Assembly: GCA_903921205.1 (NCBI GenBank)
Contig: CAIXPF010000122.1
Location: 1-46,109, forward strand
Reading direction: 5' to 3'
DNA from: an uncultured Acidimicrobiia bacterium
GTDB taxonomy: Bacteria > Actinomycetota > Acidimicrobiia > Acidimicrobiales > CAIXPF01
Length of the DNA stretch: 46,109 nt
The notes under the pieces are model-generated. The model did no database searches and had not been told where the DNA came from. It was given only the letters and a program-made list of their open reading frames with translations. Made by a program: the position numbers and the translations under genes. This document shows, piece after piece, positions 1 to 46,109 of this stretch. The stretch's first letter is position 1; the number at the start of each line of letters is the position of its first letter.

Positions 1-202
1 CGTCGTCCGGCCGGGCTTCGAGCAGCCGCCCGGTGACCAGGGCCTCGACGGCGTGATCGATCTCGGTGACGAGGTCGGTGGCGTTCGACTTGCTCGTGAT
101 CGTCAGGTCCGTCCGGGCGACCGAGGACCGGATCAGCGTGGCCGCTTCCGAGGCGACCTCGAGGGCCAGTCCGAGCAACGACGCAGGCCGGTCATCGGTC
201 AC
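1..202 (-). CDS. Inositol monophosphatase family protein, N-terminal part (truncated by window edge)
   Basis: Only the first 67 residues are in the window; the gene runs off the left edge. Reading from a GTG at 202, the protein has a long amphipathic helix (ALEVASEAATLIRSSV) followed by KSNATDLVTEIDHAVE. This is the characteristic N-terminal pattern of the Mg-dependent IMPase/SuhB/CysQ/histidinol-phosphatase superfamily (K-x-N-x-x-D-L-V-T-x-x-D). The metal-binding GDEE and DPIDGT motifs lie outside the window, so the substrate (inositol phosphate, histidinol phosphate or PAP) cannot be assigned. The GTG start overlaps the end of the upstream small membrane-protein gene by 11 nt, which indicates translational coupling. 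Confidence 0.8.
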   Translation of the reverse strand, partial: MTDDRPASLLGLALEVASEAATLIRSSVARTDLTITSKSNATDLVTEIDHAVEALVTGRLLEARPDD

Positions 203-461
203 GTCGACGCCCTCCGGCCCGCCACTCGCCCATCGCCCGGAGGGTGAGCACCGCCACGACCGCAACGCCGACCGCGCCGAGCAGGGCGCCGGCCAACCCG
301 ACACCGGCGGCGGTGGCCGAGCACCCACCGTTGCAGGACAGGTCGACCACACCGAACCCGATCAGCCCGCCGCAGAGCCCGCCGACGAGCACGGCGACGA
401 AGGCGAGGATGCGGGCCCCGAGCGGGGGCAACGCCGAGGCAGGGGAGTCCGACGGGTCCAT
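192..461 (-). CDS. Small two-helix membrane protein
   Basis: About 89 residues. Two strongly hydrophobic Ala/Gly/Val-rich segments (starting ARILAFVAVLVGG and AGVGLAGALLGAVG) are separated by a short loop containing two cysteines (DLSCNGGCS), and a basic tail (GGRRRDR) should sit in the cytoplasm. I do not recognise the family. The ATG at 461 is used; an in-frame GTG at 467 would add two residues. The 3' end overlaps the start of the IMPase-family gene by 11 nt, so the two are probably one transcript. The Cys pair could form an extracytoplasmic disulfide, but that is inference. Confidence 0.65.
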   Translation of the reverse strand: MDPSDSPASALPPLGARILAFVAVLVGGLCGGLIGFGVVDLSCNGGCSATAAGVGLAGALLGAVGVAVVAVLTLRAMGEWRAGGRRRDR

Positions 462-570
462 CCCCACTCATTGAACCCGCCCGGGGCGCCGCAGGCCAAG
501 CTGCGATGGTCCGGATCGATCGACCAAACGAGGGCTCAAGTACGGGGCCGCATCGGCCGATCCCTCACCG

Positions 571-1290
571 GTGATGACCGTGACGGGACTCGACACGCTC
601 ACCCTGGTGCCCCCGATGCGGCTCGGCCGGTTGCTGGTCGAACGCCGCCGCACGCGCGGACTGGACCTGGTGACCCTGGCACGCGGTACCGGGGGCCGTT
701 TCGACGTCGGCCTCCTCGCGGCGATCGAGGCCGGCCACGTGACCCTCGGCGACGAGGACCTCGGGCACGTCAGCGACCTGTACGGGCTGCTCGCCGAGGC
801 GACGGTCCGGCCGCGCCGGACGCGACTGGCCCTCGACACGGATGACGCGATCGCCGCCGATCAACTCCATCTGACCCACCGCACCGGCGGCGATCCCGAC
901 GAGCTCCTGATCCGCTATCTGGGCCTGATCGTGGCGTTGCGCGCTGCAGTGCCGGGGAATCCGCTGCCGTTGCGGGCCGATGACCTGATCGTGTTGGCCG
1001 ATGCCCTGTGGCTGGAGCCCGACGAGGTCGAGGAACGGCTCACCGCCCTCATGGCCAATCCCCGTAACCGGGTCGGCCGTCGGGTCGCCCGCCTGAGCCG
1101 CCGGATGGTGATCCCGGCAGCCGGCATCCTGGTCGCCGCCACCGAAGAAGGTCTGCTCGTGCTCGACCCCCAGCACCAGGGGCCCGGGCCCGGCATGGCC
1201 GTGCGTCCCGACCACCGGGGCGCGACGGTGATCGCCCTGGCCCGACGCGAGGTGCCCGTCGCCGCCGTGTTTGCCGCCCGCAGCGCCTGA
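571..1290 (+). CDS. HTH (XRE-like) domain protein with C-terminal hydrophobic segment
   Basis: 239 residues. Residues about 17-75 (RLGRLLVERRRTRGLDLVTLAR, then LLAAIEAGHVTLGDEDLGHVSDLYGL) look like a lambda-repressor/XRE helix-turn-helix with its typical LAxxTG...IExG spacing. A second helical repeat follows (about 105-150), then a basic stretch and a short hydrophobic segment (MVIPAAGILVAA, about 176-188) that could be a weak membrane anchor. A one-TM HTH protein would recall RodZ-like or membrane-tethered regulators, but the segment is short and interrupted by Glu-Glu, so this is uncertain. GTG 571 and ATG 574 are adjacent starts; ATG 616 is another possibility. No clear ribosome-binding site is seen. 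Function unknown. Confidence 0.6.
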   Translation: MMTVTGLDTLTLVPPMRLGRLLVERRRTRGLDLVTLARGTGGRFDVGLLAAIEAGHVTLGDEDLGHVSDLYGLLAEATVRPRRTRLALDTDDAIAADQLHLTHRTGGDPDELLIRYLGLIVALRAAVPGNPLPLRADDLIVLADALWLEPDEVEERLTALMANPRNRVGRRVARLSRRMVIPAAGILVAATEEGLLVLDPQHQGPGPGMAVRPDHRGATVIALARREVPVAAVFAARSA

Positions 1291-1372
1291 CGGGCGGCGC
1301 GCTGACACGTAGAGAGGTCGCCAGGCCACGCCCTGCGCTGCGCGTCGGCCCATCGCCTGCTAGAACGACGGG

Positions 1373-1651
1373 ATGCGACGTCTTGCCATCCTCGCCGTGC
1401 TCCTGACCGGCCTCGCCGCTTGCGGTGGGTCGTCCGATTCGGAGAAGTCGGCGCCGACCACCACCGCCAAGGGCTCGACCCAGATCGCCAACCCGGCCTC
1501 GCAGTACTGCGTGTCCCAGGGCGGCAAGGTCGACATCGTCAACGAGTCGGGTGGCCAGGTCGGCTACTGCGTCCTTCCCAACGGCACGCGGGTCGACGAG
1601 TGGCAGTACTTCAACGCCGCCATGGCCAGCAGCACGACCGCCAAGAAGTGA
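1373..1651 (+). CDS. DUF333-type lipoprotein
   Basis: 92 residues. An N-terminal lipoprotein signal peptide ends in the lipobox GLAAC with Cys17 as the lipidated residue, followed by a low-complexity Ser/Thr/Lys linker. Residues about 40-80 contain NPASQYCVSQGGKVDI and a second Cys block (GQVGYCVLPNG), then DEWQYF. This is the DUF333 pattern (putative hemolysin family in older annotation) of short secreted Cys-containing domains with a conserved acidic-Trp end. The protein should be anchored on the outer face of the membrane; its role is unknown. A TAGAAC hexamer six bases before the ATG resembles the leaderless promoters elsewhere here but lacks the final T. Confidence 0.8.
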   Translation: MRRLAILAVLLTGLAACGGSSDSEKSAPTTTAKGSTQIANPASQYCVSQGGKVDIVNESGGQVGYCVLPNGTRVDEWQYFNAAMASSTTAKK

Positions 1652-1672
1652 TCCGCAAGACGTGATCGGCAA

Positions 1673-1704
1673 CGTGCCCGGGCCGCGCGGTCGGCCCGGG
1701 CACG
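1673..1704. terminator. Strong hairpin between convergent genes
   Basis: Twelve-base perfectly complementary arms (CGTGCCCGGGCC and its reverse complement) flank an 8-base loop. The hairpin sits between the DUF333 lipoprotein stop and the convergent YbaK-family stop, so it can serve both strands. There is no T-run, as is common in GC-rich actinobacteria. A second, smaller palindrome partly overlaps its right arm. Confidence 0.75.
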
Positions 1705-1767
1705 TGCGCGTGCACGTCCCGAACGATCAGTGTCGAGCCATCATCGGTCCGACGTCGCAGACTGATC

Positions 1768-2277
1768 TCAGGCCCGCCTGAGCTCGACGGCGCGGCCACC
1801 GGTCGCCCCGAGCAGGGCCTGCGGCGACAAGGCGAACACGGTGTGGGCGGTTCCGCCGGCCGCCCAGACCTCGTCGTGTCCCAGAAGGTCAGGGTCGACG
1901 TAGGTCGGCAGGGTCTGGCGGTGCCCGAAGGGCGGCACGCCTCCGATGGGAAATCCGGTGGCTTCACGCACCTGATCGGCGTCGGCCCGCTTCGTCCGTG
2001 CACCACCGGCCGCTGCGGCCAGCTTCTTCTCGTCGAGCTGGTTCGATCCGGACACCAGCGCCAGGGTCGGCACGCCGTCGACCAGGAAGATCAGCGATTT
2101 CACGATCTGGGCGACGCTGCAGCCGATGGCCGCTGCGGCGTCGTCCGCGGTCCGGGTGCCCTCGGGGTAGGTCACGATGGTGACGTCGAGGCCGAGGGCC
2201 GCTGCGGCGCTGCGGACCACGGCGGAGTTCGGGTGCTCGGGCTGTTCGTTCGACCGGGCGACGTCGTGCGGATCCAT
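1768..2277 (-). CDS. YbaK/EbsC family aminoacyl-tRNA deacylase
   Basis: 169 residues from ATG 2277. It matches the YbaK/ProX editing fold that hydrolyses mischarged tRNA such as Cys-tRNA(Pro): TYPEGTRTADDAAAAIG, then QIVKSLIF with the conserved catalytic lysine (K60), an SGSNQLD loop, and the GGVPPFGH glycine motif with a downstream Asp-containing strand (YVDPDLL). The length suits stand-alone family members. An in-frame GTG at 2307 would add ten residues; neither start has a good ribosome-binding site. It is transcribed divergently from the Nudix gene. Exact tRNA specificity cannot be assigned. Confidence 0.85.
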   Translation of the reverse strand: MDPHDVARSNEQPEHPNSAVVRSAAAALGLDVTIVTYPEGTRTADDAAAAIGCSVAQIVKSLIFLVDGVPTLALVSGSNQLDEKKLAAAAGGARTKRADADQVREATGFPIGGVPPFGHRQTLPTYVDPDLLGHDEVWAAGGTAHTVFALSPQALLGATGGRAVELRRA

Positions 2278-2383
2278 GGAGTCGAGCCTGGCATAGGCCC
2301 GGCCCACCGGGCGAACACCATGGTGAACCCGGCGGCGGAACCGATCACCGCCGAACTGTCAGCGGGTGCCGGGCGGGCACGCC

Positions 2384-2389
2384 TAGGCT
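2384..2389 (+). promoter_or_regulatory. Leaderless -10 box for the Nudix gene
   Basis: TAGGCT fits TANNNT and ends 6 nt before ATG 2396, so transcription should begin at or next to the A of the start codon. No Shine-Dalgarno is present. See the leaderless finding. Confidence 0.6.
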
Positions 2390-2395
2390 GTCCGG

Positions 2396-2881
2396 ATGCG
2401 TCGCTGGACGGTCGGGGGAGCACTGGTTGTCGGGCCGGAGGGGCTGCTCCTCGTCGCCAACCGACGGCGCAACGGCAGCATCGACTGGAGCACGCCCGGT
2501 GGGGTCATCGACGAGGGCGAGTCGCTCATCGAAGGCCTCACGCGTGAGGTCGAGGAAGAGACCGGGCTCGTCGTCCAGGAGTGGCTCGGCCCCGTCTACC
2601 AGGTCGAGGCGGTTGCTGCGGGTCTGGGCTGGCATCTGCGGGTCGAGGCCCACGTTGCGGTGGTCTATGACGGCCAGATCCGTATCGACGACCCCGACGG
2701 CATCGTGGTCGACGCACGGTTCGTCCCCTGGACCGACTGTGCGTTGCACCTCGAAGGTGCCCCCCGGTGGGTGCACGAGCCGCTGCTCGACTGGGCGCAG
2801 CACCGCTGGGAGGACCAGCGCCACTTCGGCTACCGGGTGGACGGTACCGAGCAGCGGGCGCTGAGCGTCGTTCGCCTGTGA
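2396..2881 (+). CDS. Nudix hydrolase
   Basis: 161 residues. A perfect Nudix box (G-x5-E-x7-REUxEExGU) runs from G36 to L58, with E42, R50-E51 and E54-E55 as the metal-binding and catalytic core. The family cleaves nucleoside diphosphates linked to a variable group; the sequence is MutT-like or an actinobacterial NTP pyrophosphohydrolase, but the substrate is not readable. The start ATG is supported by a leaderless -10 box. The stop codon overlaps the GTG start of DNA polymerase IV (GTGA), so both are made together. That context favours a role in cleaning oxidised or odd nucleotides alongside translesion synthesis, which is inference. Confidence 0.93.
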   Translation: MRRWTVGGALVVGPEGLLLVANRRRNGSIDWSTPGGVIDEGESLIEGLTREVEEETGLVVQEWLGPVYQVEAVAAGLGWHLRVEAHVAVVYDGQIRIDDPDGIVVDARFVPWTDCALHLEGAPRWVHEPLLDWAQHRWEDQRHFGYRVDGTEQRALSVVRL

Positions 2882-4344
2882 CCGGCGTGGATACCGCGGC
2901 CGACCGTTGGCCGTCGGCGATCCTGCACGTCGACATGGACGCGTTCTACGTTGCGGTAGAGGTTCGCCGCGACCCTTCGCTGGTCGGTCGCCCCGTCGTG
3001 GTCGGCGGTTCCGGCAACCGTGGCGTGGTCGCGGCGGCCAGCTACGAGGCCCGGGCCTACGGGGTCCGGTCGGCGATGCCGTCGGTGCGTGCCCGGCGCC
3101 TGTGCCCTCAGGCGCTGTTCCTGCCCGGCGACCATGCCGCGTACGCCGCAGCGAGCCGGCGCATCATGGCGATCTTCGCCGAGTTCACCCCGCTGGTCGA
3201 ACCGCTCTCGCTCGACGAGGCGTTCCTCGACGTGACCGGGGCCCAGCGTCGGCTCGGTGCGCCTGCGGCGATGGCCACCGAGTTGCGCCGCCGGGTGGCC
3301 GAGGAGGAACGCCTACCGTGCTCGGTCGGGGTGGCGAGCACGAAGTTCCTGGCCAAGCTGGCATCGGAGGCGGCCAAGCCGTCACCGTCCCCGCAGGGTG
3401 CCGTTCCCGGCCGGGGGGTCTGGGTGGTCGAGCCGGGACACGAGCTGGCGTTTCTGCACCCGCTACCGGTCAAGGCGTTGTGGGGGGTCGGCCCGGCGAC
3501 GTTGAGCCGGCTCGAGAGGCTCGGGGTGCGCACCGTCGGCGACCTCGCCGGCCTGCCGCTCGCGGCGGTGGTGGGCGCCGTCGGGGATGCTGCCGGCCGG
3601 CACCTGCACCAACTGGCCCACAACCACGACTCGCGCACCGTCGTCGCCGACCGCGAGGTGAAATCCATCGGTCACGAGGAGACCTTCCCCGTCGATCGGA
3701 CCGACCGGGCCGATCTCGACCGGGAGTTGCTGCGGCTGGCTGACGCCGTCGCCCGACGGCTTCGCTCGGCAGGCGTCGCCGGGCACACCGTGACCCTCAA
3801 GCTTCGCTACGGGGACTTCACCACGCTCACCCGGTCGCGTCGGCTCGTCGAGCCCGTCGATGCGGGCCTCGACCTCGCCCGAGCGGCGCAACGACTGCTC
3901 GACAAGATCGATCTCGCACCCGGCGTCCGCCTGCTCGGCGTCAGCGTCAGCGGCCTCGCACCGCCGCAGGCCAGGCAACTGAGTCTGGACCTCGACACAC
4001 CGGGACGCCCAGACCTCCCGTCCGGCCCGGATGCGACCCAACCCGCCCGTGTGCTCGTCACCCCATCCCCCCCGACCGCACGTCTGGGACATGCCGAGTC
4101 CTGGCAGGACGCCAACGACACCGTCGAGGCGATTCGACGTCGATTCGGCGCAGCGGCGATCGGCCCGGCTGCGTTGGCGACGCCGGCCGGGCTGCACGTG
4201 TTCGAACGCGGCGCCAAGTCGTGGGGGCCCGACGGACCGGGCGAGCGGCCTGCGCCGTCGTCCACCTCGGAGTCCTCACCCGTGTCGCAAGAACCCCCGC
4301 CTGCGCCCCATCGGGAGCAGTCGCAGACCACACGGCCCCGATAA
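2878..4344 (+). CDS. dinB: DNA polymerase IV (Y-family translesion polymerase)
   Basis: 488 residues from a GTG that overlaps the upstream Nudix stop. Palm motifs are intact: HVDMDAFYVAVE with metal ligands D19 and D21 and Tyr24 at the steric-gate position, then LSLDEAFLDV with D113-E114. SVGVASTKFLAKLAS marks the finger/palm junction and KALWGVGPATLSRL the thumb HhH. A little-finger domain follows, ending in QLSLDL (about 367-372), a beta-clamp-binding motif. Unlike E. coli DinB (351 aa), about 115 residues follow the clamp motif: a linker, a conserved AIRRRFG block, then a disordered Pro/Ser tail. It performs error-prone bypass synthesis. Confidence in function is high; the start is supported by the overlap. 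Confidence 0.96.
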   Translation: MTGVDTAADRWPSAILHVDMDAFYVAVEVRRDPSLVGRPVVVGGSGNRGVVAAASYEARAYGVRSAMPSVRARRLCPQALFLPGDHAAYAAASRRIMAIFAEFTPLVEPLSLDEAFLDVTGAQRRLGAPAAMATELRRRVAEEERLPCSVGVASTKFLAKLASEAAKPSPSPQGAVPGRGVWVVEPGHELAFLHPLPVKALWGVGPATLSRLERLGVRTVGDLAGLPLAAVVGAVGDAAGRHLHQLAHNHDSRTVVADREVKSIGHEETFPVDRTDRADLDRELLRLADAVARRLRSAGVAGHTVTLKLRYGDFTTLTRSRRLVEPVDAGLDLARAAQRLLDKIDLAPGVRLLGVSVSGLAPPQARQLSLDLDTPGRPDLPSGPDATQPARVLVTPSPPTARLGHAESWQDANDTVEAIRRRFGAAAIGPAALATPAGLHVFERGAKSWGPDGPGERPAPSSTSESSPVSQEPPPAPHREQSQTTRPR

Positions 4345-4426
4345 GCTGAAACGAGGCCGTCGGACCTTTCGGTTCGGTCGGCCTTCGGGTACGTTCATAC
4401 AGACGTCGATCTCGAGGAGGGTTGGA

Positions 4427-4807
4427 ATGCCGCTTTCGGAGCACGAGCAACGGATTCTCCAGGAGATCGAGGCGCGTCTCTACGAGAGCGACCCGGCGCT
4501 CGCCCGCGAGGTGAGCACCACCACCCTGTACAGCCATGCCTTCCGCAACATCAAGTGGGCGGCGCTCGGCTTCGTGATCGGCACGGTGGTGATGGTCGCC
4601 TCGCTGTCGACCCACTGGGCCATCGCGTTCGTCGGGTTCCTGGGGATGCTCCTGTGCGCGCTGGCCATCGAGCGCAACGCCCGCAAGATGGGCCGTGCCG
4701 GATGGCAGCAACTCACCGGGTCGCAGCAGCGTGACGGGATGCGGTCCATTCTCGGATCCACCGGCCAGAAGATGCGCGACCGGTTCCAGAAGAACGTCGA
4801 GGACTGA
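4427..4807 (+). CDS. DUF3040 membrane protein
   Basis: 126 residues. It begins MPLSEHEQRILQEIE, the hallmark N-terminus of actinobacterial DUF3040 proteins, followed by two hydrophobic helices (about 44-62 and 67-85) and a basic cytoplasmic tail. A GAGGAGG ribosome-binding site lies 6 nt before the ATG. In actinobacteria DUF3040 genes commonly sit next to dinB and near the division/cell-wall cluster; the same dinB-DUF3040 pairing and the nearby MoxR-DUF58-transglutaminase operon are seen here. The function is not established. It converges with the transglutaminase gene; the 50-nt gap shows no strong terminator. Confidence 0.92.
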   Translation: MPLSEHEQRILQEIEARLYESDPALAREVSTTTLYSHAFRNIKWAALGFVIGTVVMVASLSTHWAIAFVGFLGMLLCALAIERNARKMGRAGWQQLTGSQQRDGMRSILGSTGQKMRDRFQKNVED

Positions 4808-4857
4808 GCGCCCCGTTCATCTCCGGCGAGCCCCGCCTAGCGCCGAGCACGGCGTCG

Positions 4858-7179
4858 TCAGTGCCAGGCTGCCCGCCAACGTTCTGCCGCCGTGCTTCGT
4901 GAACGGGCGCCTGCGGTGACCATGTCCGCCATCTGCGCGGCGAGATGGGCCTGGTCGGCGTCGGCACCGTCGGGGGAATACCGCGCTGCGGTGACGGCCT
5001 CGGCCAGCGGTGCCACCGGGAGGTCGTCCCCGAAACGGTGACGGACCCGCTCTGCCAGCTCGGGGGCGGTCTCGCCCACCTCGGGTCGGATCCCGAGCCA
5101 GGCCAGGGCCTCCACGGCCTCGGTCCAGGCGACCCGCACCCGGTCATCGTCGCTGCGGCAACCCCGCCGTCGCCGTTGCCGGCGCAACGGCCGCCACAAC
5201 GCCGGACCGAACAGCATCGCGAGGATCACCGCAACCGGGACCACCAGTACCGGCGCCAGCAGCCCGCCGCCGATCCCATCGCCCGCCCCGGAGGCCCCTC
5301 CCTCCGCGCCGTCCACCGGGGTGGAGTTCGTCGAGCTCTCCACGGGCGGCACCGGTGTCGAGTCCGATGGGGTCGCAGGCGTGCTGGCTGCGGTCGACGA
5401 GGTCACCGGCGGCTGAGGCAAAGGCACGCTGTCCTGGGTCTCCTCGGTGTTGGTGTACGGCGCGTTCGGCGCGCCACGTCCCGGCGTCGGCTCGAAGAGC
5501 ACCCAGCCTGCGCCCGGGAGGTACACCTCGGGCCAGGCATGGGCGTGCCGGCCCCGCACGACCGTCGTGGTGGGCTGCCCGGCGACGGGGTCGCCGGGCG
5601 TGAAGCCCACGGCCACCCGGGCCGCCAACCCGACCGAGCGCGCCATCGCGGCGTAGGTGCCCGCGAACTGCTCGCAGTAGCCGGCCCGTGCCGGGGAGAA
5701 CAGGAAGTCCTCGATCGAGTCGATGTCCTGCCCGCCCGGCACGTTGGTGGAGTAGGTGAAGGTCCGGCGGAAGTACTCCTGCAGCGCCAGTGCGGCGTCG
5801 TAGGCCGTAGGTGCTCCGGCAGTGATGTCCGAAGCCAGTGACTCGACCCGTTCAGGGAAGGCCCGGGGCAGACGCAGGTACTGCTGCTGGATCTCGGCGG
5901 GGACTGTTCCCCTCGCCGCCCGGAGCTGGTCGGCGCTGAGGTTCGTCAGCGCCGAGTTCACGGTGTAGTCCATGCCGTCGGAGGTTGCGCCGTCGGCGAT
6001 CAGGGTCGAGGTGGTGGCGTCCCAGCGGACGCCACCGTCGGTGCCGGTGATCATGCGGGCCTCGTAGGCCGCCGGCAGCCAGATCTGATCGAGCGACGCG
6101 ATCTCGTAGTGCTGGTCCACCGAGCGGAAGGCACCGCTGCGCGTCTCCGCTCGGGGCAACTCGCCGCTGACCTTCTGGAACGGCTTGGACGAGCGCCACG
6201 TGCGGCCGTCGAACTCGTCGAGGGCCGTCAGGCGCCAGTAGGCGTGTTCCGGGCTGTCGACGGTGAACATCACCTGTTCACGTTGGTCGACCAGTCGTTG
6301 GCGGATGTCGACCAACGGGGACCGGGTGCTGCGCGTGTCCCGCCCACCGCCGAGGTCACGCACGTCGAGCAGACCACCATCGCCCGAACCGGGCAGGAAC
6401 GGGCCTGTCGCGGCAGCCAGCACCACCGAGGCCACGATGAGCGCCGTTCCGGTGCGCAGCTGCCCGCGTACGCCACGTGCCGCATGGCCGCGTACCCACG
6501 CAGGTCCGCTCTGCAGCCGGGACGCCCGCTGCACCAGCAGGAAGGTCAGGGCGCTGAGGAAGAACAGCACGGTGCTGCCGAGGCGCCCCTCGTCGGCGCC
6601 GAGCAGTGCCGCGAACACGAACAGCGACCCGGCCGGAACGATGGCCTCCACCGACGCCCGCAGCCGGAACGCCGCCCAGTCAGCGAGGAAGGCGGCGATC
6701 CAGAACGCCACCGCCGAGCCGGCGACGAAGCCACTGAGCGCCTCCACCGGGGCCCGATCGTGGCGGAACCGGTCCATGCCGTCGGCCAGGTCGGCCCGGA
6801 ACACCTCCCAGGTCACCCCGTTGGGCAGGCCGAACTGGGTTGTCGAACGGTAGAAGATCCAGCTCAACACCACGCCCATGGCCAGCAGCGATGCCGCCGC
6901 GGCCAGTCCGACGGGTACCCGAACCCGACGCAGCGCCCCAGCAAGCAGGTGCGAGCAGGTGGCGGCCAGCAGCACCGGCACCAGGAACGACCACCCGACG
7001 AAGAGCCGGCCGAAGCCGTACGCCGCGCCGGCACTGAGCAACCACAGACACACCTCGGCCGCGACCCGGAGCGGGCCGTGCGACGTGCGCCCGTCCGGCG
7101 CGGGTTCACCCCGCTCCCTCGGCGGACTGCCGCTCGGATCGGGACGCGGCGGCGCCTGGGCGCTGATGGTCCCGGTCAT
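4858..7179 (-). CDS. TgpA-type membrane transglutaminase-like protein (DUF3488/transglutaminase/DUF4129)
   Basis: 773 residues. The N-terminal part (about 38-260) has five to six transmembrane helices. An extracytoplasmic domain follows, with a transglutaminase core: Cys502 in GYCEQFAGTYAAMAR, His547 in RHAHAWPEVYLP, and an acidic residue in LFEPTPG (E563). Then come a Ser/Thr/Pro linker, one more helix (about 625-650), and a cytoplasmic DUF4129-like tail with an Arg-rich start. The family is thought to act on periplasmic or cell-wall proteins as a protease or transglutaminase. Its ATG overlaps the DUF58 stop by 4 nt (ATGA), so the stop-codon reading of the upstream gene feeds it directly. 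Several longer in-frame starts upstream lie inside the DUF58 gene and are rejected. Confidence 0.92.
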   Translation of the reverse strand: MTGTISAQAPPRPDPSGSPPRERGEPAPDGRTSHGPLRVAAEVCLWLLSAGAAYGFGRLFVGWSFLVPVLLAATCSHLLAGALRRVRVPVGLAAAASLLAMGVVLSWIFYRSTTQFGLPNGVTWEVFRADLADGMDRFRHDRAPVEALSGFVAGSAVAFWIAAFLADWAAFRLRASVEAIVPAGSLFVFAALLGADEGRLGSTVLFFLSALTFLLVQRASRLQSGPAWVRGHAARGVRGQLRTGTALIVASVVLAAATGPFLPGSGDGGLLDVRDLGGGRDTRSTRSPLVDIRQRLVDQREQVMFTVDSPEHAYWRLTALDEFDGRTWRSSKPFQKVSGELPRAETRSGAFRSVDQHYEIASLDQIWLPAAYEARMITGTDGGVRWDATTSTLIADGATSDGMDYTVNSALTNLSADQLRAARGTVPAEIQQQYLRLPRAFPERVESLASDITAGAPTAYDAALALQEYFRRTFTYSTNVPGGQDIDSIEDFLFSPARAGYCEQFAGTYAAMARSVGLAARVAVGFTPGDPVAGQPTTTVVRGRHAHAWPEVYLPGAGWVLFEPTPGRGAPNAPYTNTEETQDSVPLPQPPVTSSTAASTPATPSDSTPVPPVESSTNSTPVDGAEGGASGAGDGIGGGLLAPVLVVPVAVILAMLFGPALWRPLRRQRRRRGCRSDDDRVRVAWTEAVEALAWLGIRPEVGETAPELAERVRHRFGDDLPVAPLAEAVTAARYSPDGADADQAHLAAQMADMVTAGARSRSTAAERWRAAWH

Positions 7180-8417
7180 CGTCGGACCCCACTGCGCTGC
7201 TGGGCGGTCGAGGTGGCGGCCGAGCCGTTCCAGCGCGTGGCGAAGGCCGCTCCGGCGGGACAATGCAGCAGCCCCGGCACGGCGGCGCCTCGACCCACCA
7301 CCGTTGTCGCGTCCGGTTGGTCCCGACCGGTATCGCCCGGGGCCGGGTGGTCGGCGTCGAAGGAAACGGCCACCACCAGGCCGTAGCGCCCGCTCAGGGT
7401 GGCCAGGCGCACCGCCTCCGCCGTACCGACGGCAGCGGCGAGGACCACCAGCGATCCACCGGAGTCGCCGCGGGCGAGCCGATCGAGCCCCGTGGACAGA
7501 GAGACATCCGCATCCGGCTGCTGAACGGCGAGCCGGAACAGCAGTGCGTCGAGATGGCCCGGGCCTGCCCCGAACCCCGAGTCGGTGCCGGCCGAGGTAC
7601 ACAACCGGATCTGGTCACCAGCGGCGCACGAGGCCGCCAGCAGAGACGCAGCAGCGGCCACGACCTCATCGAAGCGTGCCGCGGTCATACGTTCCGCCGA
7701 GACGTCGAGCAGCACGGTGGCGCGTTCCTGCCACGGCTGTTCGTGCTGGCGAACCACGAGTTCGCCGGTGCGAGCCAGGGTCGGCCAGTGCACCCGGCGG
7801 AGATCGTCTCCGACGGCATAGGGCCGCAGGGCGAAGAAGTCCTCCCCGGTGGCGGCAAGCGCGTTCGGGTTGCGCGTTGCCGCACGGGCGTCCTGACCGG
7901 AGGCGTGCGCCACGGGCAGGAGGGGTTCGATCGCCGGGTACACCACCAGCTCCAGCTCGTCAGCGAGCGCCACCCTCCGGGAGCACAGGCCGAAGGGATC
8001 AGCCAACTCCGCCTCGAGGGGCCCGACCGTCATCCTGCCCCGACGGGTGGTCGGCAGCTGGTAGGCCGCGCCTGCTTGCTCGCCGGCGCGGAGCGGCCCG
8101 ATCCACATCGACGCCCCCCGGGTACCGCTGACCGCATCGCGCACGCGCAACGTGGTGCTGCGCCGGCGGCCCTCGTTGTGCAACGCCAGCTCGACGAGGC
8201 CCTGGCCGCCCTGGTGCAACCGACCCGGACTGACCGACCGCGTCACCTCGAGCCGGACCCGCACGACGTTGACCCACACCAGCGCCACGCCGACGAGCGC
8301 CACCAGGCCGGCGCCGAGCAGGTACAGCTCGGTGGTGCCGAGCACCCGACCGGCGGCGATCAGCCCGACCGCCCCGACGATGGTCGTCCAACCGCCGCGG
8401 GTCAGCACGGCGGCCAC
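7176..8417 (-). CDS. DUF58 domain protein (MoxR partner, vWA-like)
   Basis: 413 residues from GTG 8417. Two N-terminal transmembrane segments (about 10-50) precede a beta-rich region and the DUF58 signature near the middle: EDFFALRPYAVGDDLRRVHWPTLARTGELVVRQ in shortened form (G-D-D-x-R-x-x-H-W-x-x-x-A-R). A vWA-like fold follows, beginning ATVLLDVS, with degenerate MIDAS residues. DUF58 proteins work with MoxR AAA ATPases as chaperone-like or metal-insertion partners, and with TgpA proteins in cell-envelope processing. It lies between those two genes: 108 nt after moxR and overlapping the transglutaminase gene by 4 nt. No earlier start codon exists in frame before the stop near the moxR end. 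Confidence 0.92.
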   Translation of the reverse strand: MAAVLTRGGWTTIVGAVGLIAAGRVLGTTELYLLGAGLVALVGVALVWVNVVRVRLEVTRSVSPGRLHQGGQGLVELALHNEGRRRSTTLRVRDAVSGTRGASMWIGPLRAGEQAGAAYQLPTTRRGRMTVGPLEAELADPFGLCSRRVALADELELVVYPAIEPLLPVAHASGQDARAATRNPNALAATGEDFFALRPYAVGDDLRRVHWPTLARTGELVVRQHEQPWQERATVLLDVSAERMTAARFDEVVAAAASLLAASCAAGDQIRLCTSAGTDSGFGAGPGHLDALLFRLAVQQPDADVSLSTGLDRLARGDSGGSLVVLAAAVGTAEAVRLATLSGRYGLVVAVSFDADHPAPGDTGRDQPDATTVVGRGAAVPGLLHCPAGAAFATRWNGSAATSTAQQRSGVRR

Positions 8418-8525
8418 CCGCAGCGCACCCGGCCGGGCGGGGCCGAGCAGTCCGACGCTGCCGGGCCGACGGGCCGCGGTCCGACGGACACCCGACCGAC
8501 GACGATCACCGGCACCGCCGCTCGC

Positions 8526-9572
8526 TCAGCGCCCGGCCGGCACGGGCACCGGAACCTGGGCGAGCACGTCGGCCACCACCCGGGCTGCCGAGTAGCCCTG
8601 CATCCGTGCCTCGGGGGTGAGCAGCAGACGGTGGGCCATGACCGGCTCGGCCAGGGCCTTCACGTCATCGGGGATCACGTAGTTACGCCCTGCGGCGGCG
8701 GCGCGGGCCCTGCAGGCACGCAGCATCGCCAACGTCGCCCGTGGCGACAGGCCGATCCAGACCGAAGGATGGTGGCGCGACACCGTGGCCAGATCGACGA
8801 GGTACTCCTTGATCGCCGGGGCCACATGGACCGACCTCGCAGCGGCGATCATGGCCTCGAGCCGGGGCCCCGACAGCACCGGTCCCATGGCGGCAAGGGC
8901 ATCGCTGCGGCCGTGTGCTTCGAGGATGGCCAGCTCGTCGGCCCGTGTCGGGTAGCCCATCGAGATGCGCATGAGGAACCGGTCGAGCTGCGAGTCGGGC
9001 AGCGGGTAGGTCCCTTCGTGCTCGACCGGGTTCTGGGTGGCGATCACCAGGTGCGGCAGGGGCAGCGGATAGGTGGTGCCGTCCACCGTCACCTGCGCCT
9101 CGGCCATGGCCTCGAGCAACGCGGACTGGGTCTTGGGCGAACCCCGGTTGATCTCGTCGGCGAGCACGATCGAGTTGAACACGGGACCCGGCCGGAACGT
9201 GAACGACGCGCTGGCCCGGTCGTACACCGTGACCCCGACGACGTCGGAGGGCAGCAGGTCGGGGGTGAACTGGACCCGGCCGAAGGAGGTCTCGAGCGAC
9301 GTGGCCAGAGCCTTGGCCAGGGTGGTCTTGCCGACCCCGGGCCGGTCCTCGATCAGCAGGTGCCCCTCGGCCACCAGACACAGGACCACCAACTCGACCG
9401 CAGCGCGTTTGCCCTGGATGGCCTTTTCGATGTTGCGGACCACCGAGCTGAATCGTTCGGCGAAGGCGACGGCGTCGGCAGCGGAGAGCTCGGGGCCGCT
9501 CGGGGCCCTCGAGGCAGCGGGGGTGTCGGCACCGACCGCAGACCTGGTGCCGCTGGGGGACTCCTGGGGCAA
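8526..9572 (-). CDS. MoxR family AAA+ ATPase
   Basis: 348 residues from a TTG with an AGGAG site 7 nt upstream. Walker A is DRPGVGKT (76-83), Walker B IVLADEIN (about 135-142). Sensor-1 is ATQNPVEHEGTYPLP and the arginine-finger/sensor-2 region is SPRATLAMLRACRARAAAAGRNYVIPDDV, all diagnostic for MoxR. These hexameric ATPases act as chaperones for vWA/DUF58 partners, which follow immediately in the same operon. The first 30 residues are low-complexity and not conserved, so a later start is conceivable, but TTG is the only one with a good ribosome-binding site. Confidence 0.93.
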   Translation of the reverse strand: MPQESPSGTRSAVGADTPAASRAPSGPELSAADAVAFAERFSSVVRNIEKAIQGKRAAVELVVLCLVAEGHLLIEDRPGVGKTTLAKALATSLETSFGRVQFTPDLLPSDVVGVTVYDRASASFTFRPGPVFNSIVLADEINRGSPKTQSALLEAMAEAQVTVDGTTYPLPLPHLVIATQNPVEHEGTYPLPDSQLDRFLMRISMGYPTRADELAILEAHGRSDALAAMGPVLSGPRLEAMIAAARSVHVAPAIKEYLVDLATVSRHHPSVWIGLSPRATLAMLRACRARAAAAGRNYVIPDDVKALAEPVMAHRLLLTPEARMQGYSAARVVADVLAQVPVPVPAGR

Positions 9573-9592
9573 CGCTGGCTCCTGTGACGGGC

Positions 9593-9663
9593 GGTGCCGG
9601 CACCACCGGGTGCGACACGTCGGCTACCTCGTGCAGGGTAGTGGCGCGACTGCGGCTAGCCGC
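9593..9663. promoter_or_regulatory. Divergent promoter region with two perfect 12-bp palindromes
   Basis: Between the divergent moxR and ROK-kinase genes lie GGTGCCGGCACC (9593-9604) and GCGGCTAGCCGC (9652-9663), both perfect palindromes. They could bind a dimeric regulator of either operon. The palindromes are seen directly; the operator role is inference. Confidence 0.35.
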
Positions 9664-9705
9664 TGCGACCGTGCCTTGCACGCCGGCTCGGTGCAGGCCG
9701 GCCGG

Positions 9706-9711
9706 TACGGT
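9706..9711 (+). promoter_or_regulatory. Leaderless -10 box for the ROK kinase
   Basis: TACGGT ends 7 nt before ATG 9719; no Shine-Dalgarno is present. Confidence 0.55.
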
Positions 9712-9718
9712 CGTCGGC

Positions 9719-10675
9719 ATGCGATCCGGTCCGGTCCTGGCCATCGACATCGGCGGCACCAAGCTCGCGTCCGCAGTGGTCGACGCCGACGGAACGTGCC
9801 ACGCCCGTCGCAGCCGCCCGACACCGCCGAGCACCCCGACCACGAGCCCGTCCACCACCGACCGGGATGCGGTCGAGCTCCTCGATGCCGTGGTGGGTCT
9901 GGCCAGTGAGTCCCTGCACGCCTGGGCGGGCTCGGCCGCCGCAGGGTCACAACCGGTGGTCGCGCTCGGCGTGGGCTGCGGCGGCCCGATGACCACCGGG
10001 GGAGAGCTGGTCTCGCCGCTCAACATCGCCGCCTGGCGGGACTTCCCGCTGCGCCGCGCCCTGCGTGACGCCTTCGGTCTGCCGGTCTTCGTCGACAACG
10101 ACGCCAAGGCGCTGGCCCGTGCCGAGGGCTGGCTCGGTGCGGCTCGCCATGAACGGAACTACCTGGCGATGGTGGTCTCGACCGGCGTGGGGGCCGGCAT
10201 CGTGGTGGACGGGCGGTTGGTCGACGGGAGCTCCGGCAATGCCGGCCATCTCGGCCACGTGATCGTCGAGCCGGACGGACGGCGCTGTCCCTGCGGGGCG
10301 CAGGGCTGCCTCGAGGCGGAGACCTCGGGCACCGCCCTCGCCGCCATGACCGGCCGTCCCGCCGCAGAAGCCCCCGTGGAGCTGCGCAGGCGCACCGGCC
10401 GGCTGGTGGGGCGGGCCGTGGCCTCGGCGGTCAGCCTGTTGGACCTGCGGCTCGCGCTGGTCGGCGGGTCGGTGGCCCTGGGCTTCGGCGAACCGTTCTT
10501 CACCGCCGCCAACGCCGAACTGGCCGAACGGAGCCGCCTGTCGTTCGCGGCCGGCGCCCGGATCGTCCCCGTCGGTCTGGGCGAGCTGAGCCCGTTGCTC
10601 GGTGCTGCGGCGGTGGCGCTGGGCCATCCCGACCCCGGCCGGTCCGCACCAGCGGCGAGTTCCGGCCCCTCCTGA
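9719..10675 (+). CDS. ROK family sugar kinase (glucokinase-like)
   Basis: 318 residues. The ATP-binding phosphate-1 motif is LAIDIGGTKLA (7-17), the catalytic Asp lies in FVDNDAKALA (D128), and the second phosphate motif is STGVGAGIVVDG. The zinc site is complete: H177/H180 region and CPCGAQGCLE with C190, C192 and C197. This pattern fits glucokinase or another hexose kinase rather than a ROK repressor, since there is no N-terminal winged helix. A long in-frame extension to 9584 is rejected because ATG 9719 has a leaderless promoter and fits family length. An odd Thr/Pro/Ser-rich insert (about 32-47) replaces the usual charged loop. Confidence 0.93.
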   Translation: MRSGPVLAIDIGGTKLASAVVDADGTCHARRSRPTPPSTPTTSPSTTDRDAVELLDAVVGLASESLHAWAGSAAAGSQPVVALGVGCGGPMTTGGELVSPLNIAAWRDFPLRRALRDAFGLPVFVDNDAKALARAEGWLGAARHERNYLAMVVSTGVGAGIVVDGRLVDGSSGNAGHLGHVIVEPDGRRCPCGAQGCLEAETSGTALAAMTGRPAAEAPVELRRRTGRLVGRAVASAVSLLDLRLALVGGSVALGFGEPFFTAANAELAERSRLSFAAGARIVPVGLGELSPLLGAAAVALGHPDPGRSAPAASSGPS

Positions 10676-10747
10676 GGACCGATCGGCCCGGGCATCGAGC
10701 GGCCGACGCAACGAGCCGGGTGGGAACCGAGGGCGGAGCGAACTGGC

Positions 10748-10753
10748 TATCGT
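10748..10753 (+). promoter_or_regulatory. Leaderless -10 box
   Basis: TATCGT ends 8 nt before ATG 10762; this selects the shorter of two possible starts for the small protein. Confidence 0.5.
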
Positions 10754-10761
10754 GCTGGGCG

Positions 10762-11094
10762 ATGGCTCCTGATCCAGGTGTTGCAGCCCGTCCACTCCCG
10801 GTCCTGCGGACGGTGCCACCGGCGGTCGTGGGGGCCCTGCTGGGGCGGCTGGTGCGCCGTCCGTCGCTGTGGCCGGTCGCTGCACGACAGTTCCGGGACC
10901 TCGCCGCACCGGGCTGGTGGCGACGTCCCCCGTTCCTGCCGCTACCCCCGGCCGACTACGCCCGGTTCCGGTTCCAGACGATGTACGGCGGCCGCGGGGC
11001 CGTTCCGGACGATGAGCCGGGCGCAGCCGCCGACGACGTCGTCCGTTGGCTGGAGTGGGCCGGACGCGAACGACGGGCGATCAGCCACCACTGA
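10762..11094 (+). CDS. Conserved hypothetical protein, Trp/Arg/Pro-rich
   Basis: 110 residues. After a Pro/Val start it has LLGRLVRRPSLWPVAARQF, then GWWRRPPFLPLPPADYARFRFQTMYG and a C-terminal DVVRWLEWAGRERR. This arrangement (W-P-x-A, G-W-W-R-R-x-P-x-L-P-x-P, Y-x-x-F-R-x-x-T-x-Y-G) resembles a small uncharacterised protein family of actinobacteria. I know no function. There is no signal peptide and no clear membrane helix, though the Trp/Arg block could be interfacial. It converges with the D-Ala-D-Ala ligase gene. An upstream ATG (10720) is possible but the promoter box favours 10762. Confidence 0.75.
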   Translation: MAPDPGVAARPLPVLRTVPPAVVGALLGRLVRRPSLWPVAARQFRDLAAPGWWRRPPFLPLPPADYARFRFQTMYGGRGAVPDDEPGAAADDVVRWLEWAGRERRAISHH

Positions 11095-11121
11095 CGGTCA
11101 ACAGGTCCGACGGTCAGCGGT
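11087..11121. terminator. Bidirectional hairpin spanning both stop codons
   Basis: Thirteen-base arms (11 of 13 paired) with a 9-base loop overlap the stop of the small conserved protein and the stop of the convergent D-Ala-D-Ala ligase. This is a plausible shared terminator; no T-run. Confidence 0.55.
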
Positions 11122-12187
11122 CGGTGCGGGTCCGTGCGCTGCGACGTTCGCTGCGCTCGATGGCCAGCCCGATCAGGCGGTCGATCAGCTCGCCGTAGCC
11201 CACGCCACTGGCCTGCCACAGCTTGGGGTACATCGAGATCGGGGTGAATCCCGGGATGGTGTTCACCTCGTTGAGCAGCGGACCGCGGGCCGGACCGGTC
11301 TCCTCGTAGAAGAAGTCGACCCTGGCCATGCCCTCGGCGCGGCAGGCCCGGAACGCGGCGATCGCCAGTCGTCGGAACTGCTCGGCGACGGCCTCGTCGA
11401 GCGCTGCCGGGATCACCAGCTCGGCCCGGCCGTCGTGGTACTTGTCCTCGTAGTCGTAGAACTCGGCGCCGGGGATGATCTCGCCCGGCACGGAGACCTG
11501 CGGGTCGAGGTTGCCCAGCACCGCCAGCTCGATCTCGCGTCCGACGACCGCCTCCTCGACCACGATCCACTCGTCGTAGGAAAGGGCAAGATCCACCGCT
11601 GCGGCCAGCTCTCCCGGGCCGTGCACCTTGGACACCCCGACCGACGAACCCATGTTGGCCGGTTTGACGAAGCACGGGTAGCCCAGGTCGGCGCCGATCC
11701 GGTCGGCGAGGTCGGCGGGCAACTCGTCGGCCCGCCAGGTCAGCCACCTGGCCTGGGGGATGCCGTTGAAGGCGAACACCTCCTTCGCCTTGGCCTTGTC
11801 CATGGCCAGGGCCGATGCCAGCACCCCGGCTCCGACGTAGGGAACTCCGGCCAACTCGAGCAGGCCCTGTACCGTGCCGTCCTCACCGAACGGTCCGTGC
11901 AGCAGGGGCAGCGCCACCACCGGACCGGCGGCCGCGAGCACCGGCATCGGATCCACGTCGGGTCCCGCCACCTCGAGCGCGTCGGGCAACGCACCGGGCC
12001 CTTCGGCCAAGGCCGCACGGGCCGCCTCGGCGAGCATCCACCGGCCATCGCGGCCGATGGCCACCGGGGTGACGTCGTAGCGCTCGGGGTCGACCGCCCG
12101 AAGCACGTGGCTGGCCGTCACCCGGGACACGTCGTGTTCGGCCGACTGTCCACCGAAGAGCACCAGGAGCTTGATCCGCGAGGGCAC
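11114..12187 (-). CDS. ddl: D-alanine--D-alanine ligase
   Basis: 357 residues from GTG 12187. It makes the D-Ala-D-Ala dipeptide of peptidoglycan from two D-Ala and ATP in the cytoplasm. Recognised by LFGGQSAEHDVSRVTA (N-terminal substrate loop with the H-D-V-S), LPLLHGPFGEDGTVQG, the ATP-grasp segment FVKPANMGSSVGVSKV, EEAVVGREIELAVLG, the omega-loop region FYDYEDKYHDG, and LLNEVNTIPGFTPISMYPKLW carrying the Mg ligands (E, N). The Tyr before the K in YDYEDKYHDG suggests a D-Ala-D-Ala rather than D-lactate enzyme. A long upstream extension to 12346 is rejected because a TACCGT box lies 7 nt before GTG 12187. Confidence 0.95.
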   Translation of the reverse strand: MPSRIKLLVLFGGQSAEHDVSRVTASHVLRAVDPERYDVTPVAIGRDGRWMLAEAARAALAEGPGALPDALEVAGPDVDPMPVLAAAGPVVALPLLHGPFGEDGTVQGLLELAGVPYVGAGVLASALAMDKAKAKEVFAFNGIPQARWLTWRADELPADLADRIGADLGYPCFVKPANMGSSVGVSKVHGPGELAAAVDLALSYDEWIVVEEAVVGREIELAVLGNLDPQVSVPGEIIPGAEFYDYEDKYHDGRAELVIPAALDEAVAEQFRRLAIAAFRACRAEGMARVDFFYEETGPARGPLLNEVNTIPGFTPISMYPKLWQASGVGYGELIDRLIGLAIERSERRSARTRTDR

Positions 12188-12194
12188 TGTTCCG

Positions 12195-12200
12195 ACGGTA
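12195..12200 (-). promoter_or_regulatory. Leaderless -10 box for ddl
   Basis: TACCGT on the minus strand ends 7 nt before GTG 12187; this decides the start. Confidence 0.55.
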
Positions 12201-12553
12201 GTGGGCCGCGAACGGTCCGTCGGTGATCGTCCGCCGCCCCAGGGACCAGCAAGGCAGCCGAGGCCGCAGCGGGGCCCGGGGCAGCCTTCGGGCGGAAGAC
12301 GGCCATGGGGCCGGGCGCCGTTGCCGACACCCGACCCCACGTGCATCCGCCGTTGAATGCCGCCACAAGAAGCCGCCGCCGAAGTGGACGGCGACCAGTG
12401 GACCCGACCGACCGTCGCCGTGCCGGGCCACGACCATGACGGAGATCCGCCCGGGCCGCTCGAGGCAATGGCCTCGCCCGCAGCCTAGCCATCGGCAGGG
12501 CTCAGGCTGTCCGCGCCCCCCACCACGCCGGCACACCCCGGGCACGGTGGCCG
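12201..12553. other. Intergenic region between divergent ddl and aminotransferase
   Basis: About 350 nt with no ORF that looks like protein: all open frames give Arg/Pro/Gly-rich shadow sequence. I see no tRNA-like or known structured-RNA pattern. It may hold upstream control elements; the only clear signal is the large palindrome at its right border. Confidence 0.4.
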
Positions 12554-12579
12554 CGCTGCGCGCCGAGCGGCGCGCAGCG
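12554..12579. promoter_or_regulatory. 26-bp palindrome over the -35 region of the aminotransferase gene
   Basis: Perfect 11-base arms (CGCTGCGCGCC and its complement) flank a GAGC spacer. It ends one base before the TACCGT -10 box at 12581, so it covers the -35 element and spacer. The genes on both sides are divergent, so a terminator is not expected; an operator is more likely (inference). Confidence 0.5.
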
Positions 12580-12580
12580 A

Positions 12581-12586
12581 TACCGT
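12581..12586 (+). promoter_or_regulatory. Leaderless -10 box for the aminotransferase
   Basis: TACCGT ends 8 nt before ATG 12595; no Shine-Dalgarno. Confidence 0.5.
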
Positions 12587-12594
12587 GGCCCGCC

Positions 12595-13767
12595 ATGACG
12601 CCGGCCAACTCCACGTTCTCCGCTCTCGGTACGACGATCTTCGAAGTGATGTCGCGCCTGGCCGAGCAGCACGGGGCGGTCAACCTCGGGCAGGGGTTCC
12701 CGGACGAGGGCTACCCCCAGGACGTGCTGGCCAAGGCGGCCGAGGAGACGCTCACCGGCTGGAACCAGTACCCGTCGATGATGGGGGTGCCCGAGCTGCG
12801 ACAGGCCGTCGCCGAGCACGGGTCCCGCTTCTACGGGCTGGACCTGGACTGGTCGACGGAGACCCTCGTGACCTCCGGCGCGACGGAGGCCCTGGCCGCC
12901 TGCCTGCTCGGGCTGGTCGAACCCGGCGACGAGGTCGTCCTGTTCCAGCCGCTGTACGACTGCTACCTGCCGATCGTGCGGCGCGGCGGCGGCGTGCCCC
13001 GCTTCGTCAACCTGCGGCTGCCGGACTGGTCCTTCACCCGTGAGGACCTCGAGGCGGTGTTCAACGAGCGCACCCGGGTCGTTGTCCTCAACAACCCGCT
13101 CAACCCCTCGGCGAAGGTGTTCAGCCGCGACGAGCTCGAGCTGCTCGCCGAGTTCGTCATCGCCCATGACTGCGCCGTCGTGTGCGACGAGGTCTACGAA
13201 CACCTGGTGTTCGACGGACGTCAGCACATCCCGTTGATGACCCTGCCCGGCATGCGCGACCGCTGCGCCAAGGTCGGCTCGGCCGGCAAGACGTTCAGCC
13301 TGACCGGCTGGAAGGTCGGCTACGTCTCGGCCGCGCCGAACCTGCTCCAGCCGATCGCCAAGGCCCACCAGTTCCTCACCTTCACCACCCCGCCGAACCT
13401 GCAGCAGGCGGTGGCCTTCGGCCTGCGTAAGGACGCGACCTACTTCGCGGACCTCGCAGCGTTCATGGCCGGTCAGCGCGACAAGCTCAGCGCCGGCCTA
13501 CGCGCAGTCGGCTTCGAGGTGCTCGAGTCCGCAGGCACCTACTTCGTCGACGTCGAGCTGACCTCGCTGGGCTGGACCGCCGGCGATGTCGAGTTCTGCC
13601 AGCGGCTGGTGCGTGAGGTCGGCGTTGCGGCGGTGCCGATCAGCGCCTTCTACGACCAGGACCCACTGACCAACGTGGCCCGCTTCTGCTTCTGCAAACG
13701 CGACGCCACCATCGAGCTGGCCCTGGAGCGACTGGCCGCAGGCCTGCCCCGGATGCTCGCCGGCTGA
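12595..13767 (+). CDS. PLP-dependent aminotransferase (methionine/kynurenine-glutamine type, fold I)
   Basis: 390 residues. Substrate-loop motif VNLGQGFPDEGYP, cofactor-ring motif SGATEALAACL, the central NPLNPSAKVFSRDEL (a variant of NPHNPTGK), VCDEVYEHLVF with the PLP-pyridine Asp, and the Schiff-base lysine K232 in SAGKTFSLTGWKVGY. The last motif is diagnostic of the YbdL/kynurenine aminotransferase/glutamine transaminase K group. C-terminal carboxylate Arg is in NVARFCFCK. It likely transaminates Met, Gln or aromatic amino acids to 2-oxo acids. A 124-residue in-frame extension upstream is rejected as non-protein-like. RidA is the convergent neighbour, and handles reactive enamines made by PLP enzymes. 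Confidence 0.94.
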   Translation: MTPANSTFSALGTTIFEVMSRLAEQHGAVNLGQGFPDEGYPQDVLAKAAEETLTGWNQYPSMMGVPELRQAVAEHGSRFYGLDLDWSTETLVTSGATEALAACLLGLVEPGDEVVLFQPLYDCYLPIVRRGGGVPRFVNLRLPDWSFTREDLEAVFNERTRVVVLNNPLNPSAKVFSRDELELLAEFVIAHDCAVVCDEVYEHLVFDGRQHIPLMTLPGMRDRCAKVGSAGKTFSLTGWKVGYVSAAPNLLQPIAKAHQFLTFTTPPNLQQAVAFGLRKDATYFADLAAFMAGQRDKLSAGLRAVGFEVLESAGTYFVDVELTSLGWTAGDVEFCQRLVREVGVAAVPISAFYDQDPLTNVARFCFCKRDATIELALERLAAGLPRMLAG

Positions 13768-13782
13768 GGGCGCGGTGTACCC

Positions 13783-13808
13783 GCCGGTCACGCGGCCCCG
13801 TGATCGGC
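13783..13808. terminator. Bidirectional hairpin between aminotransferase and RidA genes
   Basis: Ten-base arms with one mismatch (GCCGGTCACG / CGTGATCGGC) and a 6-base loop lie in the 49-nt convergent gap. Likely shared terminator; no T-run. Confidence 0.65.
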
Positions 13809-13816
13809 GGCCCCGC

Positions 13817-14191
13817 TCAGCGGGCGATCAGCTCGATCTCGACCCGCGCGCCGAGCGGCAGACCGGCGACCGCCACGGTCGAGCGGGCCGGGTAGGGCGC
13901 CGCGAACACCGTGGCGTAGACCGCGTTCATGGCTGCGAAGTCGGCCATGTCGACGAGGAACACGTTGGCCTTGACCACGTCGTCGAAGGTGCGCCCGGCG
14001 GCGTCGAGCACCGCAGCGAGGTTGGCGAACACCTGGGTGGTCTGTGCCCCGACGTCACCGGGCACCAGGGCACCGGTGGCCGGATCGAGCGGGGTCTGGC
14101 CCGACAGGTAGAGCAGCTCACCGGCCCACACGGCGTGCGAGTACGGGCCGACAGCGGGCGGGGCGGCAGGGGCGGAGATGGCGTCGCGCAT
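13817..14191 (-). CDS. RidA family enamine/imine deaminase
   Basis: 124 residues. It carries YSHAVWAGELLYLSGQTPLDPATG (N-terminal strand and turn of the YjgF/YER057c/UK114 fold), a central NLAAVLDAAG helix with VVKANVFLVDMADF, and the catalytic-arginine motif YPARSTVAVAGLP followed by VEIELIA. RidA proteins hydrolyse reactive 2-aminoacrylate and related enamine/imine intermediates released by PLP enzymes; all key residues look intact. The ATG at 14191 is supported by a TAGCAT box 8 nt upstream; longer in-frame starts are rejected. Confidence 0.94.
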   Translation of the reverse strand: MRDAISAPAAPPAVGPYSHAVWAGELLYLSGQTPLDPATGALVPGDVGAQTTQVFANLAAVLDAAGRTFDDVVKANVFLVDMADFAAMNAVYATVFAAPYPARSTVAVAGLPLGARVEIELIAR

Positions 14192-14199
14192 GGCTGCCG

Positions 14200-14205
14200 A
14201 TGCTA
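14200..14205 (-). promoter_or_regulatory. Leaderless -10 box for ridA
   Basis: TAGCAT on the minus strand ends 8 nt before ATG 14191. Confidence 0.5.
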
Positions 14206-14280
14206 CGGGCCACCGTCCGGGGACAGCGGGCACGCCGCACAAGTGGAAGGGCTGGACGGATCGAGGGGAGTCGGTCCGCC

Positions 14281-15585
14281 TCAGCGGAGAAAGGCGACCA
14301 TGGCGTCGCGCAAGGCCGACACGTCCTGCACCCCGCACAGCTCCCGGGCCGAGTGCATGGCGAGCTGCGGGGCGCCCACGTCCACGGTGGGCATTCCCAG
14401 CTGCGCCGCCGTCAACGGCCCGATCGTGGAGCCACAGGCCAGGTCGCTGCGGGTGACGAAGCGCTGGAGGGGCACCCCCGCCCGGCGGCATGCGTCGACC
14501 CAGCGACCGGCCGTCACCGCGTCGGTGGCATAACGAAGGTTCGCATTGACCTTCAGCACCGGTCCGCCGTTGAGGGCGATGCGGTGGTCGGGCTCATGGC
14601 GGTCCACGTAGTTGGGGTTCGTGGCGTGCGCGCAGTCCGACGACAGACAGCACCCCTCGGTCAGCGCCCGCAGGTACCCGGCCCGGTCACCGCCTGCCGC
14701 CAACCAGATCCGTTCGAGCACCGACCCGAGAAACGCCCCGGCCGCGCCCTCGTGCGACGTCGAGCCGATCTCCTCGTGGTCGAACAGCACCACAGCGGTC
14801 ACCGTGTCCGGTGCCTGCTCGGCGCGCTCGGCGAAACGGGCGAGCGCCGAGACCGCGGCGAAGCACGACAGTTGGTTGTCGATGCGCGGCGCGGAGACGA
14901 ACTCGCGACGCAGACCGAGCAGGCGGCTCGGCTCGACCGGATGCACCATGGCGTCCCAGGCCAGCACGTCCTCGGCGTCGACCCCTGCGGCTGCGGCGAT
15001 CACCGCGGCGAAGCGCACCGGATCCTCCGCCGAGGCCATGGCCCACATCGGCGCCAGATGCTGCTGACGGTTGAGCACCAGGCCCTTGTCGTTGACCTCG
15101 CGGTCGAGGTGGATGGCCAGCTGCGGGATGCGCAACAGGGGTTCGTCGATGCGGAACAGCCGCACGGCACCACCATCGGGGCCCGCCACCGACACTCGGC
15201 CCGACAGCCCCAGGTCACGGTCGAGCCACGAGTTCAGCAGCGGCCCGCCATACACCTCGACACCGAGCTGGGCGAGACCGGCGCGTGCTCCGTCGGGCTG
15301 GGGCTTGATCCGCAGGTTCGGCGAGTCGGTGTGCGCGCCGATCAGCCGGAAGGTGGTGCCGGGGCCGACCCGCTCAGGGGCGAACCACGCCACCAGGCTC
15401 CCACCGCGCACCAGCAGCCACCGGCCCCCGCCCGCCGGGGCGTCCGACACCCGGGCGAAGCCCGCCCCTTCGAGCAGCCGGGCGGCCGTCTCCGCGGCGT
15501 GGTAGGGGGAGGGGGAGGCGTCGATGAACCCGATGAGGTCCTGCGCCACCGCGATCGCGTCGTCGCTCGACGGGTGTTCGTCCAC
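14281..15585 (-). CDS. M18 family aminopeptidase
   Basis: 434 residues from GTG 15585. The M18 (aspartyl aminopeptidase/ApeB) pattern is clear: [24 protein letters not shown] at the N-terminus, zinc ligands in [14 protein letters not shown], the dinuclear-site [17 protein letters not shown] with the catalytic Glu pair, [18 protein letters not shown], and the C-terminal [19 protein letters not shown]. It removes N-terminal residues from peptides in the cytoplasm as a large dodecamer in known members. Its leaderless -10 box is inside the intergenic region shared with gltB, transcribed the other way. Confidence 0.94.
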
Positions 15586-15591
15586 GAATGC

Positions 15592-15597
15592 AGGCTA
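15592..15597 (-). promoter_or_regulatory. Leaderless -10 box for the M18 aminopeptidase
   Basis: TAGCCT on the minus strand ends 6 nt before GTG 15585; no Shine-Dalgarno. Confidence 0.6.
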
Positions 15598-15642
15598 CCC
15601 GCAGCGCTATCAATCGAATGGATGCTGTCGGAGGGCAGCAAC

Positions 15643-15648
15643 TATTGT
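15643..15648 (+). promoter_or_regulatory. Candidate -10 box for gltBD
   Basis: TATTGT lies 92 nt before the gltB ATG in a locally AT-richer stretch, so gltBD would have a leader of roughly 85 nt. No convincing -35 is seen. The leader has a small CGGA-ATCC-TCCG inverted repeat near 15700. Confidence 0.4.
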
Positions 15649-15740
15649 GCCGATCGGCTGCGGCAGGGCCAGTGCTGTCCCGGGCCGGAGCGAATCGGAA
15701 TCCTCCGTTCCCCTTCGCCCCTCGATCCCCCCGGACGAAC

Positions 15741-20333
<4,593 letters not shown>

Positions 20334-20349
20334 GACGAGGACGCAGGAC

Positions 20350-21813
20350 ATGGGAGACATCAGAGGATTCCTGAAGGTCGGTCGGGAACTGCCGACCCGA
20401 CGCCCGGTGCCGGTACGGCTGCGCGACTGGAACGAGGTCTACGAGCCCTTCGACGAGGCCAAGCTGCAGGATCAGGCGTCACGTTGCATGAACTGCGGGA
20501 TCCCGTTCTGCAACAACGGCTGCCCGTTGGGCAACATCATCCCCGACTGGAACGACCTGGTCTACAAGGACCGCTGGCGCGAGGCCATCGAACGACTGCA
20601 CGCCACCAACAACTTCCCCGAGTTCACCGGGCGGCTGTGCCCGGCACCGTGCGAGGCAGCCTGTGTGCTCGGCATCAATGCCGATCCGGTCACCATCAAG
20701 CAGGTCGAGGTCACCATCATCGACCGGGCCTGGGACGAGGGTTGGGTCGTTCCGCTGCACCCGCCGGTCAAGACCGGCAAACGGGTGGCCGTGGTCGGCT
20801 CCGGCCCCGCCGGGCTCGCCGCGGCCCAGCAACTCACCCGGGCCGGTCACGACGTGGTGGTCTATGAGCGGGCCGACCGCGTCGGCGGCCTGCTGCGCTA
20901 CGGCATCCCGAACTTCAAGATGGAGAAGCGGTTCCTCGACCGCCGCCTCGAGCAGATGCGTGCGGAAGGCACCGCGTTCCGCGTCAACGCCAACGTCGGG
21001 GTCAATGTCGATCCGTCCGAGCTCGACGGCTATGACGCCGTGGTCCTCGCCGGCGGTGCCACCGCAGCACGGGACCTTCCGATCCCCGGTCGGCAGCTGA
21101 ACGGGATCCATCAGGCGATGGAGTACCTGCCTCAGGCCAACCGCCTCACCGAGGGCGACACCGTCGAGGGCCAGATCCGGGCCGACGGCAAGCGGGTGGT
21201 GGTGATCGGTGGCGGTGACACCGGCGCCGACTGCCTCGGTACCGCCCACCGTCAAGGCGCGGTCAGCGTGCACAGCTTCGAGATCATGCCGCAGCCGGGA
21301 CCGGCCCGCGACACCGTCGGCAACCCCTGGCCGACCTGGCCGAACATCTTCCGGACGGCCTCCGCCCACGAGGAGGGCGGTGAGCGCTGGTACGCGGTCA
21401 CCACCACCGAGTTCCGCGGCGACGCCGACGGCAACGTCACCGGTCTGCGTGGTCACCAGGTGGAGATGCAGCTGGTCGATGGTCGGCCCAGCTTCGTCGA
21501 GGTGCCCGGCACGGCGTTCGAGCTGGAGGCCGAGCTGGTGCTGCTGGCCCTCGGCTTCACCGGGCCCGAGCGCGGACCGATGCTCGAGCATCTCGGCGTC
21601 GAGCTCGACGCCCGGGGCAACGTGGCCCGCAACGACGGCTGGCGCACCAGCTCCGACAAGGTGTTCTGCTGCGGGGACATGGGCCGCGGCCAGAGCCTGA
21701 TCGTCTGGGCGATCGCCGAGGGCCGCTCCTGCGCCGCTGCGGTGGACCGCCAGCTCATGGGCGACACGCTGCTGCCCACCCCGGTCGATCCCACCACCGT
21801 CGCCCTCCGCTGA
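20350..21813 (+). CDS. gltD: Glutamate synthase (NADPH) small subunit
   Basis: 487 residues, 16 nt after gltB. N-terminal ferredoxin-like domain with two cysteine clusters (CMNCGIPFCNNGCPLG and RLCPAPCEAACVLG) for 4Fe-4S centres, FAD-binding VAVVGSGPAGLAAAQQL, NADPH-binding VVVIGGGDTGADC, and the C-terminal FCCGDMGRGQSLIVWAIAEGR that closes the FAD site. It takes electrons from NADPH via FAD and the Fe-S clusters to GltB. The gene order, spacing and length are typical. Confidence 0.98.
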   Translation: MGDIRGFLKVGRELPTRRPVPVRLRDWNEVYEPFDEAKLQDQASRCMNCGIPFCNNGCPLGNIIPDWNDLVYKDRWREAIERLHATNNFPEFTGRLCPAPCEAACVLGINADPVTIKQVEVTIIDRAWDEGWVVPLHPPVKTGKRVAVVGSGPAGLAAAQQLTRAGHDVVVYERADRVGGLLRYGIPNFKMEKRFLDRRLEQMRAEGTAFRVNANVGVNVDPSELDGYDAVVLAGGATAARDLPIPGRQLNGIHQAMEYLPQANRLTEGDTVEGQIRADGKRVVVIGGGDTGADCLGTAHRQGAVSVHSFEIMPQPGPARDTVGNPWPTWPNIFRTASAHEEGGERWYAVTTTEFRGDADGNVTGLRGHQVEMQLVDGRPSFVEVPGTAFELEAELVLLALGFTGPERGPMLEHLGVELDARGNVARNDGWRTSSDKVFCCGDMGRGQSLIVWAIAEGRSCAAAVDRQLMGDTLLPTPVDPTTVALR

Positions 21814-21952
21814 CGGTCCCTGCGGGCGTCGGTCGCCATCAACCGCCGCCCCGGCATCTCCCTCGCGCCGGCCGGCGGGGTGGGGGGTGGCGTCGAACGG
21901 CTTCGGCCGCGGCGGGTTGGACGGTGTCCGTGGCAACGGCCGGTTCGTCCCC

Positions 21953-21958
21953 TAGCGT
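21953..21958 (+). promoter_or_regulatory. Candidate -10 box of the conservon
   Basis: TAGCGT fits TANNNT and would give the cvn operon a leader of about 110 nt that includes the stem-loop at 22009-22040. No strong -35 is visible. Confidence 0.35.
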
Positions 21959-22008
21959 GGGGAGCGTACGTCACGGTTCGGCCTCCGCAGAGGTGGGCAG
22001 TGACGAGT

Positions 22009-22040
22009 GGTCGTAGCCCGTCCTCGCACGGGCCACGACC
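22009..22040 (+). promoter_or_regulatory. Stem-loop in the cvnA leader
   Basis: Arms GGTCGTAGCCCGT and ACGGGCCACGACC (12 of 13 paired) with a 6-base loop, ending 33 nt before the cvnA ATG. No U-run follows, so it may be a protein-binding site or a leader structure rather than a terminator of gltD; the latter remains possible. Confidence 0.5.
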
Positions 22041-22073
22041 GTTCCTGATCACGACCGGGAGGCGTTGCGCCCG

Positions 22074-24392
22074 ATGCTTGCCAAGTTGACCGTCGCCTCC
22101 AGGCTGGCGACGATGCTCGTGGTGCCGCTGGCGACGGTCATCGCTCTCGCGGCGCTCGGTGCGTCCGGATCAGCCGTGGCGCCCTGGGTCTTCGTGCTGG
22201 TCGGCATCGCCGGAATCGCCGGCTCTCTGCTGGTGACCGTCGCGGTCAGCCGCACGCTGGTGCGCCCGCTGCGGGAGCTGGCCACCGCAGCGGAGGACAT
22301 CGCGGAACACCACCTGCCCGCCGCGGTGGCCTGGCTGCAGGCCGGCCGTGAGGAGTGGGCGGCGCCGATCGGCGAGCTCGACGTCGGTGCCGGTGGTGAG
22401 CTCGGGCGTCTGGCCGCAGCCTTCGACCGGGTCAAGCAGGTGTCCGTCAGCACCGCCCAACAACAGGGAGCCCTGGTTCGCAGGGGCATCAGCGACCTGT
22501 TCGTGAACCTCACCCGGCGCAACCAGGAGCTGCTCACCCGCCAGATCGAGTACATCGACCGCCTCGAGGCCGACGAGGCGGATCCGGACCGTCTGGAAGG
22601 GCTGTTCCGCCTCGACCATCTCGCCACCCGCATGCGGCGCAACACCGAAAGCCTCCTCGTGCTCGCCGGCGCCGAGCCTGCGCGGCGCAGCGGCCGGCCC
22701 GTCGAACTCGGCGAAGTCGTGCGAATGGCGGTCAGCGAGGTGGCGGAATACCCCCGGATCCGTCTCGCCGCGCTCGATGACGTCATGGTCAGCTCAGCAG
22801 CAGCGGTGGACACCGCCCACCTCCTCGCCGAACTGCTCGAGAACGCCGCGCTCTACTCGCCGCCCGATCGCGGCGTCGAGGTGTCCGGCACCGTCGGCGA
22901 ACAGGGCGGCTATCTCGTCACGGTGAGCGACGAAGGCCTCGGCTTCGCACCCGACGCCCTGGCCCGGGCCAACGCCGTGCTCGAGAACCCGCCGCTGATC
23001 GGACTCGACCTCGGACCCTCTCTCGGCTTCGTCGTGGTGGGCCGCGTCGCCCAGCGCCACGGCATCACCGTGCGGCTGTCTCCCGGTGCGCACGGCGGAA
23101 CGACGGCAACCGTGACGCTGCCGGCAGGTGTTGCTGCACGCATGACCAGGGCCGATGACGCGCCACCCGCCGTGCCGATCGCGCCGACACCTCCCGTCGC
23201 CCCACCCGCCCTCATCACGACACCTGCCGCACCCAGCCCGGTGCAGCCTCCGGCCCCGGTGCCCGCCTCCGCCCCTGCGGTCGAGCCCGTCCCGGTCGGC
23301 GAGGCCGCTTCGGTTGTCCCGACCAGCGAGACCGACGACGGGTCCGACCCCGACGCCGTGCACGGACAGGCGATGCCTCCGGTGCGGTCGCTGTCCATCG
23401 GGCGGGTGCCGCCGCTCCCGCCGGTAGGCACCACAGGGACCGGACTGGCCGTGGACACCCCCGCACCGGTGACCGATGAGCTCGGCGTGTTCACCCACGA
23501 GACCGCTACCGACGGGTACCAGCCGCACCACGACGAGGTGGCGCTGGCCCAGCAGTTCGCCCATGCCGAGGATTCCACCCGAGCGGCCGGTTTCGGCCTG
23601 GCCGCGGAGTTCGAGCTGGTCGAGGAGTTCGAGCTGCTCGAGGACACAGACGGCTCCGGCACGCCGGCGACCCCGCTCACCCCGGAAGAAACCGCTGCCC
23701 GGCTCGGGTCGCTGTTCAGCACCGCCTCCATGGTGGCGGCCATGCCCCCGGTTCATCCCGCCCCGCCGCCGGCCGTCCCCGAGCCCGGCCCCCCAACGGA
23801 ACTCGGGAGCGACCTGGGTCCGGTCGCACCGGTGACCTCGATCGTCGACGCAGCCAGCCGGTTCGCCGGCCCGTCGATCGCCGAGCGGGCCGGCAACGAG
23901 CACGACGACGAGGGCATCGTTGCGGGCGCGACCCCGCTGCCGTCCCGTCGTCCGAGCGCAGGCCTGATCAGCCGGCCGCTGGCGTCGGTCTCCACCGATG
24001 GCCCGGCGGGCAGGACGTCGCCCGACGAGGGCTCGGCTGATGACGCCCCGCGCTCGCCACGTCAACAGCTGCGCGAACTGAGCCGCTCCAGCGAGGTCAC
24101 GACGAGTCCCCGGGTGGTCGCCAGCCAACGCTCGCCCGAGGAAGTCCGGCGGATGCTGTCGCGCTATCGAAGCGGCCTCGAGCAGGGCCGTACTGCGGCA
24201 TTCACGCCTCCGGGGACCCCGACGACGACGTCCGAGGCGCCGCCGGTGCGCGAGCCCGGCCTCCCGCTCCGCGCTGCACCGCCGCCACCTCCGCCATCCG
24301 CGCCACCCGCGCCACTCGATCCGGCCGGCGCCGAGCCGCGTCCCGGGGCCGAACACGGGCACACCGGGGAGGACGGGACATGGCCGCGCTGA
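22074..24392 (+). CDS. cvnA: Conservon sensor histidine kinase
   Basis: 772 residues. Two N-terminal helices (about 12-29 and 37-58) are joined by only about seven residues, then a HAMP domain (about 59-125). A helical dimerisation domain carries the proposed phospho-acceptor H182 in LDHLATRMRRN, and the ATPase domain has the N box ELLENA (N257) and a G box DEGLG (286-290). From about 345 to the end is a long Pro/Ala-rich disordered tail, ending with PEEVRRMLSRYRSGLEQGR, a motif typical of conservon kinases. Unlike most relatives it has no large extracytoplasmic sensor domain. ATG 22074 has GGAGG 11 nt upstream; a TTG at 22065 is possible. No response regulator follows, as expected of conservons. 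Confidence 0.93.
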   Translation: MLAKLTVASRLATMLVVPLATVIALAALGASGSAVAPWVFVLVGIAGIAGSLLVTVAVSRTLVRPLRELATAAEDIAEHHLPAAVAWLQAGREEWAAPIGELDVGAGGELGRLAAAFDRVKQVSVSTAQQQGALVRRGISDLFVNLTRRNQELLTRQIEYIDRLEADEADPDRLEGLFRLDHLATRMRRNTESLLVLAGAEPARRSGRPVELGEVVRMAVSEVAEYPRIRLAALDDVMVSSAAAVDTAHLLAELLENAALYSPPDRGVEVSGTVGEQGGYLVTVSDEGLGFAPDALARANAVLENPPLIGLDLGPSLGFVVVGRVAQRHGITVRLSPGAHGGTTATVTLPAGVAARMTRADDAPPAVPIAPTPPVAPPALITTPAAPSPVQPPAPVPASAPAVEPVPVGEAASVVPTSETDDGSDPDAVHGQAMPPVRSLSIGRVPPLPPVGTTGTGLAVDTPAPVTDELGVFTHETATDGYQPHHDEVALAQQFAHAEDSTRAAGFGLAAEFELVEEFELLEDTDGSGTPATPLTPEETAARLGSLFSTASMVAAMPPVHPAPPPAVPEPGPPTELGSDLGPVAPVTSIVDAASRFAGPSIAERAGNEHDDEGIVAGATPLPSRRPSAGLISRPLASVSTDGPAGRTSPDEGSADDAPRSPRQQLRELSRSSEVTTSPRVVASQRSPEEVRRMLSRYRSGLEQGRTAAFTPPGTPTTTSEAPPVREPGLPLRAAPPPPPPSAPPAPLDPAGAEPRPGAEHGHTGEDGTWPR

Positions 24393-24802
24393 GTCCGCGT
24401 GCCGATGCGGTCTACCGGCTGCTCGACGGTTTCGTCGGTGGCGTGCCCGGCATCACCGAGAGCGTCGTGGTGTCCTCCGACGGTTTGCCGATGGCGAGCT
24501 CACGCGGCCTCGACCGTGACGCCGCCGACCGGTTCGCCGCGGTCGCATCGGGCCTGATCGGCCTCGCCTACGGTGCAGCCGGCCGCTTCGGAGGTGGAGC
24601 CGTGCGCGAGGTCGTCATCGAGATGGAGCACGCGTTCATCTTCGTGACCGGCATCTCGGACGGTTGCTGCCTCGCCGTGGTCGCGGTGTCGAACTGCGAC
24701 GTGGGGCTGGTGGGCTACGAGATGGCCGTGCTCGTCGAACGCCTCGGCCCGGCGCTGACGCCGGACGTACGCGAGGAGTTGCGCACGGGGGTGGTCCGAT
24801 GA
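24380..24802 (+). CDS. cvnB: Conservon roadblock/LC7 protein
   Basis: 140 residues, overlapping cvnA by 13 nt, with a GGGGAGGA site before its ATG. The roadblock/LC7 pattern is present: a start helix (ADAVYRLLDGFV), the ESVVVSSDGLPMASS beta-hairpin, AADRFAAVASGLIGLAYGAA helix, and the VVIEMEHAFIFVTGISDGCCLAVVA strands. Roadblock proteins are regulators of small GTPases (MglB-like GAPs); in the conservon it forms the membrane-associated complex with CvnC and CvnD. Confidence 0.94.
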   Translation: MAALSPRADAVYRLLDGFVGGVPGITESVVVSSDGLPMASSRGLDRDAADRFAAVASGLIGLAYGAAGRFGGGAVREVVIEMEHAFIFVTGISDGCCLAVVAVSNCDVGLVGYEMAVLVERLGPALTPDVREELRTGVVR

Positions 24803-25197
24803 CCGGCATCGGCAACGACCCGACCGGGCGCGAACCCCGTGACGCCGACGAGCTCGGCGGTCGGGTGCGTCCCTACACGATCACCGGCGGTCGCACCCGT
24901 GCCGCGGGCATCGACCTGCCGGTGGAGGCGCTGCTGCAACGTACCGAGCGGGGAGCGCAAGCGCTACCCGCAGCCCGGATGGAACGGCGTCGCATCCTCG
25001 AGCTGACGGTCGAACCGTTGTCGGTGGCCGAGGTCTCGGCCAGGGTCGGGGTCCATCTCGGCGTGGCGCGGGTACTCCTCGGCGATCTGGCTGCCGAGGA
25101 GCTCGTGGTCGTGCACCGACCGCCGAGCACCGAGGGGACCAACCAACTCGATCTGGCGCTGCTCGAACGGGTCCTCGACGGTCTGCGAGCGCTCTGA
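24799..25197 (+). CDS. cvnC: Conservon DUF742 protein
   Basis: 132 residues, starting with an ATGA overlap with cvnB. DUF742 features: VRPYTITGGRTRA near residues 23-35, a helix rich in Arg, then a winged-helix-like part (LTVEPLSVAEVSARVGVHLGVARVLLGDLAAEELVVVH). It contributes to the CvnA-D complex, possibly as an adaptor or DNA-binding-like module. The ATG used agrees with the overlap rule seen in the whole operon. Confidence 0.93.
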   Translation: MTGIGNDPTGREPRDADELGGRVRPYTITGGRTRAAGIDLPVEALLQRTERGAQALPAARMERRRILELTVEPLSVAEVSARVGVHLGVARVLLGDLAAEELVVVHRPPSTEGTNQLDLALLERVLDGLRAL

Positions 25198-25198
25198 G

Positions 25199-25768
25199 AT
25201 GGCCCCCGAGCCGGACGAGATCGTCCCGATCCCGGTCAAGATCATCGTCGCCGGGGGCTTCGGGGTCGGCAAGACCACCTTCGTCGGAACGGTGTCGGAG
25301 ATCCTGCCGCTCACCACCGAGGCGCCCTTGACCGAGATGTCCCGCGGCGTCGACGACGCCGGCCGTCGCACCGGCAAGACCGCCACCACGGTGGCCATGG
25401 ACTTCGGCCGGATCACCCTGGGCTCCGACCTGGTGCTGTACCTGTTCGGCACCCCCGGCCAGGCACGGTTCCAGTTCATGTGGGACGACCTGGTCCGAGG
25501 CGCCATCGGGGCGGTGGTCCTCATCGACACCGAACGGTTGGCCGATTCCTTCGATGCGGTCGACTACTTCGAGCGGCTCGGCATGCCCTTCGTCGTGGCC
25601 GTCAACACCTTCGACGGGATCCGCCGCCATCGGTTGGCCGATGTGCGTGAGGCCTTGGCGCTCGCCGACACCATCCCGCTCGGCTACTGCGACGCCCGCG
25701 ACCGCGTCTCGACCCGAGACACGCTGATCGGTCTGGTCCAGCACGCCCTGCTGCAGGCCACGGCCTGA
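25199..25768 (+). CDS. cvnD: Conservon small GTPase-like protein
   Basis: 189 residues, one base after cvnC stop. P-loop GGFGVGKTT (19-27), switch-like TTVAMDFGR (about 63-71), a G3 variant LFGTPGQ (82-88) instead of DTAGQ, and a G4 variant NTFD (136-139) in place of NKxD. This is the diverged CvnD pattern, a Ras/Rab-like GTPase relayed by the roadblock partner. It should act at the inner membrane face as a switch; the downstream target is not encoded nearby. Confidence 0.94.
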   Translation: MAPEPDEIVPIPVKIIVAGGFGVGKTTFVGTVSEILPLTTEAPLTEMSRGVDDAGRRTGKTATTVAMDFGRITLGSDLVLYLFGTPGQARFQFMWDDLVRGAIGAVVLIDTERLADSFDAVDYFERLGMPFVVAVNTFDGIRRHRLADVREALALADTIPLGYCDARDRVSTRDTLIGLVQHALLQATA

Positions 25769-25802
25769 CAGGCCGGATCGGCGCCGTCCGGGGCCGACGG
25801 CC

Positions 25803-25808
25803 TAGGGT
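25803..25808 (+). promoter_or_regulatory. Leaderless -10 box for the SDR gene
   Basis: TAGGGT ends 6 nt before ATG 25815; no Shine-Dalgarno. It separates this gene from the conservon transcript although the gap is only 46 nt. Confidence 0.6.
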
Positions 25809-25814
25809 CGGCCC

Positions 25815-26609
25815 ATGACCCGCCTCTCCAAGCTGTCCCGTTCGCTCGCCGGTCGCACCGCCATCGTGACCGGGGCCGGTTCCGGCATGGGCCGCGCCAC
25901 GGCCCACCTCCTCGGCGACGAGGGCGCCAAGGTTGCCGTCGTCGACGTGAACGCCGACACGGTTGCCCAGGTGACCGCCGAGCTGACCGGCGCCGGCTAC
26001 GACGCCCGGGGCTACGTGACCGACCTGTCCGACGCCGCCCAGATCGAGGCGTTGGTCCCGAAGGTACGGGCCGAGCTCGGGCCCATCGACATCATCGTGA
26101 ACAATGCGGGCGTGAGCGTGCCGACCCGGCTGACCGATACCGGCTGGGAGGACGCGTGGGCGTTCACCTTCGAGGTCAACCTGACCGCCCAGGCTCGGCT
26201 CATCCGTGCCTGCCACGACGACCTGGTCCGGCCAGAGCTCGCCGCCGCCGGTGGGGGCCGCATCGTCAACATCGCGTCCACCGAAGGCCTCGGGGCCACC
26301 AAGTTCATGAGCCCCTACACCGCGTCGAAGACGGCGGTGATCGGCCTCACCCGGTCGCTGGCACTCGAGTACGGCGACACCGGGGTCACCGTCAACTGCA
26401 TCTGTCCCGGTCCCATTCGTACCGGTATGACCGCCGAGATCGCCGATGACGACAAGGCCAAGTTCGCCCGGCGCCGGGTCCCGAAGCGCCGCTACGGCGA
26501 CCCTGAGGAGGTGGCCCAGATCACCGTGTCGCTGCTGCTGCCCGCCAGCTCGTACCTCAACGGTGCGGTGATCCCCGTCGACGGTGGGATGACGGCCCAG
26601 AACACCTGA
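25815..26609 (+). CDS. Short-chain dehydrogenase/reductase (classical SDR)
   Basis: 264 residues. Cofactor motif TGAGSGMG (19-26), NNAG (96-99), catalytic Ser155, Tyr168 and Lys172 (YTASK), and the PG motif CPGPIRTGM. An Asp at the end of the second strand (VVDVNAD) favours NAD over NADP. It oxidises or reduces a hydroxyl/keto group on an unknown substrate. It is transcribed with its own leaderless promoter and ended by a hairpin, so it is probably monocistronic. Specific substrate cannot be assigned. Confidence 0.93.
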   Translation: MTRLSKLSRSLAGRTAIVTGAGSGMGRATAHLLGDEGAKVAVVDVNADTVAQVTAELTGAGYDARGYVTDLSDAAQIEALVPKVRAELGPIDIIVNNAGVSVPTRLTDTGWEDAWAFTFEVNLTAQARLIRACHDDLVRPELAAAGGGRIVNIASTEGLGATKFMSPYTASKTAVIGLTRSLALEYGDTGVTVNCICPGPIRTGMTAEIADDDKAKFARRRVPKRRYGDPEEVAQITVSLLLPASSYLNGAVIPVDGGMTAQNT

Positions 26610-26626
26610 CCGGCGCGACGCGCCGG
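26610..26626. terminator. Short GC hairpin after the SDR gene
   Basis: CCGGCGC and GCGCCGG arms (7 perfect pairs) with a 3-base loop begin directly after the SDR stop codon. No T-run. Confidence 0.5.
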
Positions 26627-26660
26627 GCGGGCCGATCGAGAGCACGGCCGGCGTCACCGT

Positions 26661-26666
26661 TACACT
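26661..26666 (+). promoter_or_regulatory. Leaderless -10 box for the epimerase
   Basis: TACACT ends 7 nt before GTG 26674; no Shine-Dalgarno. It agrees with the GTG chosen as start. Confidence 0.6.
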
Positions 26667-26673
26667 TCGCCGG

Positions 26674-27630
26674 GTGAAAAATGCACTGGTGTGCGGAGCC
26701 GGCGGATTCATCGGGGCGCACCTCGTGCGACGGCTCGTCGCCGACGGCTACCGGGTACGGGGGGCGGACCTCGCAGTACCCGAGTTCGCCCCCAGCGCAG
26801 CGCACGACTTCGTCATCGCCGACCTACGCGACCGCGACGAGTGCGCTCGGGTGCTCGCCGATGGCGTGGACGAGGTCTACCAGCTCGCCGCCGACATGGG
26901 CGGCATGGGCTTCATCCATGCTGCCGAATGCGAGATCATGCGTAACAACGTGCTGATCAACGTCAACATGATCGACGCCGCCGCTGCGGCGGGAGTCGGC
27001 CGGTACTTCTACAGCTCGTCGGTGTGCGTGTACCGGGACATGGCCATCGGCGAGTCCGAGATGACCGAGGAGGGGGCCTACCCGGCGTCGCCGGACAACG
27101 AGTACGGCTGGGAGAAGCTCTACTCGGAGCGGGTCGTGTCGGCCTACGGCCGTCGCCACGGCATCGCCACTCGGATCGCCCGCTTCCAGAACACCTACGG
27201 CCCGGAGGGCACCTGGACCGGAGGCAGGGAGAAGGCACCGGCGGCGATCTGCCGCAAGGTGGCCGAGGCCGACGCCGGCGACGAGATCGAGGTGTGGGGC
27301 GACGGTTCCGCCGTGCGCTCCTACACCTACGTCGATGATCTCGTCGACGGCATCGTGAGGTTGACCGCTTCCGATCGTGACCAGCCCACCAACATCGGCA
27401 ACCCCGAGTACGTGTCGGTGGACGAACTGGTGGCAACCGTGGCCGCCGTCGCCGGGAAATCCGTCAGGGTCCGCAACGTCGACGGCCCCGTCGGGGTGCG
27501 ATCACGGAACTTCTCCCATGCGGCCATCGAGGGCCTCGGTTTCCGGGCGAGCGTTCCCCTGCGGCTCGGCATCGAGCGCACCTACCCATGGGTCGCCGCC
27601 CAGGTGGAGGCGGCCCGGGACGCTCGGTGA
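26674..27630 (+). CDS. GDP-mannose 3,5-epimerase-like NAD-dependent epimerase
   Basis: 318 residues of the extended SDR type. Nucleotide motif GAGGFIGAHL (8-17), then ADMGGMGFI (73-81), Cys118 in SSSVCVY, Tyr144/Lys148 (YGWEK), and Lys187 in GTWTGGREKAPAAICRK. Known plant GDP-mannose 3,5-epimerase uses an equivalent Cys, Tyr/Lys and second Lys, and shares these same blocks, including a final GPVGVRSRN-like motif (271-279). The full catalytic set is kept, so conversion of GDP-mannose to GDP-L-galactose and/or GDP-L-gulose is a strong prediction. Other NDP-sugar epimerases lack the GGREKAPAA block. The neighbours do not include an obvious polysaccharide cluster. Confidence 0.9.
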   Translation: MKNALVCGAGGFIGAHLVRRLVADGYRVRGADLAVPEFAPSAAHDFVIADLRDRDECARVLADGVDEVYQLAADMGGMGFIHAAECEIMRNNVLINVNMIDAAAAAGVGRYFYSSSVCVYRDMAIGESEMTEEGAYPASPDNEYGWEKLYSERVVSAYGRRHGIATRIARFQNTYGPEGTWTGGREKAPAAICRKVAEADAGDEIEVWGDGSAVRSYTYVDDLVDGIVRLTASDRDQPTNIGNPEYVSVDELVATVAAVAGKSVRVRNVDGPVGVRSRNFSHAAIEGLGFRASVPLRLGIERTYPWVAAQVEAARDAR

Positions 27631-27642
27631 CGGGCCGGCTGG

Positions 27643-28644
27643 TCATCCGACGTCGACCACCAGCTTGCCGGTCGTCCCACGGTTGATGATCGCCATCAGC
27701 CGGTCCGGTACATCCTCGAAGGCCACGCGTTGGGACACCAGCGGGGCGATCAGCCCGCGTGCATGCAGGTCCATGAGCTCGTCGTGCCAACGATCGACGG
27801 CTTCGGGCTCGTAGCGCCGGTAGTTGCCCCAGTGCACACCGAGCACGCTGTAGTTCTTGACCAGCACGTGGTTGGTGGCCGACTGGGCGATGCGGCCGCC
27901 GGTGAAGCCGATGATGAGGATCCGGCCCTCCCAGGCGATGCACTTGGTCGAACGGTCGAAGATGTCGCCACCGACCGGGTCGTAGATGACATCGGCACCG
28001 CGACCACCGGTGACCTCGTTGACCACGGCGACGAAGTCCTCGGCCTGGTAATCGATCGCCACATCGGCACCGAGGGCACGGCACACCTCGACCTTTGCCG
28101 GGCCGCCAGCGGTGGCGATGACCGTCGCCCCGAGCGCCTTGCCCATCTGGATCGCCGCTGAGCCGACCCCGCCCGCACCGGCGTGCACCAGCAGCGTCTC
28201 GCCCGGCTGCAGGTTCGCCCGGCGGGTCAGCGCCGACCAACCGGTCTGGTAGATCACGATGAGCGCAGCAGCGGCGGCGTCGTCGAGGCTGTCCGGAACC
28301 GGGTGCACGTTGGCCATCGGCGCCACGGTCACCTCGGCGAGACCACCGCGGCCGGACGCCAGGGTCGGCTGGGCGGCCACGCGTTGGCCGATGCGCAGCC
28401 CCCGCGCCTCGGCACCGGGCCCGAGCGAGCGCACGGTGCCGGACACCTCGAGGCCGGGGGTGAACGGCAGGGGCGGCCGTTCCTGATAGGCGCCCCGGCA
28501 CAGCAACGCGTCGGGGAAGTTCAGCGCACAGGCGGCCACGTCGATGCCGATCTCACCGGGTCCCGGCTCGGGCACGCTCACCCCGGATTCGAGGCGGAGC
28601 ACGTCGAGCGGCTCACCGAGTTCCTGTACCTGCCATGCGCGCAT
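27643..28644 (-). CDS. MDR family NADPH:quinone oxidoreductase-like protein
   Basis: 333 residues. GroES-like N-terminal half (CALNFPDALLCRGAYQ, TPGLEVSGTVRSLG) and a Rossmann half with HAGAGGVGSAAIQMGKALGA, then ADVIYDPVGGDIF. It lacks the structural and catalytic zinc cysteines of alcohol dehydrogenases, as usual for quinone oxidoreductases/2-enoyl reductases. Start ATG 28644 has a GGAAGGAC site; the longer frame to 28695 is not needed. Substrate unknown: quinone, acryloyl-CoA or an enone. It ends the minus-strand group that starts with the MaoC-like gene, but a terminator-like structure lies upstream, so it may be separate. Confidence 0.92.
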   Translation of the reverse strand: MRAWQVQELGEPLDVLRLESGVSVPEPGPGEIGIDVAACALNFPDALLCRGAYQERPPLPFTPGLEVSGTVRSLGPGAEARGLRIGQRVAAQPTLASGRGGLAEVTVAPMANVHPVPDSLDDAAAAALIVIYQTGWSALTRRANLQPGETLLVHAGAGGVGSAAIQMGKALGATVIATAGGPAKVEVCRALGADVAIDYQAEDFVAVVNEVTGGRGADVIYDPVGGDIFDRSTKCIAWEGRILIIGFTGGRIAQSATNHVLVKNYSVLGVHWGNYRRYEPEAVDRWHDELMDLHARGLIAPLVSQRVAFEDVPDRLMAIINRGTTGKLVVDVG

Positions 28645-28774
28645 CTGCCCAGTCCTTCCGGGGGTTGCTGCGGGCCGGGACGCGTGCACGGGCAACCGCA
28701 GCCCGACGGCGTCGCCGGCCCGACCGCCCTGCCGTGTCGCGTCCGGCCCGGGATCGTCGCGGCATGTTAGGCGT

Positions 28775-28820
28775 CAGGGCCCACAGCGCCCACGCACGGC
28801 CCTGAACGTGCACGCTCAGG
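28775..28820. terminator. Nested palindromes at the 3' end of the 393-residue gene
   Basis: A 20-bp near-perfect palindrome (28801-28820, one mismatched pair) overlaps the stop codon of the minus-strand gene, and its CCTG is also part of a second inverted repeat CAGGGCC/GGCCCTG (28775-28804). The two structures exclude each other. Probable terminator; an operator for the downstream MDR gene is an alternative. Confidence 0.45.
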
Positions 28821-29997
28821 GTGCGCCGTCGAACACCCCGCTCAGACCGGTCGGCCCGTGGTTGCCGATCACCAGCTGTTCGAGCACCCCGATGCCGGTT
28901 TGCGAGCCCCAGCGGGCACGGACCAGCTGCTGCACGTGGATGCTGCTCGACGCGGACGGATCGATGTCCTCCGTACGCCAACGCCAGTCGACCGAGGCCT
29001 GCTCGCCCCGCCAGCAGCCGTGGCCCCATTCCGCGTGCCCGTAGCCGAGGCCGCTCATGTGGAAGGTGGCCAGCGGCTCCAGCCGGATGATGTGGGTGTC
29101 GATCCCGCCGAACGGCTCGAGGATGATCGACGCCATGGCGCTCCGACGGGTGCCGGGCTCCCAGTCGATGACGTACTGGGCGTCGCGCATCGGGATCGGC
29201 GGTTCGAGCACCGCGTCCTGGGCTGCCTGCCGCAGCGACTCGGCCGTCCCGGCGGTCCCGTCGTCGGCCTCGCCCAACGCCGCCATACCGTCGAGCAGGA
29301 CCGGAGCGATGGCCCCGAAGCCGTGCCAGCGGCGTCCGTCGGCGAACTCGTTGACATCGAAGAGCACCCCGCAGCCGTCGAAGTTCAACGGCGCCCACAG
29401 CCAGAAGAACTGCGGTGCCCGCCGGGACGGCGCGCCCCGGCCCGCTCGTTCACCGATGGGCCGGACCCCCCACGAGCGGTCGCGGCAGCCGAGCACCGTC
29501 GCGTCGACCTCGATGCGCTCGCCGTCGACGCTCAGCCAGCCCTCCCAGGAGCCGAACTGGGTGACCCGGGTGTAGTCGAGAACGGTGCGACCGTCCTGTT
29601 CGAGCTTGAACGGTGGTTCCTCGACGGCTGCGGTTCGTGCATGGAAAACCAGATCGGCACCGAGGGGGCTCCGGTCGGCGTCGCAGCGGAACCGCAGGGT
29701 CCGCATCGGCTCGATCACGTCGACCCGGAGGTGCCCGACCTCGGTCCGGGTGCGGTCCAACGGCGCCCGGCCCGACGCCAGCGTCGACACCTGCTCGCCG
29801 TTGCGCAGCACACTGAGGCCGGCGTCGATAACCCCCCGGTTCGGATAGATGCCCAACGCAGCGCCGAACATCAACGACCCGTCGCGCCGGTAGCCGTTGA
29901 AGAAGTAGCGGTTGTAGGCGTTGGGACTCGCCGTCTCGACGTGCAGCACCGGGGCCGTGGTCTGGTGGATGGGGTAATCGTCGAATCGGTTCAGCAC
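28816..29997 (-). CDS. Unrecognised 393-residue protein, possibly lipocalin/CrtC-like
   Basis: 393 residues from GTG 29997. No signal peptide or membrane helix. The sequence is rich in beta-strand pattern, Trp and Gly: NAYNRYFFNGYRRDGSLMFGAALG near the start, DRSWGVRP (about 170-180) and WLWAPLNFDGCGVLFDVNEFADG in the middle, and GYGHAEWGHGCWRGEQ near the end. The D-R-S-W-G motif and repeated beta layout recall AttH/CrtC (carotenoid 1,2-hydratase-like) lipocalin-fold proteins, but this is by eye only. It is 50 nt downstream of a MaoC-like gene, so they likely act together, perhaps on a hydrophobic polyketide, steroid or terpenoid substrate. Function unknown. Confidence 0.7.
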   Translation of the reverse strand: MLNRFDDYPIHQTTAPVLHVETASPNAYNRYFFNGYRRDGSLMFGAALGIYPNRGVIDAGLSVLRNGEQVSTLASGRAPLDRTRTEVGHLRVDVIEPMRTLRFRCDADRSPLGADLVFHARTAAVEEPPFKLEQDGRTVLDYTRVTQFGSWEGWLSVDGERIEVDATVLGCRDRSWGVRPIGERAGRGAPSRRAPQFFWLWAPLNFDGCGVLFDVNEFADGRRWHGFGAIAPVLLDGMAALGEADDGTAGTAESLRQAAQDAVLEPPIPMRDAQYVIDWEPGTRRSAMASIILEPFGGIDTHIIRLEPLATFHMSGLGYGHAEWGHGCWRGEQASVDWRWRTEDIDPSASSSIHVQQLVRARWGSQTGIGVLEQLVIGNHGPTGLSGVFDGAP

Positions 29998-30047
29998 GGT
30001 GCGATCTTTCGGTAGCGGTGGGGGCTTGGCGGAGTGTCGGCCGCAGG

Positions 30048-30896
30048 TCAGCCGACCTGCACGTGACCGTCACGGATGGCGGTGGCACCGTCGGGGGTGC
30101 AGACATCGAAGCGCCCGTCGCCGTACAGCCGGACGGTGAGAGCGGACGGCATCGGCACCATCGCACCGAAACGGCCCCGGATGCGGGTGATCGAGCGCGG
30201 ATCGCCCCCGCCGAGGTGACGCACCGCCGCAGACACGCCATGGGCCAACGTCGCCGTGCCGTGCAGGATCAGGCCGGGTAGATCCGCCGCCAGGGCCACG
30301 GCGAGGTCGGTGTGGATGGGGTTCCAGATCCGTGCGCACTCGGTGTACACGTGGGCGGCACCGGCATCGACCGCCACCTCGACCGTGGCGACCGGATCGC
30401 CCTCGACCGGTGGGAGCGGATCATCGGCCGGGGCCGGCCGGTCCGGTCCGGACACGTCGGTGGCCAGATAGAGCGAGCCCTGTCGGGTGCGGCAGACCAC
30501 GGCCCCGCTCGTGTCGGTGCTGATCATGTCCATCGTGAGGAAGGCGCCGGGCCGGCGTCGTTCCACCCCGATCACCGTGGCCACCGTCGTGAGCACGTCG
30601 CCCGGCACGATCGGCCGTTCGAGCACGCAGTCGTGGGTGGCGTGGATCCCGCGCCGCGTCTCCTCCGGGGTCACCGCGGCGGCGATCGACTCGACACCCT
30701 GCAGGGCCAGCACCGTCGGCCACTCGACACAGACCGGGAACAGCGGATGGGCTGCGATCCCCTCCGGCCGGGCGGTGTCGAGGTAGACCGCGTCGTGCTC
30801 ACCGAGGCCGGCGGCGTAGGACATCAGCCAGCGGGCATCGACCACATGGGTGATGGGCACGGTCTGCCGGCCGACGGCATCGGAGGGTACGGGCAT
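30048..30896 (-). CDS. MaoC-like hotdog-fold protein (degenerate hydratase-2 motif)
   Basis: 282 residues, a double hotdog: N-terminal half with an FAS1-like dehydratase pattern (HATHDCVLERPIVPGDVLTTVATV) and C-terminal half with RIWNPIHTDLAVALAADLPGLILHGTATLA. In the hydratase-2 motif the usual Gly-Asp before x-N-P-I-H is Arg-Ile here, so the catalytic Asp appears lost while the His is kept. It may be an enoyl-CoA hydratase using another acid, or a binding/thioesterase-like relative. ATG 30896 is chosen; a frame extension upstream has no support. It heads an operon with the 393-residue gene. Confidence 0.8.
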   Translation of the reverse strand: MPVPSDAVGRQTVPITHVVDARWLMSYAAGLGEHDAVYLDTARPEGIAAHPLFPVCVEWPTVLALQGVESIAAAVTPEETRRGIHATHDCVLERPIVPGDVLTTVATVIGVERRRPGAFLTMDMISTDTSGAVVCRTRQGSLYLATDVSGPDRPAPADDPLPPVEGDPVATVEVAVDAGAAHVYTECARIWNPIHTDLAVALAADLPGLILHGTATLAHGVSAAVRHLGGGDPRSITRIRGRFGAMVPMPSALTVRLYGDGRFDVCTPDGATAIRDGHVQVG

Positions 30897-30975
30897 GACG
30901 GTCAACCGTTCGGGAGTCGGGGCCGCCCCACCGATGGTCTGGACCCCCGGGCGGCCGATGCAGTAGCCAGAGACT

Positions 30976-31671
30976 ATGGACCTGCTCGACGGAATCGCCA
31001 CCACCCGCGCCATCCGGAGATACCGCCCCGATCCCATCCCCGACGAGGACCTCGCCAAGATCCTCTTCGCCGCCACCCGGGCGCCGTCGGGTTCGAACCG
31101 TCAGGGGTTCCGCTTCATCGTGCTGCGCGACGGCCCCCGGGCGATGCAGGCCCGGGCGCTGCTCGGCGAGGGTGCTCGCCGGATCTGGGAGGAGAAGCGG
31201 GTGCGCGACGGCTACGACGCCGGCTCGGGGGCCGACCTGTCCTCCCCGAAAGCCCGCATGGCCCGCACCATGGAGCATTTCACCGAGCACTTCCACGAGG
31301 CCCCGGTCATCGTCCTGGCGGCACTGTGGTGTCATCGTCGGTCCTCGGTGGTGCTCGGCGGCGCGGTGTGGCCGGCGGTGCAGAACCTGCTGCTCGCCGC
31401 ACGGGGTCTCGGCTACGGCGGGGTCATCACCGGTTGGCAGGAGCCCTGCGAGGCCGAGCTGCGCACCGTCCTCGGGATGCCCGACGACCCCAAGCTGGAG
31501 CTCGTCGCCACCATCCCGTTGGGCCGGCCGGTGGGAAACCACGGCCCGGTGCGTCGTCGTCCGATGGCGGAGATGGTCTACGAGGACGGCTGGGAGGAGC
31601 CCGCCGCCTGGGCCGTGGACCCCGAGGGCACGCGCTTCACCTCCGCCGGTCCACCGCGCACGAAGTCCTGA
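30976..31671 (+). CDS. Nitroreductase family flavoprotein
   Basis: 231 residues. FMN-binding N-terminus TTRAIRRYRPDPIPDEDLAKIL with basic residues for the phosphate, ATRAPSGSNRQGFRF, and the C-terminal QNLLLAARGLGYGGVITGW then PLGRPVGNHGPVRRRP. Members reduce nitro groups, quinones or other acceptors using NAD(P)H; some act as dehalogenases or in flavin metabolism. The reader cannot tell which. It is transcribed divergently from the MaoC-like gene across a 79-nt gap. TAGCCA six bases before the ATG resembles the leaderless -10 box but lacks the final T. Confidence 0.92.
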   Translation: MDLLDGIATTRAIRRYRPDPIPDEDLAKILFAATRAPSGSNRQGFRFIVLRDGPRAMQARALLGEGARRIWEEKRVRDGYDAGSGADLSSPKARMARTMEHFTEHFHEAPVIVLAALWCHRRSSVVLGGAVWPAVQNLLLAARGLGYGGVITGWQEPCEAELRTVLGMPDDPKLELVATIPLGRPVGNHGPVRRRPMAEMVYEDGWEEPAAWAVDPEGTRFTSAGPPRTKS

Positions 31672-31673
31672 CC

Positions 31674-31689
31674 GGCGCCGGCCGGCGCC
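31674..31689. terminator. 16-bp perfect palindrome after the nitroreductase gene
   Basis: GGCGCC-GGCC-GGCGCC, three bases after the stop codon. It may form a GC-rich terminator stem, with no T-run. Confidence 0.4.
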
Positions 31690-31730
31690 ACCCGCGCCAC
31701 CCGGTGACGCGCTCTCGGCACGAGGACCCG

Positions 31731-31770
31731 GACGGTCCGCTTGACGGACCGTCGGGCGCGCCGGAAGACT
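31731..31770 (+). promoter_or_regulatory. Palindromic candidate operator and promoter of the HxlR gene
   Basis: GACGGTCCG and CGGACCGTC (9 perfect pairs, 31731-31739 and 31745-31753) flank CTTGA. The spacer starts a -35-like TTGACG (31741-31746), with an AAGACT box 18 nt further on (31765-31770). A dimer bound here would block the -35, which suits autoregulation by the HxlR protein (inference). A terminator of the nitroreductase is the alternative. Confidence 0.5.
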
Positions 31771-31819
31771 TGTCACCGCTCGACCGAGCAGAGCCGGGCG
31801 GAACCACCCAGGAACCCCG

Positions 31820-32278
31820 ATGAGACGCACCCGCTTCGACGACGCACCGTGCCCGATCGCCCGTACCGTCGACCTGCTCGGCGACTGGTGGACGCCGATG
31901 GTGTTGCGGGAGCTGCTCTTCGGCCGCCGCCGCTTCAGCGACATCCAGGAGAGCCTCGACGTCAACCGGAGCGTGCTCGCCCAGCGGCTGAACCGGCTGG
32001 TCGACGAGGGCCTCGTCGAACGGGTGCGTTACCAGCAGCACCCGCCACGCGACGAGTTCGTCCCCACCGACAAAGGCCGCGCTGCGTGGGACGTGCTCAG
32101 CGTGATGTGGAGCTACGGCGAGCGGTGGTTGTTCGACGAGGCTCCGCCGGTGCAGCTCTATGACCGGGACACCGGGCAGGTGATCGAGCCGGCGGTGATC
32201 GACCGCAACACCGGCCGACCGCTCGAGCCGGCCAGTACCCGGCGGCGGCCCCGTCCGAAGCCGACGCCCTCGACCTGA
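31820..32278 (+). CDS. HxlR family winged-helix transcriptional regulator
   Basis: 152 residues. Diagnostic CPIARTVDLLGDWWTPMVLRELLFG with the near-N-terminal conserved Cys11, then FSDIQESL...VLAQRLNRLVDEGLVERVRY (recognition helix and wing) and a C-terminal WSYGERW dimer helix. HxlR proteins are homodimeric regulators that sense aldehydes, quinones or reactive electrophiles, often through the Cys. Its tail (about 125-152) is basic and disordered. A palindrome lies over its own promoter. The flanking nitroreductase, crotonase and MFS genes are natural targets. AGGA lies before the ATG. Confidence 0.93.
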   Translation: MRRTRFDDAPCPIARTVDLLGDWWTPMVLRELLFGRRRFSDIQESLDVNRSVLAQRLNRLVDEGLVERVRYQQHPPRDEFVPTDKGRAAWDVLSVMWSYGERWLFDEAPPVQLYDRDTGQVIEPAVIDRNTGRPLEPASTRRRPRPKPTPST

Positions 32279-32394
32279 CCGAACCGGATCGCACGCCGGG
32301 CCGACCGGACCCACTGGGCCGAGCCCACCCGTTCCCATCTCCGCCATGCCAACCGGCGACGCCCGGCTGCGCCAACGGACCACCAAGGAGTGTC

Positions 32395-33087
32395 ATGACC
32401 GACCAGACCACCGACGCGGCATCGCCCGTCCGCGTCACCCGGCACGGACGCGTGCTCCTCGCCACCATGGACGACGGCCGCGCGAACGCCGTGTCCACGA
32501 TGCTGTCCGACGCCTTGCGGACGGTGATCCGTCAGGCCGAACAGGACCCCGAGGTCGGTGCCGTCGTCATCGCCGGCCGGCCGGGCCGGTTCTCGGGCGG
32601 GTTCGACCTCGGGGTGATCCGCGGCGGTGATGCCGCTGCGGTGCGGGCCATGGTCGACGGCGGTGGGGCCCTCGTCACCGAGGCCTACGGTGCCGGTGTC
32701 CCCGTGGTGGCCGCCTGCACCGGGCACGCAGTCGCCGCCGGCGCGCTGATCCTGCTGGGCTGCGACCACCGGGTCGGTCCCGATGCCGACGTGAAGATCG
32801 GGCTCAACGAGGTGGCAATCGGTCTCACCCTGCCTGAATGGGCCCTCGCCATCGCCGCCGAACGGTTGAGCCGTCGCCACCTGCAGGCGTCGGTGGTCAA
32901 CGCACAGCTCTACAACGGCAGCGGCGCCGTGGCCGCAGGGTTCCTCGACCGGGTCGTCGCCCCCGATGCGGTCATCGAGACCGCCCTCGAGCACGCCGCA
33001 GTCCTGGCCGAGCTCGACCCTGCTGCCTACGCCGCCACGGTGCAGGCCCTGCGCGGCCCGACGCTCGCCCGGATGATCACGCGTTGA
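32395..33087 (+). CDS. Crotonase/enoyl-CoA hydratase family protein
   Basis: 230 residues with AAGGAG 5 nt before the ATG. Crotonase fold: oxyanion-hole motif GRFSGGFDLG (about 64-73), second oxyanion segment TGHAVAAGALILLGCDHRVG, and KIGLNEVAIGLTLPEWAL. It is shorter than the 255-260 residues of typical enoyl-CoA hydratases, missing the longer C-terminal helix, and the two catalytic Glu residues are not obvious (only Glu in LNEV is near). It may be a hydratase, isomerase or other crotonase activity in acyl-CoA breakdown. Its stop is overlapped by a possible TTG start of the MFS gene. Confidence 0.88.
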   Translation: MTDQTTDAASPVRVTRHGRVLLATMDDGRANAVSTMLSDALRTVIRQAEQDPEVGAVVIAGRPGRFSGGFDLGVIRGGDAAAVRAMVDGGGALVTEAYGAGVPVVAACTGHAVAAGALILLGCDHRVGPDADVKIGLNEVAIGLTLPEWALAIAAERLSRRHLQASVVNAQLYNGSGAVAAGFLDRVVAPDAVIETALEHAAVLAELDPAAYAATVQALRGPTLARMITR

Positions 33088-34364
33088 GGTCCCGCAGCAC
33101 GCCAGGCTCCTCGGCGGGACCCGCCGGCACGGTGCACGCCGACCCGTCCGGGCGGGGCGACGGGACCCTCCGACGGGACTCGACCGTCACCCCGGGCGCC
33201 CGCCAGGTGCTTCCGCTGATCACGCTGGCGCTCGCCACCGCCCAGGGGTTCGGGCGCTTCGTCTTCCCGGCCCTGCTACCGGCCATGAAGCGCGATCTGC
33301 TCGGGTCCTACAGCGCCGCTGGGTTCCTCGGGACCGCGAACGTGGCCGCCTACCTCGCCGGTGCGCTGCTGGTGATGGTGGTGTCGCGTCGCCGGCCCCC
33401 ACACCACATCGTCATCGGGGGGCTCGTCGCCTCGACCGCGGCAATGGTGTTGCTCGCCACCGCGCAGGGGTTCGCACAGCTGGCCGCCGGCATGGCCCTG
33501 GCCGGGGTGGGCGGTGCGGCGGTGTTCATCCCTGCGCCCGGCATCGTCGGCTCGGTGGTGGGACGCGAACGTCGTGGGGTGGCTGTCGGGCTGCTCAACG
33601 CCGGCCTCGGAGTCGCCGTCGTCATCGGGACCCAGCTGTCCCGGTTCTCCCCGGGGTGGTGGGGGCCGTCGAGCTGGCGTGGGGTCTGGGCCATCCTGGC
33701 CGCCATCACCGCCGTGGCGCTGGTCGCCAACGCCGCCTGGTTGCGGCCGGCCGGTCTCGGAGCGCTGGCCCAGCCGCGCCTGTCGGCGCTGCGCAGCATT
33801 CGTGGCTGGAAGCCGTACCTGCTCGGCTACTTCGCGTTCGGCTTCGGCTACGTGCTGGTGACGACCTACACGGTGTCGGCGCTGCGCGACGGCGGCGGGT
33901 TCGGCGTGGCCCATGCCGCCAACGTCTATGTGCTGCTCGCACTCGGCATCGGCGCAGGCGGCCTGACCATGGGCAGGGTGTCGGACCGCATCGGTCGCCC
34001 GTTGACCCTCATTATCGGCTACGCCCTGTGTGCGCTCTGCCCGCTGCTGCTGCTGACCTACCGCGAACCCGTCGTCGCCGTCGCCGCGTTCAGCTTCGGC
34101 CTGCTGTTCTCCGGCTGTGTGTCGACCATCGCGGTGTACGCGGCCGACTGCACCGAACCCACCGACACCGCCGCGGCGTTCGCTCTGGTGACGGTGGTGT
34201 TCAGCGTGGCCCAGGCCTTCGGGCCGCAGGTCGGTGGGCTGCTCATCGATCGCAGCGGCGGCTCGTTCACCGCCACCTTCGCCAGCGCTGCGGTCGTACT
34301 GGCCTTCAGCGCCGTGACCGCGGTGCCCCTGTGGCGGGCGACGAAGGGCGACCAGCCGGGCTGA
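33084..34364 (+). CDS. MFS transporter, YbfB/YjiJ-like
   Basis: About 426 residues. After a disordered basic N-terminus come twelve hydrophobic segments; AQGFGRFVFPALLPAMKRDL in TM1 and GRVSDRIGRPLTLIIGY between TM8 and TM9 are MFS signatures, and the FGRFVF start fits the YbfB/YjiJ group. Substrate unknown, though the position after an HxlR regulator and a crotonase suggests import or export of an organic acid. TTG 33084 overlaps the crotonase stop (TTGA) and keeps coupling; GTG 33132 is an alternative start. The ORF extends further upstream in shadow. Confidence 0.85.
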   Translation: MRSRSTPGSSAGPAGTVHADPSGRGDGTLRRDSTVTPGARQVLPLITLALATAQGFGRFVFPALLPAMKRDLLGSYSAAGFLGTANVAAYLAGALLVMVVSRRRPPHHIVIGGLVASTAAMVLLATAQGFAQLAAGMALAGVGGAAVFIPAPGIVGSVVGRERRGVAVGLLNAGLGVAVVIGTQLSRFSPGWWGPSSWRGVWAILAAITAVALVANAAWLRPAGLGALAQPRLSALRSIRGWKPYLLGYFAFGFGYVLVTTYTVSALRDGGGFGVAHAANVYVLLALGIGAGGLTMGRVSDRIGRPLTLIIGYALCALCPLLLLTYREPVVAVAAFSFGLLFSGCVSTIAVYAADCTEPTDTAAAFALVTVVFSVAQAFGPQVGGLLIDRSGGSFTATFASAAVVLAFSAVTAVPLWRATKGDQPG

Positions 34365-34370
34365 GCTCCG

Positions 34371-34388
34371 TCGCCCGTCTTCGGGCGA
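34371..34388. terminator. Hairpin between convergent MFS and amidohydrolase genes
   Basis: TCGCCCG and CGGGCGA arms (7 perfect pairs) with a TCTT loop fill the 24-nt gap between the stops. Likely bidirectional terminator. Confidence 0.6.
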
Positions 34389-35501
34389 TCACACCGGCAG
34401 GTGGAAGACCTCGGCCACGTTGCCGAACAGTGCCCGGTCCCGCTGCTCCGTGGTGAGGTGAGCGGTCTGCGAGGCGAGGATCTCCTGGCTGCGCGGCCAC
34501 GTCGAGTCGGTGTGGGGGAAGTCGTTGGCCCACATCAGGCACGACGAGTCGACCATCATCGGCGACTCGTAGGCGGTGCGGTCGTCCTGGAACGTGAAGT
34601 GCACGTTGGACAGCACGTACTCGCTCGGCCGCTTCGAGATGGTCCGCTCCATCGAACGGCCCCACTTCTCCGCCGCATGGTCGGAGCGGTACATCCAATG
34701 GGGCACCCATCCGGCATCACCCTCGGCGACCACCATCTGCAGCTCCGGATGGCGCTCGAACACCCCGCCGAACACGAACAGCCCCAGGATGTCCTGCACC
34801 CCGCGAATCAGGTTCATGAATGCGTTGGCCGAATGACCCCGGGGCGAGGTGAGCGCCGTGGCGGCGTCGTAGTCCTTCGACGTGAGAATGTGGAAGCAGA
34901 TCGGCAGCTCGAGGTCGACCGCGCACTGCCACAGGGCGTCGTAGTCGGGATGGTCGTAGTCCTCGTGCTGGGGGCTGCCCGTGACCATCATGCCCACCAT
35001 GCCCGCCTCCTTGGCGGCGACGAAGTCCTCGATCGCCTCGTCGACGGAGGACACCGCGGTCTGCGCCAGGCCGAACAGACGGTCGGGATGCGCGCCGCAG
35101 AACTCGGCCAACCAGCGGTTGTACGCCTGCATGCACGCCCGCTTGTAGTCGAAGTCGGGGTGGCTGCACAGCACCATGCCCACCGAGGCGAAGATCAGCT
35201 CGCCGCCGATGCCGTCACGGTCCTGGGCGGCGATGCGGTCGTTGGGTTCCCACGCCGCCCGGGTGATCTCGTTGAAGGTGGCTCGCTTGTGTTCCTTGAC
35301 CTCCTCGACGGTCATGCCAGCGGCGGCGAGCTGCCCGACCGAGATCGGGTTGCGCAGCCCGTTGATGGTGTATGCCGAGGCCCCTCGGGCGTTCACGTCG
35401 CAGCGCGGCGCTATGTCTCGATAGCGCGGCTCGATGTAGTCGACGTAGCAGTTCGGCGGCTCGACGATGTGGCTGTCGGCCGAGATCGGTGCCCTGGTCA
35501 T
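34389..35501 (-). CDS. Amidohydrolase 2 (COG2159) family metal-dependent hydrolase/decarboxylase
   Basis: 370 residues. The first metal motif is SADSHIVEPPN (D-S-H-x-x-E-P variant), followed by EPNDRIAAQDRDGIGGELIFA, the beta-5 His in ICFHILTS, a His at VFERHPELQMVVAEGDAGWVPH, and the final Asp in MWANDFPHTDSTWP. This pattern matches the ACMSD/gamma-resorcylate-decarboxylase-like amidohydrolases that decarboxylate or hydrolyse aromatic or enol acids. Start ATG 35501 has AAGGGGGA and a TACCAT box near; the extension to 35618 overlaps the divergent gene and is rejected. A paralogue lies divergently 115 nt away. Confidence 0.9.
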   Translation of the reverse strand: MTRAPISADSHIVEPPNCYVDYIEPRYRDIAPRCDVNARGASAYTINGLRNPISVGQLAAAGMTVEEVKEHKRATFNEITRAAWEPNDRIAAQDRDGIGGELIFASVGMVLCSHPDFDYKRACMQAYNRWLAEFCGAHPDRLFGLAQTAVSSVDEAIEDFVAAKEAGMVGMMVTGSPQHEDYDHPDYDALWQCAVDLELPICFHILTSKDYDAATALTSPRGHSANAFMNLIRGVQDILGLFVFGGVFERHPELQMVVAEGDAGWVPHWMYRSDHAAEKWGRSMERTISKRPSEYVLSNVHFTFQDDRTAYESPMMVDSSCLMWANDFPHTDSTWPRSQEILASQTAHLTTEQRDRALFGNVAEVFHLPV

Positions 35502-35525
35502 GGCGTCCCCCTTCGCAATGGCCGG

Positions 35526-35531
35526 ATGGTA
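35526..35531 (-). promoter_or_regulatory. Candidate -10 box for the minus-strand amidohydrolase
   Basis: TACCAT on the minus strand, 24 nt before ATG 35501, in the divergent gap. The gene also has a Shine-Dalgarno, so this one is leadered. Confidence 0.4.
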
Positions 35532-35616
35532 CCAGTGGCCACCCCGACGCCGGCCGCTCCCGCCCGGTGCCCGGATGTCATGATGAGGGCGTGGGACGCC
35601 AACCGGGGGAGCGGTC

Positions 35617-36783
35617 ATGAACTATGCGGCAGAGGAACTCGACGGTGGCATCGCCGTGCTCGATTGCGACAGCCACCTGATGGAGCCGCTCGACTGGCTC
35701 GTCGGTTACGCCGACGAGGCGACCGGCCGCAAGCTGATGGAACTCGCCTTCACCGGCAGCTCGGCGACCGCCGATCTGGTGCGGGAGTGCTGGGAACGCC
35801 GCAACGACCCCGTGGCCACGGCCAAGCTGGCCGAGAACGTCGTGAGCGGACCCAAGGGCTACTACGCATTCGGTTCGATGGATGCCACCGAGCGCCACCT
35901 GGCGCTCGACCAGCTCGGCTTCGCCGGCCAGCTGGTCTTCTCCACCTTCGCCCCGAACCAGTTCCGCTACGGCGGCGACATGGACCTGCTCTACGGCGGT
36001 GCGGCCGCCCACAACCGCGGCATGGCCGATTTCTGCGCCGGCGATGCCCGCATGCTGCCGGTGGCGTTCGTCCCCCTCGACGACGCCGAGCGCGCCGTGC
36101 CCTGCCTCGAGGAGGCCCTCGACCTCGGATGCCCCGCGGTATGGATACCGCACGGTGTACCCGCCACCCTGAGCCCCACCCATCCTGCGTTCGACGGCAT
36201 CTGGGCCCGGCTGTCGGAGGCGAACGTGCCGATGGTGTTCCACTTCGGTGGCAACGGCTCGACCCAGATGGCGCTGAGCTACCACAACAACGGCCGGGAC
36301 CCGGGCAAGGACTTCGCCGGCGGCGGCGAGAACGTCCGGTCGAAGGACTTCCTCAACGTCCACCACGACGCCGAGAACCTGCTGGCGTGCCTGGTGCTCG
36401 ATGGCATCTTCGAGCAGTTCCCGGACCTGCGCTGTGGGGTCATCGAGTTGGGTGCGGGATGGGTGCCGAACCTGCTCGCCGGGCTCGATCACGCCAAACG
36501 GGCCTTCGGACGCAACGAACCGGAGCTGGCGAAGCTCACCCTCGAACCGTCGGACTACCTGCGCCGTCAGGTCCGCTTCAACCCGTGGCACTTCGAGGAC
36601 GTCGGCCGGCTCATCGACGACTGCGGCCCGAACCTGTTCATGTTCGCCTCCGACTGGCCCCACCCCGAGGGCGGCCGCAACCCGCTCGCCGAGTTCGAGG
36701 CCTCGCTGAACCGGGCCGCCATCGCCCCGGCCGCCCGGCGGGCCTTCTACCACGACAACCTGGCCTGGCTGCTCAACGGCTGA
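35617..36783 (+). CDS. Amidohydrolase 2 (COG2159) family protein, second copy
   Basis: 388 residues with GGGGGAGCGG before the ATG. VLDCDSHLMEPLDWLVGYAD is the same D-S-H-x-x-E-P first motif as the neighbour; then GSMDATERHLALDQLGFAGQLVF, the His in VFHFGGNG, FEQFPDLRCGVIELGAGW, and FASDWPHPEGGRNP with the metal-binding Asp. Sequences are clearly different from the neighbour in the middle, so they are distant paralogues rather than a recent duplication. It is likely the first gene of a run with the crotonase 39 nt downstream. Substrate unknown. Confidence 0.9.
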   Translation: MNYAAEELDGGIAVLDCDSHLMEPLDWLVGYADEATGRKLMELAFTGSSATADLVRECWERRNDPVATAKLAENVVSGPKGYYAFGSMDATERHLALDQLGFAGQLVFSTFAPNQFRYGGDMDLLYGGAAAHNRGMADFCAGDARMLPVAFVPLDDAERAVPCLEEALDLGCPAVWIPHGVPATLSPTHPAFDGIWARLSEANVPMVFHFGGNGSTQMALSYHNNGRDPGKDFAGGGENVRSKDFLNVHHDAENLLACLVLDGIFEQFPDLRCGVIELGAGWVPNLLAGLDHAKRAFGRNEPELAKLTLEPSDYLRRQVRFNPWHFEDVGRLIDDCGPNLFMFASDWPHPEGGRNPLAEFEASLNRAAIAPAARRAFYHDNLAWLLNG

Positions 36784-36808
36784 TCCCGGTCGCCGGGCGG
36801 GACGCCGC

Positions 36809-36814
36809 TACGGT
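36809..36814 (+). promoter_or_regulatory. Leaderless-type -10 box for the second crotonase
   Basis: TACGGT ends 8 nt before ATG 36823; no Shine-Dalgarno. It suggests a separate transcript from the amidohydrolase despite the 39-nt gap. Confidence 0.45.
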
Positions 36815-36822
36815 GCGCAGCC

Positions 36823-37632
36823 ATGCCGAGCACCGAGAACTTCACCACCATCACCCTCGAACAGGACCCTGCCACCGGTGTGGCCACGATCACGCTGGAC
36901 CGTGCCGAGGCGGCCAATGCCATGAACTGCCCCATGGCGGCGGAGCTGCGCCGGGCCGCGGTGATCCTGGCCCACGACCCCGGCGTTCGGGCGGTGCTCA
37001 TCCGGTCCTTCGGCAAGGTCTTCTGCGGCGGAGGCGACCTGGCGGCGTTCGCCGGGCTGAGCGCGCAGGAGCTTCCGGCCTACGTCGACAACCTCACCAT
37101 CGACCTGCACGCCGCGGTGGCGCGGCTGGCCAAGATGGACGCGCCGGTGGTGGTGGCGGTTTCCGGTTCGGCCGGCGGTGCGGGCATGTCGCTGGTGGCG
37201 GCGTGCGACCTCGTGGTGGCCGGCGAGTCGGCCAAGTTCACCATGGGCTACACCAAGGCCGGGTTGATGCCCGACGGGACCTCGTCGTTCTTCCTGGCCC
37301 GTGTGGTCGGGCTGCGCCGGGCCACCGACCTGGTACTGACCAACCGGGTGCTCACAGCGCGCGAGGCCGAGGAGTGGGGCCTGGTGAACCGGGTCGTGCC
37401 CGACGCCGAGGTGCAGGCGGCGGCGCAGGAGCTGGCCACGACCCTGGCCAACGGACCCACCCGCGCGTTCGGCCTCGCCAAGCGTGTCCTGATCGAGGGT
37501 GCGTCGAGTTCGTTGGAGGAGGCCATGGAACGCGAGTCGCGCTCCATCGGTCTCGCCGGGGCGACCGCCGATGCACGCGAGGGCATCGCGGCGTTCCTCG
37601 GCAAGCGCCCAGCGAACTTCCGGGGCGCCTGA
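36823..37632 (+). CDS. Enoyl-CoA hydratase/isomerase family protein (PaaG-like)
   Basis: 269 residues, the usual crotonase length. Oxyanion-hole segments are KVFCGGGDLAAF (about 66-77) and SGSAGGAGMSLVAACDLVV. The catalytic area reads YTKAGLMPDGTSSFFLARVVG, with Asp in place of the hydratase Glu; PaaG-type enoyl-CoA isomerases have a comparable P-D-G/A-G pattern, so isomerase activity is favoured. The C-terminal helix (ANGPTRAFGLAKRVL) is complete. It likely serves beta-oxidation-like steps in the surrounding catabolic block. Confidence 0.93.
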   Translation: MPSTENFTTITLEQDPATGVATITLDRAEAANAMNCPMAAELRRAAVILAHDPGVRAVLIRSFGKVFCGGGDLAAFAGLSAQELPAYVDNLTIDLHAAVARLAKMDAPVVVAVSGSAGGAGMSLVAACDLVVAGESAKFTMGYTKAGLMPDGTSSFFLARVVGLRRATDLVLTNRVLTAREAEEWGLVNRVVPDAEVQAAAQELATTLANGPTRAFGLAKRVLIEGASSSLEEAMERESRSIGLAGATADAREGIAAFLGKRPANFRGA

Positions 37633-37643
37633 CGCCCGGGCGG

Positions 37644-37649
37644 TACGCT
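37644..37649 (+). promoter_or_regulatory. Candidate -10 box of the PhyH-cupin-ThDP operon
   Basis: TACGCT, followed by a 32-nt stretch with a GGGGGGA Shine-Dalgarno before ATG 37682. It would give the operon its own leadered promoter. Confidence 0.4.
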
Positions 37650-37681
37650 GAGGCCACGAGCGCGATCCGGGGGGATGGGCG

Positions 37682-38884
37682 ATGACCGACAGCATGATCG
37701 ACAGCAGGTCGCCGGTGGACGGGTTGACCCGCGAGCAGCACGCCGCCGAGATGGCGGAGTACCTCCGGCACGGCGAAGCACGAGCAGCGGCCCTGGGCAA
37801 TCGGGGCCCGGTGCGCCGTACCGCCGACGGGCGGCTGCACCCCGACATCCTGGCGGCCTTCGACGTGCACGGCTTCTACGTGTTCGAGGGCGTCGTCGAC
37901 GAGCAGGAACTGGCCGAGCTGCGCGCCGGCGCCGAGGACATGATCAGCCGTGCACCGGTGCGGCGCGGCGAGAAGGTCGATGCGCTGGGCCGTCCGGCGC
38001 TCGGTCAGGACTACGCCATCCAGCCGTACCTTCTGGTACGTCCGCTGTCGGACCCGTGGGGCGGCACGGCGGCACTCGGGGGTCGTCACCCGTCGAAGAT
38101 GACCGAGCCGGTACCCGATCCCGACGCCCCGGAGAACGTCGTCTACCTGATGTTCGGCATGTGCCAGGCCATACCGGCTGCGCTGCGGCTCTACGGCCAC
38201 CCCGACATCCTGACCATCGCCGCGTCGGTCAACGGCACCGACTTCGTGCCCTACAACGACGCCATCTTCGTCAAGCAACCCGGTTTGGGAGGCTCGGTGT
38301 CGTGGCATCAGGACGGCATCACCCACTGGGACTCGCCACACTGGGACCAGGGCATCCACGGCTTCAACTTCCAGGTGCAGCTGTACCGCACCACGGCGGC
38401 CAACGGCCTGTGGGTACTGCCCGGTACGCACCGCACAGGACGGGTCGACATCAAGCAGCTGGTCGCCGACAACGGGGGCAGCGACCGGCTACCGGGAGCG
38501 GTCCCGTTGCTGTGCGAGCCCGGCGATGTCACCATCGTGAACCGCCAGACGCTGCACGGCTCCTTCGCCAACACCTCGCCCGACACCCGGGTGTCGATCA
38601 CCTTCGGGTTCCACCGCCGGTCCTCGGTGCTCGGGGTGCGGGGCAAGCTCAGCCTCAAGGCCGACGACCTCAGCTGGCAGGACGGCGACGCCTACGACGA
38701 GGCACGCATCGACGACCGGTCCGCGGTGATCGCGCTGGCCATCGACGCCCGCCAGCAGCACCGGCCCGGCGAGCCGCGGTTCCGCTACGAGCCCTTCGCC
38801 GGCCGGGAGGACGACTTCCGCTTCGGCGAGGACACCTTCGAGCGGTACATCCGCGACTACAACACCCGCGACCTGGCCATCTGA
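37682..38884 (+). CDS. Phytanoyl-CoA dioxygenase (PhyH) family Fe(II)/2-oxoglutarate oxygenase
   Basis: 400 residues. The Fe-binding facial triad is visible: His209 and Asp211 in SWHQDGITHW, and His292 in LHGSFANTSPD, with Arg303 (DTRVSITFGF) to bind 2-oxoglutarate. NGLWVLPGTHR is the usual PhyH strand before the distal His. PhyH enzymes hydroxylate a carbon next to a carboxyl or CoA-thioester, or other unactivated positions. An extra N-terminal region of about 55 residues precedes the core. It heads a compact three-gene operon (gaps 34 and 24 nt). The substrate is not readable. Confidence 0.9.
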   Translation: MTDSMIDSRSPVDGLTREQHAAEMAEYLRHGEARAAALGNRGPVRRTADGRLHPDILAAFDVHGFYVFEGVVDEQELAELRAGAEDMISRAPVRRGEKVDALGRPALGQDYAIQPYLLVRPLSDPWGGTAALGGRHPSKMTEPVPDPDAPENVVYLMFGMCQAIPAALRLYGHPDILTIAASVNGTDFVPYNDAIFVKQPGLGGSVSWHQDGITHWDSPHWDQGIHGFNFQVQLYRTTAANGLWVLPGTHRTGRVDIKQLVADNGGSDRLPGAVPLLCEPGDVTIVNRQTLHGSFANTSPDTRVSITFGFHRRSSVLGVRGKLSLKADDLSWQDGDAYDEARIDDRSAVIALAIDARQQHRPGEPRFRYEPFAGREDDFRFGEDTFERYIRDYNTRDLAI

Positions 38885-38918
38885 ACGGCCCTCGCCCGTA
38901 ACGCGACAGGAGCACCCC

Positions 38919-39554
38919 ATGGCCGACCAGGACGAGCACTGGGTCGAGGTTCGCGACGAGCCCCGCCACCGTCGCCGCTTCGAGAACGAGTTCGTGCGGG
39001 TCTACGACGTGCTCATCCCGCCCGGTGACACCACGCTGTACCACCGTCACACCGAGGACACCTTCTACGTGGCGGTGAACGAGGCCACCGTTCGCGACCG
39101 CACCTGGGGCGAGGACGAGCCGCGTACCGGCACCGCCCCGGCGGGCTCGTGCCTGTGCCGGCCGCACCGGGCCCGGCCCCTCATCCACCAGGTGCACAAC
39201 CTCGGTCCGGGTGAGATGCGTCTGATCGGCGCCGAGATCAAGGCGGCACCCGCGGTCACCACCGCAGCGCCACTCAGCGCGGCCGGTCACGCCCTCACCC
39301 TGGAACGAGACCGGCTCCGGGTGTACGAGCTGGCCCTCGAGCCGGGCCAGTCCACCGGCGACATCGTCTACGGGTTCTCCGGTCTGACCGTGCTGCTCAC
39401 CGTCGCCACCTGGCTGGTGCGCCACGCCGACGGGAGCGAGCGCACGGTGATCCTGGCCCCCGGTGACGTGCTGTGGCAGCCCGGGCCGCTGGGCCTGTCC
39501 ATCACCAACATCGGCGAAGAGCCCTGCCGGGCCGCGCTCGGCGAGTGGCGCTGA
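38919..39554 (+). CDS. Bicupin-like protein
   Basis: 211 residues with AGGAG before the ATG. The first half has a cupin core: IPPGDTTLYHRHTEDTFYVAV with His42, His44 and an acidic residue nearby, and HQVHNLG (His90, His93). The second half repeats a beta layout (VYELALEPGQSTGDIVYGFSGLTVLLTVATW, then LAPGDVLWQPG) without the His ligands, so only one domain is likely to bind metal. I do not recognise a named family. Lying between a dioxygenase and a ThDP enzyme, it may be an isomerase, dioxygenase or accessory of that pathway; this is inference. Confidence 0.75.
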   Translation: MADQDEHWVEVRDEPRHRRRFENEFVRVYDVLIPPGDTTLYHRHTEDTFYVAVNEATVRDRTWGEDEPRTGTAPAGSCLCRPHRARPLIHQVHNLGPGEMRLIGAEIKAAPAVTTAAPLSAAGHALTLERDRLRVYELALEPGQSTGDIVYGFSGLTVLLTVATWLVRHADGSERTVILAPGDVLWQPGPLGLSITNIGEEPCRAALGEWR

Positions 39555-39578
39555 TCCGAGCACGAACAGGAGCCCGCC

Positions 39579-41237
39579 GTGGACGGCAACGAACTGATCG
39601 CGTCCATCCTGCGCCGTGAGGGCGTGGAGTGGATGGCCTGCTTCCCGAACAACCCGCTGATCGAGGCGGCCGCGCGGGCCGGCATCCGCCCGATCGCGTT
39701 CCGCCACGAAAGGGGCGCCGTCATGGCCGCGGACGGCTTCAGCCGTCTGAGCGACCGTGCCCGGTTCGGTGTGGTGGCCGTGCAGTCGCAGGCCGGCGCC
39801 GAGAACGCCCTCGGCGGTGTCGCGCAGGCCTACGCCGACAACATTCCCGTGCTGGTGCTGCCGGGCGGCCCGGCTTCCAACGAGATCGGGGTCCGGCCGA
39901 ACTACTCGGCGGTCCGCAACTACCAGGGCGTGGCCAAGTCGGTGGAGGCCATCCACCGTCCCGAGGACATCGTGGCGATCATGCGACGGGCCTTCAGCGC
40001 GCTGCGCAACGGCCCGGCCGGGCCGGTGGTGGTCGAGCTGACGGCGGATGTGTGCCGCCAGCCCGTTCCCGACGGTGCCGCCGAGGCGTACCGCCCACCG
40101 GTGCCGGCGCGCCAGGGACCCGACCCGGTGGCCATCGCTGCGGCGGTGGACGCCCTGCTCGCGGCCGAGCGTCCGGTGATCTGGGCCGGCGGCGGGGTGC
40201 TTTTCGGTGGGGCGACCGAGGAGCTGCGTCAGCTCGCGGAGCTGACCGCGACGCCGGTGTTCTGCACGATGCAGGGCAAGTCCGCCCTCGATGAGCGTCA
40301 TCCGCTGTCCCTCGGCAGCGGGGGAATGACGGCGACCGCCCCGGCTGCGGCCTGGTTGCGCCAGTGCGACCTCCTGCTGGCCGTCGGTACCAGCCTCACC
40401 CGCACCCCGTACGGACAACGCGTGCCCGGCCGGGCGATCCTGGTGCACAACAGCGACAACCCCGATGCGCTGGGCAAGGACGAGCGGGTCGACATCCCGC
40501 TGCCCGGCGACGCGCGGCTCACGCTCGCGGCGCTCATCGCCGAGGCGAGGGCCCGGCTCGCCGGCCGTCCACGCGAGCTCGGCCCGGTGGCGGCAGCGAT
40601 TGCCGAGGCGCATGGTGCCTGGCAGGACCTCTGGCGGCCCGCCCTGCAGTCCGACGAGCAGCCGTTGGGCTACTACCGGGTGATCGACGTGCTCAACGAG
40701 GTCCTCGACCACGAGCGCAGCATCGTCACCCACGACGCCGGTGCGCCGCGCGACTGCATGGTGCCGTTCTACCGGGCCACGGTGCCGCACTCCTACGTCG
40801 GTTGGGGCAAGACCACCCATCTCGGCTTCGGCATCCCGTTGATGATCGGCGCGAAGCTCGCCCATCCCGACCGCTTCTGCCTCAACGTGATGGGGGACGG
40901 CGCGTTCGGGATGTCCGGCACCGATCTCGAGACGGCGGCCCGCTCGGGCGTGGCCATCACCACGGTGCTGTTGAACAACGGGGCCATGGCCACCTATCCG
41001 ATCGGCACGCCGATGGACCCGGTCACCGCCCGGACCCAGTTCGGCGTCACCACGATGTCCGGCGACTACGCCAAGATCGCCGAGGGCATGGGCGCGGTAG
41101 GTATGACGGTGCGCACGACGGAGGAGCTCCGGGCCGGCCTGCGCCAGGCCCAGCAGCTCAACGCCGAGGGACGGACCGTACTGCTCGACGTCATCGCCAA
41201 CACCGAGTCGCGCCGCTCGCCCGACCGACCGGGCTGA
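39579..41237 (+). CDS. Thiamine-diphosphate-dependent enzyme (acetolactate synthase/2-hydroxyacyl-CoA lyase superfamily)
   Basis: 552 residues from GTG with CAGGAG upstream. Three-domain ThDP enzyme: the proton-relay Glu44 in RHERGAVMAADGFSR (Pyr domain), a central domain (about 183-340), and the PP domain with the ThDP motif GDG at 439-441 running to NN at 466-467. The superfamily includes acetolactate synthase, benzoylformate decarboxylase, oxalyl-CoA decarboxylase and 2-hydroxyacyl-CoA lyase. The GAFGMSGTDLETAARSGV region resembles that of the lyase/decarboxylase branch, but no CoA or FAD site can be confirmed by eye. As the third gene after a PhyH dioxygenase it could cleave the hydroxylated product. 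Confidence 0.9.
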   Translation: MDGNELIASILRREGVEWMACFPNNPLIEAAARAGIRPIAFRHERGAVMAADGFSRLSDRARFGVVAVQSQAGAENALGGVAQAYADNIPVLVLPGGPASNEIGVRPNYSAVRNYQGVAKSVEAIHRPEDIVAIMRRAFSALRNGPAGPVVVELTADVCRQPVPDGAAEAYRPPVPARQGPDPVAIAAAVDALLAAERPVIWAGGGVLFGGATEELRQLAELTATPVFCTMQGKSALDERHPLSLGSGGMTATAPAAAWLRQCDLLLAVGTSLTRTPYGQRVPGRAILVHNSDNPDALGKDERVDIPLPGDARLTLAALIAEARARLAGRPRELGPVAAAIAEAHGAWQDLWRPALQSDEQPLGYYRVIDVLNEVLDHERSIVTHDAGAPRDCMVPFYRATVPHSYVGWGKTTHLGFGIPLMIGAKLAHPDRFCLNVMGDGAFGMSGTDLETAARSGVAITTVLLNNGAMATYPIGTPMDPVTARTQFGVTTMSGDYAKIAEGMGAVGMTVRTTEELRAGLRQAQQLNAEGRTVLLDVIANTESRRSPDRPG

Positions 41238-41250
41238 ACCGCTCGCCCCA

Positions 41251-41301
41251 GACCGATTCGACCGGTGTCGAACGTACCCCTCGGTATGGTCGAGACCGGT
41301 C
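41251..41301. terminator. Imperfect inverted repeats between convergent genes
   Basis: GACCGATTCGACC (41251-41263) faces a near-complement at 41288-41301, and a smaller TTCGAC/GTCGAA repeat lies inside. Possible shared terminator of the ThDP and cupin genes; weak because of mismatches. Confidence 0.35.
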
Positions 41302-41327
41302 AGTCGTGCGAAGCCAGGCGGGCGATG

Positions 41328-41810
41328 TCAGCCCTGGGTGTCGTCGGTGATCACCGGCGGATCGGCCAGCCCGGCCTTGGCGCAACGCCGGCGGTAGTAC
41401 GACAAAACGCTGGCGGCGTCGGTGACCGACTCCACCGATCCGTCCTCGGCGAGGTTCAGGTTGGCCCCGTAGATCTGGAACCACACGTCGGTCACCTCGG
41501 TGTTGGATGCGGGCACCACCAGGGTGTGGATCGAACCGGCCGGCTCGTACAGGAACGACCCGGCCCGGTTCACGTACTCCGACTCGAGGTAGTGCCACGA
41601 GCCGCTCGAGGTGTACGCGTAGACCGCACCGGTGTGCTTGTGGGTCTGCACCACCACACCGGGCTCGAAGCGGGTCCGCACGATGAACAGCCCTTCGCGG
41701 ATCTTCGCCACCAGCACCTTGGTCTGGGTGCCACGGCCGTCATCGATCCAGGGCAGGTCGTCGTCGCCGCGGTGCACGGCGCTGGGGGCATGCTCAATCG
41801 CCATCGTCAT
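41328..41810 (-). CDS. Cupin protein, 2,4'-dihydroxyacetophenone dioxygenase-like
   Basis: 160 residues. LPWIDDGRGTQTKVL at the start, RFEPGVVVQTHKHTGAVYAYTSSGSWHY with metal-ligand His57 and His59, and EPAGSIHTLVVP with His95; the canonical Glu four residues after the second His is replaced. This layout matches the DHAP-dioxygenase/ChrR-like cupin group, which cleaves aromatic ketones or binds Zn/Fe. A TAGGGT box six bases before the ATG gives a leaderless promoter. It lies opposite to the ThDP operon, so it may be part of the same pathway under separate control. Confidence 0.85.
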   Translation of the reverse strand: MTMAIEHAPSAVHRGDDDLPWIDDGRGTQTKVLVAKIREGLFIVRTRFEPGVVVQTHKHTGAVYAYTSSGSWHYLESEYVNRAGSFLYEPAGSIHTLVVPASNTEVTDVWFQIYGANLNLAEDGSVESVTDAASVLSYYRRRCAKAGLADPPVITDDTQG

Positions 41811-41816
41811 GACCGC

Positions 41817-41822
41817 ACCCTA
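41817..41822 (-). promoter_or_regulatory. Leaderless -10 box for the cupin gene
   Basis: TAGGGT on the minus strand ends 6 nt before ATG 41810. Confidence 0.6.
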
Positions 41823-41894
41823 CCGGCGGACCCATCACCAGCGTCGGGTACCCGGCCTGCATCGGGTCAGCAGGCGACGCATCCCGTCGGCGGG

Positions 41895-41900
41895 TAGCTT
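41895..41900 (+). promoter_or_regulatory. Candidate -10 box of the MDR-SDR operon
   Basis: TAGCTT lies 66 nt before ATG 41967, back to back with the cupin promoter in the divergent gap. No strong -35 is visible. Confidence 0.35.
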
Positions 41901-41966
41901 GCAGCGAGCGCGAGGGCCCGCCCCGAGACCGACGGACCGGCCTCGCCAGGAACAAGGGGGAAGCAC

Positions 41967-42941
41967 ATGCGTGCCGTGATCTGCAAGGCCTTCGGACCGC
42001 CCGAGAACCTCGTGGTGGAGGACGTGCCCGTGCCGGTGGCCGGTCCGGGCCAGCTGCTCGTCGAGGTCAAGGCCTCGGCGGTGACCTTTCCCGACACCCT
42101 GATGCTCGAGGACAAGTACCAGTTCAAGGCGCCGCCGCCCTACACGCCCGGCGGCGAGGTCGCCGGCATGGTGAGCGTGGTCGGTGACGGGGTGAGCGGG
42201 TTCGCCGTCGGCGATCGCGTCGTGGGTGGCCTCGGCACCACGGGCGGCTACGCCGAGTATTCGCTGGTCGCCGCGGCCGGTGCCCGCAAGCTGCCCGACG
42301 GGGTGGGCTTCGCCGAGTCGACCGGCCTGAACTACGCCTACGGCACCACCCTGTACGGCCTGAAGTACCGCGGCAACCTCAAGGCCGGCGAGACGTTGCT
42401 CATCCTGGGAGCGGGCGGCAGTGTCGGCCTCACCGCAGTCGAGCTGGGCAAGCTGATGGGTGCCCGGGTGATCGCCTGCGCGTCGAGCGAGGAGAAGCTG
42501 CAGCTGTGCCGCGAGCGCGGCGCGGACGAGACGATCAACTATGCGACCGAGGACCTCAAGGAGCGGGCCAAGGAGCTCACCGGCGGCGCCGGGGTCGACG
42601 TGGTGTACGACTGCGTCGGTGGCGCGTATGCCGAGGCTGCGCTGCGGGCCACCGGTTGGGAGGGCCGATTCCTGGTGGTCGGCTTCACCGCCGGCATCCC
42701 GTCGGTGCCGTTGAACCTCACGCTGCTCAAGAGCTGCCAGATCGTCGGGGTGTTCTACGGGGCCATGACGGCACGCGACCCGGCCCTGCGCGACGCCATC
42801 GTCGCCGAGCTGATCGAGCTGACCGCCACGGGCAAGCTCCGCCCCCACGTGTCGGGCCGCTATCCGCTCGAGCGCGCCGGCGAGGCGCTCCGATCGCTGA
42901 TGGACCGCAAGGCCCTCGGCAAGGTCGTCATCGAGCCCTAG
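41967..42941 (+). CDS. MDR family NADPH:quinone oxidoreductase-like protein
   Basis: 324 residues with AAGGGGGA before the ATG. N-terminal GroES fold with ASAVTFPDTLMLEDKYQFK and TPGGEVAGMV, then Rossmann motif LILGAGGSVGLTAVELGKLMGA, and DVVYDCVGGAYAEAALR. No zinc-ligand cysteine pattern. It resembles the other MDR protein at 27643-28644 in fold and length but differs in sequence, so it is a separate paralogue. It is followed 51 nt later by an SDR gene in the same orientation, a likely operon. Enoyl reduction or quinone reduction is likely; substrate unknown. Confidence 0.93.
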   Translation: MRAVICKAFGPPENLVVEDVPVPVAGPGQLLVEVKASAVTFPDTLMLEDKYQFKAPPPYTPGGEVAGMVSVVGDGVSGFAVGDRVVGGLGTTGGYAEYSLVAAAGARKLPDGVGFAESTGLNYAYGTTLYGLKYRGNLKAGETLLILGAGGSVGLTAVELGKLMGARVIACASSEEKLQLCRERGADETINYATEDLKERAKELTGGAGVDVVYDCVGGAYAEAALRATGWEGRFLVVGFTAGIPSVPLNLTLLKSCQIVGVFYGAMTARDPALRDAIVAELIELTATGKLRPHVSGRYPLERAGEALRSLMDRKALGKVVIEP

Positions 42942-42992
42942 GCGCAGGGCGGCCTGCGGCACCACGAACGACCGACTGAACGGGAGACGCTG

Positions 42993-43946
42993 ATGGAACA
43001 ACGATTCGCCGACGGGTTCGACGGCTGCGTGGCCGTGGTGACCGGTGGTGGGACCGGCATGGGCCGCGAGCTGGTTCGCCAGCTGACGGCGGGGGGCTGT
43101 GACGTCGCGACCTGCGACGTGCTGCTCGCCAATGCCGATGCCACTGCGGCGATGTGCCGGGCGGACGGCCACCGTGGCGAGGTCCTCACCGTTGCCGCCG
43201 ACGTCTCCGATGAGTCGGCGGTCCTGGCCTTCGCCGAGGCGGTCCAGGCCTGGCGCCCGCACGTGAACCTGTTGTTCAACAATGCCGGCATCGGCGGGGG
43301 CGGCACCATCGTCAACGGCGATCGCGACCAGTGGGAGCGGGTGTTCAACGTCTGTTGGTACGGCGTGTACTTCAGTACCCGGGCATTCCTGCCACAGCTG
43401 CTGCGAGCCCCGGTCGGGCACGTGGTGAACACCAGCTCGGTGAACGGCTTCTTCGCCTCCATCGGTCCCGGCATGCCGCACTCGGCGTACAGCGCCGCCA
43501 AGTTCGCCGTGAAGGGATTCACCGAGGCCCTGCTCGTCGACTTCGCCCAGAACGCCCCGCACCTCGGGGCGTCGGTGGTGATGCCCGGCCACATCGGCAC
43601 GGAGATCGCCGCGAACTCCGACCGCCTGTTGGGCCTCGACGACGTCGGGCGTCTACGGGCCCGTTATGCCGGGGCCGGTCGTGACGCCTCGGCGCTGTCC
43701 GACGACGAGCTGCGGGCACGCATGCAGCGTCGGGGCGAGGCGTTCCGCGACAGCGCCCCGACCACGGCGGCCGAGGCGGCGACGATCATCCTCGACGCCG
43801 TGCAGGCCGGGCACTGGCGGATCCTCGTCGGCCACGACGCCGAGCTGCTCGACGAGCTGGTGCGGGCCGACCCCGAGCAGGCCTACACCCCGGGCTTCTA
43901 CCGACGCTGGCTCGCCCGGGCGGAGGCCGATCGCCCGGATCGGTGA
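42993..43946 (+). CDS. Short-chain dehydrogenase/reductase (long C-terminus)
   Basis: 317 residues with GGGAGA before the ATG. TGGGTGMG (17-24), NNAG (96-99), catalytic Ser148/149, Tyr166 and Lys170 (YSAAK), and an MPGHIGTEI segment after the active site. It is about 50 residues longer than classical SDRs; the extra C-terminal part (AAEAATIILDAVQAGHWRILVG and a charged tail) is common in SDRs that act on bulky or steroid/acyl substrates. The family reduces or oxidises a hydroxyl group with NAD(P). It pairs with the MDR reductase upstream. Confidence 0.92.
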   Translation: MEQRFADGFDGCVAVVTGGGTGMGRELVRQLTAGGCDVATCDVLLANADATAAMCRADGHRGEVLTVAADVSDESAVLAFAEAVQAWRPHVNLLFNNAGIGGGGTIVNGDRDQWERVFNVCWYGVYFSTRAFLPQLLRAPVGHVVNTSSVNGFFASIGPGMPHSAYSAAKFAVKGFTEALLVDFAQNAPHLGASVVMPGHIGTEIAANSDRLLGLDDVGRLRARYAGAGRDASALSDDELRARMQRRGEAFRDSAPTTAAEAATIILDAVQAGHWRILVGHDAELLDELVRADPEQAYTPGFYRRWLARAEADRPDR

Positions 43947-43978
43947 AGCGGCCCTCCATCCTAGCGAGCCCGGATGCT

Positions 43979-44004
43979 TGATACCTGAATTATATATCTA
44001 GTAT
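43979..44004 (+). promoter_or_regulatory. AT-rich promoter island with candidate operator before sbtA
   Basis: A run of about 26 bases is almost entirely A/T in a 70 % GC region, containing TATATAT and ending with TAGTAT (43999-44004), which may be the -10 box ten bases before the ATG. GATAC and GTATC form an inverted repeat across it. A regulator-binding site is likely. Confidence 0.5.
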
Positions 44005-44014
44005 CCTGCGCCGT

Positions 44015-44992
44015 ATGAGTGGCATCATTGCGGCATCCTCCCTGGCCCTGGCACGCGACAACCTCACTTCCGTGCCCGTGCTGGCCTTCGTGGTTGGCCT
44101 GGTGGCCACGTTGGCGCGCAGCGAGCTGCGGCTGCCCGAGTCGGCCGTGAAGCTGATCTCCGCCTACCTGCTCTTCGCCATCGGCCTCAAGGGAGGCCAC
44201 AAACTGGCCAGCACCTCAGCCGGCGACATGGTCGGGCCGACCATCGCCACGATCGGGTTGGGGGTCGTCATCCCCTTGGCGGTGTTCGGGGTGCTGCGGT
44301 GGTGGGCGCGCTTCTCGCTCGCAGACTCCGGGGCGATCGCAGCGCACTACGGGTCGGTCTCGGCGGTGACCTTCACTGCCGCCGCCGCCTTCGCCACGAC
44401 CGCCGGTCACGCCCCTGAAGGGTTCATGCCCGCGCTCGTGGCGATCATGGAGATCCCGGGCATCGTCATACCGCTCGTCATCGTGGCGCTCCTCACCGGC
44501 CGCGCCAGCCTCAAGGAGGCACTGACCGAGGTCCTGCTGGGCAAGTCGGTCATGCTCCTCGGTGGCGGCCTGCTCATCGGCTGGCTCGCCGGCCCCCGTG
44601 GCTTCGCCGACGTCGCCCCGTTCTTCGAGGCGCCCTTCAAGGGAGTGTTGGCGCTGTTCCTGCTCGAACTCGGCGCACTTGCCGCCACCCATCTCCAGGC
44701 CGTGCGCAAGGTCGGCCGTCAGCTCATCGGGCTGGCCGTCGTCGGGCCGGTGCTCTTCGGCACGATCGGCGTGGCGGCCGGGGTTGCCGCCGGGCTGTCC
44801 ACCGGCGGGGCGGCCGTGCTCGGAGCGATGGCCGCGAGCGCCTCCTACATCGCAGCTCCCGCTGCGGTCAGCGTGGCGCTGCCCGACGCCAATCCCGCCT
44901 ACTCGCTGACCGCGGCACTGGGCATCACGTTCCCGTTCAACCTGGTGATCGGGATACCGCTCACCCTGCAGTTGGCGATCTGGCTCGGCTGA
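44015..44992 (+). CDS. SbtA-type sodium-dependent bicarbonate transporter family protein
   Basis: 325 residues, about ten hydrophobic helices in two inverted halves. Family motifs: LLFAIGLKGGHKL near 50-62, IAAHYGSVSAVTFTAA (the substrate-site segment of SbtA), GFMPALVAIMEIPGIVIPLVIV, and the C-terminal half AAVLGAMAASASYIAAPAAVSVALPDANPAYSLTAALGITFPFNL. These match SbtA-like bicarbonate/sodium symporters (cyanobacterial SbtA is somewhat longer, with a cytoplasmic loop). Function outside cyanobacteria is less certain, so substrate is a prediction. No SbtB (PII-like) gene is adjacent in the window. Confidence 0.9.
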   Translation: MSGIIAASSLALARDNLTSVPVLAFVVGLVATLARSELRLPESAVKLISAYLLFAIGLKGGHKLASTSAGDMVGPTIATIGLGVVIPLAVFGVLRWWARFSLADSGAIAAHYGSVSAVTFTAAAAFATTAGHAPEGFMPALVAIMEIPGIVIPLVIVALLTGRASLKEALTEVLLGKSVMLLGGGLLIGWLAGPRGFADVAPFFEAPFKGVLALFLLELGALAATHLQAVRKVGRQLIGLAVVGPVLFGTIGVAAGVAAGLSTGGAAVLGAMAASASYIAAPAAVSVALPDANPAYSLTAALGITFPFNLVIGIPLTLQLAIWLG

Positions 44993-45032
44993 TCTCCGAA
45001 CTCGAGCGGCTGGTCGGGTTCCCGCTGACCCT

Positions 45033-45055
45033 CACCCTCTCAGAGCGAGAGAGTG
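45033..45055. terminator. Hairpin after sbtA
   Basis: CACCCTCTC and GAGAGAGTG arms (8 of 9 paired) with a 5-base loop lie 40 nt after the sbtA stop and just upstream of the next promoter. Terminator or operator; no T-run. Confidence 0.45.
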
Positions 45056-45082
45056 CCATATGTCACATGCAATGTCTAAGCT
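45053..45082 (+). promoter_or_regulatory. Candidate promoter of the ABC binding-protein gene
   Basis: GTGCCA (45053-45058) and TAAGCT (45077-45082) are spaced by 18 nt, fitting a -35/-10 pair, with a leader of about 45 nt. The leader has an AAGGGGGA Shine-Dalgarno. Confidence 0.5.
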
Positions 45083-45133
45083 CATCGTGCCGGACCATTC
45101 AGAACGGAGTCCGGACCTTCACAAGGGGGATAC

Positions 45134-46109
45134 ATGCAACGACGAAGCGCAACGCTTCGCCTCTGGGTCGGAGCAGTCGCCGGCCTCTCGCTGGTCGCCG
45201 CGGCCTGCGGCGGCGGCGGCAGTGACGGCAGCGAGGGAGCCACCGAGCTCACGGTGGACAAGTCCATCAACGCGGCCCTGAACGCCAGCACCACGGTCAA
45301 CGCCAGCGCCACCACCGTGGCCGCCAAGCCAGAGCCCAAGACCATGGAGGAGTGGGAGAAGCTCTGGGCCGAGGAGCGCGCCGCCGTCGTCAAGCGGATC
45401 ACCGACAACAAGTGGGGCCTCTCCGCCGACGGCAAGACCGTCACCGGTCCCGAGGGCTTCACCATCGACCTGTCGAAGTGTGCCGCCGGGTGGAACAACA
45501 CCGAGGGCATCACCGACACCACCTTCAAGGTGGGCCAGTCGCTCGCCCAGTCCGGCACGCTGGCCGACTACGGCAACTACGGCAAGGCCATCGACACCCT
45601 GCTGAGCCACTACAACGACAAGAACGCCTTCAAGGACTCGACCGGCAAGACCCGTAAGGCCGTCTACATCCAGAAGGACGACGGGTACGACCCCACCCGG
45701 GCCATCCCCAACGTCGATGAGCTGCTCGACTCGGAGAAGGTGTTCAACATCTGGACGCTGGGCACCCCGGCGACGATGAAGACCTACGACAAGATCAACC
45801 AGCGCTGCGTGCCGCACCTGCTGGCCATGACCGGTCACCCGGCGTGGGGCGATCCGGTGAACCACCCGTGGACCTCGGGCGCACCGGTGCCGTCCTACAC
45901 GACGGAGACCCAGCTGTGGGGCACCTTCATCGAGCAGAAGCTCGACGAGTTCCCCAAGGACAACAAGATCGTGGTCTGCGCCCTGGTCATGAACAATGAC
46001 TTCGGCAAGGTCTACGACGCCGGCTTCCGCGCCTACATCGCCCAGTCGGCCAAGCTGAAGGACCGCGTCGAGTTCGTCACCGAGACCATCGAGCCCACCG
46101 CTCCGACCA
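45134..46109 (+). CDS. ABC transporter substrate-binding lipoprotein (truncated by window edge)
   Basis: 325 residues are visible and the gene continues past the right edge. A signal peptide (MQRRSATLRLW...GLSLVAAAC) ends with Cys25 as lipid anchor, followed by a GGGGSDGSEG linker and an Ala/Thr-rich low-complexity region to about residue 65. The remainder is a type 1 periplasmic-binding fold (FKVGQSLAQSGTLADYGNYGKAIDTLL; FNIWTLGTPATMKTYDKINQRCVPHL; KIVVCALVMNNDFGKVYDAGFRAYIAQ), as in branched-chain amino acid, amide or urea ABC systems. The substrate cannot be assigned. The permease and ATPase genes should lie to the right. Confidence 0.92.
   Translation, partial: MQRRSATLRLWVGAVAGLSLVAAACGGGGSDGSEGATELTVDKSINAALNASTTVNASATTVAAKPEPKTMEEWEKLWAEERAAVVKRITDNKWGLSADGKTVTGPEGFTIDLSKCAAGWNNTEGITDTTFKVGQSLAQSGTLADYGNYGKAIDTLLSHYNDKNAFKDSTGKTRKAVYIQKDDGYDPTRAIPNVDELLDSEKVFNIWTLGTPATMKTYDKINQRCVPHLLAMTGHPAWGDPVNHPWTSGAPVPSYTTETQLWGTFIEQKLDEFPKDNKIVVCALVMNNDFGKVYDAGFRAYIAQSAKLKDRVEFVTETIEPTAPT

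Follow-up and report, generated by a model that had tools for sequence, protein, structure and literature searches.

A PhyH dioxygenase and a PRK06154-like ThDP enzyme in a likely five-gene unit of an Acidimicrobiia bacterium

Peroxisomal alpha-oxidation of phytanic acid is the work of PHYH and HACL1. A "bacterial alpha-oxidation" has been inferred for SAR202 from annotation (PMC5395668), and a studied actinobacterial lyase cluster includes a CoA ligase (PMC7176365). In ApbHACL/S, CoA is reported to be bound by Arg260 and Arg400, and ADP by Arg156 and Arg276 (PMC11271303).

The locus described here encodes the same pair of enzyme classes as the peroxisomal pathway, but its ThDP enzyme does not appear to be an HACL. 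It lies in a window of 46,109 nucleotides, the whole stretch of DNA that was analysed, from an uncultured Acidimicrobiia bacterium. An initial annotation had read three of its genes as an alpha-oxidation-like module. The enzyme types, the catalytic residues and the pairing of PhyH with the ThDP enzyme are supported; alpha-oxidation by a 2-hydroxyacyl-CoA lyase is not.

The locus and its genes

The genes at the locus are as follows.

34389..35501, minus strand: amidohydrolase 2 family protein, amh1 (PF04909, 3.8e-20); divergent from the unit
35617..36783, plus strand: amidohydrolase 2 family protein, amh2 (PF04909, 2.9e-15); probable first gene of the unit
36823..37632, plus strand: crotonase / enoyl-CoA hydratase family protein (PF00378, 1.8e-51)
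37682..38884, plus strand: PhyH-family Fe(II)/2-oxoglutarate dioxygenase, 400 aa (PF05721, 5.5e-19)
38919..39554, plus strand: bicupin, 211 aa (sub-threshold Cupin_2)
39579..41237, plus strand: ThDP-dependent enzyme (P0003), 552 aa, GTG start (NF004807, 597.5 bits; Pfam TPP_enzyme)
41328..41810, minus strand: small cupin, ChrR-like Cupin_7 (PF12973, 1.8e-13); convergent with the unit
41967..42941, plus strand: zinc-binding/quinone-type dehydrogenase, MDR (PF00107, 7.5e-30)
42993..43946, plus strand: short-chain dehydrogenase, SDR (PF00106, 8.2e-40)

The ORFs for PhyH, the bicupin and the ThDP enzyme are intact and co-directional with gaps of 34 and 24 nt, exactly as initially annotated. Because amh2 and the crotonase gene lie upstream in the same direction, at gaps of 39 nt (amh2 to crotonase) and 49 nt (crotonase to PhyH), the unit probably starts upstream of PhyH. 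It likely comprises five co-directional genes, for the amidohydrolase, crotonase, PhyH, bicupin and ThDP enzyme, with gaps of 24-49 nt. A separate promoter had been proposed for PhyH, but 0 sigma-70-like sites were found between 37400 and 41400, which is a weak test. A Shine-Dalgarno sequence had been assigned to each of the three genes; AGGAG does precede the bicupin and ThDP starts, whereas PhyH is preceded by a G-run only. Loss of the three-gene arrangement in relatives had been named as an outcome that would refute the alpha-oxidation reading; among the sequences searched this outcome came true, the block being found in one genus and in none outside it.

Predicted enzymes of the unit

The PhyH protein matches PF05721 with 69.7 bits against a cut-off of 22. 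Its iron ligands His209, Asp211 and His292 were rightly called intact: together with Arg303 they are invariant in 22/22 homologues. By sequence, the protein has an intact Fe(II)/2-oxoglutarate site, in which Arg303 is probably the 2-oxoglutarate-binding residue. Its closest solved relative by sequence is not peroxisomal PHYH but EvdO1 (6e-11), which serves in antibiotic biosynthesis. The earlier assumption that this family hydroxylates beside a CoA thioester is too restrictive: ectoine and phosphonate hydroxylases, which are CoA-free, belong to PF05721 as well (PMC3909097).

The bicupin has a sub-threshold Cupin_2 match only (18.9 bits against 27.2). By eye, His42, His44 and His90 all belong to the first cupin, and no HxH is present in the second, so the earlier label "single-metal" is fair, and these histidines probably form its one metal site. 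Strong bicupin matches came from one genus only among the sequences searched, and the structure model, built from two sequences only, has a mean pLDDT of 36.9, too low to be of use.

For the ThDP enzyme, the N, M and C domains of TPP_enzyme are all above the Pfam cut-off. Glu44, Gly439-Asp440 and Asn466-Asn467 are invariant in 40/40 rows, in agreement with the first description, and the ThDP site is intact by sequence. The best NCBIfam match of P0003 is NF004807 (PRK06154), which covers nearly its full length but falls slightly short of the curated cut-off, 607 bits. This model is titled "thiamine pyrophosphate-requiring protein" and names no function. Two homologues, those of G029 (803 bits) and G005 (769 bits), exceed its cut-off and group with P0003 and its relatives in a 100/100 clade. 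The P0003 subclade (58-94% identity) carries GKTTHLG, as opposed to GKTTQLG in the G029 and G005 proteins. Records of family members are titled Acidimicrobiia, Chloroflexi, Latescibacteria, Poribacteria and Proteobacteria. A literature search for the string PRK06154 found no paper.

We built two trees, both without any HACL above the cut-off of the HACL model NF058623. In the larger one, the HACL/OXC clade (98/97) leaves out P0003 and the deep order is unsupported; in the smaller one, the same clade (SH-aLRT 98) excludes the P0003 family, which is placed as its sister with an SH-aLRT of 93 that is not starred. By these phylogenies, the enzyme is assigned to a sister branch of NF004807/PRK06154 outside the HACL/OXC clade. 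Branching with acetolactate synthases (ALS) had been named as another outcome that would refute the alpha-oxidation reading; P0003 falls inside ALS in neither tree, though an ALS/Gcl grouping in the smaller tree is not rejected (p-AU 0.054). By profile and motif P0003 does not look like an acetolactate synthase: its second NCBIfam match, acolac_lg (TIGR00118), reaches 273.6 bits against a cut-off of 538.35, and the F-Q-E motif of these synthases is absent.

Nor does P0003 look like an HACL. NF058623, with a cut-off of 600 bits, is not among the best 25 of 52 NCBIfam families for P0003, the 25th scoring 183.5 bits. The genome itself holds a better OXC gene and a better HACL-like gene; its L185 scores 367 bits against NF058623. 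When the ApbHACL/S positions were mapped by hand through the alignment, equivalents of Arg260, Arg400 and Arg276 were found in 0/29 rows of the P0003 family and that of Arg156 in 3/29, while the OXC of the same genome and E. coli Oxc carry both Arg260 and Arg400. Not all of these residues discriminate. Six HACL-like rows below the cut-off have R260 in four, R156 in one and R400 and R276 in none, so R400 and R276 are not absolute marks of HACL. R156 and R276 are not HACL-specific, because 3/3 ALS rows carry both and the HACL-like rows mostly neither. In the F/Y-Q/E motif, F/Y is kept and the next two positions are gaps in 29/29 family rows, the placement of gaps in this loop being approximate. 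As judged from the alignment, the enzyme lacks CoA/ADP anchors of the HACL/OXC type. With this, its position outside the HACL/OXC clade and a best match to an uncharacterised family, the proposed alpha-oxidation through a 2-hydroxyacyl-CoA lyase is not supported.

The structure model of the ThDP enzyme (mean pLDDT 89.0) does not discriminate between enzyme families. Foldseek ranked HACL structures first and VIA-align HKA synthase and glyoxylate carboligase, but the 50 VIA-align rows listed span only Z 39.5-42.5. BbmA, a ThDP-dependent HKA synthase (8x3x), is the closest solved sequence (1.1e-53) and has the top Z of 42.5, near many others; its identity to P0003 is only 28-30%. HACL and OXC share the fold and ThDP site with P0003 at 21-27% identity. 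Among the literature matches listed for BbmA there was no paper about that enzyme and nothing on this system, and a search on PhyH with HACL operons found nothing on it.

Co-occurrence and gene contexts of PhyH and the ThDP enzyme

These two enzymes are non-random neighbours, and their distribution supports the initial view that they belong together. A full-length PhyH homologue (50-91% identity) is present in 30/39 ThDP genomes examined, the two genes being unlinked outside the genus within the flanks examined. The following counts use hand-chosen E-value thresholds of 1e-150 (order) and 1e-130 (class) for ThDP, and 1e-80 for PhyH. In one order, PhyH is found in 3/3 ThDP-positive and 2/142 ThDP-negative genomes. 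In 220 genomes of one class, nine hold both genes against 0.9 expected; PhyH is in 9/12 ThDP-positive and 8/208 ThDP-negative genomes, where 8/12 ThDP matches are 42-46% relatives that are not in P0003's own subclade. Within the 59 class genomes of at least 3.9 Mb, a cut chosen by hand, the counts are 9/11 and 5/48 (p 7e-6). When ThDP-positive genomes were paired with their nearest relatives, PhyH was present in 8/10 against 1/10 comparators, some of which are shared, in a sample of 100 hand-picked, mostly larger genomes out of 206 with RecA. This sample covers 10/12 ThDP-positive and 16/17 PhyH-positive genomes (G595 has no RecA match and the position of G723 was not listed). A test on supported-branch pairs of a FastTree RecA tree had 2 usable pairs only and thus no power. 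Part of the co-occurrence may reflect a catabolic way of life common to these bacteria, because the OXC control gene falls in genomes with both genes in 2 of its 3 cases, though at 3/220 class genomes OXC is too rare to be a good control.

Elsewhere, both proteins occur in widely differing gene contexts. At 18/80 loci a PhyH or TauD oxygenase is encoded no more than 4 kb from the ThDP gene, and non-orthologous Fe/2OG oxygenases recur beside it. Per 100 kb near the ThDP gene versus further out, there are 4.3 versus 1.1 PhyH/TauD hits, 2.0 versus 0 acyl-CoA dehydrogenases, 1.6 versus 0.2 crotonases and 0.54 versus 0.45 2-hydroxyacid dehydrogenase hits (no enrichment), with a bias toward "near" since the profiles were seeded from the same loci, several seeds lying near the ThDP gene. 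Counted as arrangements, grouped by hand, oxygenase adjacency is 8 near and 3 far (p 0.37). Genes for Ldh_2, 2-hydroxyacid dehydrogenase and D-serine-dehydratase-like proteins, types able to make 2-oxo acids, are no more than 0.5 kb away from the ThDP gene at five loci (L040, L047, L086, L098 and L110). A close co-directional partner is absent in 40/80 loci, in some due to contig ends; partners were taken from tblastn coordinates, as gene calling had left out the ThDP gene at several of these loci. For PhyH, 20 stretches were collected, 19 were gene-called (all except L164) and the gene was placed in 14, among which no obvious common partner was found. Only two of the 20 hold a ThDP gene above 60 bits: L164, of the same genus, and L177, where it is a distant paralogue (23%, 119 bits).

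Possible chemistry of the unit

We tentatively read the locus as a probably catabolic unit at genus level within the Acidimicrobiia, arranged round a recurring enzyme pair that hydroxylates and then cleaves its substrate independently of CoA. PhyH would hydroxylate a small, probably CoA-free organic substrate, and the SDR or MDR encoded nearby may convert the hydroxyl group so formed into a carbonyl. The ThDP enzyme would then break the C-C bond beside this carbonyl, as a 2-oxo-acid decarboxylase, the alternative already raised in the initial annotation, or as an acyloin/2-hydroxy-ketone lyase. The family-specific loop GWGKTTHLG, expected near the cofactor, may bind a carboxylate or some other anion, and the bicupin may be a lineage-specific accessory. 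A wider proposal is that PhyH dioxygenases and PRK06154-like ThDP enzymes form an unrecognised, usually unlinked two-enzyme module in many phyla, a CoA-free analogue of alpha-oxidation in which oxygenation is followed by ThDP-dependent C-C cleavage of resistant small molecules; we regard this as rather unlikely.

The two genes may also share no pathway, being ordinary neighbours in one genus whose co-occurrence merely marks large catabolic genomes. The restriction of the block to that genus among the sequences searched, the varied contexts and the distribution of OXC are in keeping with this, but the association holds among the larger genomes and against nearest relatives, and non-orthologous Fe/2OG oxygenases are found repeatedly next to the ThDP gene; we find this explanation rather unlikely. 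A true alpha-oxidation-like module, in which PhyH would add a hydroxyl group at C2 of an acyl-CoA and a divergent 2-hydroxyacyl-CoA lyase would free formyl-CoA, could account for the pair of enzyme types, their co-occurrence, the possible sister relation to HACL/OXC and the Foldseek ranking, and annotations of SAR202 genomes include both of these functions (PMC5395668). We keep some room for a CoA pathway because genes for acyl-CoA dehydrogenases and crotonases are more frequent close to the ThDP gene than further out and the unit has a crotonase. However, the missing arginines and Q/E residues and the NCBIfam result speak against such a module, as does a Pfam scan of 17 window proteins, which found no CoA ligase, and we hold the module to be improbable. 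Were the ThDP enzyme instead a carboligase that joins a pair of 2-oxo acids, in the manner of acetolactate, HKA or tartronate-semialdehyde synthase, with PhyH at another step of one biosynthetic or salvage route, the similarity to BbmA and the acolac_lg match would be explained. Against this stand the low BbmA identity, the narrow range of Z scores, the absence of F-Q-E and the p-AU of the ALS/Gcl grouping, and a carboligase seems distinctly unlikely to us.

With the proposed hydroxylation and CoA-independent cleavage, a ThDP family without known function gains a likely partner and testable chemistry. Annotations of "bacterial alpha-oxidation" of the SAR202 type call for a check of the CoA-binding residues.

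Several of the genes around PhyH and the ThDP enzyme are conserved in the genus. The MDR (91% in L032, 95% in L031), the SDR (84% and 95% in the same loci) and amh1 (93% in L032, 95% in L164) are retained, the start codon of amh1 being picked by hand within an ORF running to 35618. The crotonase gene is found in L164, and L032 gave no tblastn match to it. A homologue of the small cupin adjoins the ThDP gene in L031, and L032 has a profile match. The unit's probable first gene, amh2, is 86% identical in L032 and 96% in L164. The ThDP gene of L077 has a 40% relative of amh2 two genes upstream.

The gene unit and its catalytic residues

ORF calling confirmed the three genes proposed in the initial annotation, separated by 34 and 24 nt.

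37682-38884, +, PhyH-family protein
38919-39554, +, bicupin
39579-41237, +, ThDP-dependent enzyme (P0003)

The first protein has a Pfam PhyH match (5.5e-19) and P0003 is matched by three ThDP-enzyme domains, while the middle protein yields a cupin match below threshold and nothing else. The catalytic residues are intact, as had been claimed. The Fe ligands His209, Asp211 and His292 of the PhyH protein, plus Arg303, are unchanged in 22/22 homologues, and Glu44, Gly439-Asp440 and Asn466-Asn467 of the ThDP site are unchanged in 40/40 aligned rows. The description of the bicupin as a single-metal protein is a fair one, judged by eye, with probable ligands His42, His44 and His90 in the first half and a second half without HxH. 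A separate promoter had been suggested for the PhyH gene, and a scan of 37400-41400, which is a weak test, found none. Because an amidohydrolase and a crotonase gene lie upstream in the same direction (gaps 39 and 49 nt), the unit probably consists of five genes, from the amidohydrolase through the ThDP enzyme.

Relationships and active site of the ThDP enzyme

The best curated family for P0003 is NF004807 (PRK06154, of unnamed function; 597.5 bits vs a cut-off of 607), followed by acetolactate synthase (ALS) at 273.6 bits. Relatives of P0003 in genomes G029 and G005 pass the NF004807 cut-off (803 and 769 bits), and we found no mention of PRK06154 in the literature searched by name. The window's own genome encodes a separate protein resembling oxalyl-CoA decarboxylase (OXC; 555.5 bits, cut-off 557) and another resembling 2-hydroxyacyl-CoA lyase (HACL), which scores 367 bits on the HACL model (cut-off 600) and matches PRK05858 best (512 bits). 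A tree of 47 rows unites P0003 and its kin with these two NF004807 proteins in one long-branched clade (100/100) that does not belong to the HACL/OXC clade (98/97); the deeper order is unsupported. A 21-row tree makes the family sister to HACL/OXC (SH-aLRT 93, not starred), and grouping it with ALS/Gcl is not rejected (p-AU 0.054). In these trees, neither of which contains a HACL sequence scoring above the model cut-off (a search of 41 genomes returned none), the P0003 family is placed inside neither the HACL/OXC nor the ALS/Gcl group. The branching with ALS that would count against a lyase was not seen, and neither was a position among the lyases.

A HACL/S structure report names E50 and F-E 116-117 (Q or D in others), and describes the arginines R260 and R400 (acyl-CoA) and R156 and R276 (ADP) as conserved in HACL/Ss (PMC11271303). 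These residues were placed by hand, through alignment, onto the own-genome OXC. Equivalents of R260, R276 and R400 occur in 0/29 rows of the ThDP family (Ala or Val; Ser; Val, Met or Ile) and of R156 in 3/29; positions 117-118 are gaps in all 29, and the catalytic Glu is kept in all 29. E. coli Oxc and the own-genome OXC have every mapped residue. Six HACL-like rows keep R260 in four cases and R156 in one, all six lack R276 and R400, and three ALS rows carry both R156 and R276; on this alignment R260 is thus the most telling of the four residues, and the arginine test is not absolute. The HACL/OXC-type CoA anchors are absent from the P0003 family, which argues against the HACL-type lyase first proposed. 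Within the family, the segment Gly408-Trp409-Gly410-Lys411-Thr412-Thr413-His414-Leu415-Gly416 is invariant and aligns with the GTxGTMG-type loop of other ThDP enzymes, which sits at the cofactor in known structures.

Distribution across genomes

The window is contig 122 within a 4.36 Mb genome, and the closest ThDP relatives of P0003 come from records titled Acidimicrobiia or similar. A close ThDP gene is present in 3/4 genus genomes searched, own included (100, 94 and 86%); the one without is G002 (88% complete). In both genus relatives (loci L032 and L164) PhyH and bicupin genes adjoin the ThDP gene, with amidohydrolases upstream and MDR and SDR genes downstream; the L164 ThDP gene runs off its contig and resumes in L031. 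A genome-collection scan gave 312 relatives, and the analysis used the 80 best (58-94% identical over their best segment). In the 78 loci from outside the genus, tblastn at 1e-4 finds neither the PhyH nor the bicupin of the window in the flanks, which span up to 8 kb and less where contigs end. Strong bicupin matches occur only in the genus: among the 39 ThDP genomes (those of 39 of the 80 loci) there are 2 strong matches, each in a genus member, along with 2 weak ones, and the 295 other genomes of a phylum sample hold 0 strong and 8 weak.

PhyH and ThDP genes travel together across genomes. A full-length PhyH homologue is found in 30/39 ThDP genomes (E below 1e-110, with 50-91% identity for the best match) and in 28/37 outside the genus, there not in the examined ThDP-gene flanks. 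In the 296-genome phylum sample, searched for PhyH alone, such homologues are rare: the own genome is the one with a strong match (best elsewhere 1.3e-9). Two further sets were searched for both genes, with Fisher values that take no account of relatedness. In the order of G081 (145 genomes), ThDP (E up to 1e-150) occurs in 3 and PhyH (E up to 1e-80) in 5, and 3/3 ThDP genomes are PhyH-positive (Fisher 2e-5; 6e-4 without the chosen genome). In the class of G085 (220 genomes), ThDP (E up to 1e-130) occurs in 12, PhyH in 17 and both in 9 vs 0.93 expected (2e-9; 2e-7 minus two genomes known beforehand). Four of these 12 ThDP matches are at 63-65% identity (PhyH in three) and eight are 42-46% relatives (PhyH in six). 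Among the 59 class genomes of at least 3.9 Mb, the counts are 11, 14 and 9 (p 7e-6). On a poorly resolved RecA tree of 100 class genomes, PhyH is present in 8/10 ThDP genomes vs 1/10 nearest ThDP-free relatives, or 6/30 when three are taken per genome, some comparators being counted more than once; a pairs test on supported branches gave 2 pairs and had no power. The OXC control gene is rare, and two of its three cases fall in genomes with both PhyH and ThDP, which limits the comparison. Of the proposed three-gene set, the PhyH-ThDP pair tends to recur beyond the genus, but the bicupin and the tight block do not, among the genomes and flanks searched; over that range the block does not pass the conservation check that the initial annotation set for it.

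The own genome has a second PhyH paralogue, 56% identical (G000:C141:11684-12787; L163:7685-8788), and the 16 kb around it contain no match above 60 bits to the bicupin or the ThDP enzyme. Five genomes from Latescibacteria, Caldilineaceae and Poribacteria records (G067, G069, G070, G080, G097) have >20 PhyH-family matches each, in agreement with the PhyH expansion described for Poribacteria (PMC3909097).

Neighbouring genes and possible chemistry

PhyH and TauD profiles, seeded from the 80 loci and the window, were counted in the 80 loci. Matches number 24 at up to 4 kb from the ThDP gene (18 loci, 556 kb) and 5 farther away (5 loci, 442 kb); counted by matches, p is 0.004. By our own grouping these form about eight arrangements, 8 near vs 3 far (p 0.37).

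Oxygenase arrangements near the ThDP gene
PhyH-bicupin-ThDP: window's genus
PhyH with dienelactone hydrolase: Latescibacteria (L039, L041, L100)
Divergent PhyH: Caldilineaceae (six loci)
TauD either side of the ThDP gene: Pseudomonadales (L045, L056)
TauD near the ThDP gene: alphaproteobacteria (L072, L094, L101)
Further PhyH/TauD arrangements: L074, L080, L104

In the three Latescibacteria loci, PhyH, dienelactone hydrolase and ThDP genes are consecutive (Pfam checked for L039), and a second PhyH gene lies on the opposite strand. Yardstick genes, near vs far per 100 kb, are SDR 3.4 vs 2.0, acyl-CoA dehydrogenases 2.0 vs 0, crotonases 1.6 vs 0.2, luciferase-like monooxygenases 2.3 vs 1.6, MDR 0.7 vs 0.9 and CoA transferases 1.8 vs 2.5; near/far rates are inflated because related loci contribute many of the rows and several of the seed sequences lie close to the ThDP gene.

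Judged by their residues, the PhyH protein is an intact Fe/2OG dioxygenase, and P0003 is a ThDP enzyme that is likewise intact but lacks CoA anchors of the HACL/OXC type. We suggest that the dioxygenase would act first by oxygenation, that the alcohol could then optionally be oxidised by the SDR or MDR, and that ThDP-dependent C-C cleavage beside a carbonyl would come last. In five loci (L040, L047, L086, L098, L110) a gene of the Ldh_2, 2-hydroxyacid dehydrogenase or D-serine-dehydratase-like type stands no more than 0.5 kb from the ThDP gene, which is compatible with a 2-oxo-acid substrate. The PhyH family is described as broad, with CoA-free hydroxylases among its members (PMC3909097).

A CoA-based route is possible instead of CoA-free chemistry, although the alpha-oxidation-like module of the initial annotation is an unlikely form of it. 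Crotonases and acyl-CoA dehydrogenases lie close to the ThDP gene across the loci, and the window's MaoC/FAS1-like double dehydratase (30048-31076, -) and crotonases at 32395 and 36823 suggest acyl-CoA chemistry in the neighbourhood. The same function pair was annotated as alpha-oxidation in SAR202 genomes (PMC5395668). A studied actinobacterial 2-hydroxyacyl-CoA lyase, however, has a CoA ligase gene alongside (PMC7176365); a Pfam scan of 17 proteins from the window revealed no such ligase.

Three further genes were noted in the window.

28816-29997, -, 393-aa protein between MDR and MaoC-like dehydratase genes, no Pfam match at 1e-5
44015-44989, +, Na+-dependent bicarbonate transporter family gene (Sbt_1, 1.8e-100), adjoining catabolic-type genes
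45134 to window end, +, start resembling a lipoprotein substrate-binding protein by eye, broken off by the contig end
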